Positions 1 through 64,000 of a DNA stretch of 64,000 nt are shown piece after piece. Numbering within the stretch: position 1 is the stretch's first letter; each line of letters begins with the position of its first letter. The notes under the pieces are model-generated. The model saw only the letters and a list, made by a program, of their open reading frames with translations, did no database searches and was not told the origin of the DNA. Source of the stretch: Zygnema cylindricum (Eukaryota > Streptophyta > Zygnematophyceae > Zygnematales > Zygnemataceae); NCBI GenBank assembly GCA_037447655.1, contig JBBHKE010001578.1, forward strand, positions 271,727-335,726, written 5' to 3'. The position numbers were made by a program, and so were the translations under genes.

Positions 1-46
1 AGGATTTTTTAGGAGATTTTAGGGTTTTTTAGGGTTTTTTAAAAGA
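1..46. repeat. Telomere-like AGGGTTTTTT degenerate tract
   Basis: Imperfect repeats of AGGGTTTTTT run off the left edge. They resemble expanded plant TTTAGGG repeats and match the style of tracts at 39927-39960 and 41544-41592. The tract is interstitial or a simple repeat; chromosome-end status cannot be judged from the window. Confidence 0.5.
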
Positions 47-2758
47 CGTTCTGCTAACACTGTGCATGGTACAATCCGCTGAAACTACAGATCAGTAAAG
101 TAGTACTGTACTATTGGAGTAAGTACAGAAATTTAATTGCAGGAAAAAGAAAGAGGCCAACTAGGCGGTTCCTTTCGACACACGGCATTTTTTTTTCCAA
201 AACAAGAACTGCCCCGTATTAGCGTTATCGCACCATAAAGTTCGAATTATACTAGAATAAAATACACTGGATTATGTATCGCTGTAGATTTTCTTGAGCC
301 AGCGTGAATAGTGTGGTTATTGCTAATATATGATTCCGGGTCAATAAAGCATTATTAGAGTAAGTACAGTAACTAATTATTAACTGCATTAGAGATGGGC
401 GGTGTGCTTTTCAATTTTCACGCGTACGGAATTACGAACCGCAATTATCTAAAAGCAAAGAAAAAAACGTCATGGGTGTGACAAATAACCGGTAAAAGTA
501 CGTCTGGATTTTATTTTTTATTGTTTTTTAGATGTTGACGATCTTTGCCTCGTAAACTACAAAAATAATAAAACAAGTGAACCAGTGAGGTGTGCGAAAC
601 TTGGCCAGGAAACGACAAATCCAGAGATAATGGCATAATAACCAAATTAGTGGACAAAGTACAGTACTGTAAAGTACTGTACTGTATTGAACTGCCTTAT
701 TTTGTCTCGACTTAAAGCTTTGGACAGATTTAGGTAGGGTAGGCTGAAGCCATTAGTAATAAACACTGTTTTGTCGTTTAGTGGAAATTTTATCTGACTG
801 CGGTAAAGATGTAGCACCTACAGCCGTACAGTAAATACTAAAACAGTAATTTCTTGCGTATGATGAATACTGCGAAGTACATACTTATTACAGAAATAAT
901 GAAATATGAATTTTAGTACGAAATCGACTTCACGAAAAATACAGTACTCCGAGAACATACTCATTTCCAGAATTATGATATTTAGTGCGAAGTGGAATTC
1001 ACGCGATTCCAGTTGCGAAAGTGTCATAGAAAAATAGAAAATACTAAAAAAAGTGTCACTATTGTTTTCAAAAATACGAAAAAAAATGTAAATCTTGTGA
1101 AAAACGTGCGAGTCCTGCAGAGCCGCCCTAAGATAAAAATCGACGGCTGGAGAGGAGTCTCAGCTCGCACGATTTGCAGGAAGCTACAGTACAGTACAGT
1201 GCTGTACAGTACAATACAGTACGAAGGAATGTCTCTATTTCCGTAAGCGATAAGTCAACTCCCGTTACCATTGACGGGCCGATAGTCAATGACGCAGGAT
1301 GACGTCTTATTTCAGTTCAACAGTTCAAGTCGCGGTTATTTTTAGCACGTGCCGTGCACGCACCTTGATGCATCACACTGCTCAGCGCTACCGACAAAAA
1401 TGTCGTAAAAACAAATTCATGACTCGTAACTACAGTACAGTAGTATGCGCCGCTACGGACAAAATAACCATGTACAACAAGTTTCTTGACTGTATTTAGT
1501 GTTGACGGTAAAGAAACACCGAAACGGCGAAATCCGACGCCGCGCAGAAATGCACATGTTTTTTCGAGACTTGTACGGAAACTCCAATTTTCCGCGAGAT
1601 TACAGAGGCTGCGCAAAGGTCCAGCCACGTGTCCCGGTTTGGTATTCTGTTCGGGAAAGCTGAAGCCGCCAGCTGTCGACCACGAGAGACTGTAGCTGTA
1701 CGGAGATTTTTGCTTTCTGGCTGGTCCACGAAAGGTTGGCGCCAGTCCAAAGATCACATGGCGTTAAGAACTGGAGATGCCGGCCGGCCAATGAGCGGGC
1801 TGAGAATTTGGCACGTTTATGACGGTCGGTTTTAGGGTTTATTACTTTTTTCACGGTTTACTGCCATTTGAATTTTGCAGGCGGCAGATGCATACAAAAT
1901 ACAGGTACGGATACGTGACACGAAGTCACGAACTGTGGTATGGCGTTGTACGAAGCTTTAGGTTCGGTTATGATTTTTCTGGTTCGAGAAGAACAGCGGG
2001 AGTGGACCGTCAGCTGTCAACATTTGACGCCTCCGTACGGTTTTCTTACACCGCTTTTCAACCAAGTTTGCGTTGAATCTCACTTTCAGCCGCCTCGTGG
2101 TACGTAATAAAAAACCTTCTGGGCAAAAAAACCAGGCTCGGGAAAATTCAAAATTGTTATTTACCTGGCTCCGCTCCACGTAGTGGGACAATAATTCCGA
2201 CAAAGTTTATAATTGTGATTGGTCGGTTTGCAGAGAGTGTACGGACAATACTCTGCAGGATAAAAGTCCAAAAAGCAATTGCTTCGGAGTTCAGACTTGT
2301 CCCTTGTGATATTCTTTTTCGTCGTTTTTCTTGTCACACGGAATAATCCGCTTCGCTGTCGTATGTGGTATTGCGTATCACGGCCCTATAGCGATAATCG
2401 GTACGGGCGAAAGAAACAGAAGCGCTATCCAATAATATCGCCTAAAACGTATCGCATCCCAATGTTAGGACACCGTCGCGTTATTCCACGCGCTGGTTTC
2501 AAAAACAGTATTTAGTATGTCGATCTTACTTGGAGCTGTGTAACGGGAAAAAGAAAAATACGTTTTGTCGGCAGAATGGTAAATCACCGTGTGAACAGAT
2601 TTTAATATTGCCGTACACTGACTTCTGACAAGCCGGTAAACAAGCACTTCGTGATATTTTTTAGTACTTTCATTTGGTACTTGGTGATCGTGGTGTCAGG
2701 TAAAACTGACATGTATTGTCCATTTCACACCAAATGTAATGTACCTTGTAATGGAGGG
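47..2758. other. Non-coding stretch, no gene recognised
   Basis: No reading frame with a recognisable domain is seen. The region is studded with GTAC-centred short palindromes, for example at 657-690, and a run at 1187-1222. A more GC-rich part (1290-2200) is open by chance on both strands at once, which argues against coding. I see no LTR ends, tRNA or clear promoter. Confidence 0.6.
1187..1222. repeat. GTACA simple repeat
   Basis: A short run of ACAGT/GTAC units, self-complementary and able to form small hairpins. Similar short units recur through the first 1.5 kb and in several LTRs. Confidence 0.6.
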
Positions 2759-3662
2759 CAGAGGTCGCAGAAGTCAAAAAAATTCATACCCGAAACCGAC
2801 CGTTTTTTTTTCAAAATCTGAGTAACCGACGCCCGACCGAGCTTAGTCACGCTCCAAAATTGTTAACCGTTAACCGACCGTCGTTTACGAAAAAAAAAAT
2901 CAACCGAATCTTGATTTTTCGCGACTAACCGTGCCCGCCCGTAACCGAAAAAGTACAAAATTAATCAATGTACGACGGAATAAGCCAATAATTACGATTT
3001 GTCGCGTTCATTAAGATTTGCGAAATGAATAGGGTACTACACCGCGCATCGTTATTAGTGTCAAATTTTAAATAGCGTAAAAAAAAAATTAGTGCTATTG
3101 ATTCTAATTTAGTGCCAGAAACGTGGCATAATATGGTCCACATCCTTAAATAGAGTTGCTAATTTAATTTTGAAAATCATGTATACTAATTGCAAAAAAA
3201 AAATCAAGATTTTAAAAACCCAAAATAGAGTTAATAACACTAATAACGATGCGCGGTGTACCGTGTCAGATTTGCGACGCTTTGTCGCGTTCCCTAAGAT
3301 TTGCGAAATGAATAGTGTACTACCGTGTCAGATTTGCGACGCATTGTCGCGTTCCCTTTGATTTGCGAAATAAATAGCTTACTACAGTACCGTGTCAGAT
3401 TTGCGACGCTAATCATAATGCCACGTACTTCCACGATACCAAAAGTACAAATAACAACAATGTTGAAAAAAAAAAGTACAAAATTTCATTTTTTTTTGTT
3501 TTTAGTTTGACCGACCGTAACTGACCGTTTTTTTTTTCCTCGTAAGTCAACCGACCGTAACCGCCCGACCCCCAAAATTTGGCAACCGAATCCGTTCCGG
3601 GTTCGGGGCGGGCGTTGGGTTAACGGGCGGTCACGGTTTCGGTTGACCGTTTGCGACCTCTG
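2759..3662. mobile_element. Non-autonomous hAT-like DNA transposon (MITE)
   Basis: The element starts with CAGAGGTCGCA and ends with its complement TGCGACCTCTG, giving short terminal inverted repeats. The flanks are ATGGAGGG (2751-2758) and GTGGAGGG (3663-3670), an 8-bp target duplication with one mismatch. The 8-bp TSD and CAGAGG terminus are hallmarks of the hAT superfamily. The ends are rich in ACCGACCG-type subterminal repeats in inverted orientation. No transposase reading frame is present, so it would depend on a transposase made elsewhere. The middle holds a tandem repeat. Confidence 0.75.
3256..3415. repeat. Tandem repeat of about 67 bp inside the hAT-like element
   Basis: Two full units and one partial unit share TTTGCGACGC, TTGTCGCGTTCCCT and GATTTGCGAAAT. 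A related unit lies at about 2993-3050, so the array has been split or diverged within the transposon. Confidence 0.65.
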
Positions 3663-3670
3663 GTGGAGGG

Positions 3671-4828
3671 ATGTCCTGATACGCTACGCCTCGATACAAA
3701 CTACGCTATATCGTACATAACTAGGAAAAGCACGCTACAATATCGTAAAATATCGTAAGGGACATACCGGGGTTCTAGATTACGATACGCAACACTACAC
3801 CACCCATAGATTACCATTACTGAATTGTTCTAGTTATCAAAGTTCTAGATTTAAAAACACTAATTTTTGTTTGGAATGGGTATTTTGGCGATGCAATAAT
3901 AATTGTTACAAATTTCATACTAATTTTTCTTTTCGATAGTCATACTTACACAAAAACAGTATAACATAATTTACGTGGTAGCGTTAAATTAAGACAGCGC
4001 GTACGAATTATGGTCCATCATACGTAAAATTATAGACAAATCAGCAAGAAAGAACTTACAAACGTTGATTTGCAACATAAAATTTTGTTTTGGCTTAAAT
4101 CAACCTCATTATGTGCTACTTGACACGACCAAAAGGTCAATTCCCTTTCCCTAATTTACTCTCTTTAAACAAAAATAAAATGCATAAAGACTGTTGTATA
4201 TATTTAGTTTAATCTTCAAATTCAAACTCAAGCTTGTAATCAAAAGTTTGCGTATAGTATTCAAATTATTGAGTTATCGGCTAAAATTTGTAAAAATTAG
4301 ACGTCCTAATGACATGTTAAAAATGTGAGTTTCAAATTAAAACCTTAAGTCAAACATCAAAATTTTAAGTTAGGAATTATGATTTCAATATTATATAATT
4401 TTGAAAATGTTTTTTCATTTATAATCATTTACACTCGCGAAAAGTGAAAACGTTCAAACGACATTTCAAGCAACATCTAAATGTTTATAGCCAAGTATAG
4501 TTGAATACGGTTGAATGTTGTACCATTTAGGACATTAAACAAAATTTCACCACTAATAATCCACACTCATCAATTGTAAATCCAAGAAGACCATCTTTGG
4601 TCATGTTTAGTATTCAAGTAACAAAACGATATTTTTTATATAACAAATCACATTCTACGTGCTAAGTTCGACACGATCACATAACCAACATAGATACAAC
4701 TAACAAGTACAACAAAAACATAACTAACACGAATGGTGCCGAAATAGGACTAGTATTACTAATGGCATAACTCCATGTGTTTAAGTAAGGGTATAATTAT
4801 GCAATTCCTACAAAAGTGGATGTTTTCG
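3671..4828. other. AT-rich non-coding stretch
   Basis: No coding potential, repeat ends or RNA gene is recognised. The last 100 bases weakly resemble the gypsy LTR body, so part of this may be an old, diverged LTR. Confidence 0.5.
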
Positions 4829-5052
4829 TGCATGAGAATACACCCGTGTGTAACATGCATCACCACCAGCTAGTGTTGAAAGTAAACATCAGAAATTGTA
4901 TGAATCTCACTCATATCCGGTGGTCAAGACCACGACCAGAGTACAAAGAATATATACCAACATAAATATCAATGAATCAGCCCAAAAAAACAATCAAACA
5001 AATAAAAGTACAAAGACAAGTCCAATAGGTAAAGATGAAAAAGGATGGAATT
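4829..5052 (-). repeat. Extra copy of the gypsy LTR start segment
   Basis: This stretch repeats 5993-6212 in the same orientation with clear similarity (for example ATGAATCTCACTCATATCC in both). It lies just outside the predicted outer end of the gypsy 3' LTR. The simplest reading is a remnant of a second LTR in tandem. Confidence 0.6.
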
Positions 5053-5059
5053 CCTATTT

Positions 5060-6218
5060 GCGTCAGTGGCCACTAGGCCCTGATGTCTTCATTATTTCCT
5101 ATAAGAGTCTAACTAGTAGACAACAGACTCTCCTCACCTGAATGAAGCCGCCGAGAAAATCGGCACTCCCGAAGTTAGAAGAAAAGAGGGCCAAACGACG
5201 AAAACCGCGCACAAGCAACAATAAAAAACAAGATTCACACGCCATAATTCATAGACCACGACAAGTGAGACACAGTCTGGAGGGAAATCTTGCGGGCTAG
5301 CTTGCGCAAGTGGATTACGTAACGACTTAGTACACAAAAGAGAGATAAGAAAGCTCAAAGACAACAGCTAGCAAGAAATTAAGGATCCAGAGAGAGAAAC
5401 CCTAACTCAACAACTAACTGATACTAAATATGTTGTCGAAATGCCAACTGAAACAAAAAGGTTCGACAAATCTCGAGAATTCAAATTTGCCAAAAAACGA
5501 CAACTCTCCAAATTTGGATTCCCGTGATGTAATTTGCAACTATTCCTACACCGCCACATGGCTTTTATCTTATGCTATTTCCTATCGTACAACTACACTA
5601 ATTCCTCTATGTCTCTAAACAAGCAGGTTCTTATGTGCAAACGCTGCCAGTTTTTAGAGACGGCCGCTGCTTGGCCGCTTGGGATGCCTTTCATCTACAC
5701 CTCGAGGATAAAAACCCTCCCTACGCTACAAAAAATAATGTATGAACCTCCGAGGGTTCACGACTTAGCCATCAGTCAAGTTCAAAGTCGTTTGAGTTCT
5801 TGACAACCGATGCCGAACCGCAATCCAGTTCCACGTCGGTTTCCTGTTGTATCGTACGTGCATGTAGTACGGCCCTTGTTTATGTTGTACCTTCAGCTGT
5901 ACGCAAAATTACAAACCTATCACGTCATATACACGCCAATTAGTATAAGATTCAACAATAATACCCGCCAACGCCTTCTGGCATGACAGTTGTCGTGCAT
6001 GAGCATACAACTGTGTGTAACATGCATCACCACTAGCTAACGTTGACAGTAAACATCAAAAATTGTATGAATCTCACTCATATCCGGTGGTCAAGTCCAC
6101 GACCAGAGTACAAAGAATATAGAGCAACAAAAATATCATTGAACCAACCCAAATAAACAAGCAAACAAATTAAAGTACAAAGAGAAGTCTAGTAGGTAAA
6201 GATGAAAAAGGATCGACA
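5060..6218 (-). repeat. Gypsy 3' LTR
   Basis: On the minus strand it starts TGTCGATCC directly after a G-rich polypurine tract and ends near ...GCA at about 5060. Its body (5060-5990) aligns with 23867-24808. The first 230 bases have no counterpart at the right-hand LTR, which is therefore truncated at its outer end. Confidence 0.75.
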
Positions 6219-6234
6219 TCCCCCCCCCCTCAAC
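6219..6234 (-). promoter_or_regulatory. Gypsy polypurine tract
   Basis: On the minus strand a run of ten Gs (TTGAGGGGGGGGGGA) immediately precedes the LTR start TGTCG. This is the expected position of the plus-strand primer for reverse transcription. Confidence 0.8.
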
Positions 6235-6237
6235 TCG

Positions 6238-6560
6238 TTAGCCTGCAGGGGAGCTGGTAAGGACAAGTGGTAGGTCGGGACATCCGTGGCAAAACCACTA
6301 TCCAGCCAAAATAGCTTGCAGAGGTGGAAACAAGCACTCCATATGAAATCCTAGATTGCAATAGTCGCAAAGAAGCATCGTCGTTTCTCCATTAGACCGT
6401 CGACACAACTAACACTCAGTGGCCTCGATAATCGGCATCCGCCACAGATCCATACCGTGGGAAAGATCAGGTAGGTAGCAGTGGGCAGACTATTTCGAAT
6501 GTTCTTGCAAAGTTCGCGTGTCGGCCCCTTATAGGCTTGATAATCCATTGGAGTCGATTT
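6238..6560 (-). pseudogene. PHD finger at the C-terminus of gypsy Pol
   Basis: The minus-strand frame through 6420-6238 reads a full C4HC3 PHD finger: C-x2-C, 11 residues, CDYC, x4-H-x2-C (NLGFHMEC), then L-x-PPL, and W-F-C-H-G-C. Zinc ligands fall between 6414 and 6280. The spacing, the PPL motif and the Trp two residues before the third-last ligand are classic PHD signs, and PHD fingers usually bind the histone H3 tail. Pol ends at a stop at about 6240, just before the polypurine tract, so the finger is the last Pol domain, where chromoviruses carry a chromodomain. Two in-frame TAG codons (6411-6409 and 6300-6298) and a frameshift relative to the integrase show decay. All eight zinc ligands survive. 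Confidence 0.85.
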
Positions 6561-7860
6561 TTGTGATCCTTAATATGTGAGCCAAGACATCCGTGTCGAG
6601 TGTGTCAAATGTTTGCCAACGCAAATATACATAGTCCCCCACCCGCTAGGATTTTTGTTGTGGCCGGTAACTGCCACTGCAAGTTGTTGCAAACCGTAAG
6701 AAGTCGCGATGTTGAGCAATCTGCAAGTTTTCAAAAGCCATTCGAATTTCCCTAGCAAAAAGCAAAGCTCGGTTGGTTTATTTCTTCCAAAAAAAAAGAA
6801 TCAGACATAAGCGGCAAAGGAAAACTAGCGGCTTTCTGTATATTTCTACCTAACAGTAGCTGTCGACCAAATAACACAAAATAGGGACTGAAGTTTGCTA
6901 AGCTAGCCTGTACAGACATGCGATAACCCATGACAATATAACCCAATGATTCATCCCACACAGTAATCTGTTTCTCCAAGGAATGTTTAGGCAGAGCCCG
7001 CTTAAATGTTTGAACCGCCCTTTCGCCCAAACCGTCTGCCTGGGGATGATCTCGACTTGTTCGACGGTGATCGATCAATGCCTCATCCAGCATTTCAAGA
7101 AATTCGCCACGAAACTCGGTCCCCTAGACCGTAAGGACTTCTGCTGGAGCTCCTTATCGGAGGAGCACATGCTCGTTGAAAGGGGCGCTGGTGAGTTTGG
7201 CGGTTTTGTGCGAACGGCCACAACTTCCACCTATTTGCTAAAATTCATCGATCATGATCATAAGGTATTGCTTGCCCATTCGCGAGACGGTAAAAGGACC
7301 TGCCAGTTCACATGACCACCTGTAGAAGAGACCTGGGATAGGCAAAGGTTGAAGTGTAGCATGACGGTTAGAGAAGGAGGTCCGCAATCGGTCAAATGTG
7401 CCACATCCTTTTAACACAGCCGCCACGTCTGCCTGTATGCCTGACCACCAATAATATGCCTGTACCAAACTCAAAGTCCATTTAGTACCATAATGTCCCA
7501 GATCAGTATGAATCTGATCGATAAGTGATAAGCTCTCTGTCGGCCGAGGAACATGCCGATAACTTCCATCTGCGATGAGACGGATAAGGGAACCTCCCAT
7601 CCATAAGTAATTTTGAGCTCTTTTACGAACACGCTTTTCCTCTCCTGGTGTGATGCCTGCTCGAAAGGACTGGGTGGATAAGAATAGGACCAGAGCGCTG
7701 TCTCGCCATGGATCGTGTTCAGTTTTTTGAAATGTGGGACCCAAAAAACTCTAGACCAGGTGTGCTTTAGCGGACAGCAATGCAAGTGGTTCGTCATAAA
7801 AATCGTGTCGCACTCTATTATCGGCCGAATTGGGTAAAGGGTTTTGGGAAAGACCGTCGG
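6560..7860 (-). pseudogene. Gypsy integrase (broken)
   Basis: The minus-strand frame from 7744 gives the N-terminal zinc region (H..H..C..C around TDLGHYG and GCGTFDRL), then the start of the catalytic core at CELAGPF, where family members have an Asp in place of this Glu. The frame is lost near 7238. A second frame (7093-6752) resumes with HPQADGLGERAVQTF, which carries the third catalytic residue (Glu). The middle catalytic motif (SDxGTEF type, about 7120) has a stop in its place. Two of three catalytic positions are therefore damaged. Integrase would join the DNA copy to the chromosome. The PHD finger lies downstream, in another frame. Confidence 0.8.
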
Positions 7861-8300
7861 CATTCAAACTGAGGAGCCCGGGTCGATGGATAATCTCCAT
7901 ATTGTATTCTTGCAAAATAGGAGCCCATCAAGCTAACTTGCCAGATGGTTTATCATTGGTCATGAGCGAATGCAATGGTTGATGGTCAGTAAGAAGTGTA
8001 AAGGGCTTGCCATAAAGGTAATGGCGGAAATGCACAATTCCCCAAACTGCGGCGAAGCATTCCCCCTCATAACTACTGTAGTCGACTCGGCTTGATTGTT
8101 AGTTCGACTCAGCTTGATTAATGCTTCGACTTGCATAAGCAACCACATATTCCTCACGTGTAAGCTCACGTTGAGTTAGGATGGCGGCGATACCGGACTT
8201 ACCAAACTCTGTTTGCAGGCAAAATGGCAACTTATGATTTGGTGGACGGAGAATGGGAGTAATGGACACTGTGTTTTTGAATCCCTAGTATGCCTCAATC
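7861..8300 (-). pseudogene. Gypsy RNase H (broken)
   Basis: A degraded minus-strand frame shows VWGIVHFRHYLYGKPF, TDHQPLHSLM and a following HRPG...NADGLSQ stretch, typical of the gypsy RNase H and its C-terminal connection to integrase. Several frame changes and at least one stop are present. This domain removes the RNA strand during reverse transcription. Confidence 0.7.
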
Positions 8301-9480
8301 TGCGGGGATCCCAAAGTAAATGACACTGATTTTTTCAAGAGTTTATTTAGTGGAGATGCGAGCGTGCTAAACCTAAGAATAAACCTCCGATAATAATTAG
8401 CCAAACCTAGGGATGCACGCAAGCTCGTTAAATCTGTGGGGGCCGGTAGTTTACTGATCGCTTCTACTTTGGCTTCTAGCGGTTTGATTCCCTTGGAGGA
8501 GATAAAATGCCCTAGATATGGTACCCCTTCAGCCCCGAAGATGCATTTGGCTGGATGGCATTTGAGACCCACCTTTTTCAACTCCTTTAATACCCACTCT
8601 ATAGGGGCTGCGTGTTCCTCCATAATGGTTGAAGCAATAATAAATTTGTCAATGTAGCACTGGGTGAACTTTCATCCCCCTAAGAGTGAGTCCATAACCT
8701 TTTGAAATACGGCCGGTGCAATTTTCAAGCCAAAGGGCATAACTGACCATTCCCAACGCCCATCACTTCCCCAAAATGCGGTCTTATGTCGGTCTTTTTC
8801 CTCTATTTCAATTTGGTTAAACCCTTGTCGTAGATCCAGAATGCTGAAATATTTAGCCCCTCCGAAGTGATCAAAAACGTCCTTCGCCAAAGGCATTGGA
8901 TGTCGGTCCTGGATTGTACACGAATTTAGTTCTCGATAGTCCCCGCACATGCGACGTTCTGTGAAATTCCCCTCTGCGTCTTTTTTACGAGGCATGACGA
9001 TAGGAGTCGCAAAGGTGGAGTCGGACCTATAAATCAGTCTTGCCTCTTCTATGTCGCGCATCGTTTGTCCATTGCTTCCCATTCAATTTCTGATAGACGA
9101 TGCTTGGGTTTGAATATGGGTCTGTCATCTTCTAGGTCAATGGAAATTTTGTAGGTGGTGTGTCGACTTAGATCATTCATGGAGTAAGCGAACGCGTCTT
9201 TGTGTTGGTTTATGACTGCGTCTAACAGTTCGTGTTCCGGTTTTGTTAGTCACGTCCCAAATTTCCACATTGGTTTTTCAAGTGCGTTGATAATAATGGC
9301 TTCCATTGCCTGTGCAAATGCTAGCTGCTCATCCGTGACTAAAGACGGTCCCAACTCATACTCAACAGGGAGCTCATGCAAACAATTGATTGCATGATGC
9401 CAACTTCTAGATGGAAATGCAGCTATCCACTATGGGACCGCGCGTACTGGTATCAAAGATTTATCTGCTGTGTATGCTGG
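8285..9480 (-). pseudogene. Gypsy reverse transcriptase (broken)
   Basis: Minus strand. An upstream linker (PEHELLDAVINQHKDAFAYS, about 9240-9180) leads into palm and fingers motifs: PIVMPRKKD, MCGDYRELN, then FSILDLRQGFNQIEI and SVMPFGLKIAPAVFQ. A stop follows (about 8675). The catalytic box then reads CYIDKFIIAS, so YIDD has become YIDK and the second metal-binding Asp is lost. The connection continues as VPYLGHFISSKGI and LANYYRRFI to 8285. The order PR-DNMT-RT-RH-IN places it in the gypsy polyprotein. The lost Asp makes this copy's enzyme inactive regardless of the stops. Confidence 0.85.
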
Positions 9481-9689
9481 GATAGACCAACTCATGTGAC
9501 TAGGTTCCAAGAAATTGTAAATGGTGTGATTTGTGTGAGACTTGGCGGAAGGAGGAAAAAGAGAGAGCTGAAATGTTGTACCCCGGAGAGAAGGTGGGTA
9601 TTTAGAAGCAGTGTGTTTGAATGGTGTATCCCCCCCCGAGCAGATTTTGACGGATGATTCTGTGCGTATTGACCGGCTGCAAACCTTAT

Positions 9690-10665
9690 GCCCAAGACGA
9701 ATGAGAGGGATTAAGGATCCATAACACGGCCAAGTAAGGTGTAGCGTTGCCGCTCAGTGAGTCCTGGGGCAGCGGTAGTGCCTGGAATGATATGGAGGAG
9801 GAGTTCTCTTTGCGCAACAGTAGGTTCATCTAGACTGCCTGTATGAGTGTTTTGAAGCATACCAGGTCCGTTATGTGAATATGCATGGGAGTGTGGATAT
9901 GGGACAAGTGTAGGAAGTGCACGTAACGGATGGTTAGGGACGTTAAGACAAAATGTAGGAGGATAGTCTGTCTGGACACATGTCTGAACCTTATGAAATT
10001 GAAAAAGTAATTCTTTAATGGAAAATTTAGGTGGTCGAACACCGAGGTTAGCTTCTCAGAGCCGGCCTATGTCCACCAAATTAGTCCACTTGGAACGAAC
10101 GCGGTGGGCCAGCGACCCATGGCGTGCTGCATTGATTATTAGTGGCGGTCCAATTAATGATTCGATACGTTTGTAGTCTGCGAGAACTGTGGGTCACGGG
10201 TCATTATGAGCTGCGACGTTTTCTAAGACGCATCGAAAGGGACGGTTCAGTGACTGAAAGAAATGGATAAGACGTACTACCTCAAAAAATAGTGAAGTGC
10301 GCGGATGCGCTAGACCTAAACCCTTCCCAGCTCTAGACATACCTTAACATTCACAACTTTTAAAATGGAGGTCGATTGGTTCTAACTCGCCGAATGATGA
10401 TTACATATCAGACGGATATCTTGTGGTAAAGCCAAATGCATGCTGTGAAAAGCGGACTGCGGGAAGAGGTGAGGGTATTGTTCATGTAAGATTTGACAGT
10501 GATGCAACTGAGCGTGTCTAGCCAAAGGGTCAATATCTACATAATAATATTGCTTCATTAGAATACCGTTCCTAAGGCAAGAGAGTAGTGTGGTACCTAT
10601 TCCTGCAAAAAGGTCTAAGATAACGAGACAGTTCGGGTTAGGTTGTAAGATGACTATTTTCCATT
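9690..10665 (-). pseudogene. Dnmt3/DRM-like cytosine-5 DNA methyltransferase domain within gypsy Pol
   Basis: Minus strand, in order: motif I LDLFAGIGTTLL (10615-10595; SAM binding), YYYVDIDPLAR (about 10550-10520), motif IV C-x-G-M-S-R-A-G-K-G (catalytic Cys codon 10349-10347, followed by a TAA where Gln or similar is expected), LFFEVVRLIHFF, motif VI CVLENVA (10232-10212), LIINAARHGSLAHRVRSKW with the motif VIII R-x-R (about 10150-10080), and motif X LTERQRYTLLGR (about 9760-9720). Similarity to Dnmt3 is clearest in LFFE..RLIH, RPF...ENV and RQR.LLGR. Order is conventional, unlike the circularly permuted plant DRM enzymes. One frameshift (about 10380) and stops at 10346, 10196, about 10056 and about 9710 inactivate it. 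Motif I shares a reading frame with the end of the protease, so it was part of the polyprotein. Expected role: methylating cytosine in DNA. Confidence 0.85.
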
Positions 10666-11405
10666 GAATGGGGGAAAACCTAGAAGAATCCATTGCAATA
10701 GCGGGTGGATCTGGAATATTGGATAAAAAAATCGGTACAGTGAACTTATACAATCTGTCAAAATCAGCAGAGTCAATAATAAAACCTAGGGTGCCAAATA
10801 ATTCCAGCATTCCGAGGGGGTCTGGTAAGATTACTTCCGCTGTTGAAGATTCAAGAATATCGGCACCAATGCGAACTACAACATAGGCTGGCAAGACAAC
10901 TGCCGAATGAGCCGTAGTAGGCATGGGTTGTCGGGCCGAGATAAGGGGTAAGCACACTTTGCGGTTTGGAAAAAAGTTTGGTCTGTACGAAAATGTTTGA
11001 TCATGCATATCGACCCCCCCCCCTACTCGGAAAATGACGTCTTGGCCGACCAAGCACTCATAATCATTACAGTTGGTGACGAAGGCGTGAGCGTATATTT
11101 CCGCGAAATCGGAATATGATTGACACTGAAACTGAAAACATAGAGGTTCTTTTGTCATACCTAAGACTGGTTCTGTGGTTCCTGCGGAAGTCAACTAACG
11201 AGTGGTAGTGGGTTGTAGTGTATCTGCTGTAAGACCTATTTTCTTGGCAAAATCAGATCCAAGAATAATGGGTTTCGCCCCTGTGTCCATGAGAGGTAAA
11301 GTTGGGGCTACTCCATTAACTGTGAACACACCTAACTTGTTATCTAGAAAACTGATGTGTGGAGTAAGACTTGAACGCTCTTCGAGAGTAATTGCTTGAA
11401 GAGAA
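10665..11405 (-). pseudogene. Gypsy aspartic protease and linker
   Basis: The minus-strand frame reads NGVAPTLPLMDTGAKPIILG with the catalytic DTG triad at 11287-11279, followed by FAKKIGL and, after a TAG stop near 11197, ECLVGQDVIFRVGG. That is the usual D/E-x-L-x-G-x-D-x-(I/L) tail of retropepsins. The frame 11194-10382 (270 codons) runs without interruption from the protease tail through a linker of about 120 residues into methyltransferase motif I. This continuity ties the methyltransferase to the element. Confidence 0.75.
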
Positions 11406-12317
11406 AGGGCACTACGGATTTGAAGCGCTTATAACGCATGTGCAGATTGAGTTAGATCTGAGGATGTAGCCTCGCTATTTGATTCGGGAAGCATGGTAGA
11501 CACTATTGCTAACCGTTTTTTGACCTTATAGGCATCTTGTATACTTCCCTCTAGAATGGTTAAGGCCTCCGCGGTGATGTTAGAGGCTGTTTCCGGGATA
11601 AGGGTTTTAGGTTCTTTAGCAAAAGATAATGGTAGGCGGGTGTTAATGTATTTAGACTCATGATTATGATCCGGAGTCCCTTTGAAAAAAGCTGCCTGTT
11701 GTTGGACGGTTGACTCTCGAAGAGATCGCCCAGTGAAAGAGGGCATATGGATTACGGTTTGGGCCATTCCAGTTAATTGCAGTTTGACCTGCGCCATTAG
11801 CGGGGCAAACTGCTCCCTCATCATGGCTGCCATGGTTGCCTGCATATCTGCTCTATCTTGGTCCCTCTTGCTGATATTGGGGGACGTGTCCTTCTCTTCC
11901 CCTTTCGCTGAACTGACCAATTTAGCCGAGCGAGCAGGTATACCGCCGTTTTTAATTTGATTTTGATAAACGAAATCTGGATTTTTAATATGACATCCCT
12001 GTACGTAATGACCTGTTTGATGGCACTGAGTACACGTGGCTGCCTTGTCTGGACATCTGCGTGCGTCATAACCACTGTGACGGCATCGGAAACATATGCG
12101 CACACTAGGGGTAGTCGGTAACGTTCACATGGCAGGGCCCTTGGAGGTTTAGGGTTGGGCCATGGATTGCGCGGGTTAGGATTATGGTTACGATTTAGAT
12201 TAAGGTAATCTTTAGGTGAAGGTTTTCGCCGCTTGTGAGCGTCCCACCAGCTGGTCTGCATTTCGTACTTTATAGCATACTCTGCAACCTGCTTGAAAGT
12301 GAATTTAAGGCCATGTG
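11406..12317 (-). pseudogene. Gypsy Gag C-terminal part with two zinc knuckles
   Basis: Minus strand. GLKFTFKQVAEYAIKYEMQ continues the capsid region interrupted by the copia insertion. A Lys/Pro-rich stretch follows, then two CCHC knuckles in a row: CFRCRHSGYDARRC (His replaced by Tyr or shifted) and CTQCHQTGHYVQGC (intact). The remaining 180 residues are a linker toward the protease. A frame change lies near 12100. The knuckles bind the element's RNA during packaging. Confidence 0.75.
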
Positions 12318-13340
12318 TGAAACTCTGAGACCTCCATAAGTCCTCAGAGTAGACAGCTTCGAAGAAGCCTCTAGGATAACCCTGACCCCTTTGTGTTTCA
12401 GCAAAAATAACTGCCACCCTGGCAGACAAAAACTTTGACTTACTTCACCCCTGTGAAGATAAGACTCCCCTGAGTCGATAGCAAAAAGAATCTCTGAATT
12501 TGCTCCCCTGAGCAGTAAGTTATAGAGGGTCAATGTTGACCTTTTGTACAGAAACTCTCTGGGAGAGAGGGTCCTATCTTCTAATTTTTCTAAGTCCTAT
12601 CTCTCTCACAGACTCTATCTATTGATATACGGAGCCAATCAGATTTCAGTTTCGTACACAAAAGTACAGCTGCCGGTGTACTTTATGTACGGCCATTGTA
12701 CGACATGGTCTAAATGTTAACACGTGGTATGTCCGAATTCGCTCCCTTAATCCTCGGAGATGCCGCGATCCAATGTCATTCCGCCACGTGTCATATGATG
12801 TGGCGATGACCACAAACCGCCGAAATCCTTTTCCGCGATCTTGGCGTTTATTCCGGCTGTCCGATTAAATTAACATTTAATTGTAGCCGTAATAAATACA
12901 TGGGCGGTATTCGTTTCACTAAAGAAATAAATGCGCGGTATTGGTTTCTTATCCCTACCGGAATCCGTACTTTTACATTTACTAGATATATGTTTCTGTA
13001 ATCAGTTATAGTTGAATGAACTTTTCTACATATAAATGTTTAAATAATTATCAAACCTTATATTACGTAACACTACTTCTAGACTTAACGGCTAAAGCTA
13101 CCGGCTACCGGTTGTGTGCCGGTCGGTAGGTACCAGGATCAAATCCTGTGGCCGGCACATATTTTTTAGTAAATTAAACCCCTAACTAAAATTTATTTTC
13201 CTGTAAACCTTTGGATAGCCTAGGTAGCGAAGGCTCTAGCTCCCTCTCCAATTTCTCAGTGACTGCGAGAAGTTTGAGAGTTGGAGAGAGAAGTTAGAGG
13301 TAGACTGCCTCGGCTTTATTCTTATTGCTATTCAGACCTA
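12318..13340 (-). repeat. Copia A 3' LTR
   Basis: Aligns along its length with 20760-21789 at roughly 95% by eye. At about 13320-13345 its end meets the start of D's LTR in inverted orientation (AGACCTAGAAAATACTAGGTCT). Confidence 0.8.
13086..13160 (+). other. tRNA-like block in copia A LTR
   Basis: The plus strand, antisense to the element, has TAACGGCTAAAGCTACCGG followed about 32 bases later by GGATCAAATCC (13136-13146), resembling a Pol III A box and B box at tRNA-like spacing. It is bounded by GCCGG/CCGGC arms. A second copy is at 21535-21605. It is not a functional tRNA by eye. Confidence 0.45.
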
Positions 13341-14676
13341 GAAAATACTAGGTCTTTATTAGATAGAAAAGAGTAGAGGCAGTCTGCCTCTGACTCCCAT
13401 CTCCAAGCCCCCACACTTTTCGTAGTCACTGAAGGTTGGAGAGGGAGCTAGAGCCATGGCTGCCTAAGCTTTCCAGAAGAACAAGAATAGATAATAGGTA
13501 TGTTTACCAAAAAGGTATTTGACGGACCCAGGAATTGATCGTGGTACCTACCACCCGTCAAGTTTCCAGCAGCCGTTAGCTTTGTCCATTTAGTCTAGGA
13601 CTAGTGCTAGTACGTGTAAGGTTTGATAAATATTTAAATAGTTATAAGTAGGATTTTCCATTTAACTAGGTTACGATATTTAGTACATAGAGACAGTTTA
13701 ATTTAGTACGGAGTACGGTACGGGGATGGAACGGATACCGCGCATTTGTTTCGCTATCGAAACAAATACCGCGCACCAATTTTCGCCTGCTAAAATTGAA
13801 TGCCGGTTATATCGAACGGCCGCGATAAATGTCGAGATCGCGGAACAGGTTTTTTTTGGCGTTTGCGGACGTCACCACTCTGAATGACACGTGGTGACAT
13901 TTTACAGGTTGCGGAATCTCCGGAAAGGAACATAACAAATCTAGATGTGACAAATGTCACATTATGACATCATCTTACAATGTCCATACGGAAAGTACTC
14001 CGGCGCCTGTACTTTCTGTACGGTACCGTTTTTTCTGACGTGGCATGACCCGTCGCCACGTGGAGGGATAAGATTTGGAAGCAGGAATTTTGGGGATTAT
14101 AAGAGCGAATCCGGATAGGACACGTGTTAAGTTTTTAGCCATGTCGTACTATGGTCGTACAAAAGGAACACCGGCACCTATACCTTTATGTACTATACAG
14201 TAATTTGATTGGTCCGTACCTCAGAAATAGAGGGTTTAGAGAGGGGTTAAGGACTTAGAATATTTCAAGTAGGTAGCTGCCTCTCCCAGGGAGCACCTTG
14301 TATAAATGGCAAACTTTGGCCAGCCATAACTATCAACTCAGTTGACCAAATTAAGTGAAATTTTTTGCTGCGGACTCAAAGGAGTCCAGGCTACACAGGG
14401 GTGTAGTCGGTCAGATTCTTTGCCTGCCTTAGTGACTGAATTTCTTAGGGAAAGTCAAAGTGGGTGAATGTGTCTAAATCTAATATTCTAACTTTACATT
14501 TTGTGGTGGACCTGAGCACAGAGAAAGTGTTATTTCACAGGGGTGAAGCTATATTGGGATTTTGATTGTCAAGGGGTTAGTCATTTGGGTTTATATCAAG
14601 TTGGAGTCAGCACTATCTAGATTAGCTTCCTTTGGACCTGCAAATTTTGTGTGGCAATGGAGCCCATAGAATTTCA
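13340..14676 (+). repeat. Element D 5' LTR
   Basis: Related but diverged from the LTRs of A and B, and also found inverted at 34999-35898. It contains an antisense tRNA-like block at about 13525-13600 (GACGGACCCAGGAATTGATC). It ends ...AATTTCA directly before the PBS. Confidence 0.75.
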
Positions 14677-16250
14677 GGTGATGGGCCCACCATCTAGGGT
14701 GCTTATGTTCGATGGAATACACTTCACTTATTGGGAGTTCACGATGGAGGGATTGCTTTTCGAGAAGCACTTGTGGGGAATTGTTTCGGGACAAGTGAGG
14801 TGTCCGCCACCCGGCTTTGGTGGAGCTCACTATGGAGAATCATCTGGGGCTGCCCAGAAAACCAACCGGGGTTCAAATGCAACGGAAGGTGAAGGGAAAA
14901 TCATTATCGTGGAAAGGGAAATAGGGGAGAAGGATAAAGGGACACCTATGGTGAGGGGAGCTAGGCTCTCGGCTACGGTTCCACTTGTGGGAGCTATAAC
15001 TGAACCAAAAACTGAAGAAAATGATAGAAAAATTTGGGAATATAAAAACACTATAGCAAAACATCTCATACTTAGATATGTGTCTAAGTCTATAGCTATC
15101 ACTCTTTTAAATCTAACCAAGTCTTCAGAAATTTGGGACACACTAATTCAGATTTATAAGAGTGAGACTATACAGAGGCAGCAGTTAGTAACACAAGAGA
15201 TAGAGGCCTATGTTTATAAAGGCGGTAGCATGACAGAGTTTTGCAATGATATTGCTGTGTTATATATTGAGCTTGCTAGTGCGAGATACGTCGAATCTGA
15301 GGAGAGAAAGATTAATACACTAATCATGAAACTCCCAGATGAGTACGAATACATCATTTACTGTATGCAGGGAATGGATGGCTCCTCGTGGACTTCGAGC
15401 ATCACCATGGGGATAATACTTGTGAGGGAAAGCACCTTGGAGCTTTGTAGGGGAAGTGACAGGGTGAATGCATTTACAGCTGGTGGTGACTGGCGAAAGC
15501 GTGATGTGAGGAATGGCGTTGACGAGCGGAAGCGTGATGAGAGGAAGAAAGACAAAGGTAAACCTTATCGGAACTTTGGTGGAAAGAGAGGGAGAGGAAA
15601 AGAGAGGGGAGCTTTGAAACAAAGGGTTTGCTTCGCTTGTAGGAAACGGTCACTATATGGAGGAGTGTCCTCGTTTGGAAGAAATTAGAAGTTGGAGTGT
15701 GAATGAGGAGGAAGAAGGGGAAGAGGAGAAAGAGGATGAAAAAATATTGGAGCTTCTTCACATGGGTAGAATGGAGAAGAGAGAAAAGTACACAGAAATT
15801 CCACGAAGGCAACAGTGTGCTTTTGGAGGTATAAGGGAAGTAAAGAGAGAGGAGGTACTTGAGGATGTCGAGGAGTGTAAAGTGTATGACTTAGAAATGA
15901 GAAAGTCAGAACTAGGATCCATAAGTGAAAACGGGAAAAATAAAATTAATGAGGATAATTTTATAGGTATTTTGGAATTATAAAACTGGTCGGAAAGGGA
16001 GACTTCAACGGATTCCGAGGAAAGGGGAGAAGTGAAACTAGAAGGGGTTTTAAAATATAGGGGAGAAGAGGAATATTTAATGAAAGGTTTAGGGGAGGAG
16101 AAATATTTATAAGGAATAAATTTAGAAAGTGAGAGTGGAAAGATCTCCATGGGAGAGAGTGAGGAAAGTTCATGTTTTTGGGGTGATGGGTTTGACATCA
16201 CTAAAGGGAGTAATGACATTTATGAAGGTGTGCCTGTAAAAGGGTTAGCC
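14657..16250 (+). pseudogene. Element D Gag with acidic C-terminal extension
   Basis: The start ATG at 14657 lies in the LTR, 20 bases before its end, and translation runs through the PBS as EFQVMGPPSRV. The copia Gag core follows (YWEFTMEGLLF, LILRYVSKSI, TQEIEAYVYKGGSMTEFCND, LIMKLPDEYEYI). The zinc knuckle starts at CFACRK, but a one-base deletion near 15650 shifts the frame. In the restored phase the knuckle would continue GHYMEEC. After it comes a strongly acidic Glu-rich tail (15700-16250) with stops at 15981, about 16110 and about 16255. EIPRRQQCAFGG matches the pre-protease segment of A and B, but the protease DSG motif is absent. Relatives continue into Pol here; D does not. Confidence 0.75.
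14677..14689 (+). promoter_or_regulatory. Primer-binding site, element D
   Basis: GGTGATGGGCCCA abuts the LTR end. It matches the complement of the initiator tRNA-Met anticodon arm with one mismatch and is read in frame as V-M-G-P. Confidence 0.75.
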
Positions 16251-16752
16251 TCATAAAGGTGTGTGTTGCTGATTGGAGATGGGGCTGGTTGTTTGAATTG
16301 CAAGAGGGAAAGTGGATTTAGTGTGGATGGAAAAGAGATGAGGTGGATAAAATCTTTGCTCGGATTTATGATAAGTGGGATGCTAAATGAATTGTGTGAT
16401 GCAATTATTATTTCATTTCATCTAATGCAGTGTTTTAAATACGAGAGCATATTTCTTAAGTTATATAAAAGGAAAAAGAATAGAAAAAAGAAAAAGGGGA
16501 GAGAGTGTTTTTGTTATTTTGTTTGTAAGAGTTGAAAGGAAGTACACTAGAAAATAAGGGGAGTGTTGATATTTGGGTATTTTCTAGGTCTTTATTAGAT
16601 AGAAAAGAGTAGAGGCAGTAGAGGCTATATTGGGGTTTTGATTGTCAAGGGGTCAGTCATTTGGGTTTATATCAAGTTCGAGTCGGCACTATCTAGATAA
16701 GCTTCCTTTGGACCTGTGAATTCTGTGTGGCAATGGAGCCCATAGAATTTCA

Positions 16753-19700
16753 CAGCCTCTATGGTGGACTGAGCAATAACTTTTTGCTGTTTGCTACTCC
16801 AACAGCAAGCCCCATCACCCACATATAATACATATCCAGAAGTGTATCTCCTCATCGGAGCTTCACCATAACTGGCATCACTCCAAGTAGTGATGTCAGT
16901 ATTCTCCCCACCCAAATGCAACCATCGATCCCTAGTTCCTATCAAATATCTAAGAACTCTCTTAGCTGCCTCCCAATCCCTCTTAGTGGGAGCATTTAGA
17001 CTTCTACTCATGACTCCTACAGCTGCAGCTAAATCCGGCCGGGTACAATTCATAAAATAGATTAAACTTCCCACTACTTGCCTGTAAGGAATAGTCTGCA
17101 TGAACTTCTGTTTTTCAGGAGATAATTCCTCGTCTAAGACTATGACTCCTTCTTCCTCACTCCCCTCACTTCCCTTGTTCAACTCCATTGGAGTTGTACA
17201 ACTATAAGCTTTATCCATTTGAAATTTTTCAAGCATGTTCCCTATTGCTTCCTTTTGAGTCAATCTTATTATTTTTTTTTTCGGTCTCTCTCTACTTGAA
17301 TTCCCAAAATATATTTTGCTTCCCCCATATCCTTCATTTCAAATCTCCCTTTAAGATCGGTTTTCAGTTTATTAATTTTTTCCATTGATTTACTTAAAAC
17401 AAGCAAATCATCAACATAAATTGCAATAAATATAAAACCTTCCTCATCTTCGAAAACATAGATTGAGTGATCTGAGCTGATCCGGATATATCCCAGACCG
17501 GTAAGAAACTCATCAAGCTTCTTATTCCACTGTCGAGGCGCCTGTTTCAAACCATAAAGAGATTTAATCAGCCGGCATACCTTACTCTCCTCTCCTTCCT
17601 CCACAAACCCTTCGGGTTGTCCATGAAGATCTCCTCTTCCAATTCTCCATGCAAAAATTCTGTCTTGATGTCCATTTGGTGCACTTCCATGTCTTCCGCT
17701 GCTGCCAGGCTGAGAAATATGCCGATGGAGGGAAATCTGACCACCGGGGCAAAGGTTTCCTCGTAGTCAATTCCCTCTTTTTGTGTAAATCCCTTTGCCA
17801 CTAATCGGGCCTTGTAGCGCATGATTGTGTTATCTGGGTTCAGTTTTAATTTGAAAACCCACTTACAACCGATTGGTTTTCAGTTAGGTGGACAATCCAC
17901 CAGCTCCCAAGTATCGGCTGCCATAATTGAGGCCATCTCCTCATTGATGGCTGTCTTCCACCGGTTTCTTTATGGACAAGTAATCGCCTCTCCATAAGGT
18001 TGAGGTTCATCTTGATGAGATAGTTTAGTTACCGTGTTATTAACCTGTTTTTCTTGTAGTCTTTTGCTAATTCTCCTTCCCCCCCTCAAAATCTGAGGCC
18101 GGAATAGATGGTTCTCGTGGATTCTTTCGAACAAACTCGGCTTCTCCCCTATCCCTTGATTCCGAATCAATTTCCACCACGTCTTCCGCTTCGGGTAGAG
18201 TTGTCACTAGAGTTTCCACAGCCGAGTCCTTTTCCGTCTTATTTGTATCTGCAAGAATGTCATCTTTTATAAAACCTGGATAGTTAGGGAGCTCAAAGTC
18301 ATCGGAATTTTCTGACTCAAATCTAACTTTTATTGACTTTGTATATTTGAAGGGATCCACAGACTTTCCTTCATCCATAACTACTAGATGCTTTACTAAG
18401 ATTATATCTTCTCTTTTTAGATCATAAAGTGTATATCCTTTAACATCCTCATCATATCCTAAGAAGTATCCAAGTTTTCCTTTAGGATCTAGCTTCCAAT
18501 TAGACCGATCTGTATCTAGACTGAAAACTTGACTGCCGAAAACCTTTAAGTGAGATAAGTCTGGTTTGCGGCCTGTCCATCTCTCATAAGGTGTTTGATA
18601 TTTTATAGCTAAAGTAAAAACTCTATTTTTGAGGTAATTAGCACAATTCATTGCTTTTGCCCAAAACCTTTTTCCTATCTTCTTATCTGACAACATACTT
18701 CTAGCACTATCACTTAGTTTTCTATTTAACCTTTCAACTACCCCATTCTGTTCCGGGTTTTCTAGAACTTTCTTTTGGTGTTGGACCCCATCTTCCCTCA
18801 GAAAATCCTCAAACTAGTTAGAAGTATACTCTCCACCATTGTCACTCTTTATTCTCTTGATTGAGTTTCATGAAGTTTTTCGCTCCATGCTTTATATTGT
18901 CTGAAACAATCCTGAGCTTCGGACTTGTTTTTCAAAAAATACACTCGGGAATACCGAGACCAATCATCATTGATAGTCATCATAAATCTCTTCCCCCCCG
19001 GCGAGGGCACTTTAGCTGGTCCCTAAATATCTGTGTGTACTAGATCGATAATTTTTTCCCCGTTATAGGTGGCTGTTTTAGGAAAGGGTAATCTGTGTGT
19101 TTTACCTTGAGCACATCCACTACAATCACTTATATTATCATTCTCACTAAACTTAACCCCTTCCACCACTCCCATCTTTTTCATCTCTCTTAACTTGTCT
19201 AGATTCACATGCCCAAGCCTCTTATGCCACATCATAATATCATGAACACCAGCATAATAAAGTTTCTTCTTTTCATTACTTAAAACCAACCTAAACATCA
19301 CATGGCTACCTTTCTCATCAATAAAATAGACATCCTCCTCAAAACTAGCAGTAAAGACTCCTTCCCTAGTGCTAGTAAAAAAACCCTTATCATCTAATAC
19401 GGATGTAGAGATGAGGTTTTTGTTCAGCTCCGGAATAAACAATACATCGGAGAATGTTACTATGGATGTCTTTCCTTCTACTAACACTTTCAAATCTACC
19501 AATCCTACAAGAGTAGTGCTGACTATCCTCCCATCCCCATACTCTATCTCTACGGTGGGAATATTTCTTATCTTAGTGAACCAATGCCTATCCTTACACA
19601 TGTGCATGGAGGCACCTGAATCTACAATCCAGCCTGCTTCACCTTTTAATCCACCGTAAGCACATTTCCGCCTTCGTGGTATTTCGACCTCATTTTTCGC

Positions 19701-20779
19701 CTCCAACTCCTCATCTAAAAGGAGCTCATCGTCCTCATCCTCGGATTCCGCCTCATGTACCTGTGTCACAAGGGCCTTTTTCTTTCCTCTCGGGGTACCA
19801 CCGGTCTGCCCCTCCTTTAATGGAAGCTCGGTTAGCTTATTGCACTTTGCCATATAGTGCCCAGGTTTCTTACAAAAATGACATAAACCTTTGGGAGCCC
19901 TTGGTTCGAACTCGTCGGTCTAATTTTTTTGCTCCCTCCTCCCATAGTTTTTGACCGGTTTCCGGGAATCCTTGTTCCTCCAATCGGTCGCAGTTGCCAA
20001 GGCTTGGCCACTCTTTCTTCCCCTTCGGATCTTAGTCGTATTCTCCCGAACAAGAATCATCCCTACCACTGAGTTCCATATCCACCTTGAGTCCAGCAAG
20101 TCCTGCACACGGTTGACTATGTTCTTCAACTCATCGGGTAACTTCATCAGTAAACAGTTAACCTTTTCTTTGTCAACAAAATCTTTTCCCGCACTCTCTA
20201 GCTCCATGAAGAGTGTAGCAAGCTCATTGCAAAAATCCAACATCTTCCCCCCTTTCTATACATACTCCTTAACTTTCTGATCAGCCAACTGTTGTTGCTA
20301 AATCGTACCACTTCGGTACATCTCTATGAGAGCCATCCAAAGATCGGATGCCTTTTATACATGCAAATGAGGACATGCAAATCCTTATTGAGATGGCGTA
20401 GGATTAAGTGCTTTGCCGCCATATTGTTGAAGTCCCAGGTTTCAGTATCATTCTCCTCGTTCCTCGGAATAGGTGACATGAATGCCGAACTAGTTGTTAT
20501 TGGTGTGGTCGCCTTCTTCTCCTTTCCTTTGTCCACCATCTCTCCTTCTTTTGTTTCCTCCGTTGAAGGTGGATCCTCTTTTCTAGTGAATCTGCTTCCT
20601 CCAAACCCTGGAGGAATTCCAAGACTTGATGGACGCCCCAACCGTCCACTCACTATCCCCCAAAACCTTATTTCGTATAGAGCTCCTATCATCATACTTT
20701 CCCAGTAGATGAAGCCAGTTCCATTAAAGATTAGTACCCTAGAGAGTGGGCCTATAACCTGAAACTCTGAGACCTCCAT
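16753..20779 (-). pseudogene. Copia A gag-pol (broken)
   Basis: Minus strand. Gag starts at 20779 inside the LTR, reading EFQVIGPLSRV across the PBS. Gag core is at 20240-19920; a CCHC-like segment is near 19870; the protease reads GWIVDSGASMHMC at about 19636-19598. Integrase has HKRLGHV and CSGCAQGKTHRLPF, its core is damaged between 19022 and 18700, and RPDLAAAV-type RT/RNase H follows (YVDDLLVL at about 17420-17400). Stops and frame changes lie near 20330, 19850, 18700, 18060, 17900, 17600 and 17265. RNase H is cut at QSTIEA (about 16753), where D's LTR begins. The remaining C-terminus, 3' UTR and polypurine tract are missing, so this copy is incapable of self-propagation. Confidence 0.85.
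20747..20759 (-). promoter_or_regulatory. Primer-binding site, element A
   Basis: On the minus strand GGTTATAGGCCCA follows the 5' LTR end directly, one mismatch from the consensus GGTTATGGGCCCA found in B. Confidence 0.8.
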
Positions 20780-21789
20780 AAGTCCTCAAAGTGGACAGCT
20801 TCCAATAAGCCTCTAGGATAACCCTGACCCCTTTGTGTTTCACCAAAAATAACTGCCACCCTGGCAGACAAAAACTCTCACTAACTTCACCTCTGTGAAG
20901 ATAAGACTCCCTTGAGTCGATAGCAAAAAGAATCTCTGAATTTGCTCCCCTGAGCAGTAAGTTATGGAGGGTCAAAGTTGACCTTTTGTACAGAAGCTTT
21001 CTGGAGAGAGGGTCCTATCTTCTAGTTTTTCTAAGTCCTATCTCTCTCACAGACTTTATCTACTGATGTATGGAGCCAATCAGATTTCAGTTCCGTTCAC
21101 AAAAGTACAGCTGCCGGTGTACTTTTTGTATGGACACTGTACGACATGGCCTAAATGTCGACACGTGGTATGTCCGCATTCGCTCCCTTAATCCTCAGAG
21201 ATGCCGCGATCCAATGTCATTCCGCCATGTGTCATCCGATGTGGCGATGACCACAAACCTCCAAAATCCACTTCCGCGATCTCGGCGTTAATTCCGGCCG
21301 TGTGATTAAATTCACTTTTAATCGTAGCCGTAATAAATACATGCACGGTATTCGTTTCACTAAAGAAATAAATGCGCGGTATTGGTTTCTTATCTGTACC
21401 GAAATCCGTACTTTTACATTTACTGGATATATGTCTCTCGTAATCAGTTATTGTTAAATGAACTTTTTTACGTATAAATGTTTAAATAATTATCAAACCC
21501 TATATTACGTAACACTGTTTCTTGACTTAACGGCTAAGGCTACCGGCTACCGGCTGTCTGCCGGCCGGCAAATACCTGGATCAAATCCTGTGGCCGGCAC
21601 ATAACTTTTAGTAAATTAAACCCCTAACTAAAATATATTTTCCCGTAAACCTCTGGATAGCCTAGGTAGCCATGGCTCTAGCTCCCTCTCCAATTTATCA
21701 GTGACTGCGACAAGTTTGAGAGTTGGAGAGAGAAGTTAGAGGTACACTGCCTTTGCGTCATTCTTATTTCTATTCAGACCTAGAAAACA
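20760..21789 (-). repeat. Copia A 5' LTR
   Basis: Pairs with 12318-13340. Its outer end reads CCTAGAAAACA, then gypsy Gag sequence resumes. A tRNA-like block is at 21535-21605. Confidence 0.8.
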
Positions 21790-21802
21790 CTTTAAAAGAC
21801 CA

Positions 21803-22875
21803 TTAATTTCCACAATATGCATTGGTCAAACGGTTCTGAATAAACTGTCCAGATTGTGTGGGAAATTGACCCACGAATTTTTGTACCGCCTTGGCCTCTG
21901 ACATGAGATCCTGTAGGGCCTCACACAAAGTTTTCATACGTGACCGCAATGCCGGGGCTGTTTTGCCCGGTCTGCGTTTGAAATTCATTAATTCTTTGAC
22001 TTGGTGAGGATTCTGCATCCGATACTCGTCCTGTAATAAATCAAAAATTAACGAGACTGGATCTCTTGGAGGGACTAGCATTTTGAGGTCTAGCCAGAAT
22101 TGCAACCCTAGCTGCCACTGCAAATTGATGAGGAACCTTAGGTATTTCGAGGAAACTTTGTTGCCCGCGGAGTCAGAAACTGTCGGGACAACGGGTTGGA
22201 AAGGAATTTCGGGGCTGCCAATTATGGCCAAAGCTCCGGAATAGGCGGTTGCAATTTCAGTCATAACACAAATTTCCTCATATTTCAGTGTATAGGGCAG
22301 ATCCCCTGAGGTATCTCCCTAGTAAAGAAAAAGCGATCCGCAGGTCATAGCGGTCTTGGTACCGAAACGCAAGGTCACGCATTTCGGTATTGAAAAGCAT
22401 GCGAAAGTGGGACAAGGACATGGTGTCCTTGAGACCAGAAAAACATAAATGATGTTTACCACCTCCGGTGTCCATGGACGAGGCCATGTCCACGCTGAAA
22501 GGAGTGAGTAGTGTGTGTGGTACTGCCCATTGAGAAAATTGACGGGGGTAAACCTAGACCTTGTATGTCCAGGGAGTCGGTGTCCGAATCTTCCCCCGAA
22601 CTGTGGGTGAAAGATGAAGAAACAGACGATGTAGACCTATGGAGAGAAGAGAGACCTGATCTTGACTAACTAGGTGATCCTACAAATGGAGACTGAACTG
22701 CTGAGTTTAGAAAAGATATCAGAGGGGAGTTGGCCGTGTTCAATTCTTTGGGCGGCCCTTGGTAAGCTCTTGTGCTTCTGGTGGTACCAGCCGGGAACTC
22801 TAAATTATTCCAGTCCATTAGCATGTAACCAGAAGATTGTCCTATCCGAATGTAGTTAAATGCGAACACACACAA
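21803..22875 (-). pseudogene. Gypsy Gag N-terminal part
   Basis: Three minus-strand frames in series: 22875-22666 (possible start MLMDWNNLEFPAG), 22493-22278 (GLKDTMSLSHFRMLFNTEMR) and 22264-21803. The last contains FLINLQWQLGLQFWLDLKML, NPHQVKELMNFKRRPG and MSEAKAVQKFVGQFP, a capsid-like retrotransposon Gag layout. Reading is broken by frameshifts near 22660 and 22270. The remainder of Gag resumes at 12317 on the other side of copia A. Confidence 0.65.
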
Positions 22876-23866
22876 AAGTATGCTAATAACCGCAAACTAG
22901 ACACACCACGCAGGTCAGTTTATTTTGTATAACCGGAGTTAGTTTACCTGTAAATGGTCTTTCTCAATCCCACTCACGTCACGCCATGTGAAGCAAACTC
23001 ATGTCACCTATGCAAGGCCACTTGCGGCCAGATGTAATAAAGTAGGAAACTATTTAGGGCCAACACGGCCAGCTGTATTAAAGCAGGAAACTATTCAGGG
23101 CCAACACGGCTAGATGTAATAAAGCAGGAAACTATTAATCAAGACTGGTAAAGGTCCGATTTAGGACCATGCAACGATGATGTCCTATGCCAAGAAAAAG
23201 AGCGTAGCCTTCAGTAAAATCTCTAACCCTCTAAACGAGTACGCTTGATAACCTATATCGCGCCTGCACCCACAAGGATTGGTTACTCACGTAAAGCGAT
23301 AACATCTAGTAAGATACTGTAAATATCTTCCTTCGATGCTCCAGTTCCAAGTTATCGTAATCACACCACAACTCAATGCCAAAGTAGTTAGTAGCCTGTT
23401 AGGGTACGCTTATCAGCTTTAAGCCACGCTCTACCCAACTATTAAAGAAGTTATAATTCTATGTGATAATTCGTGCAACCTAATTTATATATTTAGATGT
23501 ATATATACATATATTTTTTTCTGGGTTTTTGATATGGATATTTTTTTTATAAGTTTTTTTTTTTAGGTGTGCTAGGTTTTCTGAGTGAGTTAATCCAATA
23601 GGTAGACAGAATGAAAAAACTATACCGGATTTAGAGATAAAATCCGAAATATCCAACTCAAAGCCTACCAAGCAACAAAACCCAAAAAATTGAGAAATAA
23701 AACCAGATTAAAGCAATCCAAAGAAAACAACTAGGCTCAAAAAGAAAATAACACAACCAATTAATGCTACCTGAAAAACAAAGACAAATTACAATAACTA
23801 GACAGGAAGAGAACAATCGACACAAGAGATAACGAAAATTAGAAATGAACAAATTACAGCACGAGA
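22876..23866 (-). other. Gypsy leader region with 47-bp tandem repeats
   Basis: Untranslated leader between the 5' LTR and Gag. At about 23018-23140 three units of about 47 bp repeat (GGCCAACACGGC...GATGTAATAAAGCAGGAAAC). I could not identify a primer-binding site after the LTR end near 23866. Confidence 0.5.
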
Positions 23867-24810
23867 ATATTTGCGACAGTAACAACTAGGCCTTTAAGTC
23901 TTCAATATTCCCTACAAGAGTCCAACTAGCATGCAGTAGCCTCACCTCAACCAGATGAAGACACCGAGAAAAACGACACTTCCCAAGTTAGGGGAAGAGA
24001 GAGGCAGCAGGCGGAAACCGCGCACAAACAACAATAAAAAACAAGGTTCACACGCCATAATTCATAAACCACGGCAAGGGAGAGACAGTATGTAGGGAAA
24101 CCTTGCAGGCTGGCTTGCGCAGGTAGATTAGGTAAGGGCTTTAGTATCGAAAAAAGAGATCGGAAAAACTCAAAGACAATAGCTAGCAAGAGACTAAGGA
24201 TTCAGAGTCAGAAACCCTAACTCAACCACTAACACATACTAATTATCCGCCGAAAATTCCAACTGCAACAAAAAGGTTTGACAAATCCCGAGAATGCAGA
24301 TTGCCAGAAAGCGATAACTCTCCAATGTTGGATTCACGTGCTGTAATTTGCAACTAATCTAATGCGGCCACATGGCCTTTATCCTATGCTGTTGCCTATC
24401 GTACAGCTACACTAATCCCTGTATGTCTTTGAGCAAGCAACTTTCTATGTACAAACGTTGCCAGTTTCTAGAAGTGGCCGCTACGTGGCTGCCTTGGGAA
24501 GCCTTACATCTACACCTCGAGGATGAAAACCCTCGCTATGCTACAAAAATAATGCATGAACCTCCAAGGGATCACGACTTGAACATGTGTCAGGTATGTA
24601 ACTGTTTGAGTCCATAATATGTTAGGGTTTGAGCCGTTCCAATTCACGAAATCCGATGCTGTACCGCAATCTGATTTCATGCCGGTGACATGGTATGACC
24701 TCAATTCCGTTCGTACCTTCAATTGAACACTCCGCCACCAACTTGTATTATTCCCTTATACCCTTATTAGCATAAGAATCAGCAATAATACCCACCGACA
24801 TCTTGCGGCA
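23867..24810 (-). repeat. Gypsy 5' LTR (truncated)
   Basis: Aligns with 5060-5990 throughout (for example ACCGCGCACAA, ACACGCCATAATTCATA, ATCTACACCTCGAGGAT). The outer 230 bases present in the left LTR are missing after GGCATGACA at about 24808, so no TSD can be read. Confidence 0.75.
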
Positions 24811-25210
24811 TGACAAGAGAAACGTTATTGGACTAATGAAGCACAAACCCTACATTGTTGACGCACTAAAAGGGAGTCTCCATGTGAGGGAATTTACACG
24901 AAACGTACTGGCTTACAAGTACAGTACGCTAGAGTACACCGTATATCGCTACTGGAGTATTCTCAATGTTTATTTTGCCGTTTAAAACATATGTTCTTGA
25001 TAGATACTTGTTGGATTAAGGATCCGATGGTGGCAATTTAAAGGTAAGATTCCCAAATTTTTATTGAAGGTCTTAAACAAAAAATCGGAAACATATGTAT
25101 GAAAAACAAATGTTTAAGTGGCTAAAAAATTACCAACACTCATATCGATAAAAAATATACTCTAATGATGAAACGTTTGTACATATTTTTCAAAAATGTC
25201 TCCTAAGATT
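24811..25210. other. Non-coding spacer
   Basis: Nothing recognisable between the truncated gypsy LTR and the start of copia C's LTR. Confidence 0.5.
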
Positions 25211-25374
25211 TGTTGTTTTTGGAAAGCTTTACTCCTCTCTATGCCCCGGGTGTGAGGGAGGGAGATTTCAAGACTTAGATTAATTTGGTAGGGGTCGGTT
25301 CATTACTAACCTGAATTAGTGTGACAATAAGAGTGTATTCGTACTTTTCAATCACTTGTAATACCGGTTTTAAA

Positions 25375-25777
25375 TGGACGTGAGTATCTTCATAGGGTAG
25401 ATGTGGTAAAATCCTACTTTGTTCAAATGAAATTATTTGATGTAGTTGATGGACCTATTGTTGAGACATATGCAAATTTTGGAAGGAAAAATGAGCAAAC
25501 TTTGTTTTTAATAAAACTTTTTTTTCAAAAGAGTTGCACATGATATACATTTAAGCTACAAAGGCATCAGATATTTGAAAAGCCTTGAAATCTACTTACG
25601 TGAGAGCAACTGATCAGCATGAAATTATTACTGTTAGGAAGATAGGGGAATATAGATACACTGGCGGAAGCATGGTAGAGTATTGCAATGGTCTTAGGCT
25701 TTTATTAGCTAAGAATGCAATGCTCAGGAGGAACCTTTTCTCCTTATCACCAAGCTATAATTTTGATTAGGGGGTTG
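25375..25777 (+). pseudogene. Copia C Gag, first part
   Basis: A degraded plus-strand frame aligned with C2 Gag: VDVVKSYFVQMKLFDVVDG, then stops, then TVRKIGEYRYTGGSMVEYCN. It is cut at 25777 by the insertion of B. Confidence 0.7.
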
Positions 25778-26730
25778 TGCAATTCTGTGTCCTCCATTGG
25801 ACTACAGAATACAGGAAGCCTCTAGATAGTATTTAACTAACCCACTTTAAGCCACGACCACTTCTGCCCAAGAAGGCAAACTGAGAATTTGACTGCACCC
25901 ATGTGTAGCCTGGACTCCCCTGAGTCCGTAGCAAAAAGAATCACTGAAAACGGCCAACCAGGCGATAAGTTATGAGCCGGCAAAAATGCCAATTTATACA
26001 AAGCTCTCTTAGAGAGAGGTGTCTGTCTACCAAATATTTCCTAAGTCCTAAATCCCTCTCACAACCCCTATCTACTAAAGTACGAACCATCGTATTACTG
26101 TAAAGTACAGAAAGATACTATGGCCGATGTACTTTTTGTACGGCCGGTGTACGACAAGGCTCTTGAGTGGACGCGTGTCATTTTTCCACTTGTCCGTATT
26201 TCCTCCGGAATTCCCGCGACCGAATGTCATCCTTCCACGCGGCGCCACGTCATGCCACGTCCATAAAATCCAAAGTGATCATTCCGCGATCACGGCGACG
26301 ACGTGTGCCGTCGGATTAAATCCGACATTAAATGTCGACCGTTAAAAGTGTCTTTTTCATTTGTTTCGTTTCATATTCCAGTTAGATCATTTCGGTACTA
26401 TACAACAATTTATATATGAATGAAACCCTATATAATCTAACGGACTTCTACGACAGACTGGTTAGAGCTAACGGCTACGCCGCGCTCTACCGGTCGGGGG
26501 TTCGAGTCTTGCCGGACTCAACCTTTTGTTGAGTGTGACTTAAGTCACTCTTTAGTCCTTCCTATGGAGCTGAGGCAGCCATGGCTCCATCGCTCTCTCT
26601 CTCTCTTTCAGTGACTACAACAAGTATGGGGGAGAGAGAGAAGAGATGGAGGCAGGCTGCCATCATTTCTTATATATGTTTCTGCTAATTTATTTTAAAC
26701 TAGAAAATACAAAAACTACTTATTTCAACA
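25778..26730 (-). repeat. Copia B 3' LTR
   Basis: TG...CA bounded and paired with 31073-32024. It keeps the original GAATTG codon pair before the end, which is TAATTG in the 5' copy. Confidence 0.92.
26459..26520 (+). other. tRNA-like block in copia B 3' LTR
   Basis: TGGTTAGAGCTAACGG (26459-26474) resembles a tRNA D-arm/A box and GGTTCGAGTCT (26499-26509) a B box, about 25 bases apart as in tRNA genes. It lies on the strand opposite to the element's transcript. No complete cloverleaf is seen. Confidence 0.5.
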
Positions 26731-26746
26731 CTCCCCTTATTTTCTA
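26731..26746 (-). promoter_or_regulatory. Copia B polypurine tract
   Basis: On the minus strand AAAATAAGGGGAG directly precedes the 3' LTR start TGTTG. The same motif precedes LTR starts at 16564, 56421 and 57537. Confidence 0.85.
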
Positions 26747-29311
26747 GTCTATTTTTAATTTTTCTTTTAATCCACATTTTTCCCTGCAGTATTTTAATTT
26801 TGGCGAGGGTACAGGTTTGGTCATCATGTCCGCTACCATTTCCTCATCAGATCTATATACAAGATTCACTATTTTATTCTCAACTTTTTCTCTTACAAAA
26901 CTTAATCTTATGTCCATATGTTTAGCCTTAAAATGATGTTTTGGATTTGCTGCAATTGCTATGGCCGCTTGATTATCACAAAACACTTCATGCACTCCCT
27001 CCTTCATATACCCAAGTTCTTGCAGCAAGGACTTGACCCACATCAACTCTTTCACAGCAGAACAAGAGGCCATGTACTCAGCCTCCATGTTGGACTGTGC
27101 AACCACCTTTTGTTGCTTACTGCTCCAACAGCATGCACCTTCCCCAACATACAACACATACCCAGAAGTGCATCGTCTCATAGGTGCGTCCCCATAACTG
27201 GCATCACTCCAAGTAGTGATGTCACTGTGCTCCCCTCCCAAATGCAACCATAACTCTGTGGTTCCAACCAGATATCTCATGACTCTCTTGGCTGCCTCCC
27301 AATCCCTCTTCCTAGGATCATTCAGACTCCTACTGAGTACTCCAACTGCTGCCGCTATGTCCGGCCTGGTACAATTCATAAAATAGATTAAACTTCCTAC
27401 GACCTGTCTATAAGGGATAGTCTTCATAAACTCTCTCTCTTCAATACTCATTTGATCATCTAAGATAATTACTCCTCCTTCTACACTCCCATCACTTACT
27501 TTTTTCAAGTCCATGGGAGTGGTACAACTGTTAGCATTTTCCATCTGGAATTTCTCAAGCATATTACCTATTGCTTCTTTCTGAGTAAGTCTGATAATCT
27601 TCTTCCCCCTATCTCTCTCCATCTGAATCCCCAAAATATATTTTGCCTCCCCTAAATCCTTCATATCAAATCTGCTTCTAAGTTCTGTTTTTAACTTATT
27701 GATCTTTTCCAAGGATTTTCTCAACACAAGCAGATCATCCACATAAATTGCAATAAAAATGACACCATTCTCATCTTCAAACATATAGATAGAATGGTCA
27801 GAGCTTATACGGATATATCCCAGACTGGTAAGAAACTCATCTAGTTTCTTGTTCCACTGTCGGGGAGCCTGCTTTAGTCCATATAAGGACTTTATGAGCC
27901 TGCAGACTTTGCTCTCTTCTCCTTCCTCCACGAACCCCTCGGGTTGTCTCATGAAAATTTCTTCCTCTAACTCACCATTAAGAAACGCAGTCTTAATGTC
28001 CATCTGATGGATTTCCATGTCTTCCGCTGCTGCCAGGCTGAGGAGAATCCTTACTGATGGGAACCGAACAACTGGAGCAAAGGTCTCCTCATAGTCAATC
28101 CCTTCCTTTTGGGTGAACCCCTTCGCTACCAATCGAGCCTTATATCTTTCAATGGTATTATATGGGTTCAGTTTTAGTTTAAATACCCATTTACACCCAA
28201 TAGGTTTTCTGTCTGGAGGACAATCTGCTAATTCCCAGGTATTTGCTTCCATGATAGAAGCCATCTCATCATTTATAGCTCTAATCCATCTTTCTTTCTC
28301 TGGACTATTCACTGCCTCCGAGTAAGACTGAGGCTCATCAGGGTGAGATAGCTTAGTTACCTTATGAGCGACTTGTTTTTCCTGTAATCTTTTGCTGCTC
28401 TTTCTTCCTCCCTCAAACTCTGAAGCAAGAATGGATGGAAGTCTTGGATTTCTTCTCACTGTTTCATCGGCTCCCCTGTCCATGGAAACCGGTTCTTGTC
28501 CCGCTTCTTCTATCTCCTCGAAGTCCATAGGAGTATGTGAGGTTTCCGGTGAGTCTCCTGTATCTTGGATCTCCCCTGAATCTGTAATCACGGTGTCACC
28601 CATATCCCTTTCGGGAACGACCGAGTTCTCCTCACTTTCAGACTCAAATCTGATCCTAATCTTCTTTGTATATTTGAAGGGGTCAAATGACTTCCCTTCA
28701 TCCATGACAACTAAGTGTTTGACCAGAATGATATCTTTCTTTGCCAAGTCATATACTCTATATCCCTTAACATCCTCATCATATCCCACAAAGTATCCAG
28801 GTTTTCCCTTAGCATCTAGTTTCCAGTTTTTCCTATCCGTGTCAAGACTGTAAACTTGGCTACCAAATACTTTAAGGTGTGAGATATCTGGTTTCCTTCC
28901 AACCCATCTCTCATAAGGTGTGACTCCCTTTACTGCTGAGGTGAGGACTCTATTCTTAATATAGTTGGCACAGTTCATTGCCTCTGCCCAAAATCTCTTT
29001 CCTATTTTCTTGTCTGCCAACATACTGCATGCACTATCTCCTAGTGTTCTATTCAACCTCTCAGCTACCCCATTTTGTTCCGGGTTATATGGTACAGTTT
29101 TCTGGTGTTGCACTCCCTCATCTCTCAGATATTCCTCAAACTGGTTAGAGGTATATTCCCCCCCATTATCACTCATTATCCTCTTAATAGGGGTTTCATG
29201 CAACTTCTCACTCCAAGCTTTATATTCTTTGAAGTAAGTGGATGCTTCAGACTTATTTTTCAGAAAGTAGACTCTAGAGTATCTAGACCAATCATCAGTT
29301 ATTGTCATCAT
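26744..29311 (-). CDS. Copia B Pol: integrase core, reverse transcriptase, RNase H (855 codons open)
   Basis: One uninterrupted minus-strand frame. The integrase core starts at MMTITDDWSRYSRVYF and has SDNGGEYTSNQFEEY and NPEQNGVAERLNRTLG. The GKR motif region and a Ser/Glu-rich linker follow. RT has [57 protein letters not shown] and the catalytic YVDDLLVL (about 27755-27735). RNase H has TTWSDASYGDAPMRRCTSGY, MEAEYMASCSAVKELMW and KHHFKAKHMDIRLSFVREKV. The frame ends just before the polypurine tract. The start listed is the first Met after the stop at 29351; in the active ancestor it was joined to the upstream frame. Functional motifs look intact. Confidence 0.9.
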   Translation of the reverse strand: MMTITDDWSRYSRVYFLKNKSEASTYFKEYKAWSEKLHETPIKRIMSDNGGEYTSNQFEEYLRDEGVQHQKTVPYNPEQNGVAERLNRTLGDSACSMLADKKIGKRFWAEAMNCANYIKNRVLTSAVKGVTPYERWVGRKPDISHLKVFGSQVYSLDTDRKNWKLDAKGKPGYFVGYDEDVKGYRVYDLAKKDIILVKHLVVMDEGKSFDPFKYTKKIRIRFESESEENSVVPERDMGDTVITDSGEIQDTGDSPETSHTPMDFEEIEEAGQEPVSMDRGADETVRRNPRLPSILASEFEGGRKSSKRLQEKQVAHKVTKLSHPDEPQSYSEAVNSPEKERWIRAINDEMASIMEANTWELADCPPDRKPIGCKWVFKLKLNPYNTIERYKARLVAKGFTQKEGIDYEETFAPVVRFPSVRILLSLAAAEDMEIHQMDIKTAFLNGELEEEIFMRQPEGFVEEGEESKVCRLIKSLYGLKQAPRQWNKKLDEFLTSLGYIRISSDHSIYMFEDENGVIFIAIYVDDLLVLRKSLEKINKLKTELRSRFDMKDLGEAKYILGIQMERDRGKKIIRLTQKEAIGNMLEKFQMENANSCTTPMDLKKVSDGSVEGGVIILDDQMSIEEREFMKTIPYRQVVGSLIYFMNCTRPDIAAAVGVLSRSLNDPRKRDWEAAKRVMRYLVGTTELWLHLGGEHSDITTWSDASYGDAPMRRCTSGYVLYVGEGACCWSSKQQKVVAQSNMEAEYMASCSAVKELMWVKSLLQELGYMKEGVHEVFCDNQAAIAIAANPKHHFKAKHMDIRLSFVREKVENKIVNLVYRSDEEMVADMMTKPVPSPKLKYCREKCGLKEKLKID

Positions 29312-29350
29312 AAACCTCTTTCCTCCAACCGAAGGTACTTTTGCAGGTCC

Positions 29351-31092
29351 TCAAATAACTGTGTGGACCAAATCTAACACTTTCTCACCTCTATATGTGG
29401 CGGCTTTGGGAAAGGGAAGTCTGTGAGCCTTACCTTGAGCACAACCACTACAATCATCCATTATTTCATTATTCCCAAACAGAATGCCATCTACTACCCC
29501 AAGCTTTTTCATTTCCCTTAACCTATCAAAATGCACATGCCCCAAACGCTTATGCCAAATCATCACCTTAGGAACACCAACATAGTAAGCATTCTTCTTT
29601 TCATTACTCAAGTTAAGCCTAAACATTCCTTGGCTACCCTTATCTGCTGTGAAGTAAACTTCATTCCCATACTTAGCTGTAAAGACTCCCTTTCTGGTGA
29701 AGGTATCAAACTCTTTGTCATCTAACACAGACGTAGAGACAAGATTTTTACTCAGCTGAGGAATGTAAAGTACATCTGAGAATGTAAGTATAGAGGTCTT
29801 ACCCTCCACTAAGACTTTCAGATCTACTGATCCCACTAGATCTATAGTAACCACTCTCCCATCCCCATACTCTATCTCTACAGTAGGAATCTTTCGTAGC
29901 TTAGTGAAGAGTTCTTTATCACGGCACATATGCATGGATGCACCTGAGTCGATGATCCATCCTTCCTGTGGAGCTTCCCGAATTGCTCTAAGGGCACACT
30001 TCTGCCTCCGAGGGATCTCCTTCTCCTCCAGACTCTCGTCAAGAAGAAGCTTCCCATCCTCCTCAGATGACTCATCCTCGATTTCTCCTGACACTTTTGT
30101 AACCACAAGTGCCTTTTTCTTTTCTCCGGAAGAACCTCCTCCACGGTTTTCTTGGAGCCTCAGCTCTGACAACTTGACACAATCTGCAATAAAGTGTCCT
30201 GGCTTTTTGCAATAATGACAAAGACCCTTTGGGGCCATCTGTCCCCCAGAATTATCTCCTTCCCCTCTATAAGGTTTCTTCGGATCCTTCCCCCATCGGT
30301 CCCCTCTTACTGCTAGAGCTTGAATGCTCTTTCCTCCTCTCCTAATCTCCATTGTGTTTTCCTGCACAAGTATCATCCTGACTATTGTGTTCCATTTCCA
30401 TGAACTATCAGGCATTCCTTGTACTCGGTACACTATGTTTTCGAACTCATCTGGTAATTTCATGATAAGGGTGTTAACTTTCATTTTCATTGTACCTGTC
30501 CACCCGGCACTTTCCATTTCCGTATACAAACAAGAAAGATCATTACAGTAATCTAACATCTTTCCTCCTTTGTAAGTGTAACTCAATAGCTTTTGCTCAG
30601 CCAACAGGAGCTCCTGAATAGTTCCAGCTCTATAAATCTCCACCAAACTCTCCCACAATTCCTCTGCCTTGTAAATGTGAAGATGAGAGTGGCCAAACCT
30701 TGAGTGAGGTGCCTCAAAATGAAGTTCTTGGCAGCCATGTTTACATCCTCCCACATTTGAGTATCGTTCTCCACGGTCTTCACGGTCGCCGTTCCCGATA
30801 CTCTGGCAATAGGAGTGAGGGGTGTCTCCTTCCCTTTCTCCTTTTCGGACACACTGCTGTCCCCATCATCTGCCTCCTCCGCTGAGGCAGCCGTTGTTGC
30901 AGAAAACCTTACTCCCCCAAATCCTGGTGGAGTTCCCGAAGGTGGACGTTTCACTTGTCCACTGACGATTCACCAGTATCGTTTTTCACACAAAGCTCCC
31001 ATCATCATGGCTTCCCAATAGATGAACCCAGATCCATTGAAAGTGGGCACCGTAGAGGGTGGGCCCATAACCTGCAATTATGTGTCCTCCAT
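29351..31092 (-). pseudogene. Copia B Gag, protease and integrase zinc domain
   Basis: Minus strand. The ATG at 31092-31090 is in the LTR and reads MEDT, a TAA stop, then LQVMGPPS across the PBS. The 3' LTR has GAA there, so the stop is a later mutation. A TGA follows at WxIVSG. A frameshift near 30700 leads to the long frame 30754-29351: Gag core (YTYKGGKMLDYCNDL, LIMKLPDEFENIVYRV), CCHC knuckle CHYCKKPGHFIADC, acidic linker, protease WIIDSGASMHMC (about 29960-29930) and integrase HHCC (HKRLGHV, CSGCAQGKAHRLPF). It ends at TGA where TGG is expected (HTVI-stop-GPAKVP), separating it from the pol frame. Confidence 0.88.
31060..31072 (-). promoter_or_regulatory. Primer-binding site, element B (half-tRNA type)
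   Basis: On the minus strand GGTTATGGGCCCA starts directly after the LTR end ...TTGCA. It is a perfect complement of the TGGGCCCATAACC anticodon arm of initiator tRNA-Met. Priming from an internal tRNA cleavage product is known for Drosophila copia. Confidence 0.85.
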
Positions 31093-32024
31093 TGGACTAC
31101 AGAATACAGGAAGCCTCTAGATAGTATTTAACTAACCCACTTTAAGCCACGACCACTTCTGCCCAAGAAGGCAAACTGAGAATTTGACTGCACCCCTGTG
31201 TAGCCTGGACTCCCCTGAGTCCGTAGCAAAAAGAATCACTGAAAATGGCCAACCAGGCGATAAGTTATGAGCCGGCAAAAATGCCAATTTATACAAAGCT
31301 CTCTTAGGGAGAGGTGTCTGTCTACCAAATATTTCCTAAGTCCTAAATCCCTCTCACAACCCCTATCTACTAAAGTACGAACCAATCGTATTACTGTAAA
31401 GTACAGAAAGGTACTATGGCCGATGTACTTTTTGTACGGCCGGTGTACGACAAGGCTCTTGAGTGGACGCGTGTCATTTTTCCACTTGTCCGTATTTCCT
31501 CCGGAATTCCCGCGACCGAAAGTCATCCTTCCACGCGGAGCCACGTCATGCCACGTCCATAAAATCCAAAGTGACCATTCCGCGATCTCGGCGACGACGT
31601 GCGCCGTCGGATTAAATCCGACATTAAATGTCGATCGTTAAAAGTGTCTGTTTCATTTGTTTCGTTTCATATTCCAGTTAGATCATTTCGGTACTATACA
31701 AGAGTTTATATATGAATGAAACCCTATATAATCTAACGGACTTCTACGACAGACTGGTTAGAGCTAACGGCTACGCCGCGCTCTACCGGTCGGGGCTTCG
31801 AGTCCAGCCGGACTCAACCTTTTGTTGAGAGTGACTTAAGTCACTCTTTAGTCCTTCCTATGGAGCTGAGGCAGCCATGGCTCCATCGCTTTCTCTCTCT
31901 TTCAGTGACTACAACAAGTATGGGGGAGAGAGAGAAGAGATGGAGGCAGGCTGCCATCATTTCTTATATATGTTTCCGCTAATTTATTTTAAACTAGAAA
32001 ATACAAAAACTACTTATTTCAACA
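31073..32024 (-). repeat. Copia B 5' LTR
   Basis: Paired with 25778-26730. A tRNA-like block is at 31755-31810 (B box GCTTCGAGTCC). The two LTRs together suggest an ancestral GGTTCGAGTCC, a perfect B-box consensus. Confidence 0.92.
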
Positions 32025-34990
32025 GGTTGCCTAATGAGATCAAAAGGGCCTCAGATAATTTGAAAAAGCTAGATAAGGCACATGAAAGCTAGATAAGGCA
32101 CATGGAATCTAGCTACAACAATTAAATATGTCTTAGAGGAAGAAGCCACCCAACTAGCATTTGGTAGTGGTAAACCAACTGTAGCGTTTAATGCTCAGTT
32201 TTAGATTCCTAGATATCAACGGAACTAGTTTCAACAACAACTTGAAAAATGTATTTAATCCTATACGGATCGCCATTTTTTTAGAGCTTGTCCCTTGTAT
32301 ATAAAAGCTGTTGAAACAAGTGTTTTTTGGAAAGGGTGGACGCACAAAGGACCTCCTATTGTACAGAAATCTCCATTAAAGGTGACAGTTTTTCACTCGG
32401 GAACAAAGAACCGGAAAAAAAGCTTGCAAAGAAGAAATAAGATGTTATTAGTTTTCCACTAACTGACGACAATTTTTTTTTCGCCCTTGCCAAGCTAATG
32501 GAGGGAGATAAAGATCTTGGCTAAATTATAGAATCTAGAAGTTCATCTCACATATGTCAGAACAAATCCTGGTTCATGGAGATGACACTTATCCCTTTAC
32601 GCCAAATCTTTTATGCTTGTGGTGCCACTGTTGAATCTAATGCCAAAGGCACAGTAGAGCTTGATTGTGAGATAGATGGGAAGGTAGTCAAGAGGACTTT
32701 GTATGACGTTTTCTATGTTCCAAAGTCCAAGAAAACATATTTTCTACTTCGGTTGCTGAAAGGAAAGGCTTTCATGTGCTTGCTAGCAAAGGAAAGAAGA
32801 CAATTAGCAAAGATGGTAGAGTAGCCTTAGTAGGCAATAGGGGCCCAAACATGTTCTATCGGATGGACTTGGCTAATAAAGCAGATTTTGTGTATTCCAC
32901 TGTCCTTTCTGAAATTGTTTTGTGGCATAAAAGACTTGGGCATGTGCAACATGATAGGCAGAATAAGATGGTTAATTCTAATATAATATATGGAGTTTAG
33001 CTTGGTAAAAAAGAGTCCCACGTTTGTGATGGTTGTGCTCTCACGAAGCTTCCTAAGCTTCTCTTACTATAGGTTTTAGATCACTGAGCAAATCACCTTC
33101 TCGGCCTCCTCCATTCAGATGTATTTGGACCTTCAAATGTCCCTTCTCTCGGTGGAAACAAGTACATAATCACCTTCACTGATGACTACTCACAGTGGAG
33201 CCGAGTTTACATCATGAAAGAAAAGAGCGTGGTTTTCATGCATTTCCCGCATTATCATATTTGGGCATAGAAGCTTTATTACAAACCAATCTTTGCTTTG
33301 AGATCCGTCAACGGTGGAGAGTATGTATCTTATGCTTTCTATCACTAACTCAAAGAAAATGGAATTTCTCATGAGTTCACTGTTCTTTATAATCCGGAAT
33401 AGAATGGTGTTCTTGAAAGGCTTCTTAGAACCTTCATTGAGTCCGGAATAGAATGGTATTTTTGAAAGGCTTCATAGAACCTCGATTGAGTCTCTTAAAT
33501 CTATGGTAATGGATAAAGATGTGGATCCAAAATTTTGGGTGGAAGCTTTTCAGTGTGTTTCCTTCATTAGAAATAGGATAGGGACTAGGGCAGCTAAGGA
33601 TAAATCTCCCTATGAAATGTGGACAGGAAGAAAGCTCGATGTACGTCATTTCAGAATGTTTGGTAGCAAATGTTATGTTTTGGACAATCTTCCTAACTGG
33701 AAGATTAGTCCAAAATCTGTAATTAGAATATTTATGGGTTATGATAATAAATTTGCAAGATATAGAGTGTATAACCCTCGAAAATGTTCCCTTCAAACAG
33801 CTAGAAATATTTCGATAATAGAAGAGAGTGAATCTGTGGATGTATTTAGTATGGATGCCTCAGAAAGAAATAAGAAAATACAAGATTATGTCATAATTGA
33901 TGACATTCCTTTCAATGCATCATTTTCTTCTTCCTCTTCTAGTGTATTGCCAAATGATTTTGGGCAGTCACATCCTCCAGTTGTTGTTGGTGCTACTCCA
34001 CCTTCTCCTCCTCTTCATCGTCAACTTTAAAGACATAATTGGGGACTAACCATTCCCACTTCAGATATTCCGGGGGGAAGAAGTCAGAGTAGCCGATTGA
34101 GAGGCGAACGAGTGGAGAGTGCATTGTCTGCTAGCACAGCGAAGCCTCTCACCATTCAAGAGGCCTTTTATTGTCTCTTAAAAAGATCACTAGATCTCTA
34201 CTGCTAATGATGAGATTAAGTGGATCATAGAGGCCAAACTTGGGAACTTCTGGAGCTTCCACCAAATATGAAAGCGATCAGTTCTAAGTGGGATCTCAAA
34301 GTAAAACTGAGTCTTGATAATACTATTAAAAGTTATAACGCTAGGCTGGTTGCTAATGGATATAGCTAGAAAGAGGTTATTGATAATGAGGAAACCTTTG
34401 CACGTGTAGTTCGTTTTCCTATTGTCATGATTTTGTTATCGTTAGTAGCTATTTAGGATATAGAACTTCATCAAATAGATGTAAAGACAACTTTCTTGCA
34501 TGGGGACTTAGAGGAAGTCATTTACATGAAATAACTAGAGGGGTATGTAGAAAAAGGGAAATAAAATCTTGTTTGTAAAGTGTTAAAGTCTTTGTATGGT
34601 TTGAAGCAGGCTCCTCGATAGTGGAACCTAAAACTGGATGAATTTTTGACTAACATTGGTTTTACCACAATTAGCTCATATCATTTGGTTTATGTTATGG
34701 AAATGATGAAGTTTTCTACATTGCTGTTTATGTAGATGATTTGCTTTTAATTTGTTAGTCTATTGAGGAAATCAGAAAGATAAAACTAACTCTCAATTCT
34801 CGGTTTGAAATGAAAGACTTAGGTGAAGCTAAGTATATTTTGGGCATTCAGGTGGAAATAGATAGGAGATAGAGAAAGATTTATCTAACTCAAAGAGAGG
34901 CTATTGGTAATATATTAGAGAAGTTTAGAATGTCAAAAGTTCAAAAATATGCCACTCCCATGGAATTATGTAAAAAGTAGAAGGGAAGGA
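32025..34990 (+). pseudogene. Copia C Gag end and Pol (heavily decayed)
   Basis: Plus strand. The Gag end (PNEIKRASDNLKKL) is followed by a degraded protease (SSSHIC, about 32540), TVELDCEIDGKVVKRTLYDV, integrase WHKRLGHV (32921-32945) and CDGCALTK (about 33025), then a partial core. 33503-34030 keeps DVDPKFWVEAFQ and KSPYEMWTGRKLDVRHFRMFG. A duplicated segment lies at about 33395-33490 (NPE-stop-NGV...ERL twice). RT remnants follow (YGLKQAPR[12 protein letters not shown], YVDDLLLI, MKDLGEAKYILGIQVE). Many Gln codons have become TAG. RNase H is absent because the element stops at 34998. Confidence 0.8.
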
Positions 34991-34998
34991 CAAAGATG

Positions 34999-35898
34999 TG
35001 AAACTCTGAGACTTCTATTGGTCCTTAGAGTAGGCAGCTCACAAAAAGCTTATCAAGATAGTGTCGACTTCAAGTTGATTTACACCCAAATGACTGACAC
35101 CCTGAGAGTCAAAGCCACAATATAGATTCACCCGTGTGAAAGAAGAATTTTTGTGTACTTAGTTCCCCCACAAAATGCAAAGTTAGAATATGAGAATTTT
35201 GACACATTCACCCACTTTGACTTTCCCTAATAAATGCAGCCACCCTGGCAAGCAAAAACTTTGACCGGTTACATCTCTGTGTAGCGTGGACTCTCTTGAG
35301 TCCGCAACAAAAAGAATCACTGAAAATGGTCACCTGAGTTGATAGTTATGGCTGGCCAAAGTTTGCCTTTTATACAAGGTGTTCTCTCAAAGAGGCGGCT
35401 ACCTTCCAAAAAAATGCTTTGTCATATTCCCTCTCTTAAATCACTTCTACTGAATTATAGACCAATCACAAGACTGTACTGTATATAAAAGTACACATGC
35501 TGGAGTACTTTATGCACAGCAATTATATGGCATGTCCATACTGGTGACATTTGTCACATTTGGACTTGTTGTGTTGCGCTCCGGAAATTCCAAAAACCCG
35601 TATGATGTTGCCATGTGTCATGCGGAGTAGCGTTATCCAAAAAATGCGAAAACGCCCTTTCCACAATCTCGGCTCATATCACAGCCGTTCGATGAAGACT
35701 GACATTTAATAATGGCCGTCAAAATAAAATGTCGTTTTGTTAATTCCGTGCAGTTCGGAATTCGTGAGGTCAAATTAATTTCCGTATATAGTTCGTCTCG
35801 TAATCTGTTAAATGAAACCTATTGCGTCGCTAATGTTTATATAATTATCGTACCCTTTATAATTTAGCACTGGTCTTAAAATAAAGGATAAATGTACG
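34999..35898 (-). repeat. Inverted D-type LTR fragment
   Basis: It starts TGAAACTCTGAGAC and its reverse complement aligns with 13900-14676 (shared GTGGGTGAATGTGTC-type and GGCAAACTTTGGCCAGCCATAACT segments). The far end is lost at about 35898, where an unrelated C-type LTR begins. It is a solo or truncated LTR that cut element C. Confidence 0.75.
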
Positions 35899-36457
35899 TG
35901 TGAATGCGCGGACGGCGGACGGAGTGAGCCGTCATTTTTGGAAAAAAAATATTGATCGAGCCGTCATTTGAGCAAACGAACTTTGACTGCGTACTTTAGC
36001 GGCGCCCAGGATTAAAGGATTCATGTAAATACTTATTCGGTAGACAGCGCGGTTTAGTTTGATTAAAGTTTAATTGTACCGGCATACCACGGTAGTTGTG
36101 GTACGGTGTAGATCAGCTGCAGGTTCACTTTGTATATGTTGGACTTATAATATTTTAGAGTAATGAATTCATTTTATGAAAAAATTGGAAAGCAGTTTTT
36201 GTGCACTTTTTGAATTGCAAGATCATTGTGATCATTTGGCTCAACCTTATGAGATTCTGTATTTGGTTTCCTTTTTATACTATTTTAATTGTGAAAATTT
36301 TGCAGACCTAGTGTGTCCATGGTTTGCTTGGGGCTTCATTGTGAACTTGGTCTTTTTGTGGTCTCCATGAGAGTTTCCTCTTTTGTAATCTAAATATTAT
36401 GGCAGCTGCTAGTGCTTCTTCTTCTTACTCTAAGTCACCGGTTGCCTCAATGCAACA
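35899..36457 (+). repeat. C-type LTR, 3' portion, with in-LTR start codon
   Basis: Aligns with 51760-52311 of C2 (GCGGACGGCGGACGGAGT, ACCACGGTAGTTGTGG, TTTGCTTGGGGCTTCATTGTG). It ends ...ATGCAACA at 36457. The Gag-type start MAAASASSSYSKSPVAS lies at 36399 within it. Confidence 0.75.
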
Positions 36458-36866
36458 AAAAGGACCGATGCACGAGTCGAAACAAAGGAGCGAAGAGAAC
36501 ATGTACAACTCAAAAAAATATTGGATTTCTCTTGGAACATTTGTATCAGACAGTGAGATGATTATTCCAAAAGCGGCAAATGGTGTCTTACCTCAAGAAT
36601 GGAAGACATGGCCGAATGAGATGGAGAGCGGAAAGAAACTAGTTGGCTCTCCTAATGCCTCATCCTTTGGAGATGAAGGAAGCGCACCTGCACATAGAGG
36701 TCCACAAGCGATATTGAATGTCAAGAACAGGAAATCCAAAAATCTGCCACAAGTCATTCAGGTGGAGAAGATTGGAGACCAAAAGGTAACCTTCAAAAAG
36801 ACTCCTACCATATATTTGTCGCACGTAAAAGGAAAAAATAATGGGAGCAATCAAAGGAGAGAATAG
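36399..36866 (+). CDS. Unrecognised reading frame starting in a C-type LTR (155 codons)
   Basis: The first 20 codons match the Gag N-terminus of C2 (C2 MATAGASSSSSASPVAS against MAAASASSSYSKSPVAS here). From residue 21 the sequence departs completely from copia Gag: KKYWISLGTFVSDSEM, NGVLPQEWKTWPNEME, then a Lys-rich tail. No PBS of the usual type follows the LTR. I do not recognise a family. It may be an acquired or swapped interior of a non-autonomous element, or a chance frame fused to an LTR. Coding status is uncertain. Confidence 0.4.
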   Translation: MAAASASSSYSKSPVASMQQKGPMHESKQRSEENMYNSKKYWISLGTFVSDSEMIIPKAANGVLPQEWKTWPNEMESGKKLVGSPNASSFGDEGSAPAHRGPQAILNVKNRKSKNLPQVIQVEKIGDQKVTFKKTPTIYLSHVKGKNNGSNQRRE

Positions 36867-38416
36867 GCCTAAAAATTACCTTACAGTTTGGCAATAGTGG
36901 GAGATTTCGGATCTCCTCCACTATGCACCTCAGAGAAATCCACCGAGTTCACCACCAAATCTGCGAGCAAAGAAACCCGCGATGTTAGATGAGGTGAAAG
37001 AGGATAGAGGAATACTGAAATACAGGTCATTCAGAGATGCGTTGTTTGGAAATTCTATGGAAACAAAAACAATCAAGGAAGTAGCCAAGGAAGAAGTAAG
37101 TTACACTCACCTTGAGGAGGAAGAAAATTCAGAGGCTTAGATTCATCCACATTCGAGTCCATGCACCAAGCAGGTGCAATCAGAGCAACCAACCATAAGG
37201 ATCGCAGAAGGATCGCAGCAGAACGCGTGGAAGAGCAGGTGCAAACGGAGCGTCCAACTATAAGGATCGCAGCGGAACGTGTGGAAGAGCCGGAGACAGA
37301 AACCCTTACCCTAATTCCTAATCCCAACTCAATGTCCCTTTTCAGTCTGCAGATTAACAAAAATCAGATTGGAGGACAGGCGCCGGCTTCAAAAGGAAGC
37401 AAAGGAAGGAAAAGAGGGGGTGTAGCTTCGGCAAGGAAGCTTAAGGAAAAGAGGAAGGCGCTAAAGGAAACGCTAAGGGGAGAAAGAGATCTTAGAGAGG
37501 AGGAGAGGGGCGTACAGTTAGCAGACAAGGAAAGTTGGAAAAATTACTCTAACCCTAGAAAAGTTGGCATAAAAACGGTTGAGGAAGATTTCGTACTCAT
37601 TGAAGGTGCCTTCCATAAATCGTAGAGAAAGCGTACAATCGAAGTTTAACCCTCAATTACGACCCGCGATTCATATCTAATCGTACTTCAAAGTACAGTG
37701 AAGTCTCGGTCAAATGAGACTTCGCCCAATGCGCCGCGAGAAACACATACGACGTCACGACAACAAAGTTCTTCTTTAATGGGCGACGACATATTAGGTG
37801 ACAAGTCATACGTGAAATGAAAGATTGGCGACAACGAAGCGACCTTGAAATCCGCAATTGTAATTCACACCATCAGAACGAAATCAAGGAACAGCGAGCG
37901 CCGTGAAACGTTCGATTTCACTGACAAATTTTTTTGCAGGTACATCAAGTTTTCTCAAGGGACGAGGACCACCCTGAATTATCAACGGTCAAGGACCATC
38001 CAGTTGGAGAGGAACGAGCTACATTCGAGGAGACGTTAAAACCCAAACTGAAATTATCAAATTCACGATCTCGGAGATTTAAGAAACTAAAGATCGACGG
38101 ATATGGGAGTCTCGAGCTCACAGATTAAGCGGATGAGATCCACATGTTTAGTGACGAGGGAATTGCATTTGATTCCAAAGTTTCCATGAAAAACTTGTCA
38201 GCGTGTGACGAAACATTTTCACATGCGAAGTGGGAAGAAATTTTGAACCTTCAATATTTCATGCCATATAGGTTAACAGTTCGATTGGACATGCGGCAAT
38301 TTCCACTGGCATGGATTAGTGTGACTCTTGTATTTACGGGCGACTTTGAATTAACCCAAAGTTATTTCAATGCGATCTTTTACACAAACCTATGTCGCTG
38401 CAAACTCGAGTGGGAG
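36867..38416 (+). pseudogene. Unrecognised interior of chimeric element
   Basis: Several open stretches on the plus strand look like one decayed coding region: 36950-37140 (LKYRSFRDALFGN, EEEENSEA), 37161-37625 (a 28-residue-spaced repeat of RIAAERVEE, then a very basic KRGGVASARKLKEKRKAL and an Arg/Glu-rich helical stretch), 37845-38128, and 38144-38422 (SACDETFSHAKWEEILNL). Composition shifts from basic to mixed. No retroviral, LINE or transposase motif is visible. It lies between a C-type LTR and a polypurine tract plus LTR at 38411-38417. Confidence 0.35.
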
Positions 38417-39014
38417 TGTTGATTTTATAGGCGATTTTGGGCAATATCGGGTATCGCCGATTTTGTGTGACCGATGTCACATTGTGGAACAGTACTATTT
38501 GTACAGACGGACGTCTGGATTCGTACGACGTGGAGTCATACCATTATTACAATCATGCAGTTGTTCATATTCAAGTTCACATGAACAAGCATGCATAGGA
38601 ATCATTTCATTGGACCACATTAAAGAGTGTTTCATGCAGAGAGACAACATTAGAAAACAAATAGGCACCCAAAAGAAACAAGAAACATCCTAGAAACATC
38701 ATAGTAAAAACATAGTCAAGTAAGACAAAAATAGAGTGGCTTTATTAGAAAGTCCTTCTGTAACACTTTTGTCCTAAGTGGACCATTTATTAAAGCTACA
38801 CCTTTCACGTACCTTTATCTCGTCTACTTGTCTACTTCATCTATGTGCTAAGTATATCCCTTCGTACTCTTTCCTATCTTTCCTATCTTTTTTGTCTAAC
38901 TATTCTCTGTGACTCCCTAAAGCCCTTCCGCGTGTATTGACGTGTAGTAGGCCCAATCCGTTTGTGGCTGCGAGGGATTCCTTTGATCGTTCAGATGGTT
39001 GTCCAAAAGCAACA
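38417..39014 (+). repeat. 598-bp LTR with PPT on its left and PBS on its right
   Basis: It starts TGTTG after GAGTGGGAG (polypurine tract) and ends AGCAACA directly before GGTTATGGGCCA (39015-39026). It differs from all other LTRs here. Having both a PPT and a PBS neighbour means it serves as 3' LTR of one unit and 5' LTR of another. The in-LTR start MVVQKQQVMGQLLWGP crosses the PBS in the usual phase. Confidence 0.6.
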
Positions 39015-39421
39015 GGTTATGGGCCAACTCCTATGGGGCCCAAAGGAGTTCGTAATTCTGGAACAAGAGAGTGGCAGTCATCCCAACTTAGCTGTGAGTA
39101 GAGGAGGAGAACTTGGCACATCTGCAACGAAAACACCAAGAGCACCAAAATAACGTGGAGCAGGTTAAACTCAAGCATTTGATGCGAATGAAGGGGAGCC
39201 TTGGAAAATATCTTCGAAAGGCTCAAGGAAAAGTAAGACAAGATACATGTGAAACAAACCATGCAAGAATGAATTAGACTGCTACAAACACTCTCACACA
39301 CACAATACGACGAAACGATGTCAATGTCACAAAACATTTCCCAATACTAAAAAAACCTAGCTATGGTAGAATCAGTAGAAATTTACCTTCCTACATACAC
39401 AAAAATCAAATTGTTTCTCCA
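39015..39421 (+). other. Internal remnant after the 598-bp LTR
   Basis: The frame 38962-39153 continues through the PBS (QVMGQLLWGPKEF) for about 45 codons and then stops. The rest is non-coding. The element has no further recognisable Gag. Confidence 0.4.
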
Positions 39422-39872
39422 TATTAGATTTTCTAAAAATTCGGGATTCGGCATGCCTCACACTTGGGAAAATTAGGCCGGCCAAGGCTCCATGTATAGA
39501 CTGGCGGGTCCGTGCCCATTTATTATGAGCAGCTTGAGCATGGATATTCCATATTCTACCCCGTATTGGACCGACTTCACTTCCCAATCCAACACCCCGC
39601 CTCACGAGAAAGCTGGTCAAACCATCCGCAATCTTCCTGGCTTTGATACCATATTAGATTTCCTAGAAATCCGGGATTCCGCATGTCTTCACTTGGGAAA
39701 ATTGAGCCAGCCAGGGTTCGAACGTGGGACCTTTCACTTCGAATGCACTACCAGTGTGCCACCAGCTCGATGTAGAGACTGGCGGGTCCGTACCCATTTA
39801 TTACGGGCGGTTCGAGTATGGATATTCGATATTCTACCCCGTATTGGACCGGCTTCATGTGCCAATCAAATA
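39422..39872 (-). mobile_element. TRIM (terminal-repeat retrotransposon in miniature)
   Basis: Two direct repeats (39422-39594 and 39652-39872) flank a 57-bp interior. On the minus strand TGGTATCAAAGCC (39651-39639) follows the 5' repeat, the usual plant PBS for the 3' end of initiator tRNA-Met. GTGAGGCGGGG precedes the 3' repeat, which starts TGTTGGATTGGG. Size and layout match plant TRIMs. There is no coding capacity. Confidence 0.8.
39714..39761 (-). other. tRNA-derived Pol III boxes within TRIM LTR
   Basis: On the minus strand TGGCACACTGG (A-box type, 39761-39751) is followed by GTTCGAACCC (B box, 39723-39714). Both are close to consensus and at tRNA-like spacing. The block is present only in the 5' LTR copy; the 3' copy has a clean deletion of about 50 bp there. 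Confidence 0.65.
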
Positions 39873-39926
39873 CCCTCTCCTCCCTTTCCTCCTCTACCCC
39901 ACAATTCAGAACTAGTAATCGGCTAA

Positions 39927-39960
39927 AAGGGTTTTTTTAAGGTTTTTTCAGGTCTAGGGT
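39927..39960. repeat. Telomere-like tract, left of solo LTR F1
   Basis: AAGGGTTTTTTTAAGG-type degenerate repeats; they continue at 41544-41592 after the inserted LTR. Confidence 0.6.
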
Positions 39961-41543
39961 TGTCATGCCGCATCTCGTCTGCTATTTTAGTTATTTATAT
40001 TTAGGTGTTAGGACGGGCGGCCGCCACACTAATTCATATTTGGGTGTTATTTGGGGTTTCGCAGGACCGTACATACCCACATTTCTCGTTTGCGTCAACC
40101 GTACAATTTTTACTTCGCCGTACGCGTTGATCGTACGTATTCGTTTTTGGCCGTAATATGCGCCAACGACAACTTGTACGCTACTTAATTATATTTTTCG
40201 GATTTTTCGCCGACGACACATTTCCGAATTTACGTCGGTACAAATAAACTTACCGTACAATAGATATCTTCCGCGATTTCCGCCGACGGTGGATTCGATT
40301 ATTTTATGTCGACCGTACGACTTACACTACCCGGAATTCCCGCGACTACTAATTGGACCGTACCTTCGGTCCCACCGTACCTAATTTCATTTCCCGAAAT
40401 CCCGGCTGACGATAATTTTTAATCGTTTCGCGTGAAGTAGCATCCCGGCCGTCGACGCTGATTATGTAATTTTTGTAACTTCGCCTCTGGACCGTCGATA
40501 CAAATGACAAAGGCTGTCAGTTGTGACGAAGCGACGGCATTGGACTATTTTAAGTCGTGAACCATTTGGAGGTTCATGCATTCACATGTAGATAGGAAGG
40601 GTTTTAATCCGTAGTTTATAGATTCTGTAACGTAGGGCATAGGATTCCGGCCTCCTATTGGCTGAATCCAAACTAGACGCAAACACTTACATAGCACGCT
40701 GTACTCTGATTGGCCTATTTTTCGCTAGGCGTAGTTTTTGTTACTTAGTTCATTTCGGAACATTTGCTGCACACAATTTTCAAGTGCGGGAATTATTTAT
40801 TTATTTATTTTTCAGTATTGAGGATTTTTCTGCAACCATCTTTTTATTTTGTAAAATTGTCCGGACAGCTTAGAGGCGATTTTCTGCCTTTGCGTGAAAC
40901 GTCTAGTTTTCCATTACATTATCAATATCTTGTAAAGCCTTACATATTAATCAATACGGCTTTGGCCAAGACCTACACGGTTTCTCTTCACTTTTCTCGT
41001 CCTTTTGAGTGGATTTCGACCGCGATCTCACAACACAAACTTCTTTCCCTGGCTGTGGCTGAATTTTAATTAGAGTGGAAGTTACATGTTGGGATTATTG
41101 ATTTGTTGTTTTATTTCTTGAGATTATGTATTTATTTCTATTTGGCTTTTGCGCATCTTTTGAGTTTGGTTATCTCAAACCTCATAAGTGTCGGGCATAT
41201 TGTCATTTTCAGTTTTTATTTATTCTTTCTCGGTTGTTTATGTTTTGATTCCTTTTATTTAAGTATAAATTCAGATTATTCTCGATAAAGATAACTCCTG
41301 CAAGGAATATAAATAGACCGTGGGGCCTAGTGGTCATCCATCGGCTTAGTAATAAACCAACCTAACCATAACCAGCTAAGTCGTTGACCTTTCTTCTTTT
41401 TTCCACCTTGCCTGTTGTTGTATTTATCCATTTTTGCTTTTATGTTTTATTTCATTTACGATATCTCGTTATCATTTGAGTTTAAGTTGAGCACAGCTGA
41501 TGATATTGCATGCATCTTCATGTTATTTGACACATGCACGACA
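39961..41543 (+). repeat. Solo LTR F1 (1583 bp)
   Basis: It starts TGTCATGCCGC and ends GCACGACA. The 4-bp repeat GGGT flanks it (39957-39960 and 41544-41547). There is no coding region. Related partial copies are at 45303-46094 and 50724-51493 plus 57244-57488. The latter pair shows TACC at the outer boundaries, also 4 bp. Ends and TSDs fit a solo LTR. Strand is arbitrary and no autonomous parent is in the window. Confidence 0.65.
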
Positions 41544-41592
41544 GGGTTTTTTAGGTTTTTTCAAGGTTTTTCCAAGGTTTTTTCGGGTTTTA
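41544..41592. repeat. Telomere-like tract, right of solo LTR F1
   Basis: GGGTTTTTTAGGTTTTTTCAAGG-like degenerate repeats (here in separate units) continue the tract seen before F1. Confidence 0.6.
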
Positions 41593-41969
41593 TATCCTAA
41601 ATGAACAATAAATGTATTGATGTAGAAAAATTAAACTCATGCACAAATAGTATTATCCAAATTATAAAAGGTTTGACAAAAAATGACTGGACTAATACAT
41701 GAATCGGTTTAGCTTTAATCTTAAGAGTAAACAGAAAAAGACAAAAAACAAGTGGAAAATAAACAAGAAAAGTGAAAAATATAAAAAAATAAAAAACATT
41801 TCCCTCTTTTAGTTGTAGAAGTAATTAGGGATTTTGCGAATAATGGGTAGAAAAGACAAACAAAAAAAATAAAAAATAAATGAAAAGGTGATTGAATTTA
41901 AAAGACATAACCAGAAAGTGGAAAAAATGAAAAGTGTATGTACACCGTGAATCGCAATTAGTGTTAATG
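41593..41969. other. AT-rich spacer
   Basis: No feature recognised. Confidence 0.5.
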
Positions 41970-42132
41970 TTTTTTTCGCCTCATAAAACGTCTTTTCTCC
42001 GTACACACTTGTCGGATTTCAAATCTGACGGTTGCGATTGAAAGGTAAGAGTCATAGCTTCCGATTGGCTATTTTAAAATGAAAATCGGACAAGTGTGTA
42101 CGGAGAAAAGATGTTTTAAGTGGCGAAAAAAA
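41970..42132. mobile_element. Foldback MITE-like element
   Basis: Arms of about 50 bp, TTTTTTTCGCC...TCTTTTCTCCGTACACACTTGTC at left and its imperfect complement at right (42084-42132), enclose a loop of about 60 bp. The superfamily is unclear because no TSD is evident. Confidence 0.65.
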
Positions 42133-42144
42133 GTATAAAACATC

Positions 42145-42375
42145 TCACACAAATTTTTAGCGCTAATAGGAATTGTTACCTAACTTACACAAAATGTTAG
42201 CGCTAACAAGAATTGTTATCTAAATTACACAAACTGTTAGCGCTAACAAAAAAATGTTATCTAAATTACACAAACTGTTAGCGTTAACAGGAACTGTTAC
42301 CTAACTTACACAAACTATTAGCACTAACAAGAATTGTTATCTAAATTACACAAAATGTTAGCGCTAACAGGAATG
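42145..42375. repeat. Satellite of about 43 bp built on a palindrome
   Basis: About six units of TTACACAAA plus TGTTAGCGCTAACA plus an RGAAYTGTTAYCTAA-type spacer. The 14-bp core is a perfect palindrome in the best units. Units alternate between two spacer variants. Confidence 0.8.
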
Positions 42376-42639
42376 ATGTTTTGAAAAGATAGTTTCGTGC
42401 GCGACATTTTGTGCATACGCGACGTTTCATGCGGATATGACGCGAGTTTTTTTAATGCGTAAGTACTTACTTAATTTAACGTGGAGGTTTGAATGTATTT
42501 GTGGATTGGGGGAGTAGTTGTACGGATAATATTAAAGTGACGTACAATCTTCAAAATGGATGGCAGATCTCGAAGCGATCTAACGTGAAACATTACAAAA
42601 TATTTAATATGTAACCTAATAAGACAAATAGAATTTATG

Positions 42640-43576
42640 GAAAAGTAAGTCATACGTACAGATAATCATATTTTGCAAGTGGACAATAAATCACTTTGCG
42701 ACATTTATGATAAATGACGAATTCTTGGTACGGACACGATTGAAGTGGCACGATTTCACTTTGACAAAATGGTTCATGGTACATTTGAAGTGAGGACAGC
42801 GTGCGCCGATATATTTGGAGGTTCACACTATTTTAAGGACGCGATTCACGCCGGGACCACGAATGACTTAAGCACGACTTGTCGTTTACTTTATCACCAC
42901 ACATATTCAGGAGTTTTTGCACTCTACGACCACGGTTAGCTAGACTTATATGACCGATGCTGACTAAGCATCGGTAACACTTTTTGTACGGACATATATT
43001 TGTAAACACTTGAGAAACATATGTTTGTAGTTTAGCGCAGTTTAAAATAGTTTTTCACTATTCACTTAGTGACAGGTGTAGCTCTAGGATTAGTGCAGGA
43101 CTCAGTAGATTAAGCATAACTTGTAGGACTTAGATTATTTTTACCATCACAGTTAAGTTTATCAAAGTAATGGCAGACTGTTTTTCTGCAACTTTGACCT
43201 GATGGTGTGATCACCATGATTGCTGTTTTTGTATGAAACTTTGTGAAGATATTTGTTGACCTAAAAACTATATGTGTGTGTAGTTTAATTGTGTTTTGTC
43301 AATTCTGTAGATTTCTGTGGGAAGTCTACCCAGTTAGTTTGAGAAGCTGTCAGCTATTTTTGGGAAACTCTGGAGCTTATATCTTCTAGATCCCTTTGTG
43401 GATTTGCCTGGATTTTAAAGAGTTTACAGTGTATATACTATACTGCATTTTTGTGAAGTTTGAGATGATTTTGTTTTCTTTGAAGTAATCTGTGCTTTCT
43501 GAAACAGAGCTGTTTTGGGGTAGTCGATGGGTGTCTTTTGTGAGTATTCCATGGCTGAAATCGGCTATGGACAATA
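42640..43576 (+). repeat. Copia H 5' LTR (left end unclear)
   Basis: The body resembles G-type LTRs (TGCTGACTAAGC, TTTTTGTACGG, AGTTTAGCGCAG). It ends GGACAATA, where others end CA, directly before the PBS. The left boundary could not be fixed. Confidence 0.55.
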
Positions 43577-43849
43577 GGTTATAGGCCCACGCCCATGGCT
43601 ACCCATAATTGATGGATCTAACTATCACTACTGGAAGTGTGTGCTCGAGAGCTACTTTGAGGTAATGGAGCTAATAGATGTGGTGGATGGGACTTTGGCA
43701 GAAACATCAAGTGGATGGGAGAAGAACAACCGTGAGTGTCTAAGGGTTATCAAGAACTACTTGACAGAGAAACTGGTAATGACATACCTTAAGTTGAAAA
43801 ATGCAACTAAACTATGGAGTGTCTAGAATGTAGGTATCGAGAAACTTCC
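43527..43849 (+). pseudogene. Copia H Gag N-terminal fragment
   Basis: The ATG at 43527 lies in the LTR. The frame meets TAG exactly at the LTR/PBS junction (CAA-TAG where CAA-CAG is expected), then reads VIGPRPWLPIIDGSNYHYW and VMELIDVVDGTLAETSSGWE, EKLVMTYLKLKNATKLW. Truncated at 43849 by another LTR. Confidence 0.7.
43577..43589 (+). promoter_or_regulatory. Primer-binding site, element H
   Basis: GGTTATAGGCCCA, one mismatch to the B site, directly after the LTR. Confidence 0.75.
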
Positions 43850-44827
43850 TGTTGTAATTTTATAAATCTTTATTTCTGTAAATAGGGGTAAAAATAGCTT
43901 AGAATATTTTCTAAGTAGTCTACTGGAATACTTACCTTAATTCGTGTTACAGAGAAAAAAGTACAGTAGAGTGTATTGTACTTTTACAGGGACACCTGTC
44001 GGCAAAAAAATATATGCACGTTTTTCGGAGTGGCGCCGACAGTCAGCCACACGCATCACGCAGTTGACAATGTGATTCATCGTATCGGACGAACGCGATC
44101 TAAACCGGGTATTCAGGAAATATACGGTACAGTTTGACAGTACCATCATCGATTCAATTTTTTTCAACGGACGCAATTCACCTAGGACCACAAGCGTGAT
44201 TCATGAGGGACCACAAGCGTGATTCACGTAGGACCACAAGTGACGAAGCACTCAGGTGCTTTGTACTACACGACCACATTCGGTGAGTCTTTAGCGACTA
44301 CCGCTGACTAAGCATTTGGAACGTTTTGTATACGGTTGGAACGTTTGTGTACGGTTCAATATCTGTAAATATCTGAATAAAATTGTTTTGTAGTTTAGTG
44401 TAATAGAAAATAATATTCCATTAATTAAGTTTTTAGAAAATAATAATTAGGGTTTTGAGGTACATTGACGTACACGTAGGATGCTTTGTCGTTAGTCAAG
44501 ATAATAACCGTAGTAACGGTTACACAAATTAGTGTAGATTAGTAGATACACAGTGTGAGTATATAACTTAGGACTTAGCCAATTTGGTAGCATCTAGTTT
44601 TGGGAATATAATTTTCTAAAGGCAGTTTTTGGGAAACTTCCACAGAGCATATCTTATGGTTTACTATGTCATTTGACCTGCAATTTTGGGAATTGTCAGA
44701 TTACTCTATTGTGAATCACTCTAGCGAATTTGATTTATATTACGTTTTTGAGTCATATTTTGTGTCGGTTCAAAGTTGGCTGTTGAGTAGGTACTATGAT
44801 AGTTTCTGTTGCTTTTTATGTCTACTT
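43850..44827 (+). repeat. G/H-type LTR, 3' end lost
   Basis: It starts TGTTGTAATTTTATAAATC and runs through to TATGTCTACTT, where the next LTR begins (44828). It contains three 24-bp repeats of GGACCACAAGCGTGATTCA at about 44190-44250. Confidence 0.65.
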
Positions 44828-45302
44828 TGTTGAAATTGGAAATCTTTACTCAGTAGATAGAGCTGTGAGGAGGGATTAAGGACTTAGAATATTTTGGGAA
44901 ATGAAAACCTTTAATACTTACCTCAAATTGTGTTAGAGTAATAGAAGACTAAGAAAGTGTACTGTACGACCACTTGGTCACGCGTCAACAAGAAAAGGGT
45001 GTTGCACGTTTCACGGAGTACCGCCGACGACCAATTACACCTGTCGAGAGATTAACGAGCGGATTGATGAAATCGGACGAACGGAACACAAAGCGCATAT
45101 CTGGAAAAGTATGGTACGGTCAGCCAAGAAGGGTCGTTGATTGACATCGAATTGACGGACGTGATTTAGAAGGGACCACAAATGACGAATTACACTTGGA
45201 AGGTATCAAGTGCTTTGTACTACACGACAACAGTCAACAGGATGCTATGGACCACTGCTGACTAAGCGCCAGGAACATTTAATATACGTTCTTCTATTTG
45301 TA
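44828..45302 (+). repeat. G-type LTR, 5' half
   Basis: TGTTGAAATTGGAAATC start; aligns with 57537-58020. Broken at about 45302, where the F2 fragment follows. Confidence 0.75.
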
Positions 45303-46094
45303 AAAGTGTGGATTCTGCCTACTTTCTCAGGCTGTTTCTGAACCTTTGTGGATGCCTTTTGTGAATTTGGGTTTGATTTGTTATTGTGTAATTTATGTTG
45401 CCTTTGTTGACGTTTATTTGTGGTTTGTAAAAATCCGGTTATCTCGAACTCTCTACACATTTCCCTTGTTTCCATTGCTTGATTTTATTTTATCATTTTA
45501 TGCGATTCGTTATTAGTGTGTTGGAATCCGGTTATCTCGAATTCTGTGCAGATTTTTAACGTTTATTTCTTGTATTTTCTTGTTGCTATTTTTACTTGTT
45601 TGTTAGAATTCGGTTATTTTGGATTTTCCACCTATTTTCCTTGTTTGTTTTCTTGTTGTAATTTTTTGCAATCAGCGTGCTCGGATCTAGTTATCTCGGA
45701 TTCTACGCAGATTTTTATTATTGTCTTCTTGCATTTTTCTAGTTTTTTTTTCTTTATTCGAAATCCTATACCTAACTCCTGTAGACGCCCAGACCGTGGA
45801 GCCTAGTGGCTACCCATCGGCTTAGTATTCCTGTACTCTCAAATTATCATTCTCCTCTCTCTTGTTTTGTGTCTATCCGAACCAAAAAAAATAAATGGAT
45901 CTCTCTCTCGGCTTCCCACTCACCTTCGACCTTTTATCCTTTCCACTCGTTATTCCCATTTCACATTATCATATTTATTTTTGCTTTGTATTATAATTCT
46001 TTTGCTTGAGGATTTTCATTGCTCGTTTGTTCCACCTTTTCTGTACAGCTGGTTGGGTTGTATGTTTTTGGTTTGATTTGACACATACAGGACA
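45303..46094 (+). repeat. Solo LTR F2, right portion
   Basis: Corresponds to the last third to half of F1 (GTGGAGCCTAGTGGCTACCC, CATCGGCTTAGTA) and ends ACACATACAGGACA. TACC follows (46095-46098). It includes an internal tandem repeat of about 80 bp (about 45420-45740, with GGTTATCTCGAATTC-like cores). Confidence 0.6.
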
Positions 46095-47912
46095 TACCAG
46101 ATGCAACACCTGCTGTAGAACAAAACTCGGTACCAGCATCTACACAACTTCCTACACATGTGGAACGAGCAAATCCAGCATCTACACAACTTCCTACACA
46201 TGTGGAACGAGCAAATCCAGATCCAGTGTCGACACCTGCAACAGCTGAGACCAGGACAACAAATCGTAGGTTACCGACGATTTCAGCGTCAAAATTTCCG
46301 GGGGGAAGAAGAACCAGCAACCGTTTGGAAGCAAGCTCACATTTTGCTTTCTCTGCAGCTACAACAGAACCGTTAACAATTCTGGAGGCCTTATCATCAC
46401 AGGAGAGAAATCACTTGATCGACGCAGTAAACGACAAAATGTAGTCCATCATGGAGGCGCAAACGTGGGAGCTGGTGGATCTTCCTCGGAGAGAAAAGCC
46501 ATCGACAGCAAATGGGTGTTCAAAGTGAAACTCAACCCGGACAACACCATCGAAATGTACAAAACAAGACTTGTGGCCAAAGGTTACAATCAGAAAGAAG
46601 GTATTGATTTTGAGAAAACCTTCGCTCTGGTTGTCAGATTTCCCACTTTCACAATCTTACTAAGTTTGGCTACTATATAAAACATGGAAGTCCACCAAAT
46701 TATCGTTAAGACTGCTTTCCTGCATGGAGAGTTAGAGGAAACCTATAACATGAAACAACCAGAGATGTATGCAGAGAAAGGGTAAGAAAACCTAGTTTGT
46801 AAACTAATAAAATCGTTGTATGGGCTAAAACAAGCCCCCAGAAATTGGAACTTAAAACTAGATGAATTTCTCATAGGACTAGGATTTTAAAGGATTAGTT
46901 AAGATCATTCAGTGTATGTACTGAAATGGCAGGATGGGATTCTTTATATTGCTGTATATGTGGATGACTTGCTTTTAATAAGTAAGTATGTCGATGAAAT
47001 AAATCGAATTAAAGTTGCTTTAAGGTCAAGTTTCAAGATGAAGGACCTTGGTGAATCTAAGTATATCTTAGGAATACAGGTAGAGAGTGACAGAAACAAA
47101 AAACTCATTATGTTAACCCAAAACGAAGCAATAAGTAATATGCTGGAAAAATTTGAAATGAAAGATGTAAAAGGATGTGTAACTCCCGTGGAATTCAAAC
47201 AGAAGCTTTGATGGAAGTGAGTCAGACTTAGGCATAATGGTTAGTGAGAGCCTAGAGTCAGGGGAGGAAGAATTTATGGCTTCAAAGCCGTATAGACAAG
47301 TAGTGGGGAGTCTCATATACTTCATGAATTGTACGAGACCTGACATTGCAGCAGCTGTAGGAGTCCTAAGTACAAGTCTGAAATATCCTAAGGGGGCAGA
47401 CTGGGAAATTGCAAAAAGAGTTTTTAGATACCTTGCAGGCACTTGAGATCTTAAGCTAATACTTGGAGGAGGAGAAGTGAAAAGGTAGACTTGGAGTGTC
47501 GCCAGCAATGGGGATATGCCAAGCCAAAAATACAAAACCGGCTTCGTCCTAAAGATCGGAGATGGAACATGCTGATGGAGCAGCAAGCACCAGAAGTTAC
47601 AGCACAGTCTACAATGGAGTCAAAGTACATAGCAGCAGCTTCTGCACTCAAATAACTCCTATGTGTTAAGTCCATTTTGTGGGAACTTGGATACATGCAC
47701 ACAGGTCCACAAATTATTTGGTGTGACAACCAGGCAACCATTGCTATTGCTACTAACTCAAGTCATCATTTTAAGAGCAAGCACATAGATGTTAGACTTC
47801 ATTTTGTGAAAGAAAATGTGCTTACAAGAGTGTTAAAATTGTGTTATTTACCGGATGAGAAAATGGTTGCTGACATGTTTACCAAACCCCTTCCTGCTCC
47901 TATTTTAAAATA
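46095..47912 (+). pseudogene. Copia G0 Pol, 3' half (RT and RNase H)
   Basis: Plus strand, starting in the integrase-RT linker right after F2. The linker holds a 42-bp tandem duplication (46136-46219, ASTQLPTHVERANP twice). RT follows: [55 protein letters not shown]. RNase H has YRQVVGSLIYFMNCTRPDIA, and the end has KHIDVRLHFVKENV and ADMFTKPLPAPILK. Stops are at about 46443, 46678, 46783, 46890 and 47447. The 3' end fuses at about 47912 into the middle of a G-type LTR. Confidence 0.8.
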
Positions 47913-48381
47913 GTGTCGCACTATTCAGATTTAGAGAAATGGCAAATTTAGGTTTTGGAAGTACTCTTAGAATAGTAAGTATAGTTTTAGAACTTTGTCG
48001 TAGCATAGGACAGTACTGTAGTACAGTCACTTTGATTAGTGTGACCAGTAGATACTCACTATGAGTATATAGTTTAGGACTTAGGCAAATTGTGATTATC
48101 CAAGTCTTGAGATATTAAACAACTAAGGCAGTTTTTGTGAATCTGCAGTGTAAATATCTTATAGTTGACTGGATCAATTGACTTTAATATTTGAAGAGTG
48201 ATTCTACATTGTGTTTACTATTGTTATGCAGAATTTGAGTCTGCATAGATCATTGAGTTGCATTCTATTACATCTTGAAATTGGCTATTGAGTAGGGTGC
48301 TTGATAGCTTCTGTTTTAGATGTCTACTTCCACTACTACTGCTGCTGGCTCTCCTCCTGCTACTGTGGTTGTAGAACAATA
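47912..48381 (+). repeat. G1 LTR, 3' half, fused to G0 pol
   Basis: TATTTTAAAATAGTGTCGCACTATTCAG aligns (in two shorter blocks) with 58043-58576. The first half of the LTR is missing because pol of G0 joins here at a shared TATTTTAAAAT. It ends AACAATA before the PBS. Confidence 0.75.
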
Positions 48382-50723
48382 GGTTATGGGCCTTTCATCG
48401 AGAATTCCGATATTCAATGGCCAAAAGTATGCATACTGGGAAGCAATGGTTGAATCCACATTTGAAATTGCTGATTTATTGGGGGTTTTCGATCGTACTT
48501 TAGATGAAAAAGGTTCGAGCTGGGCGAAGAAAAACTCATTGGCGCAAAACAATCTGATCCTGTGCATCTCACAGAATCTAGTCATTTTTCGGCTCAAAGT
48601 GAAGAAAGCAAAAGAAATCTGGGAATCACTAAAAATTGTTTTTGAGAAATCTAATGTCTAGAAAGAACTTCTGATGGCTGGACAAATCAGGGACTATAAA
48701 TACTCCGGGGGGAGTATGGTGGAATATTGTGATAACTTTGGTGCTCTTATTGATGCACACTCATCAGCTGGTGGCTCATTTCCTGAGTTCCAGCAGACGG
48801 CTTTACTTTTTAGAGGACACCCTAGTAATATAAAAAGAGTGTTTGTTCAGCTAAAAACTCATGATAAGTCTAGCTTGACATTTTAGCTAGTATACAATCT
48901 GATCCTAAAAGAAGAAGCAACTACTATAATACTTCATGGAGAGAGAAAGGAAGAAGCTTTGAATAGAGATTTTGAAAGGAAAACTTTACTTAATCAGAAA
49001 AAAAATCAAGAGAGGAACCAGAATCTGAATCAGTATAACAATAGGCCAAATAGAAAGTCTACTACTTGCTTTTACTCCTTTGAAAAGGGACATGGATACA
49101 GGTACTGTTCGAAGCTAAAAAAGGCAAATGAAACAGGACTATATCGTCCAGGCTGGCAGCAAAGCCCATATCATAAATGCTTTGTTGGGACCTTTTCTCG
49201 GGGAACTGCTCTCTTCTCAGGTTGTGCAACTGAAGAAGATGATCCCTTCTCTTATGATAAAGGTGAAGAAGCAAAATTATTTGCAATGGCGGCACCTATG
49301 GAAGGTCAAAGAGATACAGGATGGATCATGGATACCGGAGCTTCGGCACACATGTGTTTGAACAAATCTAGTTTTTACAACTGAAGGTGACAACTCCGAA
49401 TAACATCTTCTATGCCTGCGGTATGAGTGTGCAAACTTCATCACAGGGTGATGTATCTTTAATGGTAGATGTGGGGGGAAATTCCGTAGAAAGAACTCTC
49501 CACCATGTGTTATATGTACGAGAGTTCAAAAAGAATCTATTTTCTACTTCTTTGGTAGAGAGCAAAGGCTTTGATGTAATCCTCAAAAGAGGAGGACAGG
49601 TTGTTAGCAAGCTAGGAAAAGTTGCATTGACAGGAACTAGAGATGTTAGTAAGATGTATATGATGGATATGGCTAAATACAAAGAAAATGATGTTCCCTA
49701 TTCCAGTGTATTCTATGTCAACGAGCTATGGCATAAGAGATTAGGCCATATTAATTATGATAGCTTACAAAAGATGGTTAACTCAGGAAAGGTTGAGGGT
49801 GTTTTTCTTACTTCTCAACCTACGAAATCATGTGATGGATGCTCACTTGGAAAAATCCATAGATTACCTTTTACACAGTAATCTAACCACAAATCGGACA
49901 AAGTTCTACAACTTATCTACTTAGATGTTCTCGTTCCATCACAAGTCCCATCTGCAAGAGGTGTCCACTATATGGTTACATTCAGTGAAGAAATTTCGAG
50001 GTTCACAAGAGTCTACTACATGCAGCACAAGAGTGAAGTGCTTACACACTTCAAGCACTACAAGGCATGGGCAAAAAAGCTGCATGGAGTTCAAATCCTG
50101 GCACTAAGATCGAACAACGGAGGAGAATATACTTCAAAGGAATTCGAACAATTTCACATCCAGGAAGGTATCAGTCATAACCTCATAGTTCCGTAGACAC
50201 CGAAATAGAATGGTGTATGTGAAAGACTAAATAGAACTGTAACTAAAAGTGCTAGATCTATGAGTGCAACAAAGGTTTAGACTTGAAATTCTGGGCTGAA
50301 GCACTCAATTGTGCGGTTTATATTAAGAACAGAATTGCATCTAGATTGGTTAAGACTACACCTTATGAAACTGGACAGGCATGAAATTGGATATAAGCCA
50401 CTTTAGAGTATTTGGCAGCAAATGTTTTTTCTTAGACACATCGTAGACTAGATGGAAAATGGAAGCAAAGGGTTTTCCTGGGATCTTTATGGGATATGAT
50501 GACAATACAAAGGGTTATAGGGTATATGACTTAGAGAAAAAAAAGGTATTGTTTGTAGAAATATACAGCTGAAGGATGAACAGGTTTCGGTTGATCTGTT
50601 TACAAACACCGAAAGTGAACAAACAGGAAAGGTACAGGAGTATGTGATCTTTTAGCACACTCAACCTGTTTATTTTCAGTCACAATCACCGGGTACAACT
50701 ACATCTCCACAAGTTCCTCTACC
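48320..50723 (+). pseudogene. Copia G1 Gag, protease and integrase
   Basis: In-LTR ATG at 48320, then TAG at 48380-48382 exactly on the LTR/PBS boundary. Gag continues VMGLSSRIPIFNGQKYAYW, YKYSGGSMVEYCDNF, knuckle-like CFYSFEKGHGYRYC (49062-49105), protease GWIMDTGASAHMC (about 49318-49356), integrase WHKRLGHINYD, CDGCSLGKIHRLPF, LRSNNGGEYTSKEF (Asp to Asn in the DNGG motif) and FMGYDDNTKGYRVYD. Stops occur at several Gln or Tyr positions, with a frameshift near 50270. The element is cut in the linker at 50723 by F3. RT and RNase H are missing. Confidence 0.8.
48382..48393 (+). promoter_or_regulatory. Primer-binding site, element G1
   Basis: GGTTATGGGCCT directly after the LTR. Confidence 0.75.
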
Positions 50724-51493
50724 TATCATGCCGCATCTTGTCGGCCACTTTCCTTATTAATATTTAGATTTTAGGATGAGCGGCCGCCACACTAATTTGT
50801 ATTTGGGCGTTATTATGGTTTCGCAGGTCTATACATTGCAAGTTTGACCGTCAATACATACCTACGTTGACCGTAATTTCCGCCGGCGACTAGTTAGACC
50901 GTACGACTTTCATTTCCCGGATTTCTTACTAACGATTCATTTTTGACTTCATGTCCGTACTTAAGTTTTTCTGTCGCAAATTTTGGCATGACACGACCAA
51001 CAATTTCATATATTTATTTTGATCGAAGCGACGCCTAGAATCTCGCGGGTATCTGGAAGATATATTTTCGCGCGAGCGGCGGCGTTCGTACTTTTGATTT
51101 CCATCGCAGGTTTTGGCGTGACGCAATGTACAATTTTGAGACACTTATTTTGCGACGTATGACTTTGGGATGTCTGTGATGCGACGTACGTTTTCAAATG
51201 TTGGTGACATGGCGTACGATTTTGAAACATTGGCGACGCAACGTGCAATTTCGAAATGTTGGCGACGCACGCTGATTTGTGTTTTTTAAGTCGTAAACCC
51301 ATGTAGGTTCACTCATTCACATGTAGTTAGGAAGGGTTTTAATCTGCGGATTGTGAATTTTGTAACGTAGGCATATGGTTCTGGTCGCTTATTGGTCAGG
51401 ACCCAAACTAGTCGTAAATTGTATAGTGAAATACTCTCACGTGATTGTTTAGTTAGCAAATGTCAGTAATTAGTACTTTGGCTATTTCGTTAG
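50724..51493 (+). repeat. Solo LTR F3, left portion
   Basis: Begins TATCATGCCGCATC (TG mutated to TA), preceded by TACC (50720-50723). It aligns with 39961-40750 of F1, for example GCGGCCGCCACACTAATT. It is interrupted by copia C2 and resumes at 57244. Confidence 0.65.
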
Positions 51494-52311
51494 TGTTGGT
51501 TTTGGAAACCTTTAGTCCTCTCTATATCTCGTGTGTGAGAAAGAGAGTCTAGACTTAGTCGGTTTTTGTGTACAAAATGAGTTGACGTAGACAAGATGTG
51601 GTGTGGTCTGTAACTCCAAAGGGAGTTCACAGATTTGGTACACTCTATGTACACGTGTCGGTCTGTGGGGAAGTCAAGCTTGGTTGAGTTAGTTGACAAA
51701 GTACATATTTACTTGAGGGAGCAGATTTACACATGGAGGTTCATCTTCGGTGATGAATGAATACGCGGACGGCGGACGGAGTTCGCCTTCATTTTTGGAA
51801 GAGAAATATTGACCGAGCCGTCATTTCAGCAGACTAACTTTGACTGCGTACTTTAGCAGTGTCTAGGGTTAAGGATTGATGTAAATACTTGTACGGTAGA
51901 TGGCGAGGTTTAGTTCTGATTAATGTTTAGTGTACCGACACACCACGGTAGTTGTGGCACGGTGTAGATCAGCTGTAGGTTCACTTTGTATATGTAGGAC
52001 TTAGAATATTTTGGAGTTAGGATTTCAGTGAATGGAAAACTGCGAAGCAGTTTTTATGTCTTTTTGAACTGCAAGATCATAGTGATCTTTTGGTAGAATC
52101 TTGTGAAATTCTGCATGTGAATTATTTGTTATATTTTTTACATTGTGGCAAATTTGCAGACTTATTGTGTGCCTGGTTTGCTTGGGGCTTCATTGTGAAG
52201 TCGGTCTTTTTGTGGTTTCCGTGAGAGTTTCCTCTTTTGTACTCTGAATATTATGGCAACGGCTGGTGCTTCTTCTTCCTCCTCTGCGTCACCGGTTGCC
52301 TCAAATCAACA
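51494..52311 (+). repeat. Copia C2 5' LTR
   Basis: TG...CA bounded. The Gag ATG is at 52253, 59 bases before the LTR end. Confidence 0.9.
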
Positions 52312-53255
52312 GGTCACGGGCCCTCCCTCACGGATCCCGGTGTTTAATGGCCAAAAATATTTCTATTGGGCGGATTTGACTAAGTCTTACCTTAAGCAAG
52401 TGAGATTGTATGATGTGATTTCCGGTGTTCTTCCGGATACGGATTCTGATTTTGAAAAGAAAAATGAGGATGCATTGCAAATTCTCAAACTACTCCTCTC
52501 CGAAGATGTGAACATTACATATATCAATATCTCTAAAGCATCTGATATATGGAAGGCCTTACGGGAGTCATATGTCCTAGCTAGTGAGCAGAATAAGGTT
52601 ATAACTGCTGGGAAAATTTGGGATTATAAGTATACCTGGGGTGATATGAACTCCTATTGTAATGGCTTGAAGATTTTGCTGTCGGAAAATGCATGTTCCG
52701 GGGGGAATTTTCCTCCCTATCATCAAGCTATGATTTTAATGAGAGGGCTTCCTGCTGAATATAAAGGAGCCGCGGAACAAATGAAAAGGTTGGAGAAGGC
52801 TAGATGGAATATAACCGTAGCTGAAGCTTACATTCTAGAGGAAGAGGCACTCAGATAGCATTGAATGGTGGAAAATCAGCGGTAGCGTACAATGCTCAGA
52901 CATATAGGCAGGCTGGATTTTCCGGAAATAGGAACTTTGCCCCTAATCCTAATTATAGGCAATATGATGGTGTGTCTATTGCTTCGGTCAAGGTCATGTT
53001 TTCCACCTGTGCCCAGCATTTATAAAAGCGTGTGAAACAGGAATTTACCGTGCGGGATGGAAGGTGCGATCGGAGGAACCACCTTCAAATGGGTTAGCAC
53101 CAAAATTGCCGGTGAAAAATGCGGCGTTCCTTGCATTTGATGAGACGCCACAAGACGAATCTTTGGGGGAAAAATATGATGTGGTCAGATTTCCGCAATC
53201 GGAAGACGATGATATCTTTGCCCTTGTAAAACATCTCATGGAGGGGCCTTAAGAG
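52253..53255 (+). pseudogene. Copia C2 Gag
   Basis: It starts in the LTR with a Ser/Ala-rich tract, crosses the PBS as NQQVTGPPSRIPVFNGQ, then YFYWADLTKSYLKQ, DIWKALRESYV, WGDMNSYCNGLKILLSENA and MILMRGLPAEYKGAAEQM. A frameshift near 52855 ends the 201-codon frame. The continuation (AYNAQTYRQAGFSGNRNFA, a CCHC-like CFYCGQGHVFHLCPAF region with an indel, and 53064-53252) leads to a TAA just before the protease. Knuckle decay would hamper RNA binding. Confidence 0.82.
52312..52324 (+). promoter_or_regulatory. Primer-binding site, element C2
   Basis: GGTCACGGGCCCT, diverged from GGTTATGGGCCCA at the TTAT position but in the same place and phase. Confidence 0.7.
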
Positions 53256-54904
53256 AATGGATGGATTATGGACTCTGGGTGCTCTTCCCACATGTGCGGC
53301 AACCAGGCTTACTTCAAAACCCTTACTCCGATTCCGACTCGTCGAATCTACTACGCGGATGATAACGGTGTGGAGGCTACGGCAAAGGGAAGCGTGGAGT
53401 TAGCATTTGACATTAATGGTCCGATTCTAAAGAGAACCTTACATGATGTTCTCTATATTCCAAAGTTTAAGAAAAAAATGTTTTCCACTTCTGTGGCTGA
53501 AATGAAAGGATTTGAAATTTTGCAAAAGAATAGGAAGAAGGTAGTAAGCAAAGATGGGAGAGTAGCTTTGGTAGGAACTAGAGGCCCAAACTTGTTGTAC
53601 CGGATGGACTTGGCTAATGAAATTGACTTTGCATACTCAAGTGTCGTTCCGGAAAATGTTTTGTGGCATAAGAGGCTCGGTCATGTTTATCACGAAAAAC
53701 TTGATAAAATGGTGAAACACAAAATGATAGATGGGGTCACATTAAGACAAAAATATTCTCATGTATGTGATGGTTGTGCTTTAGGGAAGCTTCACAAGCT
53801 GCCCCTACCTCAAACCGCGGATAACCGGGCTACGGATTTGCTGGGAATTATTCATTCGGACGTGTGGGGACCGTCTAAAGTCCCTTCCCTTAGTGGCAGC
53901 CGGTTTCTAGTTACATTTATGGATAACTTCTCGCGGTACAGCCGAGTTTACTTCATGAAGGAGAAGAGTGAAGTGTTCACTCACTTCAAGCATTTCCGGA
54001 CGTGGGCGGAAAAGCTTCACGGGAAGCCGATTCTCTCTCTTCGGTCCGACAACGGTGGGAATATATTTCGAATGCATTCTCGGATTATTTAAGAAAACAC
54101 GGCATATCTCGTCAGTTCACGGTTCCCTATACTCCGGAGCAAAACGGAGTATCCGAAAGACTTAACCGGACTTTAACGGAGAGTGCAAAATCTATGATGT
54201 TGGATAAAGGGATAGATTTCAAGTTTTGGGGTGAGGCTTTCTCTTGTGCATCTTATATAAGGAATAGAATAGAAACTAAGGCGGTAAAAGGGAAGACACC
54301 TTATGAAATGTGGACAGGAAAGAAACCCAATGTAAGTCACTTTCGGGTTTTTGGTAGTAAATGTTACATTTTGGATAATCTTCCTATTTTTAAGCTTCAT
54401 CCAAAATCTGTCCCGGGAATTTTTATGGGTTATGATGATGAGTCACTAGGCTATACAGTTTACAACCCAGACAGGAAAACTTTTCAGGTTGCTAGGAATA
54501 TTCAGGTTAAGGAAAAAAGTCGATCGGTCGATGTTTTTGGCATGACAGATTTTGAGAAAAATGCCAAAAATCAAGAATATGTAATTTTTGAAAATGTTCC
54601 TCTTTCCTCTTTCACAAGTTCTTTCTCTATTCCTACTCCGGTCATTCCGGTTGTTCAACCTGTACAGCAAGATCCTCCTCCTCCTCCTCCTCCTCCTCCT
54701 CCTTGGAGGCACCTTAGGGATCTAACAGTTCCAGCCTCAGATTTTCCGGGGGGAAGAAGGCAAAGCAGCAGGCTCGAGGTGAACCGGTGGAACATGCCCT
54801 ATTTTCTGCAACCACAATGGAGCCAGTCACCATACATCAAGCCTTTTCAGCCCCGGAAAAGGATCAATGGATCTCCGCGGCAAATGATGAAATGCTATCG
54901 ATAA
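53256..54904 (+). pseudogene. Copia C2 protease and integrase
   Basis: Protease GWIMDSGCSSHMCGN (about 53262-53306), then VELAFDINGPILKRTLHDVL. Integrase HHCC: WHKRLGHVYHEKL and CDGCALGKLHKLPL. Core: IHSDVWGPSKVPS, LRSDNGGN with a one-base shift near 54058, YTPEQNGVSERLNRTL and DFKFWGEAFSCASYIRN. Two overlapping frames (53268-54092 and 54002-54904) need one frameshift to join. The linker to RT has a run of 11 prolines encoded by a CCT repeat (54676-54704), then DFPGGRRQSSRLEV. Confidence 0.85.
54676..54704 (+). repeat. CCT microsatellite coding for polyproline
   Basis: About ten CCT units in the integrase-RT linker of C2, absent in the relatives here. Confidence 0.85.
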
Positions 54905-56372
54905 TAGAGGCTCAAACTTGGGCGAATGTGGAGCTTCCGGCGGATCAAAAGACCATTGGTTGTAAGTGGGTTTTTAAAGTTAAGCTAATTCAAGATAATT
55001 ATATTGAAATATATAAGGCTCACCTTGTTGCAAAAGGATATAGTCAGAAGGAGGGAATTGACTATGAGGAGACTTTCTCTCTGGTTGTCCGGTTTCCAAC
55101 TGTTAGAATTCTTTTGTCTTTAGCAGCCATTGAGGATATGGAACTCCATCAAATAGATGTTAGGACAACTTTCTTGCATGGAGATTTAGAGGAAGTGATT
55201 TATATGAGGCAGCCTGAAATGTAGGCAAAGACCGGAAAAGAAAATCTGGTCTGTAAGGTGTTGAAATCTTTGTACGGTCTGAAGCAAGCTCCACGTCAGT
55301 GGAATCTAAAATTAGATGAGTTTCTAACTGGTCTCGGTTTTGTGAGGATTAGTTTTGATCACTCAGTCTATGTTATGGAAGGGGAAGATGGGACTATTTA
55401 CATTGCTGTGTATGTAGATGATTTCCTGCTATTGAGTAAGTCAGTAAATGAGATTAAGAAAATAAAGGCAACCTTGAATTGGAGATTTGAGATGAAAGAT
55501 TTAGGCGAGGCAAAGTATATTCTCGGGATTCAAGTAGAAGGGGATAGAGATAGGAGAATAATCTATTTAACACAACAGGAAGCGATTGGGAATATGCTTG
55601 AGAAGTTTGGCATGGCAGAGGCAAAGGGAAGTGCCACTCCCAAGGAATTCAAGCAAAAGGTGGAAGGCATAGAGACCGAGGGAGGAGTCATTTTTGATGA
55701 CACCTTAGAATCAGGAGAGGCACATTCTATGGCTGCCATTCCATATCGTCAGATTGTTGGTAGCCTAATCTACTTCATGAACTGCACACGCTCGGACATC
55801 GCGGCTGCTGTTGGTGCTCTAAGCCAAAGTTTACAATATCCAAGGAGATCGGATTGGGAGGCAGCAAAGAGGGTCTTTCGGTATCTTGCAGGGACACGGA
55901 ATCTACGACTCGCTCTCGGTGGAGAAGAGGTCAAGATTCAGACTTGGAGCGATGCGAGCTATGGGGACATGCCAAGCCGGCGCTCCAACACCGAATTCAT
56001 TCTAAATATCGGAAGTGGAACATGTTGCTGGAGCATCAAGCTTCAGAAAGTCACAGCTCAGTCTACAATGGAGGCTGAATACATGGCAGCCAGTCAGCTG
56101 TCAAGGAGTTAATTTGGGTAAAGTCTCTCCTTCAAGAACTTCACTTTATGCAATCTGGACCTCAAATAGTGTGGTGTGAGAACGAAGCTGCTATAGCGAT
56201 TGCATCTAACCCAAGTCATCACTTCAAAAGCAAGCATATTGATATAAAGTTGCATTTTGTAAGAGAGAACGTGGTGAACAGAATTTTGAAACTCAGTTAT
56301 TTGCCGGATGAGATGATGGTAGCAGATATGATGACTAAGCCTTTCCGTGCACCTAAGTTGGAAGTTTTGTAG
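54787..56372 (+). pseudogene. Copia C2 reverse transcriptase and RNase H
   Basis: Frames 54787-55224, 55258-56112 and 56148-56372. [54 protein letters not shown], then TAG, then [18 protein letters not shown] and YVDDFLLLS (catalytic YVDD intact, about 55415). RNase H: TWSDASYGDMPSRRSNTEF, STMEAEYMAASQL, then a frameshift, then GPQIVWCENEAAIAIASNPS, KHIDIKLHFVRENV and ADMMTKPFRAP. Only one stop and one or two indels interrupt it. Confidence 0.85.
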
Positions 56373-56420
56373 AGAGGCATGTGGACTTAGTGGCTGAGAG
56401 AGTCTAAAGGTTTAGGGGAG

Positions 56421-57238
56421 TGTTGGTTTTGGAAACCTTTAGTCCTCTCTATATCTCGTGTGTGAGAAAGAGAGTCTAGACTTAGCCGGTTTTTGTGTAC
56501 AAAATGAGTATACGTAGACAAGATGTGGTGTGGTCTGTAACTCCAAAGGGAGTTCACAGATTTGGTACACTCTATGTACACGTGTCGATCCGTGGGGAAG
56601 TCAAGCTTGGTTGAGTTGGTTGACAAAGTACATATTTACTTGAGGGAGCAGATTTACACGTGGAGGTTCATCTTCGGTGATGAATGAATACACGGACGGC
56701 GGATGGAGTTCAGCGTCATTTTTGGAAGAGAAATATTGACCGAGCCGTCATTTCAGCAGACTAACTTTGACTGCGTACTTTAGCAGTGGTTAGGGTTAAG
56801 GATTGATGTAAATACTTGTACAGTAGATGGCGGGGTTTAGTTTTGATTAATGTTTAGTGTACCGATACACCACGGTATTTGTGGTACGGTGTAGATCAGT
56901 TGTAGGTTCATTTTGTATATGTAGGACTTAGAATATTTTGGAGTTAGGATTTCAGTGAATGGAAAACTGCGAAACAATTTTTGTGTCTTTTTGAATTGGA
57001 AGATCATTGTGATCTTTTGGCAGAACCCTTTGAAATTCTGCATGTGTATTCTTTCTTATACTCTTTATATTGTGGCAAATTTGTAGATCTAGTATGTGTC
57101 AGGTTTGCTTGGGGCTTCATTGTGTAGTCGGTCTTTTTGTGGTTTCCGTGAGAGTTTCCTCTTTTGTAATCTAAATATTATGGCAACGGCTGGTGCTTCT
57201 TCTTCCTCCTCTGGGTCACCAGTTGCCTCATATCAAAA
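56421..57238 (+). repeat. Copia C2 3' LTR
   Basis: Preceded by TTTAGGGGAG (polypurine tract). The last bases are mutated from CAACA to CAAAA before the TSD. Confidence 0.9.
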
Positions 57239-57243
57239 GTTAG

Positions 57244-57488
57244 TACTTAGGCGATTACGTTAGGTTTGTACTCTCATAATTTGAGAGTACAGGAATTGGT
57301 CGAAGAGGACTTAGATCTTTGTGTCTTTTCCCCTTGTCTTTTTCCTTAGTTAAATTGTCATTTTTTTCCCTGCAAGGCTTTTTTTGCCTTAGTTTGTTCA
57401 ACGCTTAGCTTTTCTTTTTACTCGTTATACTTTCATTGTAAGCCCTACAAATTAATTCACTCGGTTTTGGCAGGAGTCTGCACGGTTT
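57244..57488 (+). repeat. Solo LTR F3, continuation
   Basis: Resumes F1-like sequence (TGTAAGCCCTACAAATTAAT, CGGTTTTGGCAG) and stops at about 57488, where G-type 3' UTR and polypurine tract follow. The remaining right part of the LTR is missing here, but is what F2 contains. Confidence 0.55.
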
Positions 57489-57525
57489 AAAGGCTATTGG
57501 GTTGAGTGAGTGACTAAGTCTAAAG

Positions 57526-57536
57526 ATTTAGGGGAG
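57526..57536 (+). promoter_or_regulatory. Polypurine tract of element G1
   Basis: ATTTAGGGGAG directly before the LTR start at 57537; the upstream 35 bases match the post-pol tail of C2. Confidence 0.7.
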
Positions 57537-58576
57537 TGTTGAAATTGGAAATCTTTACTCAGTAGATAAAGCTATGAGGAGGAATTAAAGACTTATAATA
57601 TTTTGGGAAATAAAAACCTGTAATACTTACCTCAAATAATGTTACACTAATAGAAGACTAAGAGAGTGTACTGTACAGCCAGTTGGATATGCATCGACGA
57701 GAAAAGGGTGTTGCAGGTTTCACGGAGTAGCGCCGACGACCAGTTACACGTGTCAGGAGATTAACCAGCGATTGATGAAATCAAACGAACAGAACACAAA
57801 CCGCATATCTGGAAAAGTATGGTATGGTCGGCCAAGAAGGGTCGTAGATTGTCTTCGAATTCACGGACGCGATTCAAAAGGGACCACAAACGACGAAGCA
57901 CACTTGGACGGTATCAGGTGCTTTGTACTACAGGACAACAGTCACCGAGATGCTATGGACCAGTGCTGACTAAGCGCCAAGAACATTTAATGTACGGTCT
58001 TCTATTTGTAAATATTTGGAAACAAGGATTTGTAGTTTAGCTATTTTAAAATATTGTCGCACTATTCAGATTTAGAGAAATGGCAAAATTAGGTTTTAGA
58101 AGTACTCTTAGAATAGTAAGTATAGTTTTAGAACTTTGTCGTAGCATAGGACAGTACTATAGTACAATCACTTTGATTAGTGTGACCAGTAGATACTCAC
58201 AATGAGTATATAGTTTAGGACTTAGACAAATTGTGATTATCCAAGTCTTGAGATATGAAACAACAAAGGCAGTTTTTGTGAATCTGCAGTGTGAATATCT
58301 TATGGTTGACTGAATCAATTGAGTTGAATCTTTGAAGAGTGATTCTACATTGTGTTTACTATTGTTATGCAAAATTTGAGTCTGCATAGATCAGTGAGTT
58401 GCATTCTATTACATCTTGAAGCTGGCTATTGAGTAGGGTGCTTAATAGCTTCAATTTTAGATGTCTACTTCCACTACTACTGCTATTGGCTCTCATCGTG
58501 CTACTATGGTTGTAGAACAACATACTTCCACTACTACTGCTGGTTCTCCTCATGCAGTGGTGGTTGTAGATTAGCA
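57537..58576 (+). repeat. G-type LTR shared by G1 (3') and G2 (5')
   Basis: A complete 1040-bp LTR, TGTTGAAATTGG to TTAGCA, with a polypurine tract on its left and a PBS on its right. One LTR therefore joins two tandem elements. Confidence 0.8.
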
Positions 58577-59400
58577 GGTTATGGGCCTTTTCTCGAAAAT
58601 TTCTATCTTTAATGGCCAAACTATGCTTATTGGGAGGCGATGGTTGAATCGTCGTTTGAAATTGTTGACTTATTGGGGGTTTTGGATGGCTCCCTTGATT
58701 AAACATATCCAACTCGAGCGAAAAAAAATTCCATGGCAAAGAACAATCTAATTCTTTGTATTTCAGAAAATTTGGTCATGTCTCGACTGAAAATGAAGAA
58801 GGCGAGGGAGATTTGGACATCACTGACATCTGCTTTTGAGAAAGCGAATGTTCACAAGGAACTCTTAGTGACTGGAAAAATTTGGGGATACAAATACTCG
58901 AGGGGTACAATGGTCGAGTATTGTGAGAATTTTCGTGCACTCCTTGATGCTCACTTTTTTGTTGGGGGGTCATTTCCTGAGTTTCAACAGTCAGCTTTGC
59001 ATATTAGAGGTCTCCCTAGTAGCATTAAAGGTGTGTCTATTCAGTTAAAAAGTCATGATAAAGCTAGCTGGTCATTTTTGTTAGCATGTAATCTTATATT
59101 GGAGGAAGTGACTAATACTCAACTCTTTGAAGGAGAAAGAAAGGTTGAAGTTTTTTCCACAGACTTTGGTAAAAGAAATTAGATAAATAAAAAAAGAGTC
59201 AGTTTAACCAAAATCAGAATCAGTTTAATCAGTAAGATGAGAGGTAGAATAGGCCATCTTCTACTACTTGATTTTATTGTTTTGAGAAGGGTCATGGATA
59301 CAGGTACTGCCTTAAGCTGAAAAACGCTAATGAGAAAGGTTTATAGAGGCCAAATTGGTAGCAAAGCCAATATCACAAAGGCTTTTGTGGGAATCCTACC
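58461..59400 (+). pseudogene. Copia G2 Gag
   Basis: In-LTR start MSTSTTTAIGSHRATMVV with an internal duplication, then a TAG, then QVMGLFSKISIFNGQ across the PBS. The core 58733-59182 has NNLILCISENLVMSRLKMKK, YKYSRGTMVEYCENF and LHIRGLPSSIKGVSIQL. The knuckle region (FEKGHGYRYCLKLK) is broken by stops. No protease DSG motif remains because a deletion joins Gag to VESKGFKVNLKGG. Confidence 0.75.
58577..58588 (+). promoter_or_regulatory. Primer-binding site, element G2
   Basis: GGTTATGGGCCT directly after the LTR end AGCA. Confidence 0.75.
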
Positions 59401-61591
59401 CGTGGAAATGCTCTTTTTTCAGCTTCTACAACTAATGCAGATGAGTGTGGAGAGCAAAGGCTTTAAAGTCAATCTGAAAGGAGGTAGACAGGTTGATAGC
59501 AAGAAAGGGAAAGTAGCAGTAACAGGAACTAGAGATGGTAGCAAAATGAAGCTGATGGACATGGCTCAATATAAAAAAAATGATGTTCTGTACTCTAGTG
59601 TCTAATATGATAATGAGTTGTGGCATAAAAGATTAGGACATATGAATTATGATAACCTTAAGAAAATGGTGAATTCGGGAAAAGTTGAGGGAGTTTCTCT
59701 CAGTTCCCATCCTATAAAATCATGTGATGGTTGTTCAGTTCACAAGATCCAAAAATTGCCATTTCAACAAAAAATAGACCACAAATCAGAGAAATTTTTG
59801 TAGCTAATACATTTTGATGTTCTTAGTCCTTCACAAGTGGCTACGGCTGGAGGCTTCCACTATATGGTTACATTTACAGATGACTACTCGAGATATACCA
59901 AAGTTTACTTCATGCAACATAAAATTGAATTGTTTACTAACTTCAAACACTACAAAGCGTGGGCCGAAAAGCTTCATGGAGTTTTAATCTTGGCGGTAAG
60001 ATCGGACAATGGGGGAGTTTATTCATCAAAAGAATTCGAGGAGTTTCTCCTTTAGAAAGGTATCACTCTCAATCTTATAGTTCTATATACACTGGAACAG
60101 AATGTTTTTTTTGAGAGATTAAATAGGACAGTGATAGAAAGTGCTCAGTTAATGCTTGCAGATAAAGGGTTATATTTGAAATTTAGGGTTGAAGCACTTA
60201 ACGGCGCTGTTTATATTAAGAATAAAATTGCTTCTAGATCTATTAGCACTACACCTTTTGAGCTTTAGACAGGAGAGAAATCTCATGTTAGTCACTTTAA
60301 GATCTTTGGCAGCAAGTGTTTTATTTTAGATACTTCACAAGATAGATGGAAATGGATGCTAACGGCTTACGGGGAATTTTCATGGGGTATGATGATAATG
60401 CAAAAGGTTATAGAGTTTTTGTATTTGAGAAAAACAAAATGGTTATCTGTAGAAATATTCAGATTAAAGATAAGATGGATTTGGTTGACTCTTTTGAAGT
60501 GCCAGACAAACTGGCAAAGGTAAAACATGAATATGTAATTTTTCACCATACGCAGCGAGTTTACTTTCCACTGCCAAATAAGACTACTCTTCCTTCAGAT
60601 CCCTTAGTGACTTCAGAGGAGGCTTCACCACAAGTTCTAGCTCAGGCAAAACAAACGGTTACACCACAGGTTGCGGATCAGCCAAGGCAACCAAATCGGA
60701 GACTGCCAACGATTTCAACCTCGGAATATCCGCGAGGAAAGAGATCTAGCAGCCGTCTGCAAGCAAGCTCTCACTTTGCTTTTTCTGGAGTTATAGAGAA
60801 GCCTCTAACAATTCAGGAGACATTTTCATCACGTGAGAGAAATCATTGGATCAAGGCGGCGAACGATGAAAAGAAATCTATTATGGAGGCATAGACGTGG
60901 CAGCTGGTGGATCTTCCCCCAGGCAGAAAAGCCATCGACAACAAGTGGGTATTCAAGGTGAAGTTGAACCCGGACAACACCATTGAAAGGTATATGGCCA
61001 AACTAGTGGCCAATGGGTATATTCAAAAAGAAGGTATTGATTTTGAAGAAATCTTCTCTCCAGTTGTTTTATTTCCTACTCTTAGAATCTTGCTAAGTCT
61101 AGCGGCTATAGAGAATATGGAAATACATATAATAGATGTCAAAACTGCTTTCTTGCATGAAGAATTAGAAGAGACCATCTACATGAAACAGCGTGATATG
61201 TATGTAGAAAAAGGAAATAACGAATTGGTGTGTAGCCTGATGAAATCTTTGTATGGGCTGAAAAAGCCCCCAGACAATTGAATTTGAAGTTAGATGAGTT
61301 TTTGACTGGGCTAGGTTTTAAGAAAATTAGCTCAAATAATTCTATATATGTTCTACAATGGGAGGATGGGATAATTTACATTGCTGTATATGTGGATAAC
61401 CTATTATATATAAGCAAGTCAATAGATGAAATAAACCGCATTAAAGCGGCTTTAAGGTCTAAGTTTGAGATGAAAGACCTCAAGAGGCCAAGTATATCTT
61501 AGGTATACAGGTAGAAAGAGACACAAACAAAAGGGTGTTTACGTTGACTCAGAAAGAAGCAATAGGTAACATGTTGGAAATATTTGAAATG
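59400..61591 (+). pseudogene. Copia G2 integrase and reverse transcriptase (truncated)
   Basis: Integrase: WHKRLGHMNYDNLKKMV, CDGCSVHKIQKLPF, FTDDYSRYTKVYFM, VRSDNGGVYSSKEFEEF, a damaged EQN motif and FMGYDDNAKGYRVFV. Linker: [67 protein letters not shown], and YVDNLLYIS (YVDD changed to YVDN). Stops are at about 59801, 60053, 60268, 60892 and 61280. It ends at LTQKEAIGNMLE (about 61591), where the B2 LTR is inserted. RNase H lies beyond the window or is lost. Confidence 0.8.
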
Positions 61592-63958
61592 TGCAATTCT
61601 GTGTCCTCCATTCGACCACAGAATACAGGAAGCCTCTAGATAGTATTTAACTAACCCACTTCAAGCCACAACCGCTGCTGTCCAGGAAGGCAAAATGACA
61701 GTTTGACTGCACCCGTATACAACCTGGAATCCCCTGAGTCCGTAGCAAAAGAATCACTGAAAACGGCCAACCAGCCGATAAGTTATGAGGCAGTAAAAAA
61801 TGCCAATTTGTACAAACTCTCAAAGGGAGAGGTGACTACCTACCAAAATTTTCTAAGTCCTGATTCCCTCTAATAACTTGTGTCTACTAAAGTACGGACC
61901 AATCAGATTACTATACCGTACCAAAAAGTACTACTGCTGGTGTACCTTTTGTACGGCCTATGTACAACAAGGCTATTAAGCGGACGCGTGTCTGTTGTTC
62001 TTTCGTCTAAAATAGACCGCAGAAGCGACCCTAAATATCATGCAAGAAGCTAAGCAAAAATAGGTTGACGAACAATCATATGAAATGCATCCTCCATATG
62101 CGTACACAGACGCAACAAACAACATTTAGGGTTTCATGGAATAATCAACATAAATAAACCCTATGACAACATCTAAGGTTTGATGGAATAATCAACATAA
62201 GCAAACCCTAGGACAAATGCATAAATAATGCATATCAAACAAACATAAAATAACATAAATAAATAATAACAAAAAGAGTGCAATCTCACATAAACATTAG
62301 ATAAACAAAAGTATATCAATAAACATATTACTCAAATGCATGACCTAATCGGCAACCCTAAAAGTCTACATCTTCGGTCCCCACTTTACTATCCAGCATT
62401 GATTATTTTTTCTAATGAAGCTCAAATCTATATATACACTTGTGAGCTGTTAACAAATCACTAAGTGTCAAAATAACCAACGTAAATTACGTAACTGTCA
62501 TTTAATCAAACTAATCGTAAGCGTACACCTGAAAGTCAAGCAATCGTAAGCGTACACTTGTCTGCAAACGCGACACATAAATTAAAGTGTCGAGACCCTG
62601 ATTGACCACATAAAAATAAATATCACAATCAATTCTATTTTATTAATACACATAAGACAAGACAATGTTGTTTCAAATATTTTGAAGTACACACAATCTC
62701 ATATAATCGTATGCTGAGTCATGCTGAGTCATGCTGAGTCACTCAGCGAAACTCCTTGATTTTCGTCAAAGAATCCGAGACGTCCAAAATATGATTCTTG
62801 TGATTTGACGTGATTTGGCTCCCCACTCATTTGAAAATAGCGGCGACCTTTGTCCGCCGTCCGTAGCTCTTTATTCGGCACCTTCGATGTCGCGCCACGT
62901 GGTCACAAAAATCCCAGTGAAATCTGCGCGTGTCGTTAAATATCCCACAACTGTCGCGAAATGAATTCACGTCCACTTGCCGAAATAATATCGTACAGCC
63001 GAAATCATTTTCGTACCGCAAGCGCGTCCCTTGTAATAAATGCGCTTGTCGCATTTTGTTTCGTACGCCATGCGTACATTTTCACACTTCGAAAATTTCA
63101 AATCGGATCGCTTCGCGATCCGCCGTCCATTTAAATTGCGCATTCCGCGCCACTCAATTAGTCCTTCACGTACATTTAATTTTCTTCGTACATTTACTCC
63201 CCCAATCTGCAAATCTATTCGAACCTCCACACTACATCGCGTAAATGCGCACGCACGCGAACACGCGCACGCACGAAACGCTCCGTACGCACGAAACTAA
63301 GTTTTCAAAAACAACAGTGTCTGCTTTTCACTCGTCCGTACATTCCACGAGGTCCCTATGACCGAATGTCATCTCTCCACGTGGCTCCAGGTCATGCCAC
63401 ATCACAAAACGCCAAAGTGACTACTCCGGGATTTTGGCAATAATGTGTGCCGTTGGATTCGCAGCGAGACGCAATCTTAGATGTTATAAATACTTGCGCG
63501 ATATTTATTTCGCTATCAAAACAAAATGCGTGGAATTCGTTTTGAAAAAGTGTCGTACTTCGTACTTTCATAAAACTTTATCTATGCAAGCCGTATACTG
63601 TATTAGTTAAATCAATGTGTTCCTCCTTATTGATATATAAATCTATCACATATTATAGCATTTAGCATTGGTCCTAGTCTAATTAGATAAAGCTGACCGG
63701 TATCGGCCAACTTGACGACCCGAAGGTACCAGGATCAAATCCCGGGTCCGTCAGGTATATTTTTAGTAACCTACTAAAAATAACTGCCTGTTTGAACTAA
63801 GGCAGCCATGGATCAACATCCCTCTCTTTCTTTCAGTGATTACAACAAGTATGGGGGCTAGAGAGAGGAGGTGGAGGTAGGCTATCCGTCCTTTTTATTT
63901 TCTTTTATACTAACCTATTAAACCTAGAAAATACTCTAGAAATCTATTATTTTCAACA
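61592..63958 (-). repeat. B2 3' LTR, interrupted
   Basis: Aligns with B's LTR over 61592-62007 and 63318-63958. A tRNA-like block is at 63681-63756 (GGTACCAGGATCAAATCCCGG), again antisense to the element. About 1.3 kb of foreign DNA splits it. Confidence 0.75.
62008..63317. mobile_element. Unclassified insertion in B2 LTR
   Basis: Flanked by TGTCTGTTGTTCTTTCGTC (61989-62007) and TGTCTGCTTTTCACTCGTC (63318-63336), matching at 15 of 19 positions, possibly a long target duplication. The interior is non-coding: a 46-bp duplication with AACCCTA cores (about 62127-62212), three ATGCTGAGTC units (62712-62744), and a CpG-rich end (62870-63290). Class unknown. Confidence 0.45.
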
Positions 63959-64000
63959 CTTCCCTTATTTTCTAGTCTAATTTTAATTTTTCTTTCAACC

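Follow-up and report, generated by a model that had tools for sequence, protein, structure and literature searches.

We confirmed that a 64,000-nucleotide stretch of Zygnema cylindricum DNA (the window) encodes a non-permuted Dnmt3-type methyltransferase (DNMT) between the protease and the reverse transcriptase (RT) of a retrotransposon, and further copies in the genome showed that the methyltransferase is an established part of the element family. The window element is very probably an old, inactivated retrotransposon with the Ty3/gypsy-type coding order gag-PR-DNMT-RT-RNaseH-INT-PHD, enclosed by repeats in the arrangement A1-[coding]-B1-A2-B2, in which the non-permuted domain is a regular family component. 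Its parts, from the 5' to the 3' end of the element, are given below; P0003 and L015 are outside relatives, a protein and a circular contig.

23868..24815, minus strand: terminal repeat A1, the 5' end of the element, starting TGTCATGCC; 77.7% (709/912) identical to A2 with a sharp border, the internal border being common to other genomic copies
21815..22318, minus strand: 5' part of gag; residues 26-125 of L015 ORF1 match 22072-21773 by tblastn (E=8e-5), and the part is collinear with four other copies
12318..21814, minus strand: nested Ty1/copia element in gag, foreign to the gypsy-type element; alignment places its LTRs (91.9%) at 12318-13349 and 20760-21791
11429..12317, minus strand: 3' part of gag with two CCHC zinc knuckles, read by eye; open frame 12124-11432, collinear with other copies
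10673..11320, minus strand: aspartic protease and protease-RT linker, in a frame shared with DNMT motif I; PF13650, E=5.1e-5
9660..10630, minus strand: Dnmt3-type cytosine-5 DNA methyltransferase domain; motif reading, Pfam, PDB and tblastn with relatives
8285..9082, minus strand: RT with one in-frame stop; PF00078, E=2.1e-15 and 8.4e-7 in two pieces; 66% identical to P0003
6755..8284, minus strand: RNase H and DDE integrase, with an H2C2 zinc finger in 7750-7241; PF17921, E=1.9e-10; P0003 aligns at 9055-6758
6280..6414, minus strand: PHD finger at the Pol C-terminus, with two internal stops; PF00628, E=1.8e-10 with X at the stops; relatives have a PHD finger at the same position
6222..6229, minus strand: G run immediately before B1, read as the polypurine tract; a G run stands at the same spot in other B1 copies
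5989..6221, minus strand: repeat B1, 89.3% (208/233) identical to B2
5055..5988, minus strand: repeat A2, by alignment to A1
4822..5054, minus strand: repeat B2, the 3' end of the element, by alignment to B1 and from other copies

The order protease-RT-RNase H-integrase, with a DDE integrase and a zinc finger, is that of Ty3/gypsy Pols and was found in both the window and L015. The second RT piece scored slightly below the curated cut-off, and the window integrase reached only E=0.19 against rve_3. No tyrosine recombinase (PF00589) was present among the Pfam matches of L015, which has an rve integrase instead, or in the scanned pieces of the window, and a DIRS element was rejected on these grounds. 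The repeat borders are sharp, with 23-26 of 30 bases matching inside four borders versus 5-12 of 30 outside.

By eye, the nested copia element is bordered by a 5-bp duplication that is imperfect (ATGTG/ATATG), and the gag halves on its two sides rejoin with a 5-bp overlap on contigs C1006, C783 and C17 and with a longer one on C2254. Further repeat-like sequence lies within the copia element near 13.4-16 kb, as does an open frame on the opposite strand that resembles a copia gag. Elsewhere in the window, a second copia element at 25778-32024 (LTRs 97.6-97.9% identical, open frames of 868 and 504 aa) is much younger than the gypsy-type element, and positions 1-4000 have a CpG observed/expected ratio of 1.47; this ratio is 0.47-1.15 in the remaining 4-kb blocks. 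Neither Rfam nor tRNA searches found a match in the 64-kb window.

The methyltransferase was read on the minus strand from motifs I (DLFAGIG), IV (catalytic Cys codon 10349-10347), VI (ENV), VIII (AHRVR) and X (RQRYTLLGR), in the motif numbering of C5 methyltransferases, whose customary motif IV is P-C-Q. These motifs follow one another in the conventional order, with the catalytic Cys, in the window and in its relatives; motif I precedes the others, so the circular permutation of DRM enzymes (VI-X before I-IV) is not seen, and DRM identity was rejected. Motif I lies in an open frame (11194-10385) that continues without a break from the protease tail, and the remainder is in a second frame from 10400, with a frameshift near 10401. 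Four in-frame stops interrupt the domain (10346-10344, 10196-10194, 10058-10056 and 9713-9711), the first of them within motif IV, as the 'x' of C-x-G-x-S. With this frameshift and these stops in the methyltransferase, and with gag split by the nested copia, the window copy is inactivated. An earlier note on this DNA had placed all five motifs and the Cys codon, had pointed out the frame shared with the protease tail and had set the domain apart from the permuted DRM enzymes, and each of these readings was upheld. It had put the domain at 10665-9690; a domain is indeed there, and its limits needed correction to about 10630-9660, as the C-terminal helix is located past the stop at 9713-9711.

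The profile check that the note had proposed for the minus-strand translation gave a significant match. A single unbroken 49-aa piece scored above the family cut-off of PF00145 (E=4.7e-5), and a read-through of the domain with X placed at the stops and at one frameshift gave E=7.8e-8. All 29 PDB sequences found with the window domain at E<=1 were DNMT3A, 3B or 3C, and relatives matched the window DNA by tblastn (cut-off 1e-2) at up to 3e-48, at a single locus only. A chance resemblance of motifs is ruled out by these three kinds of match. The window domain also retains 25 of the 29 columns that are invariant in 12 compared relatives. Neither the protease-motif I frame nor the read-through domain had a protein match at E<=1e-3, and two tblastn scans using the domain found no relative. 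A profile of 10 relatives matched DNMT3A in PDB at 3.3e-25, DRM at 1.4e-13, HhaI at 1.2e-10, DNMT2 at 2.1e-7 and DNMT1/CMT at about 0.03, and the predicted model of the uninterrupted L015 domain (pLDDT 88.6, pTM 0.89) found DNMT3A as its best PDB match in a fold search (E 2.0e-16). In both searches, which compared the domain with enzymes other than plant host DNMT3, DNMT3 came out as the nearest type, ahead of DRM, DNMT1/CMT, DNMT2 and bacterial enzymes.

We searched the genome assembly (352,776,454 bases in 2689 contigs) for further copies. Three that were selected by their repeats alone, on C1006, C2254 and C17, all have the order PR-DNMT-RT, as does a fourth on C783 that was picked with its methyltransferase known; copies with the same order exclude an insertion of the methyltransferase into the window copy alone. 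PF00145 gave 123 scored matches out of 782 candidates, a lower bound, and an RT search listed 150 matches with 2547 first-look candidates. When the first 100 of the 150 listed RT matches were compared with the 123 PF00145 places, 27 had a PF00145 match upstream on the same strand and none had one downstream; the DNMT-RT distance was 1143-1204 bp in 26 of the 27 pairs and 2501 in one. Since the window RT itself does not belong to these 27, the lack of a Pfam match is no proof that the domain is absent.

For 12 of the 73 RT rows that had no PF00145 match, we examined the 1.9 kb lying upstream. By tblastn the domain or part of it was seen in 10 of these 12, over only 56-88 aa in L111 and L116 and as one piece of 182 aa in L118, and it was not seen in L112 and L119. 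Upstream similarity to the element breaks off in L116 (C2304), L112 (C1601) and L119 (C122). L111, on C2216, is missing 1.05 kb relative to three other copies and keeps the end of the domain; it has lost most of the methyltransferase yet retains an RT frame of 827 aa, which suggests that loss may be tolerated. A clean empty site, which the earlier note had named as evidence against its reading, was found at none of these 12 RT copies. That the methyltransferase is a component of the element and not an adjoining host gene, as the note had argued, is borne out by the same order in other copies, the near-constant DNMT-RT spacing and the existence of fused DNMT-RT proteins.

Forty of the 123 PF00145 matches were read; rank decided the choice, and in the second batch long open frames were a partial criterion as well. 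All 40 hold an element-type domain, and 16 are uninterrupted over the model, a share that is biased upwards by the partial choice for long frames; at least one PF00145 match (L037) resembles, by eye, a host MET/CMT-type exon. The best piece has motif IV as E-C-Q-G, the type of the window, in 15 of the 40 and as P-C-Q-G in 19, with 5 unassigned, and L068 is a 20th P-C-Q-G copy by its protein. Among outside relatives covering motif IV, taken together with the window, E-C and P-C each account for 6 of 12. The nearest of the 40 to the window domain is L052, at 86.4% over 1023 bases.

Nei-Gojobori comparisons gave a pooled pN/pS of 0.161 for six uninterrupted copies of the E subfamily (15 pairs), with dS usable (above 0.05) in only 3 of the 15 and a median of 0.16. 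For ten uninterrupted copies of the P subfamily, pooled pN/pS was 0.331 and median dN/dS was 0.24 over 21 usable pairs of 45; dS was saturated in most of the remaining pairs, and the copies had been chosen as uninterrupted. The near-identical pair L065/L074 had a ratio of 1.25, and the identical pairs L055/L056 and L066/L067 may be assembly duplicates. These ratios support the view that the domain is probably under selection in uninterrupted copies, and the altered E-C-Q catalytic motif looks to be selected in one subfamily. The earlier note's suggestion to examine further genomic copies for intact frames and purifying selection was thus answered by uninterrupted copies with low pN/pS.

As for what the enzyme does, the methyltransferase would travel in the particle with RT and integrase and would mark new cDNA, or chromatin that the PHD finger selects, during integration or shortly afterwards. 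The new copy would thereby enter a marked state that the host tolerates. We consider methylation of this kind the most likely function, with a confidence that stops a little short of even. A silencing enzyme of host type carried by a parasite would reverse the usual arms-race picture.

It is unlikely, if deserving of serious attention, that the methyltransferase instead acts as a regulator that keeps the element in check, for instance through self-methylated insertions that are silenced and tolerated by the host. The idea is raised in the discussion of PMC5890265, and both the large number of family members in the genome and the copy with most of the domain deleted agree with it; such a domain, however, should be lost easily from selfish copies, and yet dN/dS is low and 0 of the 12 checked copies is cleanly without it. 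An action on RNA in the manner of Dnmt2, for instance on the element's genomic RNA or primer, is improbable: C5 enzymes can switch substrate, and one subfamily has an unusual Glu before the motif IV Cys, but profile and fold are nearest to DNMT3 and far from DNMT2.

To study the repeats and integration, we used B1-A2-B2 as a genome query and read 15 stretches. On C1006, C2254 and C17, as in the window, A lies upstream and B-A-B downstream on the same strand. A without an adjoining B match occurs at four more places, on C783, C910, C1158 and C865; on C783, A1 is present and the stretch read at the other end has no B-A-B match. A1 starts with TGTC in 7 of 8 copies (TATC on C865) after dissimilar flanks, and it ends with CGCAAAT(A/G), followed by internal sequence that is similar across copies. 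The B1|A2 junction is GACA-nn-TGTC in the window and mostly within one or two letters of this in the others, while B2 ends with GACA in three copies and with a one-letter difference in others, including the window. We placed the 3' end of the element after the GACA-type tetranucleotide, having weighed two positions. Exact 4-bp target duplications then flank 2 of 4 copies (TCTT/TCTT on C1006 and ATGT/ATGT on C2254); the C17 flanks, CCAA/CCGA, match in 3 of 4 letters, and the window flanks, CTCT/ACAT, show no target duplication.

Two features are customary for Ty3/gypsy LTRs. The TG...CA ends with a short target duplication were found on C1006 and C2254, and two same-order LTRs flanking the coding part were not found; because the repeats are A-coding-B-A-B rather than same-order LTRs, the name gypsy applies to the Pol only. 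Judging by the TGTC...GACA ends and the 4-bp duplications, insertion of a molecule with DIRS-like repeats is most likely the work of an ordinary DDE integrase, and most likely of the element's own. A G run precedes B1 in 4 of 5 other copies with the start printed (L090, L092, L101 and L103, not L094), and standard reverse transcription with a G run at this place would predict BA-coding-BA, unlike the A-B-A-B order seen. B1|A2, a joined copy of both element ends, could rebuild the ends during reverse transcription.

Divergences of A1/A2 and B1/B2 are in agreement on C1006 (0.084/0.112) and C2254 (0.071/0.090). In the window they are K 0.27 versus 0.116, a mismatch that is not predicted by one retrotransposition event, and C17 leans likewise (0.115 versus 0.046). 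This disagreement would suit an accident of LTR recombination or nested insertion that produced A-B-A-B in the window without its being a family trait; we judge that very improbable, given the identical order and borders of C1006, C2254 and C17, the four places where A stands without B beside it, and the same order reported for a Klebsormidium element in the main text of PMC5890265.

Outside this genome, the RT region matched 1040 proteins, of which the best 120 were examined. Among these 120, a domain profile detected the methyltransferase or a piece of it in 12, Pfam annotation includes a PHD finger in many of the nearest, and P0003 is the closest by identity. Named relatives among them are Klebsormidium nitens P0042, Calypogeia fissa P0015 and P0034, and Marchantia polymorpha P0049. 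Only P0049 of these rows shows the domain, without motif I and with EKV for ENV; it is a damaged liverwort case with no bearing on tracheophytes. Related Pols are present in liverwort and metagenome records. The RT of P0042 is 44% identical to that of the window and falls in the same large clade, a kinship through RT alone; base composition is about 52% G+C in K. nitens and about 41% in the window.

L015 holds gag-PR-DNMT in one frame and, after a stop, RT-RH-INT-PHD in the same frame; its gag was read by eye, and its protease match is below the cut-off. The stop at 3489-3491 is the lone in-frame stop dividing the two parts and may serve to set how much Gag-DNMT is made relative to Pol. The record of L015 belongs to a cyanobacterial MAG, and we took the contig for eukaryotic contamination; cyanobacterial MAGs may contain algal contamination. 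Since L015 has DNMT in its first frame and RT in its second, and protein rows often start just before RT, a row without the domain does not equal an element without it.

We built an RT tree of 64 rows, comprising most of P0002-P0060, three insect rows, L015 and the window. The window groups with P0003, P0004, P0005 and P0022 (support 100/97), and a branch supported at 100/99 sets all 14 DNMT-bearing rows, along with those from Klebsormidium and liverworts, apart from the rest. Presence of DNMT requires 10 changes on this tree, a number equalled by 10 of 500 shuffles, with many rows starting downstream of the DNMT position; the 10 changes speak against one simple history of the domain. A DNMT tree of 14 rows with DNMT3A as outgroup has only two starred branches, and joins the window with P0003 (92/88). 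In P0047, P0053, P0054 and P0060 the domain stands after RNase H and not before RT, which means that it either changed its place within Pol or was gained repeatedly. When viral contigs were scanned with the profile, 14 distant loci at 22-47% identity turned up, mostly pieces, which we took for phage enzymes from their source, and an RT scan of the viral contigs found none.

That a host Dnmt3 gene or pseudogene came by accident to be within or next to a gypsy element, for which the sole point is the breaking-up of the window copy by frameshifts, has next to no probability, because motif I shares one frame with the protease, DNMT and RT are joined in single proteins (P0006, P0023, P0031 and P0044), P0003 is the end of a DNMT running into RT in one protein, and repeat-defined copies carry the domain at a fixed DNMT-RT spacing; a host gene beside the element is refuted by the other copies.

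The genome contains 88 light-harvesting matches (PF00504), so the host is photosynthetic. Dense clusters of light-harvesting-type genes were observed on C519, C2590 and C1116; on C519 a span of 35 kb contains many PF00504 matches. A search for rbcL gave no match. For one light-harvesting gene an LHCI chain ranks first in PDB, and chains that we take to be pea and Arabidopsis Lhcb3 (about 1e-125) rank above what is presumably Chlamydomonas LHCII (about 1e-110). C-to-T differences, summed by hand over six repeat pairs, amount to 64/647 in CHG, 44/648 in CG and 125/2333 in CHH, a pattern that fits plant-type CHG methylation. For Zygnema cf. cylindricum, the accessible text of PMC9915684 gives a genome of 359.8 Mb with 29.8% copia.

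A broader picture, which we offer tentatively and find somewhat doubtful as a whole, is that of an ancient, streptophyte-wide clade of gypsy Pols with a complete chromatin kit: a Dnmt3-type writer in Pol and, past the integrase, a PHD reader. A selected Glu-Cys catalytic motif would mark a separate enzyme lineage. Such elements might integrate DIRS-like A-B-A-B cDNA by a DDE integrase with their own DNA pre-marked, and in this genome their methyltransferases might outnumber those of the host many times over and help to shape its methylome. With a large clade that offers uninterrupted copies, a PHD finger, a changed motif and an integration signature, self-marking of cDNA becomes testable, as does the way in which DIRS-like repeats can go together with an ordinary integrase.

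Among known systems, plant DRM is Dnmt3-related and circularly permuted, unlike the window domain with motif I before IV, VI, VIII and X. Host DNMT3 occurs in mosses and other non-flowering plants, according to the accessible text of PMC6453930; these enzymes are likewise of Dnmt3 type and not DRM, but they are host genes outside transposons. Elements of the present kind are already known from one charophyte and from dinoflagellates in the main text of PMC5890265, and the earlier note had pointed to these acquisitions correctly. In Klebsormidium nitens, KnitGypsy-Dnmt3 combines a Gypsy Pol with a non-permuted, intronless Dnmt3 and repeats in DIRS order (de Mendoza et al. 2018, PMC5890265, main text), the domain being under purifying selection with Ka/Ks below 0.2. 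The likeness lies in a Dnmt3 within a Gypsy Pol and in A-coding-B-A-B repeats, matched here to the base; the PHD finger, the motif IV Glu and target duplications are unmentioned in that main text, and K. nitens copies may share them. SymbioDIRS-Dnmt3 of Symbiodinium, described in the same text, also has a Dnmt3 in a retrotransposon Pol and A-coding-B-A-B repeats; it has a tyrosine recombinase, whereas a DDE integrase and target duplications were found here. In the yeast assay of that study, SymbioDIRS domains produced CG methylation and none was seen for the Klebsormidium and SymbioLINE domains, a result that its authors call inconclusive. Titles and abstract openings, the scope of our search (subscription papers, figures and supplements lay outside it), held no report of PHD and Dnmt3 joined in a gypsy element. 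To these known systems the present analysis adds a C-terminal PHD finger, an E-C-Q subfamily, TGTC...GACA ends with 4-bp duplications, numerous element-type domains and a wider set of relatives.
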